From the IMG/VR virus record IMGVR_UViG_3300011113_000446, positions 1 through 21,351 of that record: a DNA stretch of 21,351 nucleotides. One strand, written 5' to 3'. Positions 1 through 21,351 of this stretch are shown here, in pieces. Position 1 is the stretch's first letter. Each line of letters opens with the position of its first letter. The notes below the pieces were generated by a model. It did no database searches. It saw only the letters and a list, made by a program, of their open reading frames with translations, and was not told the DNA's origin. The translations under genes were made by a program, and so were the position numbers. This DNA comes from a virus.

Positions 1-2
1 AC

Positions 3-185
3 TATGTGGAAGAACTTATGATTCCTCTAGTCAACACAAGCGATATTTCGTATGATATCGGTCATCGAGAACGAGTTGCCCAGATGGAACATGTTCGTAC
101 TGAACATTTTGTTTATAATCACATCTTTGAAAGACCAACTACAAAGACAAGTAGAAGCGGTGGCTTCGTGAGCACAGGAGTATGA
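3..185 (+). CDS. 3' end of an unrecognised protein (partial)
   Basis: An open frame enters from the left edge and ends at TGA 183-185, giving the last 60 residues of a protein (starting YVEELMIPLV, ending GGFVSTGV). Its stop overlaps the start of the next gene in an ATGA arrangement, so the two are probably translationally coupled. The piece is charged and soluble, with no membrane segment. I do not recognise the family. A stretch reading RTEHFVYNH faintly resembles the C-terminal ends of some DNA methylases, but that is too weak for a call. Confidence 0.6.
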   Translation, partial: YVEELMIPLVNTSDISYDIGHRERVAQMEHVRTEHFVYNHIFERPTTKTSRSGGFVSTGV

Positions 186-502
186 ATAGAGAAGAACTTT
201 TTAAGCATCACGAAGAGCTTTCTCAGACTGCTCTTCATATTATGAAGAAGAAGAATCACGACTACGCTGGTAATAGCGGAGAACAACCATTTGCAAATTT
301 TGAACGATGTGAAGCAATGGGTATTTGCAGCACAGAACAGGGATTCCTTGTCCGAATCACAGATAAGGTATCTCGTCTTAGCACCTTTGCAAGTGCTGGT
401 AAGCTTGTAGTCGATAACGAAGGTTATCAGGACGCAATCCTAGACATCATGAACTATTGCGTTCTATTCTCGGCTTATGTAAAGTCCAAGGATAAGGCTT
501 GA
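182..502 (+). CDS. NMAD1/DUF1599-like nucleotide-modification-associated protein
   Basis: This 106-residue all-helical protein resembles the phage family annotated DUF1599 or nucleotide modification associated domain 1. What I see is the KKNHDYAG...F.NFE signature at about residues 22-41, then an R-x-x-DK-x-SRL helix (58-67) and a C-terminal D-x-LDIMNY helix (about 84-92). This layout resembles MazG-like helical bundles. The family is associated in the literature with modified-base or nucleotide metabolism in phages; the exact reaction here is unknown. The start ATG overlaps the upstream stop. An AGGAG at 176-180 lies only one base from it, so coupling to the upstream gene probably matters. 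It lies directly before the DNA polymerase gene. Confidence 0.6.
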   Translation: MNREELFKHHEELSQTALHIMKKKNHDYAGNSGEQPFANFERCEAMGICSTEQGFLVRITDKVSRLSTFASAGKLVVDNEGYQDAILDIMNYCVLFSAYVKSKDKA

Positions 503-532
503 TTTACAAAGATTTGTGGCTATAATCCAAGC

Positions 533-3070
533 ATGTCATTCTATACATGCGTTGAAAGCCACGGATCTAAGATCCTCTACAGAGGGGTGGAAAATGGAGT
601 TCGGGTTCAAAGGGCAATCCCCTTTAACCCGACTCTTTTTATTCCAACCAAGAACAAGACTGAGTGGAGAACACTCAATGGAGTTCGTCTGGAACCTATC
701 CAGCCCGGTAGCATGTACGAATGCCGCGAGTTTATTGACAAGTACAAGGATGTCGTTGGCTTTGAGATCTATGGCCAGACAGACTTTGTTTACCAGTTCA
801 TTGCCACAGAATTTCCTCAAGATCTTTCATACGACATTCGCAACATCGTAATTGCGTATATCGATATCGAAACTACTTGCGAAGATGGATTTCCTCAGAT
901 CAGCAATCCGTCTGAGCAAGTGATTGCGATCACAGTCCGTATCAATGACCGATCCTATGTGTTCGGTCTTGGTGAGTTCAATATTGATGATCCGAATGTT
1001 CGTTGCCAGAAGTATGACAACGAAAAGCAACTCCTTGAAGACTTTCTGTTCTTCTGGGAGTCTCATGCTCCAGACATTATTACTGGCTGGAATGTTCGCT
1101 TCTTCGATATTCCATATCTCTACAATCGAATTGTACGAATCCTGGGTTCAGACGAAGTTCTGAAGCTTTCTCCATTCGAAAGAATCTACGAGAAGACGAT
1201 TCAGACTAGCCGTGGTCCACAGAAGTGCTACGAGATGGTTGGAGTATCTACTCTGGACTATTATGAGTTGTACCAGAAGTTCACATACAGCAAGCAAGAA
1301 TCATATCGACTTGATTACATTGCTTCAGTAGAACTAGGTGAGCGCAAGTTGTCCTATGACGAGTACGACAACCTGAAGGAGTTCTATAAGAATGACTTCA
1401 ACAAGTTCGTACAGTATAACTTCCATGACGTTGAACTAGTCTATAAGCTTGAGCGCAAGATGAAGCTGATTGAACTTGTTCTTGCCGTGGCATACTCTGC
1501 CAAGGTAAACTACGACGATGTATTCAGTCAGGTTCGTACTTGGGACACGATCATCTATAATGAACTTCTCAAGGACAAGATCGTAATTCCACCAAAGAAG
1601 ACTGCGATCAAGGAACAGCAATACGAAGGTGCGTATGTCAAGGAACCGATTCTCGGCATGAACGACTGGATCGTTTCATTCGACTTGAACAGCCTCTATC
1701 CGCATCTTATCATGCAATATAACCTGTCTCCTGAAACCAAGGAAGACAAGTCGTTCTTGTTTATTCGCAACGGTCTGAAGCCGATGGATATTCTGGAAAA
1801 GAATTCTAAGGCTGTTCAATACCTAGAACTAGCCAAGACTCATGGCATTTCGGTTGCCGCAAATGGAGTTGGCTTTACCAAGACCAATCAGGGCTTTCTT
1901 CCTCGACTCATGGAGAAGATGTATGCCGAACGAAGCCAATACAAGAAGCAGATGATTGACTGCCAGAAGAAGCTTGAGAAGCTTGGTCCAGAAAGTCCAG
2001 AGCGCGAAGAACTAGAACTACAGGTTGCCAAGTTCAACAACTTCCAGATGGCCCGTAAGATTCAGCTAAACTCCGCTTACGGTGCGATTGGTAATGAATA
2101 CTTCCGTTACTATGACGAAGAGATTGCCGAAGCCATTACTCTATCTGGTCAGCTTTCGATTCGCTGGATTGAAAACAAGATCAACGAGTTCTTGAACAAG
2201 ATGCTCAAGACAAACCACGATTATGTCGTTGCCAGTGACACAGACTCAATCTATATCAACATGGGTCCACTGGTGAATACTCTTGCCAAGGGCAAGTCAG
2301 TAGAAGAAATCGTGACCTATCTTGACAAGTGCTGCAAGGAAATCGTGGAGCCGTATATCAAGAAGTCCTACGACGAACTTGCTGTGTTCATGAATGCCTA
2401 TGGCAACAAGATGTTCATGAAGCGAGAGTCCATTGCATCAAAGGGTATCTGGACAGCAAAGAAGCGGTACATGCTCCTGGTTCATGACTCCGAAGGCGTT
2501 CGTTACACCAAGCCAAAGACCAAGATCATGGGTATCGAAACATCTCGTTCATCTACTCCACAGGTTGTGCGTGAGGAGTTGAAGAAGTGCATTGATATCA
2601 TTTTGACCAAGGACAATGCAACCCTGATCGATTACATCGAAGGCTTCAGAAAAAAGTTCCGAAAGCTTGCTCCAGAGGATATTGCATTCCCTCGTTCAGT
2701 CAATGGAGTCAAGGACTATACAGATTCGTTTACGATCTATAAGAAGGGTACTCCAATCGCTGTCAAGGGAGCACTTCTGTTCAACTACTATATCAAGAAG
2801 TATGATCTTGGAAAGAAATACCAGTTCATTCGTGATGCGGACAAGATTAAGTTCCTATATCTTAAGTCTCCCAACCCAGTTGGTGGAATCACAGGCAAGG
2901 ATTGTGTAATTTCATTCATGACTTCTTTGCCGAAAGAGTTTGACTTAAAGAACTACATCGACTATGATACGCAGTTTGAAAAGGCATTCCTAGATCCGCT
3001 CAAGAGCATCGTGGATGCTATTGGATGGCAGACGGAAGAACGAAATACTTTGGAGTCACTATTTGCTTAA
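533..3070 (+). CDS. 43: DNA polymerase, family B (T4 gp43-like)
   Basis: This is the replicative phage DNA polymerase with 3'-5' proofreading, 845 residues against 898 in T4. The exonuclease motifs are Exo I D111-I-E113, Exo II around G185-WN...D192 and Exo III Y295-NFHD299. The polymerase motifs are motif A SFD384LNSLYP, motif B ARKIQLNSAYGAIGN (507-521) and motif C SD569TD571S. All catalytic acids are present, so it should be active. The N-terminus (FYTCVESHGSKI) aligns with the start of T4 gp43, which supports ATG 533. No Shine-Dalgarno is visible in the 30 bases upstream, which instead hold a TATAAT at 521-526. Lysine is coded almost only by AAG. A terminator-like hairpin lies 70 bases into the gene. 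It works with the clamp, helicase and primase encoded by T4-like phages. Confidence 0.98.
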   Translation: MSFYTCVESHGSKILYRGVENGVRVQRAIPFNPTLFIPTKNKTEWRTLNGVRLEPIQPGSMYECREFIDKYKDVVGFEIYGQTDFVYQFIATEFPQDLSYDIRNIVIAYIDIETTCEDGFPQISNPSEQVIAITVRINDRSYVFGLGEFNIDDPNVRCQKYDNEKQLLEDFLFFWESHAPDIITGWNVRFFDIPYLYNRIVRILGSDEVLKLSPFERIYEKTIQTSRGPQKCYEMVGVSTLDYYELYQKFTYSKQESYRLDYIASVELGERKLSYDEYDNLKEFYKNDFNKFVQYNFHDVELVYKLERKMKLIELVLAVAYSAKVNYDDVFSQVRTWDTIIYNELLKDKIVIPPKKTAIKEQQYEGAYVKEPILGMNDWIVSFDLNSLYPHLIMQYNLSPETKEDKSFLFIRNGLKPMDILEKNSKAVQYLELAKTHGISVAANGVGFTKTNQGFLPRLMEKMYAERSQYKKQMIDCQKKLEKLGPESPEREELELQVAKFNNFQMARKIQLNSAYGAIGNEYFRYYDEEIAEAITLSGQLSIRWIENKINEFLNKMLKTNHDYVVASDTDSIYINMGPLVNTLAKGKSVEEIVTYLDKCCKEIVEPYIKKSYDELAVFMNAYGNKMFMKRESIASKGIWTAKKRYMLLVHDSEGVRYTKPKTKIMGIETSRSSTPQVVREELKKCIDIILTKDNATLIDYIEGFRKKFRKLAPEDIAFPRSVNGVKDYTDSFTIYKKGTPIAVKGALLFNYYIKKYDLGKKYQFIRDADKIKFLYLKSPNPVGGITGKDCVISFMTSLPKEFDLKNYIDYDTQFEKAFLDPLKSIVDAIGWQTEERNTLESLFA
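602..640 (+). terminator. Terminator-like hairpin inside the 5' end of gene 43
   Basis: The left arm is 602-607 plus 609-614 (CGGGTT, bulged C608, AAAGGG). The loop is CAATC 615-619 and the right arm is CCCTTTAACCCG 620-631. This gives 12 base pairs with one bulge. A run of five T follows at 636-640. It has the shape of an intrinsic terminator or attenuator but lies inside the polymerase coding sequence (codons 24-36). Whether it acts on transcription or translation is inference. Confidence 0.55.
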
Positions 3071-3098
3071 CATAAACATTCCACATTTTTATTGCTAC

Positions 3099-3680
3099 AT
3101 GCGTATGGAGCATATGTACCAACATAAAAAACATGTTGGAGAATATGTAAAGGTTCAAGTATTCGGAGCGCAATCATGCTCTGGTAAAGCAATGACCTTT
3201 CATGTTCTTACAGACAATGGATTAGTCAGAAGCAGAGTTCCAATTCACATGCTTTGCTCAAAGCCAGATGCTCCGCTGATGAAGCTGGATTATCTTCAAT
3301 TGTGGGATTGCTTTCATGAAAACGTAACAGCAATTGAATATGATGCTTTGTTTGATTGTAGAGCAAAGGTTGTCTTTAAGGATAAGACTGAAGCATGGGG
3401 TAATTACATGATGACATTTGACTGGTATCGAAACTCATTTTCTGATGAGCCAAGTCAATATAAATGTCTTCATATGATTGCTTTAGATGATGGCAACTAT
3501 GCTCTTCAACCAAACAATAGAATTTTTTGGAAGAATATGTCATTTGTAACCGAACCATTCCCAGAAAAGCCAGATTATCTGGTTGATAATACTTCTTGGA
3601 GATGTGAGGGAGAAAGTGATAGATGGATCATTGACGGAGATGACGATTGTTACTATTATGATATTAAGGAGAATAAGTAA
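3099..3680 (+). CDS. Conserved T4-like phage protein of unknown function between gp43 and uvsX
   Basis: This 193-residue soluble protein has no recognisable catalytic motif. The first part (about 12-45) carries [22 protein letters not shown] followed by a predicted beta-rich segment. The middle has many aromatic residues, and the tail is acidic ([10 protein letters not shown]). I recall similar proteins in marine T4-like phages beside replication genes, but no function. The frame is open further upstream inside gene 43. ATG 3099 is the first start outside it; ATG 3105 and 3114 (GGAG at 3107-3110) are alternatives. The stop shares one base with the uvsX start (TAATG). AT-rich codon use differs from gene 43. 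Confidence 0.75.
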
Positions 3681-4690
3681 TGGATTTTTTAAAGGAGATG
3701 ATTAATGTTTCAGGAAACAAATACGCAAGCAAAGTGGAAGACGGACTTGACGGTGCAGATGTTAGTGGTTATATTGACACTGGTTCATATACCTTTAATG
3801 CTTTGCTCTCTGGTAGTTTATATGGTGGTCTTCCTGCTAACAAGATCACTTGCTTGGCTGGTGAATCTGCTACTGGTAAAACCTACTTTAGCATTGGGAT
3901 TGTGGATCAATTCCTTAAACAAAACCCATCAGGAGTAGTACTGTACTTTGATACAGAACAAGCAGTAACAACTGAAATGTTTACTGAGCGTGGTGTTGAT
4001 GCATCTAGAGTTGCAGTCTTCCCTGTAGAAACAGTAGAAGAGTTTCGCCATCAGTGCTTGACAATTGTTGATAAGGTTCTTGCAACAGAGGAATCTGAAC
4101 GTAAGCCAATGATGATTGTCCTGGACTCACTGGGCATGTTGAGTACTGCTAAGGAAATGAGCGATGTCGCTGAAGGTAAGAATGTCCGCGACATGACAAG
4201 AGCACAAGTCATCAAGGGAACATTCCGTGTTCTTACACTGAAGCTTGGAAAGGCAAGAATTCCCATGATTATGACAAACCATACCTACGATGTAGTAGGA
4301 GCCTATGTTCCAACCAAGGAACTTGGTGGTGGATCTGGTCTAAAATATGCGGCTTCTACTATCGTAACATTGTCCAAGAAGAAGGACAAGCAGGATGATG
4401 AAGTTGTAGGTAATATCATTACTTGCAAGCTTTACAAGAGCCGACTAACCAAGGAAAACAAGATCGTTCAGGTTCAACTGAATTTCGATAGCGGTCTGAA
4501 CCGTTACTACGGTCTTGTTGACCTTGCCTTGGATTACGGTATCTTCAAGAAGAACTCTACCAAGATTGAGCTTCCTGATGGTACAAAGGTGTTTGAGAAG
4601 CATATCAACGAAGAACCTGAGAAGTATTTCACTCAGGAGATTCTAAAGCAAATTGATGAGCGCGTTCAGGAGGATTTCAAGTATGGCTGA
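3680..4690 (+). CDS. uvsX: UvsX, RecA-like recombinase
   Basis: UvsX is the phage RecA/Rad51-type strand-exchange ATPase, which forms filaments on single-stranded DNA during recombination-dependent replication and repair. The 336-residue protein has Walker A G61-ESATGK67-T68, the glutamate switch/catalytic region YFDTE93Q and Walker B MIVLD149. It also has the TNHTY segment (about 200-204) and a glycine-rich GGGSG loop, all in the positions of T4 UvsX (391 aa). It is shorter at the C-terminus, where T4 carries an acidic tail. AAGGAG at 3666-3671, eight bases before ATG 3680, supports the start. It sits between gp43 and the gp41 helicase genes. T4 UvsX needs UvsY as mediator; no uvsY-like gene is recognisable in this window. 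Confidence 0.96.
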
Positions 4691-4955
4691 TGTATTATTC
4701 TGTGACGGACATGACAATGCATTTATGGGTCTTATGTGGAGATTCGGACATACTGCTCCAATCGCTGCATATAGTAGACCAACAATAATAAAGAATCTAA
4801 TGTCAGAAGGTATGACCCACGATGATGCTGAAGAATTTTTTGAATTCAATATAATCGGTGCATGGGTTGGAGAGGGTACTCCATGTTTCATTGAAACTAT
4901 AGGAATTGATGAGGCAAAAGAAGTTGTAAAGGACTACAGCGATGAAGAAGTATAA
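4683..4955 (+). CDS. Small conserved phage protein of unknown function (90 aa)
   Basis: The frame starts at ATG 4683, overlapping the end of uvsX by 8 bases, with a strong AGGAGG at 4668-4673; longer in-frame starts lie inside uvsX and lack this support. The 90 residues read as two halves. The first is an N-terminal [10 protein letters not shown] segment. The second is a helix-turn with [25 protein letters not shown] recall this EEFFEFN-x-x-GAWVGE-x-TP motif in small proteins of many phages and bacterial accessory regions, with no assigned function. There are no membrane or metal motifs. Confidence 0.8.
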
Positions 4956-5250
4956 CTTACGCCCCGACATGAATGCGGAGACCATGCCATTAGAAGTTGC
5001 TGATGGTAAATTTAAAGGTTACGTCTTCACTCTTGGTAAAATTCACATCAAGGAAGACAATGACCAGTTGCTTTTGGACTTCACTTATGATATTCTAGAG
5101 GGAGATATCACAGGCATTCCAAAGAAAGAATTTGATGTCATTGTAGGTGATATTGTTGTCCAATTACTTGAGGAAGAAGAAGCCCGTATAGGCAAGGAGC
5201 CAATTGATGTCGATGGAGAAAATTATATTGAAGAATCTAGCGACGAATGA
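4942..5250 (+). CDS. Small acidic phage protein of unknown function (102 aa)
   Basis: The protein is a 102-residue soluble acidic protein with a predicted beta-rich middle (FKGYVFTLGKIHIKE, LLLDFTYDIL) and a glutamate-rich C-terminal tail. It overlaps the previous gene by 14 bases. AAAGGA at 4928-4933, eight bases upstream, supports ATG 4942. Its 3' end overlaps the gp41 helicase start by 44 bases. Its place between uvsX and gp41 in a replication operon suggests a replication or recombination accessory, but no T4 homologue (for example gp59 or UvsY) can be assigned by eye. Confidence 0.75.
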   Translation: MKKYNLRPDMNAETMPLEVADGKFKGYVFTLGKIHIKEDNDQLLLDFTYDILEGDITGIPKKEFDVIVGDIVVQLLEEEEARIGKEPIDVDGENYIEESSDE

Positions 5251-6601
5251 GACTTACGCCAGAAAGGTTCATCCGTTCCTCAAGCAAGAATATTTTGGCA
5301 GCACTACTACAAAGACTGTCTTTGATCTAATCAATAACTTCATTTCGAAGTACAATAGCCTCCCCTCAAGGGAGGCTATGATTATTTCTCTTAACGAGAT
5401 GGACATTGTTTCCGAGGATCAATACAAGGAAACACATGAATGTATCGAAGAAATTTTTTCTAATTCTGAGTCAAGTGAACTTACTTGGCTCGTAGAACAA
5501 ACTGAAAACCATGTTAAGGACAAGGCTGTTTACAACGCAATCATGGATTCAATTCATATCATTGAAGGTAAGTCCAAGACATACACAAAGAACGCCATTC
5601 CTAGTATTCTTTCTAATGCATTGTCAGTATCCTTTGATAATCATATCGGCCACGATTATATTGATGATGCAGAGCGACGATTTGCCTTCTACCACCAAGT
5701 AGAAAAGCGGGTTCCATTTGATCTTGAGTTTTTCAATGCCATTACTGGTGGTGGTGTGCCATCCAAAACACTTAATATTGTCATGGCGGGTACAGGTGTA
5801 GGTAAATCACTATTCCTTTGCCATCACGCAGCCAATTGCTTGATGCAGAATCTAAATGTACTTTACATTACATGCGAAATGGCTGAAGAGCGGATTGCAG
5901 AACGCATTGACGCAAATCTACTGGATATCACGATTGACGATCTCAAGACCCTGCCTAAGTCCATCTACGACAAGAAGATTGCAGATCTTCAATCTACGAT
6001 CAAGTCCAAACTTATTGTCAAGGAATATCCAACAGCATCAGCATCAGTCACTAACTTCAAACATCTACTGGATGAATTGAAGATTAAAAAGCGATTTGTG
6101 CCTGATGTTATTTTCATTGATTATTTGAATATCTGTGCATCTGCTCGGCTCAAGGCTGGTGCGAATGTGGGTAGCTATTACTACATTAAGGCTATTGCCG
6201 AAGAGATTCGTGGGTTGGCAGTGGAATACAATGTGCCAATCTTCTCTGCTACCCAAGTCAATCGTTCGGGATTTGCCAATAGTGATTTTGGTCTTGAGGA
6301 CACATCTGAATCATTCGGTCTACCAGCAACTGCGGATTTCTTTGTTGCACTTATCGCCACGGAAGAACTCGATGAACTTGACCAAATTATGGTCAAGCAG
6401 TTGAAGAATCGCTATAATAGCGCAACGGTAAACAAGAAGTTCGTCCTTGGCATCAATCGGGCAAAGATGAAGCTCTTTGATGTCAAGCGCGAAGAACAGC
6501 AGAATATTTCTGAGTCAAATCAGAACAATCCTCATGGGTATGGGGATGGATTTGACGGTAAGAAGTTTAGCCGTGACTTTAGCGACTGGACGATTGAATG
6601 A
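5207..6601 (+). CDS. 41: Replicative DNA helicase gp41 (DnaB-like)
   Basis: gp41 is the hexameric 5'-3' helicase that unwinds the replication fork and pairs with the gp61 primase. The 464-residue protein aligns with T4 gp41 along its length: N-terminal domain MEKIILKNL...YARKVHPFLKQEYF (3-30), Walker A G195-TGVGK200-S201, catalytic glutamate in CE224MAEE, Walker B VIFID305YLNIC and the SESFGLPATADF region (about 370). No intein interrupts it. ATG 5207 has AAGGAG at 5194-5199 seven bases upstream. ATG 5213 or TTG 5204 are less likely. It overlaps the preceding gene by 44 bases and the primase gene by 4 (ATGA), which suggests coupled translation. Confidence 0.96.
   Translation: MSMEKIILKNLATNETYARKVHPFLKQEYFGSTTTKTVFDLINNFISKYNSLPSREAMIISLNEMDIVSEDQYKETHECIEEIFSNSESSELTWLVEQTENHVKDKAVYNAIMDSIHIIEGKSKTYTKNAIPSILSNALSVSFDNHIGHDYIDDAERRFAFYHQVEKRVPFDLEFFNAITGGGVPSKTLNIVMAGTGVGKSLFLCHHAANCLMQNLNVLYITCEMAEERIAERIDANLLDITIDDLKTLPKSIYDKKIADLQSTIKSKLIVKEYPTASASVTNFKHLLDELKIKKRFVPDVIFIDYLNICASARLKAGANVGSYYYIKAIAEEIRGLAVEYNVPIFSATQVNRSGFANSDFGLEDTSESFGLPATADFFVALIATEELDELDQIMVKQLKNRYNSATVNKKFVLGINRAKMKLFDVKREEQQNISESNQNNPHGYGDGFDGKKFSRDFSDWTIE
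5355..5379 (+). promoter_or_regulatory. Perfect 10-bp hairpin inside gp41 coding sequence
   Basis: The arm ATAGCCTCCC (5355-5364) pairs perfectly with GGGAGGCTAT (5370-5379) around the 5-base loop CTCAA. It is GC-rich within AT-rich DNA and lies about 150 bases after the gp41 start. No T run follows, so a terminator is unlikely. An mRNA processing, stability or translational site is possible. The right arm contains a GGGAGG Shine-Dalgarno-like stretch that the hairpin would hide. Confidence 0.5.
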
Positions 6602-7605
6602 GCGCATACATTGACAAGATGTTCATTAACATGGTTTCCGACAACCTGAAAAGGTTTAAATGGAAGAAAGACAATCTTGCTAATTGTCGCTGTCCATTCT
6701 GCGGAGATTCCAAGAAGCGTAAGAACATTGCCCGGGGGTATTTCTACCAAAAGGGCAATGATTTCTTTTTCCGTTGCCATAACTGTGGATACGGCACTAA
6801 TCTTTACAATTTCTTGGACAACATGAACCCAAATCTTGCCAAAGAATACGCTTTGCGTAGATTTACCTGTGGAGAAAATGGAAGATCCAATTACAAGAAA
6901 CCAAAGAATGAAGAACTTTTTACCCCAAGCAAGAAAGTTGCTATATTCGAAAAGCCGATCAATAGCGTCAATGTTTGTGACCTTAGTCCTGATGATAAAG
7001 TCGTTCAGTATCTTGAAAGTCGTAAGATTCCCGATGAATCGCTGTGCTATTTTTATTACACCGAGGACTTCTCACAACTCGCCAAATACTTTGATCCCGA
7101 GCACAATCTCAAACCAGAGCCGAGACTCGTCATTCCATTCTATAATGACTCAAAGGAACTCATTGGAGTCCAAGGTCGTGCGTTGGAAGCAGATTCCAAA
7201 ATCCGCTATATTACTCTCAAGAAGGATTCGGTGGAGAAATTATGGTATGGACTTTGGAGAGTGAATCCAGAGGAACCAATCTATATCACAGAAGGACCGA
7301 TTGACAGCATCTTCCTACCTAACTCTCTTGCAATGGTTGGTGCTGCTGGGGACATGAAGCTTCCTGAGAAGATTGCAAAGAGTGAGGTAATCTATGTCTT
7401 TGATAACGAGAAGCGCAACAAACAGATATGTGCGTTTATGGAAACTGTCATTGAGAAAGGCCATAAGATTCTTATTTGGCCAGATGTTAAGGTCAAGGAT
7501 ATTAACGACTATGTTCTTGCGTTTGGTGATCCGATGGCTATGATACGCTCCAATACGCATTCAGGTCTTGAAGCAAAATTGAGGTTTATGAAATGGAAAA
7601 AGTAA
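6598..7605 (+). CDS. 61: DNA primase gp61 (zinc-binding and Toprim domains)
   Basis: gp61 is the phage primase that makes RNA primers at the fork with the gp41 helicase. The protein is 335 residues, close to T4 gp61 (342). An N-terminal zinc ribbon is seen as C32-PF-C35 ... C60-HN-C63, with C30 nearby. A Toprim catalytic domain follows: YITE232GPID236 and VIYVFD269NE271, with the predicted catalytic E and the DxE-type pair present. The start overlaps the gp41 stop in ATGA and no strong ribosome site precedes it, so translation probably depends on gp41. The 3' end overlaps thyX by 13 bases. Confidence 0.93.
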   Translation: MSAYIDKMFINMVSDNLKRFKWKKDNLANCRCPFCGDSKKRKNIARGYFYQKGNDFFFRCHNCGYGTNLYNFLDNMNPNLAKEYALRRFTCGENGRSNYKKPKNEELFTPSKKVAIFEKPINSVNVCDLSPDDKVVQYLESRKIPDESLCYFYYTEDFSQLAKYFDPEHNLKPEPRLVIPFYNDSKELIGVQGRALEADSKIRYITLKKDSVEKLWYGLWRVNPEEPIYITEGPIDSIFLPNSLAMVGAAGDMKLPEKIAKSEVIYVFDNEKRNKQICAFMETVIEKGHKILIWPDVKVKDINDYVLAFGDPMAMIRSNTHSGLEAKLRFMKWKK

Positions 7606-8297
7606 ATGTACTTGATAAGGGTTTCGTTCGACTCATCGAAGTGATGGGTTCTGATTTGACCGTTGTAAATGCGGCCAGAGTTTCGTTCCACAAGGAATCA
7701 TCCTGGGACGGAGAACAGCACTGGACCGGATCAATTACTGGTAAGAAGCTACCAGACAAGGACAAGAAGCTTATTTCGTATCTGGCCAAGCACAAGCACT
7801 GGACCCCTTTTGCCCATCCCCAGATCATGCTTCACATTAAGGCCCCTATTTCGATTCGTACCCAGCTTTTTAAGCACAAGGTCGGGTTCGTTGAAAACGA
7901 AATTTCTCGTCGGTATGTAACCGAAGAACCAGAAATTTACATTCCAAAATGGCGTACAAAGCCTACAAATGGGGCCAAGCAGGGGTCAGAAGACTTCCTG
8001 ACCAATGAAGACACGCTAGCGGCTGCTGAGGCCATGTACTTTGAGGTGGCTAGCGATGCTCTAAAGACCTACCAATGGCTCATTGGGGCGGGAATTGCCC
8101 CAGAACAGGCTCGTTTTGCCCTACCCCAGGGTACATATACCGAATGGTACTGGACGGGTTCTTTGGCCGCTTATGCCCGCGTTTTTAAGCAAAGAATCGA
8201 CCCCCATGCTCAATGGGAGGTTCGGGAATACGCAAATGCCATGGGTAGACTGATTCAGCCTTATTTTCCCGTCTGCTGGGAAGAACTCACGAAGTAA
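7593..8297 (+). CDS. thyX: Flavin-dependent thymidylate synthase ThyX with variant signature
   Basis: ThyX makes dTMP from dUMP using FAD, NADPH and methylene-tetrahydrofolate. The 234-residue protein keeps the family layout: HKHWTPFAHP (67-76), the active-site helix with FKHKVGFVENEISRRY (93-108) and R174-x-x-LP. A C-terminal nucleotide-binding segment (QRIDPHAQWEVREYA, 200-214) follows. The classical RHR-x7-S motif is changed to K94-H95-K96 with eight residues before S105. A similar change occurs, as I recall, in other phage ThyX proteins. GAGG at 7581-7584, eight bases upstream, supports the start. Codons are more GC-rich than in neighbouring genes, hinting at separate acquisition. It works with the NrdJ reductase next to it to supply dNTPs. 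Confidence 0.93.
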   Translation: MEKVNVLDKGFVRLIEVMGSDLTVVNAARVSFHKESSWDGEQHWTGSITGKKLPDKDKKLISYLAKHKHWTPFAHPQIMLHIKAPISIRTQLFKHKVGFVENEISRRYVTEEPEIYIPKWRTKPTNGAKQGSEDFLTNEDTLAAAEAMYFEVASDALKTYQWLIGAGIAPEQARFALPQGTYTEWYWTGSLAAYARVFKQRIDPHAQWEVREYANAMGRLIQPYFPVCWEELTK

Positions 8298-8300
8298 ATA

Positions 8301-8328
8301 TTGACTAAATACCCAACACGGCTAGAAT
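8301..8328 (+). promoter_or_regulatory. Sigma70-type promoter upstream of nrdJ
   Basis: TTGACT (8301-8306) and TAGAAT (8323-8328) are separated by 16 bases in the 54-base gap between thyX and nrdJ. The predicted start point near 8335 lies just before AAAGGA (8339-8344) and ATG 8352, giving a very short leader. It would let host RNA polymerase transcribe nrdJ and the ruvC-like gene separately from the upstream block. Confidence 0.5.
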
Positions 8329-8351
8329 GCCACAACTTAAAGGATTTTCAT

Positions 8352-10274
8352 ATGTCACTACCAACTCCATATCAGAGTTTTATTCACGCTTCCCGTTACG
8401 CTCGTTGGATCGATGAGGAAACACGAAGAGAGTCATGGAACGAAACCGTTACTCGTTACTTTGACTTCTTTGAAAAGCATCTTAAAGAAAATTGCAATTA
8501 CAAGATGCCCAAGGATCTACGCAAGGAGCTTGAAACAGCTGTTCTGAACTTGGAAGTGATGCCGTCTATGCGCTGCCTCATGACCGCAGGCGAGGCATTG
8601 GAGCGCGACCATGTAGCAGGGTATAACTGCTCTTATGTTTCTACGAGCAAGGTTCGCTCGTTTGATGAGATTCTATACATCTTAATGTGCGGTACAGGTG
8701 TTGGATTCTCCGTCGAAAGGGATTTCGTTGAAAAACTTCCTACTATTGCTGAAGAATTTACCGACAGTGATTCGCTCATTGTTGTGGAGGACTCTAAGAT
8801 TGGCTGGGCCAAGGCTTACAAAGAACTCTTCTCGCTACTTATTGGTGGTCAGATACCGCGATGGGACATTTCGAAAATTCGCCCTGCGGGAGCGAGACTT
8901 AAAACATTCGGTGGACGAGCATCGGGACCTGAACCTCTGGAAGACCTTTTCCGATTTACCGTTGAAACCTTCCGTAAGGCAGCGGGTCGTAAACTCACGA
9001 CTGTCGAATGTCACGATATCGTATGTAAAATTGCTGAAATCGTAGTTGTCGGTGGCGTTCGTCGTTCTGCTCTTATCTCTCTATCGTCACTTGACGATGA
9101 CCGCATGCGTAATGCAAAGAGCGGTGCATGGTGGGAGAACAATGGTCAACGCGCACTAGCAAACAACTCTGCTTCATACAAGAGCAAGCCAGACATGGAA
9201 ACCTTCATGGACGAATGGGTTGCACTTGTCAAGAGCAAGAGCGGTGAGCGCGGTATCTTCAATCGTCAGGCTGCAAAGAATCAAATCAAGCGTCTTGGTG
9301 ATCGTCGCAATCCAAACTATGACTTCGGAACCAATCCTTGCTCAGAAATTATTTTGCGTGATCGTGAGTTCTGCAATCTATCTGAAGTTGTGATTCGTGC
9401 TGACGATACTCCAGATACTCTTGCTCGTAAGGTTCGTCTTGCTACCATTCTTGGCACATTCCAGTCAACTCTTACAAACTTCCGTTACCTTTCAAGTGAC
9501 TGGAAGAAGAACTGCGAAGAAGAGCGTCTGCTTGGGGTGTCTCTGACTGGTATCATGGATAACGAGATCACTAATGGCCGTGCTGGTGATCTACCCGATC
9601 TACTTGAGCATCTACGCCATGTCGCGGTGGATACCAACAAGGAGTATGCTCATAAGCTAAAGATCAATGAGTCTGCTGCAATCACTTGCGTCAAGCCAAG
9701 TGGCACTGTTAGCCAGCTTGTTGATGCTGCTTCAGGGATTCATGCTCGTCACGCTAATTATTATATTCGTCGCGTTCGCGCTGACCGCAAGGATCCAATC
9801 TGCCAGTTTATGATTGACAAGGGATTCCCTGCCGAGCCATGCGTCATGAAGCCAAACCACACTATGGTCTTCTCGTTCCCCATGAAGGCTCCGGAGCATT
9901 GCATTACTCGTAATGACATGACTGCTCTTGAACAATTGAAACTCTGGCTCACCTATCAGCAGTACTGGTGCGAACACAAGCCAAGCGTTACCATCACTGT
10001 TCGTGACGAGGAGTGGATGGAAGTTGGAGCCTGGGTCTATAGCCACTTTGACGAGATCAGCGGTATTTCGTTTCTTCCGCACTCAGATCATACCTACCGT
10101 CAGGCTCCATACGAAGACTGCACCAGAGAACAGTACGAAGCCATGCTTGCCAAGCTTCCAAAGGATGTTGATTGGAGTGAATTGTCCAAGTATGAGAAGG
10201 AAGACAACACCACAGGAACCCAGACTTTCAGCTGCACGGCTGGGTCATGTGAGTTAGTTGACTTGACTAAATAA
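8352..10274 (+). CDS. nrdJ: Adenosylcobalamin-dependent ribonucleoside-triphosphate reductase (class II)
   Basis: NrdJ reduces ribonucleotides to deoxyribonucleotides using vitamin B12 coenzyme, with no need for oxygen or a second subunit. The 640 residues match the monomeric Lactobacillus leichmannii type. C93 (NCSYV) and C341 (FCNLSE) are the redox pair. N328-PC330-S-E332 carries the thiyl-radical cysteine and its partners, 11 residues before C341 as in the family. The C-terminal shuttle pair C628-x4-C633 is intact. No intein or insertion breaks it. ATG 8352 has AAAGGA seven bases upstream; an in-frame TTG at 8301 overlaps the promoter and is unlikely. The enzyme implies that the host makes or imports cobalamin. 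Confidence 0.95.
   Translation: MSLPTPYQSFIHASRYARWIDEETRRESWNETVTRYFDFFEKHLKENCNYKMPKDLRKELETAVLNLEVMPSMRCLMTAGEALERDHVAGYNCSYVSTSKVRSFDEILYILMCGTGVGFSVERDFVEKLPTIAEEFTDSDSLIVVEDSKIGWAKAYKELFSLLIGGQIPRWDISKIRPAGARLKTFGGRASGPEPLEDLFRFTVETFRKAAGRKLTTVECHDIVCKIAEIVVVGGVRRSALISLSSLDDDRMRNAKSGAWWENNGQRALANNSASYKSKPDMETFMDEWVALVKSKSGERGIFNRQAAKNQIKRLGDRRNPNYDFGTNPCSEIILRDREFCNLSEVVIRADDTPDTLARKVRLATILGTFQSTLTNFRYLSSDWKKNCEEERLLGVSLTGIMDNEITNGRAGDLPDLLEHLRHVAVDTNKEYAHKLKINESAAITCVKPSGTVSQLVDAASGIHARHANYYIRRVRADRKDPICQFMIDKGFPAEPCVMKPNHTMVFSFPMKAPEHCITRNDMTALEQLKLWLTYQQYWCEHKPSVTITVRDEEWMEVGAWVYSHFDEISGISFLPHSDHTYRQAPYEDCTREQYEAMLAKLPKDVDWSELSKYEKEDNTTGTQTFSCTAGSCELVDLTK
10263..10273 (+). repeat. 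Direct repeat flanking nrdJ
   Basis: TTGACTAAATA here, at the end of nrdJ, exactly repeats 8301-8311 just before nrdJ. The first copy contains a promoter -35 box. The second has no good -10 at normal spacing. The pair brackets the nrdJ cistron. Chance cannot be excluded for an 11-base AT-rich word. Confidence 0.4.
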
Positions 10275-10277
10275 TAT

Positions 10278-10838
10278 GTGATATTAGCTGGAATTGATTA
10301 CTCTTTAACTTCCCCATGCATTTGCGTCTTTAATGGCCATCTGCATGGGGAGTTTTCTTATAAAAATTGTTCGTTTTATTTCTTAACCGATGTTAAGAAA
10401 AATGCAACATTGTTTAATAATAATATTCGCGGAGAATTATTTCCAGAATATAATGCTGAATGTGGAAGATACGATAGCATCTCAGACTGGGCTTTAGATT
10501 TATTAATTGGATCTACACTTGTTGCTCTTGAGGATTATGCATATGCAGCAAAAGGTAGAGTGTTTCACATAGCCGAAAATACAGGAATACTAAAATATAA
10601 ATTATGGCAAAATTCTATTCCTCTTGATGTAGTTCAGCCTTCAAGAGTAAAAAAATTTGCAAGTGGAAAAGGAAATGCAAATAAACAAGAAATGTTTGAA
10701 GCATTTGTCAAAGAAACAGGGATAGATCTTAGAATTCATTTTGATTCTATTGACAGAGAAATTAAAAGCCCAATATCAGATGTTGTTGATGCTTATTACA
10801 TCTGCAAATATAATTACAAAGAATTAAATTTAATCTGA
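10278..10838 (+). CDS. RuvC-like Holliday junction resolvase / RNase H-fold nuclease
   Basis: The 186-residue protein has the four acidic positions of a RuvC-type nuclease: GID7YSLTSP in the first strand, VALE85DYAY, and D168/D171 in the last helix (SPISDVVDAYYIC). A basic segment (VQPSRVKKFASGKGNANK, 119-136) could bind DNA. RuvC-like resolvases occur in T4-like marine phages, where they may replace endonuclease VII (gp49) in resolving branched DNA before packaging; that role is inferred. The start is GTG 10278, needed to keep D7, with no Shine-Dalgarno visible. A hairpin covers codons about 11-26. Codon use is clearly more AT-rich than nrdJ. It is the last plus-strand gene, and its end overlaps the convergent gene by 9 bases. 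Confidence 0.8.
   Translation: MILAGIDYSLTSPCICVFNGHLHGEFSYKNCSFYFLTDVKKNATLFNNNIRGELFPEYNAECGRYDSISDWALDLLIGSTLVALEDYAYAAKGRVFHIAENTGILKYKLWQNSIPLDVVQPSRVKKFASGKGNANKQEMFEAFVKETGIDLRIHFDSIDREIKSPISDVVDAYYICKYNYKELNLI
10307..10354 (+). promoter_or_regulatory. Hairpin in the 5' coding part of the ruvC-like gene
   Basis: CCCCATGCA (10312-10320) pairs with TGCATGGGG (10342-10350). AACT (10307-10310) pairs with AGTT (10351-10354) beyond a single bulged T, around a 21-base loop. TTTTCTTA follows at the right arm. It lies 33 bases after the nrdJ stop and could limit read-through from nrdJ or lower translation of the GTG-started nuclease. The function is inference. Confidence 0.45.
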
Positions 10839-13800
10839 TTCGTCCGGGATATTTTCTTCTTCTGGAATATTTTCTTCATCTGTGACGATGGGCAAATTGT
10901 TTTCTAATCTTTGTCTTGCCTGCCATCGTCTAATAAACATAAACGCATCTGCTAAACGATTCGGATCGTCATATCGGAGCCAATCTAAATACGCACTTAT
11001 TGCATTTTGAATTTCTTTATCCGCAGATTGTATATCAAAATTATATTTTGCTAACCATGCCCATAATAGTTCTTGTTCTTGTGCTGTCATATAATCACTA
11101 TAATCTATATCTGGATTATCTCTCATTATACTAATATCTCTATCAAAATTTCTAATGTATCTTTGCATTTCAGGATTATTCATAACTTCTGGAGAAGGTG
11201 TATAATCATCAGAACTTTCTTTTAATATACCAGCTTTTCTCTTTGTTTCATCATCTACTTCATATCCTGCTTCTTGTGCTTGACGAACAGCATCTAAAGC
11301 AGCTGCTTTAGCTTCAATTTCTTCTTTTCTCTTTTCTCTTTCCGTATCGGCAGCAACTTGTTCTGGAGTTCTAGCCTTCATTTTCTTCTTGGCTTCTTCA
11401 GCTGCTTCAAAATCTAGCTGCTGAACAGTCTTAGCTCCAGGACCTAGTTGTTTTTCTCTTGCTTCGATTGATTTCTGTCGCATTGATTCTGGAGTTTCTT
11501 TTCCGAAAAGAAGTTCAGAAGTCTTATCAATACCAGATATGATACCTCTAGCAGCATTTCCATAAGTAGCATCATATGCTCTTGACATAACTCCTGGTTT
11601 ATTTTCTTCTTTTTGCTTTTCTAAAGCATCAATACGCTTTCTGATTTCGTCTTTTTCTGCTTGACCACCACTAGCATTTTGGAGAACATCCTTTTGAATT
11701 CTAAGTTCTCTTTCTGTTGCTTCATAATCATCAAGACCAGACTGGAGATATCTTCCTGCTGCTGCACCAGCTGCCAACCCACCAGCTGCTACTGCTAAAG
11801 GAGCTGCGGCTACTGCTGCTGCTCCTGCTGCGGTTCCAGCTGCGGCAAGACCACCACCAGCTAATGCAGTACCAGCAGCGGATATTGCGGCAGGAACAGC
11901 AAGACCAGCACCTACTGTTGTTGCAACATTAAGAGCTTCTGTTCCGGTTCCTTGATATTTTGTTCCTTTGGAAAATTCATCAAAAGCTGTAAATGCAGTT
12001 CCAGCTACACCAAGTAGTTTACCACCAAGCTTTCCTGTCTTTGCTGCTTCGGCGGCTTTAGTGAATTTAGTTCCTTCTTTACCAACACTAACAGCTTTTT
12101 GAGTTAATCTTTGTGCTGCTCTGTCGATCTTAGCATCAGAAACTCCTGCTAATTTACCGCCATATTTGGCTTCTCTACCAAAAATCTTTACTGCTTTTCC
12201 AATTTTTTCTCCGCGATCTATTGTTTTTGCTAATGCTGATCCTAATGCAGGATTTTTGTCTGCAAGCATTGCGGATTTCAATACGGCAGATTTTACTGCA
12301 CTTTTTCCAACATCAACGCTCTTTGCTGTTAGTTTATCCAATCCTGTTTTTACTGTAGAACCAAATAATTTACCGCCTTGCTTTATTGCTTTTCCGGTTC
12401 TTAGAGCATCGATTTTTACAGCATTTCCAGCAGTTCTAAGTGTTTGATTCTGTGCTGCTTTTTCAAGAGCAGACTTTCCAAGACTAGTAACGACTCTTTG
12501 TGTTACTTCTCCTGCTTTTTCTCCAGCAGCTCCACCGACAATACCGCTAGAAAATTCGATGGCTCCTCTTCCTAGTTCGTTTTGAATTCCTAATCTATCG
12601 GCAATTGCGGTTCCAATTTGTTCTCCAACATCGAAACCAGCAGCACCGCCTACTATTCTACCACCAAGACCTGGTTTTAATAAAGTAGTTCTTGGTTGAA
12701 ACACAGCTTGACCAGCAGTAAATGCTAGTTCGTCAACTACAGATCCACCCCTGAGTACATCTACTCCACCAACAGATATTTTGTACTTATCTAATTCGTC
12801 GTAAAATTCTTGTGGAATAATTGTTCTTGCTCCTGCTACGCCAACGCCTCCACTTATAAATGAAGCTAAAGATCTTCCAAACTTTTTTTCTCCTTGAACA
12901 GCTCTAGATCTTCTTGCTGCTCTTGAAGCTGCTTCTTGTTCTGCTTCTGATGCAGCTTGGGTGGCCGCAGCTCTTTCTGGATCAAATGTGCTAGATGCTC
13001 TTCTGGTTGGAGCATCTGTATCAGGGGCAAGATCAATAGGTCCAGTTTCTCTTGGAGGTGCAGCTCTCTCTGGAGCAAGTTCTACTGGTCTTGCTGGATC
13101 GCTTATTCTACTTCCAGTTCTTACTTCTAGTTCTCCAGGTGCTTCTAAAGGAATAGATCTTCCTCCAGATCTAGAAACAGTAGGTCCAGTAGCTACTCTT
13201 CTAGATCTAGTTGATCCTTCTGGTGCTAAAGGAATAGCATCACTAGTAGTTGCAGGAATTGTATTTGTTGCTGGAATTGGTACAGTTCTGCTAGTTCCTT
13301 CTGGAGCCAGTCTTAATCTACGAGGTGGTTTAGCATCTGTGGTTGTAGCTGGAGCTTTCTTCGCTGTCTTTTTAGTTGCAGCTGGAGTTGTAGTTGGAGC
13401 TTTCTTTCCTGTTTTTTTAGCTGTCTTTTTAGTTGCAGCTGGGGTTGTAGCTGGAGTAGCAGCTGGTGCTGATGTTGCAGCTGGTGCTGGTTTTGCAGCT
13501 GGTGCAGTTGGTGCTGAAGATTTTTTTGCTGTCTTTTTAGTTGCAGCTGGGGTTGTAGCTGGAGTAGCAGCTGGTGCTGATGTTGCAGCTGGTGCTGGTG
13601 TTGCAGCTGGTGCAGTTGGTGCTGAAGATTTTTTTGCTGTCTTTTTAGTTGCAGCTGGGGTTGTAGCTGGAGTAGCAGCTGGTGCTGATGTTGCAGCTGG
13701 TGCTGGTTTTGCAGCTGGTGCAGTTGGTGCTGAAGATTTTTTTGCTGTCTTTTTTCTAGCAGCATCATTTCTTCTAAGTCTTTCGGCAAAATCGGATGCG

Positions 13801-13895
13801 TCCCATTTACTCGTATCGGGATTTTCATCCATTAAATTTGCTGGAAAACCATCTTTTCTTTTAGCTTCAATTAAGTACTTATAGAGATAATTCAT
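10830..13895 (-). CDS. Large repeat-containing late protein, candidate internal/ejected virion protein
   Basis: I do not recognise this 1021-residue protein as a named family. The N-terminus MNYLYKYLIE/A resembles the T4 capsid-targeting peptide MKTYQEFIAE/A. Residues 52-159 are three nearly identical 36-residue repeats rich in Lys, Ala, Pro and Thr (KKTAKKSSAPTAP...), like histone H1-type tails. A Pro/Arg-rich low-complexity region follows to about 300. Next comes a Gly/Ala-rich, mostly helical body with lysines, including a very hydrophobic Ala/Gly stretch at about 655-718 that could insert in membranes. The C-terminal third is charged coiled coil with an acidic tail (EENIPEEENIPDESD). The start overlaps the lipoprotein gene in ATGA, third in a late operon. 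A DNA-bound internal protein ejected with the genome is an inference; a structural or tail-lumen protein is an alternative. Confidence 0.85.
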   Translation of the reverse strand: MNYLYKYLIEAKRKDGFPANLMDENPDTSKWDASDFAERLRRNDAARKKTAKKSSAPTAPAAKPAPAATSAPAATPATTPAATKKTAKKSSAPTAPAATPAPAATSAPAATPATTPAATKKTAKKSSAPTAPAAKPAPAATSAPAATPATTPAATKKTAKKTGKKAPTTTPAATKKTAKKAPATTTDAKPPRRLRLAPEGTSRTVPIPATNTIPATTSDAIPLAPEGSTRSRRVATGPTVSRSGGRSIPLEAPGELEVRTGSRISDPARPVELAPERAAPPRETGPIDLAPDTDAPTRRASSTFDPERAAATQAASEAEQEAASRAARRSRAVQGEKKFGRSLASFISGGVGVAGARTIIPQEFYDELDKYKISVGGVDVLRGGSVVDELAFTAGQAVFQPRTTLLKPGLGGRIVGGAAGFDVGEQIGTAIADRLGIQNELGRGAIEFSSGIVGGAAGEKAGEVTQRVVTSLGKSALEKAAQNQTLRTAGNAVKIDALRTGKAIKQGGKLFGSTVKTGLDKLTAKSVDVGKSAVKSAVLKSAMLADKNPALGSALAKTIDRGEKIGKAVKIFGREAKYGGKLAGVSDAKIDRAAQRLTQKAVSVGKEGTKFTKAAEAAKTGKLGGKLLGVAGTAFTAFDEFSKGTKYQGTGTEALNVATTVGAGLAVPAAISAAGTALAGGGLAAAGTAAGAAAVAAAPLAVAAGGLAAGAAAGRYLQSGLDDYEATERELRIQKDVLQNASGGQAEKDEIRKRIDALEKQKEENKPGVMSRAYDATYGNAARGIISGIDKTSELLFGKETPESMRQKSIEAREKQLGPGAKTVQQLDFEAAEEAKKKMKARTPEQVAADTEREKRKEEIEAKAAALDAVRQAQEAGYEVDDETKRKAGILKESSDDYTPSPEVMNNPEMQRYIRNFDRDISIMRDNPDIDYSDYMTAQEQELLWAWLAKYNFDIQSADKEIQNAISAYLDWLRYDDPNRLADAFMFIRRWQARQRLENNLPIVTDEENIPEEENIPDESD
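13420..13743 (-). repeat. Three tandem 108-bp repeats encoding a Lys/Ala/Pro-rich array
   Basis: Units at 13420-13527, 13528-13635 and 13636-13743 are in frame. The first and third are identical by eye. The middle one differs by one base (T to G), changing a Lys to Thr. A partial unit follows to about 13754. Degenerate copies of the KKTAKK segment lie on the other side, down to about 13360. Near identity at the DNA level points to recent expansion. Confidence 0.95.
13866..13895 (-). other. Capsid-targeting-like leader (residues 1-10)
   Basis: MNYLYKYLIE followed by Ala matches the form of the T4 internal-protein leader, which is ten residues long and ends I-A-E before cleavage by the gp21 prohead protease. 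The T4 protease consensus is (Leu/Ile)-x-Glu; here it is L8-I9-E10. No prohead protease gene lies in this window, so cleavage is predicted only. Confidence 0.5.
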
Positions 13896-14140
13896 TCTCT
13901 TTCTCTCTTCTTACCGAAAAACTCTTTCCAGCCCCAGGCAACAACAAGGAATAGAACGGGTAGATACCAGATTACCCAGCCATAATCATCCTTTACCATC
14001 TTGTTGTTTTCGATCTGGCTCTTGATATCTAGCATTATTACGCTATCGCCAGTGATGTCTGGGACTATTTCTGGTCCAGTTGAGCTGCAAGCAGCAACTG
14101 CCAATGCCACTACTAGAACTAATGCACAAAGTTTTCTCAT
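13892..14140 (-). CDS. Small lipoprotein with C-terminal membrane segment, unimolecular spanin-like
   Basis: The 82-residue protein starts with a lipoprotein signal peptide: positively charged MRK, a hydrophobic core and lipobox VAA-C18. About 36 polar residues follow (SSTGPEIVPD to VKDDYG). A hydrophobic segment, GWVIWYLPVLFLVVAWGW (about 54-71), and a basic tail (FFGKKRERE) complete it. An outer-membrane lipid anchor plus a C-terminal inner-membrane helix is the layout of unimolecular spanins such as T1 gp11, which disrupt the outer membrane at lysis. The periplasmic part is short compared with T1 gp11 (131 aa), so this is tentative. GGGAGGA supports the start. The gene overlaps both neighbours by 4 bases (ATGA) and follows a holin-like gene. 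Confidence 0.7.
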   Translation of the reverse strand: MRKLCALVLVVALAVAACSSTGPEIVPDITGDSVIMLDIKSQIENNKMVKDDYGWVIWYLPVLFLVVAWGWKEFFGKKRERE

Positions 14141-14571
14141 GACTTCCTCCCTGCTGCGGCTGTACCGAAATAGAATCCGACGATTGCAACTAGAATTTGT
14201 CTGTTCTCAGAAGTGTAAAGATATCCGTTGATCTCAACGAAATACTTCTTGGTGGTTTCTGGAATCAAACCAAAGAGAGCTTCTGGATTGCTGCTATCTA
14301 CTTCAACGAAGGTAGGAACTCCGAAGAAAGGAAGAATGAAGGGTGCAGCAATGGTTCCGAACAGAACAGTTAGAACGATTAGCTGTCGCACTCCCTTGCC
14401 GACATCTAGCGGAACTCTTTGAGCTGCCTTGTCTTGGTTCTCCGTGGTCTGCTTGTTAGCAGCAATTAGACGCTCAAAAATTTCCTTCTGGTCCTGGCTC
14501 TTCTGGGCCATGAACTTGAAGATAAACCCAGTAAGGCTTCCGCCTATTAATGAAATCAACTCAGTCGGCAT
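14137..14571 (-). CDS. Holin-like membrane protein (three-segment type)
   Basis: The 144-residue protein has three hydrophobic segments: ELISLIGGSLTGFIFKF (4-20), LIVLTVLFGTIAAPFILPFF (about 64-83) and QILVAIVGFYFGTAAA (about 125-140). A charged helix (about 23-55) lies between the first two, and the tail is short and basic. The IGG-x-LTGF start and the VAIVGFYFG end resemble the 3-TM holin family described from gene transfer agents and marine phages, as I recall it. It would form lethal inner-membrane holes at lysis. A T4-type late promoter and GGAGGT (14576-14581) lie immediately upstream, so strong late expression is expected. It heads an operon with the spanin-like lipoprotein; no endolysin gene is in the window. 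A structural membrane protein remains possible. Confidence 0.7.
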   Translation of the reverse strand: MPTELISLIGGSLTGFIFKFMAQKSQDQKEIFERLIAANKQTTENQDKAAQRVPLDVGKGVRQLIVLTVLFGTIAAPFILPFFGVPTFVEVDSSNPEALFGLIPETTKKYFVEINGYLYTSENRQILVAIVGFYFGTAAAGRKS

Positions 14572-14586
14572 AATAACCTCCAGAGT

Positions 14587-14594
14587 TATTTATA
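14587..14594 (-). promoter_or_regulatory. T4-type late promoter (TATAAATA)
   Basis: On the minus strand this reads TATAAATA, the exact T4 late promoter octamer recognised by the gp55 sigma factor. It lies 15 bases before the holin-like start, in the 32-base gap after the preceding gene, and just before GGAGGT. The transcript would carry a leader of only about ten bases. Confidence 0.75.
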
Positions 14595-14603
14595 TTTGAA
14601 CAA

Positions 14604-15659
14604 TTACCGCATAAATCGTCTATACCAACGTAAAGGATTAGTATCAAAATAATATGGTCCAGGATTTTGGGGATCGGCATCATATTCGTTTGGAATTCCA
14701 TCACCATCAATATCCTTGTCTATATCATCTGAAATGTTATCACCATCTACGTCGGCATCATATTCGTTTGGAATACCATCATTATCAGTATCTTCGTCTG
14801 GATAAAAATCTTCTTGCCAATCGGGAATTCCATCACCATCGCTGTCCATGGAAAATTCTCCCTCAAGAGCATCATCAACACCGTTTCCATTTGCGTCACC
14901 TGTAAAATCAGGAACACCATCTCCATTTGAATCTGCCATATAAGGATCCCATGGAGTAAGATCACCTATATAAGGTAACATGGTAGGATCAGGAATCAAT
15001 CTTAAAGGTTGAACGCCACTATCTGGGCCACCACCTTCCCAAGGCATCCAATCTTGAGTTACGGCACTTTCAGAAACAACACCGAGTGAACAGGCTTGTT
15101 TCTTTTTTATTTTGTGTCTTCTTAGAATTTGAATGTCATTATCTTCATCTCCACAGCATTTGCACCCAGCAGGCATACCATGTCTTCTAGGAACAACTAC
15201 GTCTTGAGGGTTTGACGAAGAAACGCCAACGCCTGCTATTCCACCACCGCCAACACTCATATCCTCAACAAGATAATCAAGTAATGAAGTTTCGTAATTT
15301 TGAAGATTGTGTAGTTCCAAAAGGTATAAAGATTCGTGTGGTAATACTCCATATTGGTACATTTCATTTAAAAATAGATCAAGAATAGCAAGATTATTAT
15401 TTAATGCAGAACGAATTCCTGGTTCTGGTACTTTAGCTAAAAGTTTTTTTAACTTGATTATAAGAACGTCAAGAGGATCTATTCTTGCTTTATCAAGAAC
15501 GTCATCAAGTTTCTTTATAAAATTTCCTTGGCTATCAATGTAGCCTTTCTTATATGCATCCATGCTAGTAAATGGAGTTGATAGCAGTGTAAGAAACTTG
15601 TAAATAGTAAAGCTTCTTACCATTAAAGACGCATTTTGGAATTTTTCATTCAGTTGCAT
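14604..15659 (-). CDS. Late phage protein with C-terminal thrombospondin-3-like calcium-binding repeats
   Basis: The 351-residue protein has two parts. Residues 1-135 are helical (FLTLLSTPFTSMDAYKKGYID, then LLDYLVEDMSVGGGG). They resemble a conserved domain I recall from proteins of marine T4-like phages, of unknown function. A linker holds a cysteine cluster C166-K-C168-C169 plus C190. Residues 243-330 contain repeated D-x-D/N-x-D-G-I/V-P motifs (DSNGDGVPD, DSDGDGIPD, DTDNDGIPN, DIDGDGIPN), typical of thrombospondin type 3 calcium-binding repeats of secreted and surface proteins. Calcium binding is therefore likely; a role in the virion surface or adsorption is inference. The start overlaps the upstream gene by 14 bases with a weak ribosome site. 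Confidence 0.85.
   Translation of the reverse strand: MQLNEKFQNASLMVRSFTIYKFLTLLSTPFTSMDAYKKGYIDSQGNFIKKLDDVLDKARIDPLDVLIIKLKKLLAKVPEPGIRSALNNNLAILDLFLNEMYQYGVLPHESLYLLELHNLQNYETSLLDYLVEDMSVGGGGIAGVGVSSSNPQDVVVPRRHGMPAGCKCCGDEDNDIQILRRHKIKKKQACSLGVVSESAVTQDWMPWEGGGPDSGVQPLRLIPDPTMLPYIGDLTPWDPYMADSNGDGVPDFTGDANGNGVDDALEGEFSMDSDGDGIPDWQEDFYPDEDTDNDGIPNEYDADVDGDNISDDIDKDIDGDGIPNEYDADPQNPGPYYFDTNPLRWYRRFMR
14670..14933 (-). repeat. Thrombospondin-3-like repeat array
   Basis: The stretch encodes residues 243-330 with at least five aspartate-rich DxDxDG-type loops. Part of it is also repeated at DNA level: the about 30-base segments starting at 14674 and 14752, 78 bases apart, differ at only a few positions, which suggests internal duplication of a 26-residue unit. 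Confidence 0.85.
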
Positions 15660-16041
15660 TTTTGAGCAATCTTTCTATTCTTGTGTCTGGCTGAATCAAA
15701 CTTAAATTTACTTCTGGTATATTCTTAGGTAAAATATTTAGATTAACTAAAAATGCTTTTAAGAATCCGTGATATTTTTTTTCTATTTTAAAAAATAACA
15801 TTCTAACAGCAGATTCTTGCCCAAATAAATTGCACAAGATCAAAATATGATTTTTGATTAACTTGTGCTTTAGATTTTTTTCGTTATCGTATTTTAGAAA
15901 AAGTCTTTTTACATACTTTATTCTTTTTATATCGTCATTGAACTCTTCAACTGAAATGCATTCCGGATTGTTATATTTTAATTTTGCAAATAATTCAAAA
16001 TTTTCATCCGTTAGCAACTTAATATCCATAATATTGTTCAT
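15646..16041 (-). CDS. Conserved phage protein of unknown function (131 aa)
   Basis: The 131-residue basic helical protein carries YNNPECISVEEFNDDIKRIK (23-42), YVKRLFLKY, a KLIKNHILIL helix and MLFFKIEKKYHGFLKAFLV (about 81-99). This set of motifs recurs, as I recall, in many cyanophage and other marine phage genomes near structural genes, always without known function. No catalytic site or membrane segment is evident. It begins 10 bases after a late promoter (16052-16059). No good Shine-Dalgarno is present, and a second ATG at 16029 is an alternative start. Its 3' end overlaps the next late gene by 14 bases, so the two are probably expressed together. Confidence 0.8.
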   Translation of the reverse strand: MNNIMDIKLLTDENFELFAKLKYNNPECISVEEFNDDIKRIKYVKRLFLKYDNEKNLKHKLIKNHILILCNLFGQESAVRMLFFKIEKKYHGFLKAFLVNLNILPKNIPEVNLSLIQPDTRIERLLKNATE

Positions 16042-16051
16042 TTTTCACGAC

Positions 16052-16059
16052 TATTTATC
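16052..16059 (-). promoter_or_regulatory. T4-type late promoter (GATAAATA)
   Basis: The minus strand reads GATAAATA, fitting the NATAAATA late consensus known from T4-like cyanophages and seven of eight bases of the T4 form. It lies 10 bases before the 131-aa gene, in the 19-base gap after the preceding coding sequence. The leader would be only a few bases. Confidence 0.55.
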
Positions 16060-16060
16060 A

Positions 16061-16537
16061 TTATATTACAGATATATCAAACTTGTATAGGTGGGATGGA
16101 GTTATTGTAACATCGACAATCATATCAAGACCTTTTCCATTATTGAACTCAGAAATTCCATCTGTTTTTTGGAATCCATCCTTTAATAGATCGTGTTCTG
16201 GGGTTGTTCCGAAAGTACCACCGAATCTGGTGAGCTTGAACTTATTTGGTCCAGGATTTAGTTGAATCTTTGGATGAAATTCAAAATCAAGACCAATGAT
16301 GTTCATCTTTGCTCTTAGCAAGGAAAGAGCACCACGGGGGTCAAGATATTCTCTATCAGTAAAAGCAGAAAGAAATGCACCAACTCTGTTTAGCTGGGTT
16401 GGTTCTTCGATTCTATGAACTCCAAAGTCACTAGCAGCACTTCTGCTGGTCTTTGATGGCTGATAAGGATTGCCAAAGCCACCACCATCAATTGATTCTG
16501 ATTCTACTAAAGAAATTATATCTTTGAATTTTTTCAT
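16061..16537 (-). CDS. Late phage protein with capsid-targeting-like leader (158 aa)
   Basis: The 158-residue protein starts MKKFKDIISLVE/S, a short basic, hydrophobic leader ending L-V-E, like T4 capsid-targeting peptides cleaved after (Leu/Ile)-x-Glu. A Ser/Gly-rich linker follows. The folded part begins LNRVGAFLSAFTDREYLDPRGALSLLRAKMNIIGLDFEF (48-87), a pattern I recall from conserved marine T4-like phage proteins of unknown function. The end is beta-rich (MIVDVTITP). A late promoter and an AAAGGAAG ribosome site directly precede ATG 16537. I infer a virion-associated protein delivered to the prohead. No enzyme motif is visible. Confidence 0.8.
   Translation of the reverse strand: MKKFKDIISLVESESIDGGGFGNPYQPSKTSRSAASDFGVHRIEEPTQLNRVGAFLSAFTDREYLDPRGALSLLRAKMNIIGLDFEFHPKIQLNPGPNKFKLTRFGGTFGTTPEHDLLKDGFQKTDGISEFNNGKGLDMIVDVTITPSHLYKFDISVI
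16502..16537 (-). other. Capsid-targeting-like leader (residues 1-12)
   Basis: MKKFKDIISLVE precedes Ser; L10-V11-E12 fits the T4 prohead protease consensus (Leu/Ile)-x-Glu. Together with the similar leader at 13866-13895 it suggests a shared packaging signal in this phage. It is weaker than that example because the length differs from the T4 leader. Confidence 0.4.
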
Positions 16538-16547
16538 TTTCTTCCTT

Positions 16548-18398
16548 TTAGCTATTTATGGATTTTTTTACGATTCTTCTTAAGTTTTCTAATCTTAGAG
16601 CCTTAGAATTGAATTTTTTACCTGACTTACCTACCTTCAATGGTGGAAGATCGTTTTCCAATTTTTCTGGCTTAAATGCCTTATTGTTCAAATCTTCAGT
16701 TTCTTCTGGAGTAGAATCGATTTGCATTGAATCGATATATGGAGCAAACTGTTCTTGCACTGACTTCCATTTTCCACCCTTCTTCTTGTAGCATTTTGCA
16801 GCCCAAGCATTGGCATAAGCTGAGTTTCCTGTTATGGTTACAAATCCGTTTTGAATCATAACCCAAGTGTTATTCTCAGTTTCAGGACACCACACTTCTC
16901 CAGTACCAGCATCTTCAATTATTAGATTTTGGGTATTGTGTGTTTTCTTATTTCTAATAATTGTAGCGGACTTCATTTCTGGATATTTGTCGGAAAAAGA
17001 AACATGATAACCATTTAAGGATGCTGCGAGAATAGCAGCGTAGAAATGATCTTCGTTCTTTTGACTAAACCCAAATGTATGACGATTTTCTATCTTTGTG
17101 CTGATTCCCTGATCATGGCCATCATAAACAATTGCACTGGCCAAAAATATTTCTCTTTGTTCTTTGGACATAGAAAGAACTTTTTCTGTCCATGAGTTTT
17201 TCTTTGACCAATTTTCTAAAATTAAATCAGAATAATTGTTAAGTTCTGAGCAACAAACTAGTTGCATGTGCTTATTGATATCCTTAGTTTCTACCAAACC
17301 AGTATTTTGATAGTCAGAACCACTCTTAACTACCCATTTGTGATTAGGGGTGCATTTTATCTTAAATCCGGTTGCTTTACCCATCTCTACAATAGGAGCT
17401 TCATCAAAATGATGAAGATTTAATATTGGTTTCCATTCAAGTTCATCGTTTTGAATATTGTATGTTAAAATTTCATCTCCAATTACAAGATTGTGGTAGC
17501 TTTCTGGTCCATTTCTAGTAATTGCTAAAGAATCCATTGTGACGCATGGATATACGTCAAACTTCTTCTTTGCCTGTGCTTTGCAAGAGGCCCACTTCTT
17601 TGGTTTCTTGGGAACATTCTTTTCGATTAAATCCACAATCTCTTGTACTTCAGTTGCTTCTTTAAGCATGTCTCCAACGGACTTGTCGGCTCTCCACATC
17701 TGGCAGCTCCAGTAACGAGCCTTAGTCTTTGGACCAGGATTATCGTCGCATGAGTGACGAGCACGGAAGTTCTTTCTGCGCTTTGGATCATCACGCTTGA
17801 TAGACATATTCTTATCACCGAAGTTTACTTTAACAATATTTCCTTTTTCGTTCTTTACATAAACCTTGAACTTTTTTACATCACCTTTCATTGGTTTATT
17901 TAAACGAGGAGTCTTTTCTTCTCCGATAATTTTTTTCATTGGATCTTCCATTTCTACTCTTTCTCTGTCTATCATACAATCAGGTGTTTTATATTTTTTA
18001 TTTCTTTTTGAGATGTTCATAGTTTGACCGGGAGTCATAGACGGTCCTTTTTTATGAATATCTCTGTTTGTATTTATGAAGACTTGTTCGTTTATTCCTG
18101 TATCGACATTGATTGGTTTCTTTCCTTTACGTCCAGAACCTTTCTTTCCTCTACCCTTTGCAGATTGTGCAGCTCTTTTTCTCTTTACAAAGCTTCCTAT
18201 TTTTTCTTTTCCTAGTCTTGCGGCCTTTTGTTTTGAGAGACAAGCAGCATAAGGCTCACCTTTCTTGGCATCACCGCATTCACCGACACGCTGTCCCTTT
18301 GAGTTATACCGATCCCAACCAGGCTTACCACCAGCTGATTCGTCATGAAACCATTTTCCAAGACCAGATTTACGATAGACTTCATTTATATCTCTCAT
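16548..18398 (-). CDS. Cys/Trp-motif phage protein (DUF5872-like) interrupted by an intein
   Basis: The 616-residue frame encodes a host protein (extein) of 375 residues plus a 241-residue intein. The extein has three modules that recur in marine phages and giant viruses: GLGKWFHDESAGGKPGWDRY...CGDAKKGEPYAAC (12-53), KFKVYVKNEKGN...FRARHSCD...YWSCQMW (176-235), and KKWASCKAQAKKKFDVYP joined to SAYANAWAAKCYKKKGG (268-284 plus 526-542). Their function is unknown. A long Lys/Gly-rich stretch (60-95) is strongly basic. The intein sits between P284 and S526, exactly inside the conserved third module, so splicing would restore VYP-SAYANAW. The start overlaps the upstream gene in ATGA. Codon composition varies along the gene: the 17560-17800 region is less AT-rich than the intein. 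Confidence 0.88.
   Translation of the reverse strand: MRDINEVYRKSGLGKWFHDESAGGKPGWDRYNSKGQRVGECGDAKKGEPYAACLSKQKAARLGKEKIGSFVKRKRAAQSAKGRGKKGSGRKGKKPINVDTGINEQVFINTNRDIHKKGPSMTPGQTMNISKRNKKYKTPDCMIDRERVEMEDPMKKIIGEEKTPRLNKPMKGDVKKFKVYVKNEKGNIVKVNFGDKNMSIKRDDPKRRKNFRARHSCDDNPGPKTKARYWSCQMWRADKSVGDMLKEATEVQEIVDLIEKNVPKKPKKWASCKAQAKKKFDVYPCVTMDSLAITRNGPESYHNLVIGDEILTYNIQNDELEWKPILNLHHFDEAPIVEMGKATGFKIKCTPNHKWVVKSGSDYQNTGLVETKDINKHMQLVCCSELNNYSDLILENWSKKNSWTEKVLSMSKEQREIFLASAIVYDGHDQGISTKIENRHTFGFSQKNEDHFYAAILAASLNGYHVSFSDKYPEMKSATIIRNKKTHNTQNLIIEDAGTGEVWCPETENNTWVMIQNGFVTITGNSAYANAWAAKCYKKKGGKWKSVQEQFAPYIDSMQIDSTPEETEDLNNKAFKPEKLENDLPPLKVGKSGKKFNSKALRLENLRRIVKKSINS
16553..16560 (-). promoter_or_regulatory. 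T4-type late promoter (CATAAATA)
   Basis: The minus strand reads CATAAATA, fitting NATAAATA, 15 bases before ATG 16537, with AAAGGAAG between them. The spacing matches the promoter at 14587-14594. It overlaps the last codons of the upstream intein-containing gene. Confidence 0.6.
16824..17546 (-). mobile_element. Intein with degenerate LAGLIDADG-like insert
   Basis: The 241 residues run from C285 to N525 of the host frame. Splicing block A is C285-VTMDSLA ... LVIGDEILTYN, block B is GFKIKCTPNH353KW, and blocks F/G are VWCPETENNTWVMIQNGFVTITG-N525 followed by the nucleophile S526. The penultimate residue is Gly rather than the usual His, as in some phage inteins. Between B and F lies about 150 residues with one LAGLIDADG-like motif (FLASAIVYDGH, 418-428) followed by a typical strand-helix (FGFSQKNEDHFYAAILAASLNG). 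This looks like a single or decayed homing-endonuclease half. Protein self-splicing is predicted from these motifs. Confidence 0.88.
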
Positions 18399-19021
18399 GG
18401 ATTACCTAGTGCTATTTGATGTCCCAGTTGAACTTCGATTCTATCTTTGGCATACTTCATTTCATCTGATGCCATTTGTTCTTTAACTTGGCTTACCTTT
18501 TCATCGCTACACCAATGGATTATTACATAACCAACATTGACTCCCTTACTCTGAAGTGGAATTGCCATATAAGCAACAACATTGCTAGAAATGAAAAGTT
18601 GTTTCTGATATGATTCTTTCATAACAGCAACAATTTCAAATTTATATTTGCTATCTAGAATTGATCGAATAAAGTCAATGTAGGCAGAGATAAGAACATC
18701 CTTCTTATGATGAACCTCTGCGCTGATACCTGAGCGAAGAGATTCGTGAGTTAGACTCATCTTCTTCATGGATACTCCATCCATGAAGTATTCTCCGTTA
18801 TGGAATTGAATGATCTGTGCTCTTGCTGCGTCTGTACGAATACGAAGCTCAGTAAGGATTTCATGAATCTCTGAATGAATATTCCAGTATTCTTTGCCTT
18901 CCTTTTTCTTTTTGCTTGAGAAGATCTTGTCCTTAATCTTCTTTATTCCGTAATAAGCTCCAACAAGAAATGTGGCGGTAGCTATACCATACTCAAACAA
19001 TTCAGGATTCAGGTCAAACAT
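18395..19021 (-). CDS. Membrane-anchored GAF-like protein
   Basis: The 208-residue protein has an N-terminal hydrophobic segment (YGIATATFLVGAYYGI, 11-26), then a Lys-rich stretch (27-43) that would face the cytoplasm. A helix (IHSEIHEILTELRIRTDAARAQI) leads into a domain with QFHNGEYFMDG (72-82), SLTHE (89-93) and a closing strand GYVIIHW (164-170). The HNG motif and alternating strands resemble GAF-type sensor domains seen in some phage proteins. I cannot say what ligand it senses. AAAGGA lies upstream of ATG 19021, which shares one base with the stop of the previous gene; its stop overlaps the intein gene in ATGA. Confidence 0.7.
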   Translation of the reverse strand: MFDLNPELFEYGIATATFLVGAYYGIKKIKDKIFSSKKKKEGKEYWNIHSEIHEILTELRIRTDAARAQIIQFHNGEYFMDGVSMKKMSLTHESLRSGISAEVHHKKDVLISAYIDFIRSILDSKYKFEIVAVMKESYQKQLFISSNVVAYMAIPLQSKGVNVGYVIIHWCSDEKVSQVKEQMASDEMKYAKDRIEVQLGHQIALGNP

Positions 19022-21345
19022 TACTTATCCTTTCCCTTAAATGTATTGGTTATCCCCTTACGAGCTTTCTCATAAGTTTCTCCCTTTCTATGTCCATTAT
19101 CAGAACGGTTTTCGCCCTTGTTCCTCAAACGAAGATTTTTAGGAGAGTTGTTCATGGGGTTGCCGTCTTTGTGGTCCACATCCTTACCTTTGATAGCGGC
19201 TGCACCCCATTTTTTTGCTGCGGCTCTTCTAGCCTTATTTCTATTTGATCTGTGATGGCTAGTTTTTTTTGAGTATTCTTTTTCGTATCCTTGAAGTTTT
19301 TCAAGAATAGTAGATTTTCTCTTTCCTCTATTTTGATCTATTACAGCAGTTATTAGTTCTACAAGATCTTGTGGAATAGATCCTGTTGCTTTTGAAGATT
19401 GTAATCTTCTCTTTGCACTTTCGCTAAGTTCTACATTATTTAAAATATAATCACAAGCTTCTTCAAGATCCTCTTTGATGAATACGGTTGTCATATCACC
19501 CTTATCGATTGAGATAGGAATCTTGAACTCTTTATCACCAATCTTGACCAAATTAAATTGTGAACTCTTTTTCTGAGCAGGAGTTATTTTTTCTCCAGGA
19601 TTTAGTGATAAACTATACTCAAAATCAAAGCTGTTTATTATTGCCTGGTATATTGCAGCATCAGAATTTGCAAGAAGCTCGGCAGTGTTTATTAATCTGC
19701 TCTTGTAACCACCAGTTGGTTTTAGTTCTTGTTTTACTTGCTCTACTATTGTTCTAAACTTTTCTAGGGCTTTTGGTACTTTGCTTCCTGTTTTCTTTCT
19801 TCCCTTTGAAGATGATACGGAAGATTTTAATTTTACATTTACATCAGCCATCTGTGCATAGTAATTCACCATATCTTCAGTGATTATGAATAGTCCATTG
19901 TCAGTCAATAGATGGGTTGCATTTGCTCTTGGATCTTGCCCATTCACACCAACAAGATAGTGACGAGTCAATTCTTTTACTATTGTTCCAAAGAAAGCTG
20001 ATTCCTTTAAAATAGATTTCTTTCTTGAAATTTGTTCTACAACTAATTCAATAATATCGTTATACGCTGATAACTTAGCAGTTTCAAGAATATATCCTTC
20101 GTCATCAAGTAATCCATTATCATCAAGATACTTCATGAATCCTTCATCTTGAGATGGATTTTCGTCTATGTCGTTCACAAGGAAGACAGATAGGTTTAAC
20201 ATTTCCTTCTTGACCTGTGCAAGAACTATGGATAAACCATCATCGTCTAGTATATCTGGATCTTGGGGAATAGCAATTGGAACCAATGAGTTAATGATAT
20301 TCTGCATCTTAACTCCATAGTTCGGTGAATCGGTAGAATCCTTGATATAAACTTTACCGACAACTACTCTAAAAGCATTGTCTCCGCAGATTAACGATGT
20401 TCTCTTGAATCCTGGGAAGTCTTCAGTAACATCAAGCTCATCTACATGGTATAGGTTCTGGAAACACGATTCTCCCAGAACGGATAGTAAAGCTCTTGCG
20501 GTGTCAAACGATGCCTCATCAAAATCAAAGAATCTTTCATCATCAAATTTACGCATCAATTCAATCTCTTGTTGCGAAGCTCCAGAAGAGACTCTTGATA
20601 CTAGGATTAATGCATTTTCAAGTTGAAACTCTTTATCATCTTTGCTGATTGAGAATACCCCAAGAGTTTCGGCCAACATCTTATATGAAATATTACTCAG
20701 ATTTTCAAATACATTCTTTATCTTCTTTCGAAGGGGTCTGAGTTGTTCAAGTGCGATAAGATAATCCATTGCTGGAGCAATTTCTGTTGGTTGAGTTTTT
20801 GCTTCTGGGTCTTGGATAATTCCTTCTTGGGGTTGGAATGTTTCTTGTTCTTCTTGTTCATAAATAAATTTTTGTGATTGTAAAGAGATATCTTCTTCCA
20901 ATTTTCTTTCTATTCTCTTTCTAATCTTATCCTTTTCTCTCTTTCCACCAGTCAACGACATTGAAGTTGATAGCTTGAAGTCTTTTCTAAAATCTCTAAG
21001 ACCTCTAAACTTGTCCTTTTTAGTTCTTGTTTTGCCAGATTGAGTATTTTCAAAGATTTGAGTCCAATCTTCGTATACTGGTTTGCTTATTGGCTGTTTA
21101 GCTAAAGCATCCTTGGCTCTAGCTTCACCTCTTTCTCTGGCTTGTTTGGCTCTAAGAAGTCTATTTCTTAGTTTAGCATCTCTTTCTAATCTTGTATTTT
21201 TAATTCTATTTCGCGCTCTCTCCTCTCTTTGAGAGAGAATTTCTTGTTTTAAGAAGTAGCCCTCATCTATCTTTTTACGGACAAATGGTAAAACTTCTTT
21301 CTTGTACATTTCGATGAAATTTTCGTCAAACCAGGTATTTTCCAT
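19021..21345 (-). CDS. Large basic late protein with C-terminal HNH-like domain
   Basis: The frame reaches the window edge; ATG 21345 is the first ATG and gives 774 residues, but the true start may lie beyond. The N-terminus (30-180) is strongly charged, Arg/Lys/Glu-rich and probably coiled coil. The middle (200-640) is a soluble mixed-fold region with several acidic patches that I do not recognise. The last 77 residues (HRSNRNKARR ... KGKDVDH725KDGNPMNN ... NLRLRNKGENR) match an HNH-nuclease-like zinc-less fold common at the ends of phage proteins. In late T4-like operons such tails occur on structural proteins, so a virion-linked nuclease or a former homing domain are both possible. It shares one base with the GAF-like gene start. 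Confidence 0.75.
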   Translation of the reverse strand: MENTWFDENFIEMYKKEVLPFVRKKIDEGYFLKQEILSQREERARNRIKNTRLERDAKLRNRLLRAKQARERGEARAKDALAKQPISKPVYEDWTQIFENTQSGKTRTKKDKFRGLRDFRKDFKLSTSMSLTGGKREKDKIRKRIERKLEEDISLQSQKFIYEQEEQETFQPQEGIIQDPEAKTQPTEIAPAMDYLIALEQLRPLRKKIKNVFENLSNISYKMLAETLGVFSISKDDKEFQLENALILVSRVSSGASQQEIELMRKFDDERFFDFDEASFDTARALLSVLGESCFQNLYHVDELDVTEDFPGFKRTSLICGDNAFRVVVGKVYIKDSTDSPNYGVKMQNIINSLVPIAIPQDPDILDDDGLSIVLAQVKKEMLNLSVFLVNDIDENPSQDEGFMKYLDDNGLLDDEGYILETAKLSAYNDIIELVVEQISRKKSILKESAFFGTIVKELTRHYLVGVNGQDPRANATHLLTDNGLFIITEDMVNYYAQMADVNVKLKSSVSSSKGRKKTGSKVPKALEKFRTIVEQVKQELKPTGGYKSRLINTAELLANSDAAIYQAIINSFDFEYSLSLNPGEKITPAQKKSSQFNLVKIGDKEFKIPISIDKGDMTTVFIKEDLEEACDYILNNVELSESAKRRLQSSKATGSIPQDLVELITAVIDQNRGKRKSTILEKLQGYEKEYSKKTSHHRSNRNKARRAAAKKWGAAAIKGKDVDHKDGNPMNNSPKNLRLRNKGENRSDNGHRKGETYEKARKGITNTFKGKDK

Positions 21346-21351
21346 ATACAA

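Follow-up and report, generated by a model that had tools for sequence, protein, structure and literature searches.

We analysed a 21,351-nucleotide stretch of viral DNA (the window) and found that its segment 16824-17546 is, to judge from its sequence, very probably a splicing-competent intein. It lies on the minus strand, as do all the features of its gene given below. The intein is encoded within a precursor reading frame of 616 amino acids (16548..18398), of which it forms residues 285-525 (241 amino acids). It begins with CVTMD and ends with TITGN, which is followed by Ser. Splicing is predicted to join the N-extein (residues 1-284; 17547..18398) and the C-extein (residues 526-616 plus the stop codon; 16548..16823) into a protein of 375 amino acids, with KKFDVYP-SAYANAWAAK at the junction. 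A preliminary description of this DNA had put an intein at these positions, and it was right to the base, as judged by profile matches, a fold model, and inserts at the same junction elsewhere. A related insert is found at exactly this junction in 47 other viral contigs, which excludes chance.

The interrupted unit is a short DUF5872-like module. Its first half, ending in KKFDVYP with Pro as residue -1 (17547..17606), gave matches to DUF5872 (0.004, below cut-off) and phrog_27331 (4e-6). Its second half, SAYANAWAAKCYKKKGGKWK (16764..16823), begins with Ser+1 (16821-16823). The host protein as a whole is a string of short modules, with phrog_7595 and weak DUF5754-like and DUF5872-like stretches. 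The phrog_7595/DUF5754-like module lies in the N-extein, at residues 154-235 (17694..17939; phrog_7595, 1.8e-10; DUF5754, 0.03, below cut-off). No module or profile match of the host protein assigns it a function, and none of its modules indicates that it is made late, so the earlier label of "late protein" was not borne out. The small interrupted module is common to many environmental phage proteins, and reading frames that have it uninterrupted range from about 50 to about 1000 amino acids. A literature search on DUF5872 and DUF5754 led to papers on algal giant viruses and polinton-like viruses.

Matches of the window intein to the Pfam Intein_splicing profile (2e-4) and the NCBIfam intein_Nterm profile (2e-3) were below the curated cut-offs, and these profiles matched 16 of 20 (best, 1e-6) and 15 of 20 family members, respectively. 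An AlphaFold2 model made with 20 family sequences had a pLDDT of 93.2. When this model was compared with the PDB by Foldseek, the PI-SceI and TliVMA inteins came first, and AceL NrdHF was first among endonuclease-free inteins, so that the modelled structure has the Hint fold. The N-terminal Hint (splicing) part corresponds to intein residues 1-105 (17232..17546) and contains blocks A and B (block B, 17328..17369). Block F, EVWCPETENNTWVMIQN, is at 16848..16898 and block G is at 16824..16847. All four blocks, the His at B:10, and the terminal Asn were present in 31 of 31 distinct inteins of the site, and the +1 residue was Ser in every allele read. The blocks, Cys1, the terminal Asn, and Ser+1 on which the preliminary description had relied are therefore all there and invariant in the same-site family. 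It had also remarked that two genes of kinds known to harbor phage inteins lack one in this window, and indeed neither the gp41-like helicase (5204-6601) nor the adenosylcobalamin-dependent, NrdJ-type ribonucleotide reductase (RNR; 8301-10274) gave an intein hit.

Public viral contigs contain both occupied and empty alleles of the site. At least 47 contigs besides the window have an intein at exactly the KFDVYP/SAYAN junction. A scan for KFDVYP-CV found 31 contigs, each with an intein at the junction, and the C-terminal junction was seen in all of those whose stretch reaches that far. Another 11 contigs with an intein at SAYAN, three of them cut off at the 5' end, came from scanning with conserved stretches of the intein, and a scan by the C-terminal junction alone, which leaves residue 1 free, yielded a further five occupied sites and an apparent remnant. 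The residues before the intein vary in some contigs (KFTVYP, KFKIYP, KFAVYP, KFDKYP, and KFTKYP). The preliminary description had given the rejoined motif as uninterrupted in many phage proteins, and we found intact FDVYPSAYAN in at least 120 contigs. In the best pairs of empty and occupied alleles, the joined flanks are 82-91% identical and the insert is missing exactly (L032/L126, 90.5%; L026/L162, 86.7%; L040/L052, 81.9%). Identity between the window and its best empty allele (L052) is 76% across the joined flanks. We saw no further, empty copy of the module in the examined stretches of intein-bearing contigs.

The 31 distinct inteins of the site are diverse, with identities down to about 27%. 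Twenty-six of them bear an endonuclease and are 237-263 amino acids long. Four contigs (L237, L240, L244, and L245) have mini-inteins of 138 amino acids without the endonuclease, and the intein of L238 (163 amino acids) is missing most of it. The mini-inteins retain every splicing residue; therefore, these residues are tied to splicing and not to the endonuclease. In L233 an apparent remnant consists of the last 12 intein residues, MVQDGVICVTGN, next to a shortened N-extein, although only this one contig shows it and misassembly may be the cause. Because empty, endonuclease-bearing, mini, and apparent remnant alleles coexist, all stages of a homing cycle are represented at one site. Two of the occupied contigs, L231 and L238, are very large (260 kb and 223 kb). 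Our searches of the isolate phage collection found no record with an intein here, and a scan of bacterial and archaeal genomes by two short peptide patterns found no relatives.

Eight residues are invariant in all 31 distinct inteins: Cys1 (A:1; 17544..17546), Thr66 (B:7), His69 (B:10), and Trp71 (B:12) in the N-terminal part, and Cys220 (F:4; 16887-16889), Thr239 (G:5), Gly240 (G:6), and Asn241 (G:7) in the C-terminal part. The window intein thus has Gly at G:6, where His is usual, and a Cys in block F; the preliminary description mentioned neither of these, nor the LAGLIDADG half-domain described below. A nucleophile at position 1 (Cys1 or Ser1) is the mark of class 1 inteins, and Cys1 was also found in all of the remote relatives examined. 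Trp B:12, Cys F:4, and Thr G:5 make up the class 3 triad (PMC5222942, PMC7891396). However, class 3 is defined by the absence of Cys1, as in a survey of 1701 class 3 inteins (PMC7891396), and we have not filed the family there because its Cys1 is invariant. With Cys1, a complete triad, and a penultimate Gly in 31 of 31 inteins, neither class definition fits cleanly. The features listed in the preliminary description implied ordinary class 1 chemistry, whereas the complete class 3 triad is present in the active site too.

Within the intein, residues 106-205 (16932..17231) are predicted to form one LAGLIDADG half-domain. In the models they run helix, strand, strand, helix, strand, strand around the LAGLIDADG-like helix REIFLASAIVYDG (17118..17156), which contains an acidic residue, Asp142, that is invariant in 26 of 26 endonuclease-bearing inteins. 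Purifying selection on the endonuclease part is strong: dN/dS is roughly 0.04-0.08 in pairs for which both rates could be estimated, and overall this part is constrained no less than the Hint part. A model of the isolated half-domain had no PDB match below an E value of 0.001, and designed proteins outranked LAGLIDADG enzymes. Because these fold matches were weak, we base the LAGLIDADG assignment on the full model and the alignment with two-repeat relatives. With a profile of the same-site family and those relatives, the match to the TliVMA intein plus LAGLIDADG reached 2.2e-9, and that to I-DmoI was weak (0.05). In the alignment, the VYP-site family and the inteins of phi92-like phage DNA polymerase I (Pol I) have one repeat, with the first repeat missing. 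Two repeats are found in relatives of 300-354 amino acids in Pol I, portal, methyltransferase, recombination directionality factor-type (RDF), and very large phage proteins.

To judge mobility, we compared inteins with their flanks in separate genomes, and in three pairs the intein is the more alike. The inteins of the window and L047 (the same contig as L001) are 95.2% identical in DNA, and the DNA just outside them is 55-68% identical. Mismatches per 50 bases number 35, 27, and 13 upstream, 0-7 inside the intein, and 17 and 36 downstream. Some tens of bases past the intein are still alike, as co-conversion would give. For the immediate neighbor genes on both sides, dS is about 2 or saturated. 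In the L021/L044 pair, the intein is 98.1% identical versus 69-81% in neighboring genes, and in the L031/L043 pair it is 93.8% identical versus 65.8% upstream. These comparisons indicate that the intein was recently transferred between different phages, and it is probably still homing actively. General recombination between the window and L047 phages also occurs, because the window's ThyX and RNR genes (7572-10271) and their counterparts in the L047 contig have about 95% DNA identity, compared with 45-83% for the other genes that the two share. This block appears to be a recent exchange between the two phages.

The invariant residues suggest how the intein would work after insertion between the Pro and Ser of the DUF5872-like module. 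A Cys side chain would attack the Pro-Cys junction, the N-extein would be transferred to Ser+1, and cyclization of Asn241 would then free the intein and leave the 375-amino-acid host protein rejoined. The LAGLIDADG half-domain, probably as a homodimer, would cut copies that lack the intein in co-infecting phages, and the intein would be copied into the cut allele by recombinational repair; of these steps, the movement itself is evident from the sequence comparisons. With time, copies would lose the endonuclease and then the intein.

One challenge to this scheme is that the segment belongs to the host protein as an ordinary domain. We found nothing in favor of this reading, and homologues containing the segment, which the preliminary description had named as a refutation, did not turn up. 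It is absent from all of the 120 or more uninterrupted homologues, and it is related to inteins of DNA polymerase I, portal protein, methyltransferase, and RDF genes. The empty alleles rule this reading out, and we give it practically no weight. A cleaving or inert Hint domain, in a host protein that tolerates the insert, would fit the lack of a known essential role for that protein and the non-canonical residues at -1 (Pro) and G:6 (Gly). Pro at -1 is unfavorable for the first splicing step. Even so, the splicing residues and Ser+1 are invariant even in the endonuclease-free mini-inteins, where only splicing remains for selection to act on, and a remote RDF relative that also has this Gly is able to splice, and replacing the Gly with His impairs it (PMC5050341). 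We reject an inert insert and consider a Hint domain that does not splice very unlikely. More serious is a working intein that follows the class 3 route, with Cys220 attacking the N-terminal junction first and Cys1 dispensable. This is a real possibility, though a minority one in our judgment. The triad is complete throughout the family, and the class 3 intein AceL NrdHF is the best endonuclease-free match by fold and by sequence, with the class 1 intein DnaX nearly equal by sequence. Tori and Perler reportedly found in 2011 that three inteins with mixed signatures were class 3. Ser, moreover, is the usual +1 residue of class 3 (PMC5222942). On the other side, one would expect Cys1 to drift if it were dispensable, the class 3 inteins of the published set lack Cys1 by definition, and Cys is the second commonest F:4 residue of inteins overall (PMC4031507), so that Cys F:4 alone is not diagnostic. 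We lean toward initiation by Cys1, because it is unchanged throughout this widely diverged family and in its remote relatives, in some of which Trp B:12 is replaced by Val or Met. It is improbable that Cys1 and Cys220 are used interchangeably.

A last alternative concerns the endonuclease and leaves splicing intact. The half-domain could be dead, with copies of the intein passed on together with the gene or spread through ordinary recombination between phages. The intein retains a single LAGLIDADG repeat, and some other segments have also been exchanged among these phages. Nor did the insertion site show a clear palindromic target, such as a homodimer might prefer: in a scan around the insertion site, one nearby center scored 7/11, but two other centers within 300 bases scored the same, so no palindrome could be distinguished from chance. 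However, a dead endonuclease is hard to reconcile with Asp142 in 26 of 26 inteins, with half-domain dN/dS of a few hundredths, and with the sharp fall in window/L047 identity at the edges of the intein. We therefore regard it as unlikely, and prefer an intein with a functional endonuclease.

The nearest isolate relatives of the window intein are the Pol I inteins of phi92-like Escherichia phages (PaulScherrer, MZ501100), which are about 30% identical over the whole intein. At 245 amino acids, they share the single LAGLIDADG repeat, Cys1, the triad residues, and the TGN end, but they are in DNA polymerase I (ESHY/C...N/C) and have Cys rather than Ser at +1. The annotated boundaries of the PaulScherrer intein (3522-4256 of MZ501100, our L016) are off by one residue; by splice motifs it should start with Cys and end with Asn. 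Portal inteins of Gordonia phage Woes and of phage GX15bay and the Pol I intein of Pseudomonas phage KIL1 also have Cys1, Trp B:12, Cys F:4, Thr G:5, and Gly G:6, but they are 331-354 amino acids long, with two LAGLIDADG repeats, and in other host genes. The mycobacteriophage RDF inteins (Switzer) share Cys1, Cys F:4, Thr G:5, and the penultimate Gly, but have Val at B:12, two repeats, and a metallophosphoesterase-like RDF as host. For the RDF intein of Bethlehem gp51, complete splicing in E. coli and a toxic endonuclease have been reported (Kelley et al. 2016, PMC5050341); the intein was treated in that paper as class 1.

More distant systems share single features. Class 3 inteins (Msm/Mch DnaB-1 and AceL NrdHF) have the triad and the Hint fold (PMC7664689, PMC7891396), with Met instead of the triad Trp in AceL NrdHF, but unlike the window intein they lack Cys1. 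The phage inteins gp41-1 and NrdJ-1 have the Hint fold too (NrdJ-1 match, 1.5e-4), but they are class 1 and in other host genes and sites. I-CreI and I-CvuI, single-motif LAGLIDADG enzymes that were among the weak fold matches, resemble the window intein in having one repeat; they are intron-encoded and free-standing, whereas the window repeat sits within an intein. Related two-repeat inteins, all with Cys1, Cys F:4, and TGN, occur at other sites in a Pol I-like gene (L220) and in proteins of 900-1700 amino acids (L221-L226). In Vibrio phage 249E41-1, an intein-like Hint/LAGLIDADG reading frame (L017:2389-3456) is a gene of its own that adjoins split DNA polymerase genes. The phosphoesterase intein of crAss-like phage cr53_1 (L177:1737-3242) has in-frame stops under table 11; therefore, another code may be in use.

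Homing phage inteins are a known kind of element. As far as our search reached, what is new is the insertion site, for which the literature search found no paper describing an intein, the occurrence of Cys1 alongside the class 3 triad throughout the family, selection on the single LAGLIDADG repeat, and the set of cycle stages found at one site. The origin of class 3 is disputed: a class 1 ancestor may have lost its Cys1, or class 3 may have arisen separately, as has been argued from the failure of attempts to graft the triad onto gp41-1 (PMC7664689). Invariant Cys1 together with the whole triad is the state that a stepwise route from class 1 to class 3 would need. Because the key residues of two self-removal chemistries are present in one intein, the origin of one of them now becomes testable. 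The coexisting alleles also allow the homing cycle to be studied in phages. Protein engineering usually avoids Pro at -1, and the 138-amino-acid mini-inteins, which have Pro there, may be of use to it.

Three other minus-strand genes of the window have features worth recording. The gene at 19021-21351 encodes a 776-amino-acid protein whose C-terminal end carries an HNH_3 endonuclease domain (residues 708-748). The gene at 10830-13895 encodes a 1021-amino-acid protein rich in Ala, Lys, and Pro, with KKTAKKSSAPTAPAA-type tandem repeats near the N terminus. The protein encoded at 14604-15659 has Asp-rich repeats (DSDGDGIPD, DTDNDGIPNEYDAD), which suggests that it may bind calcium.
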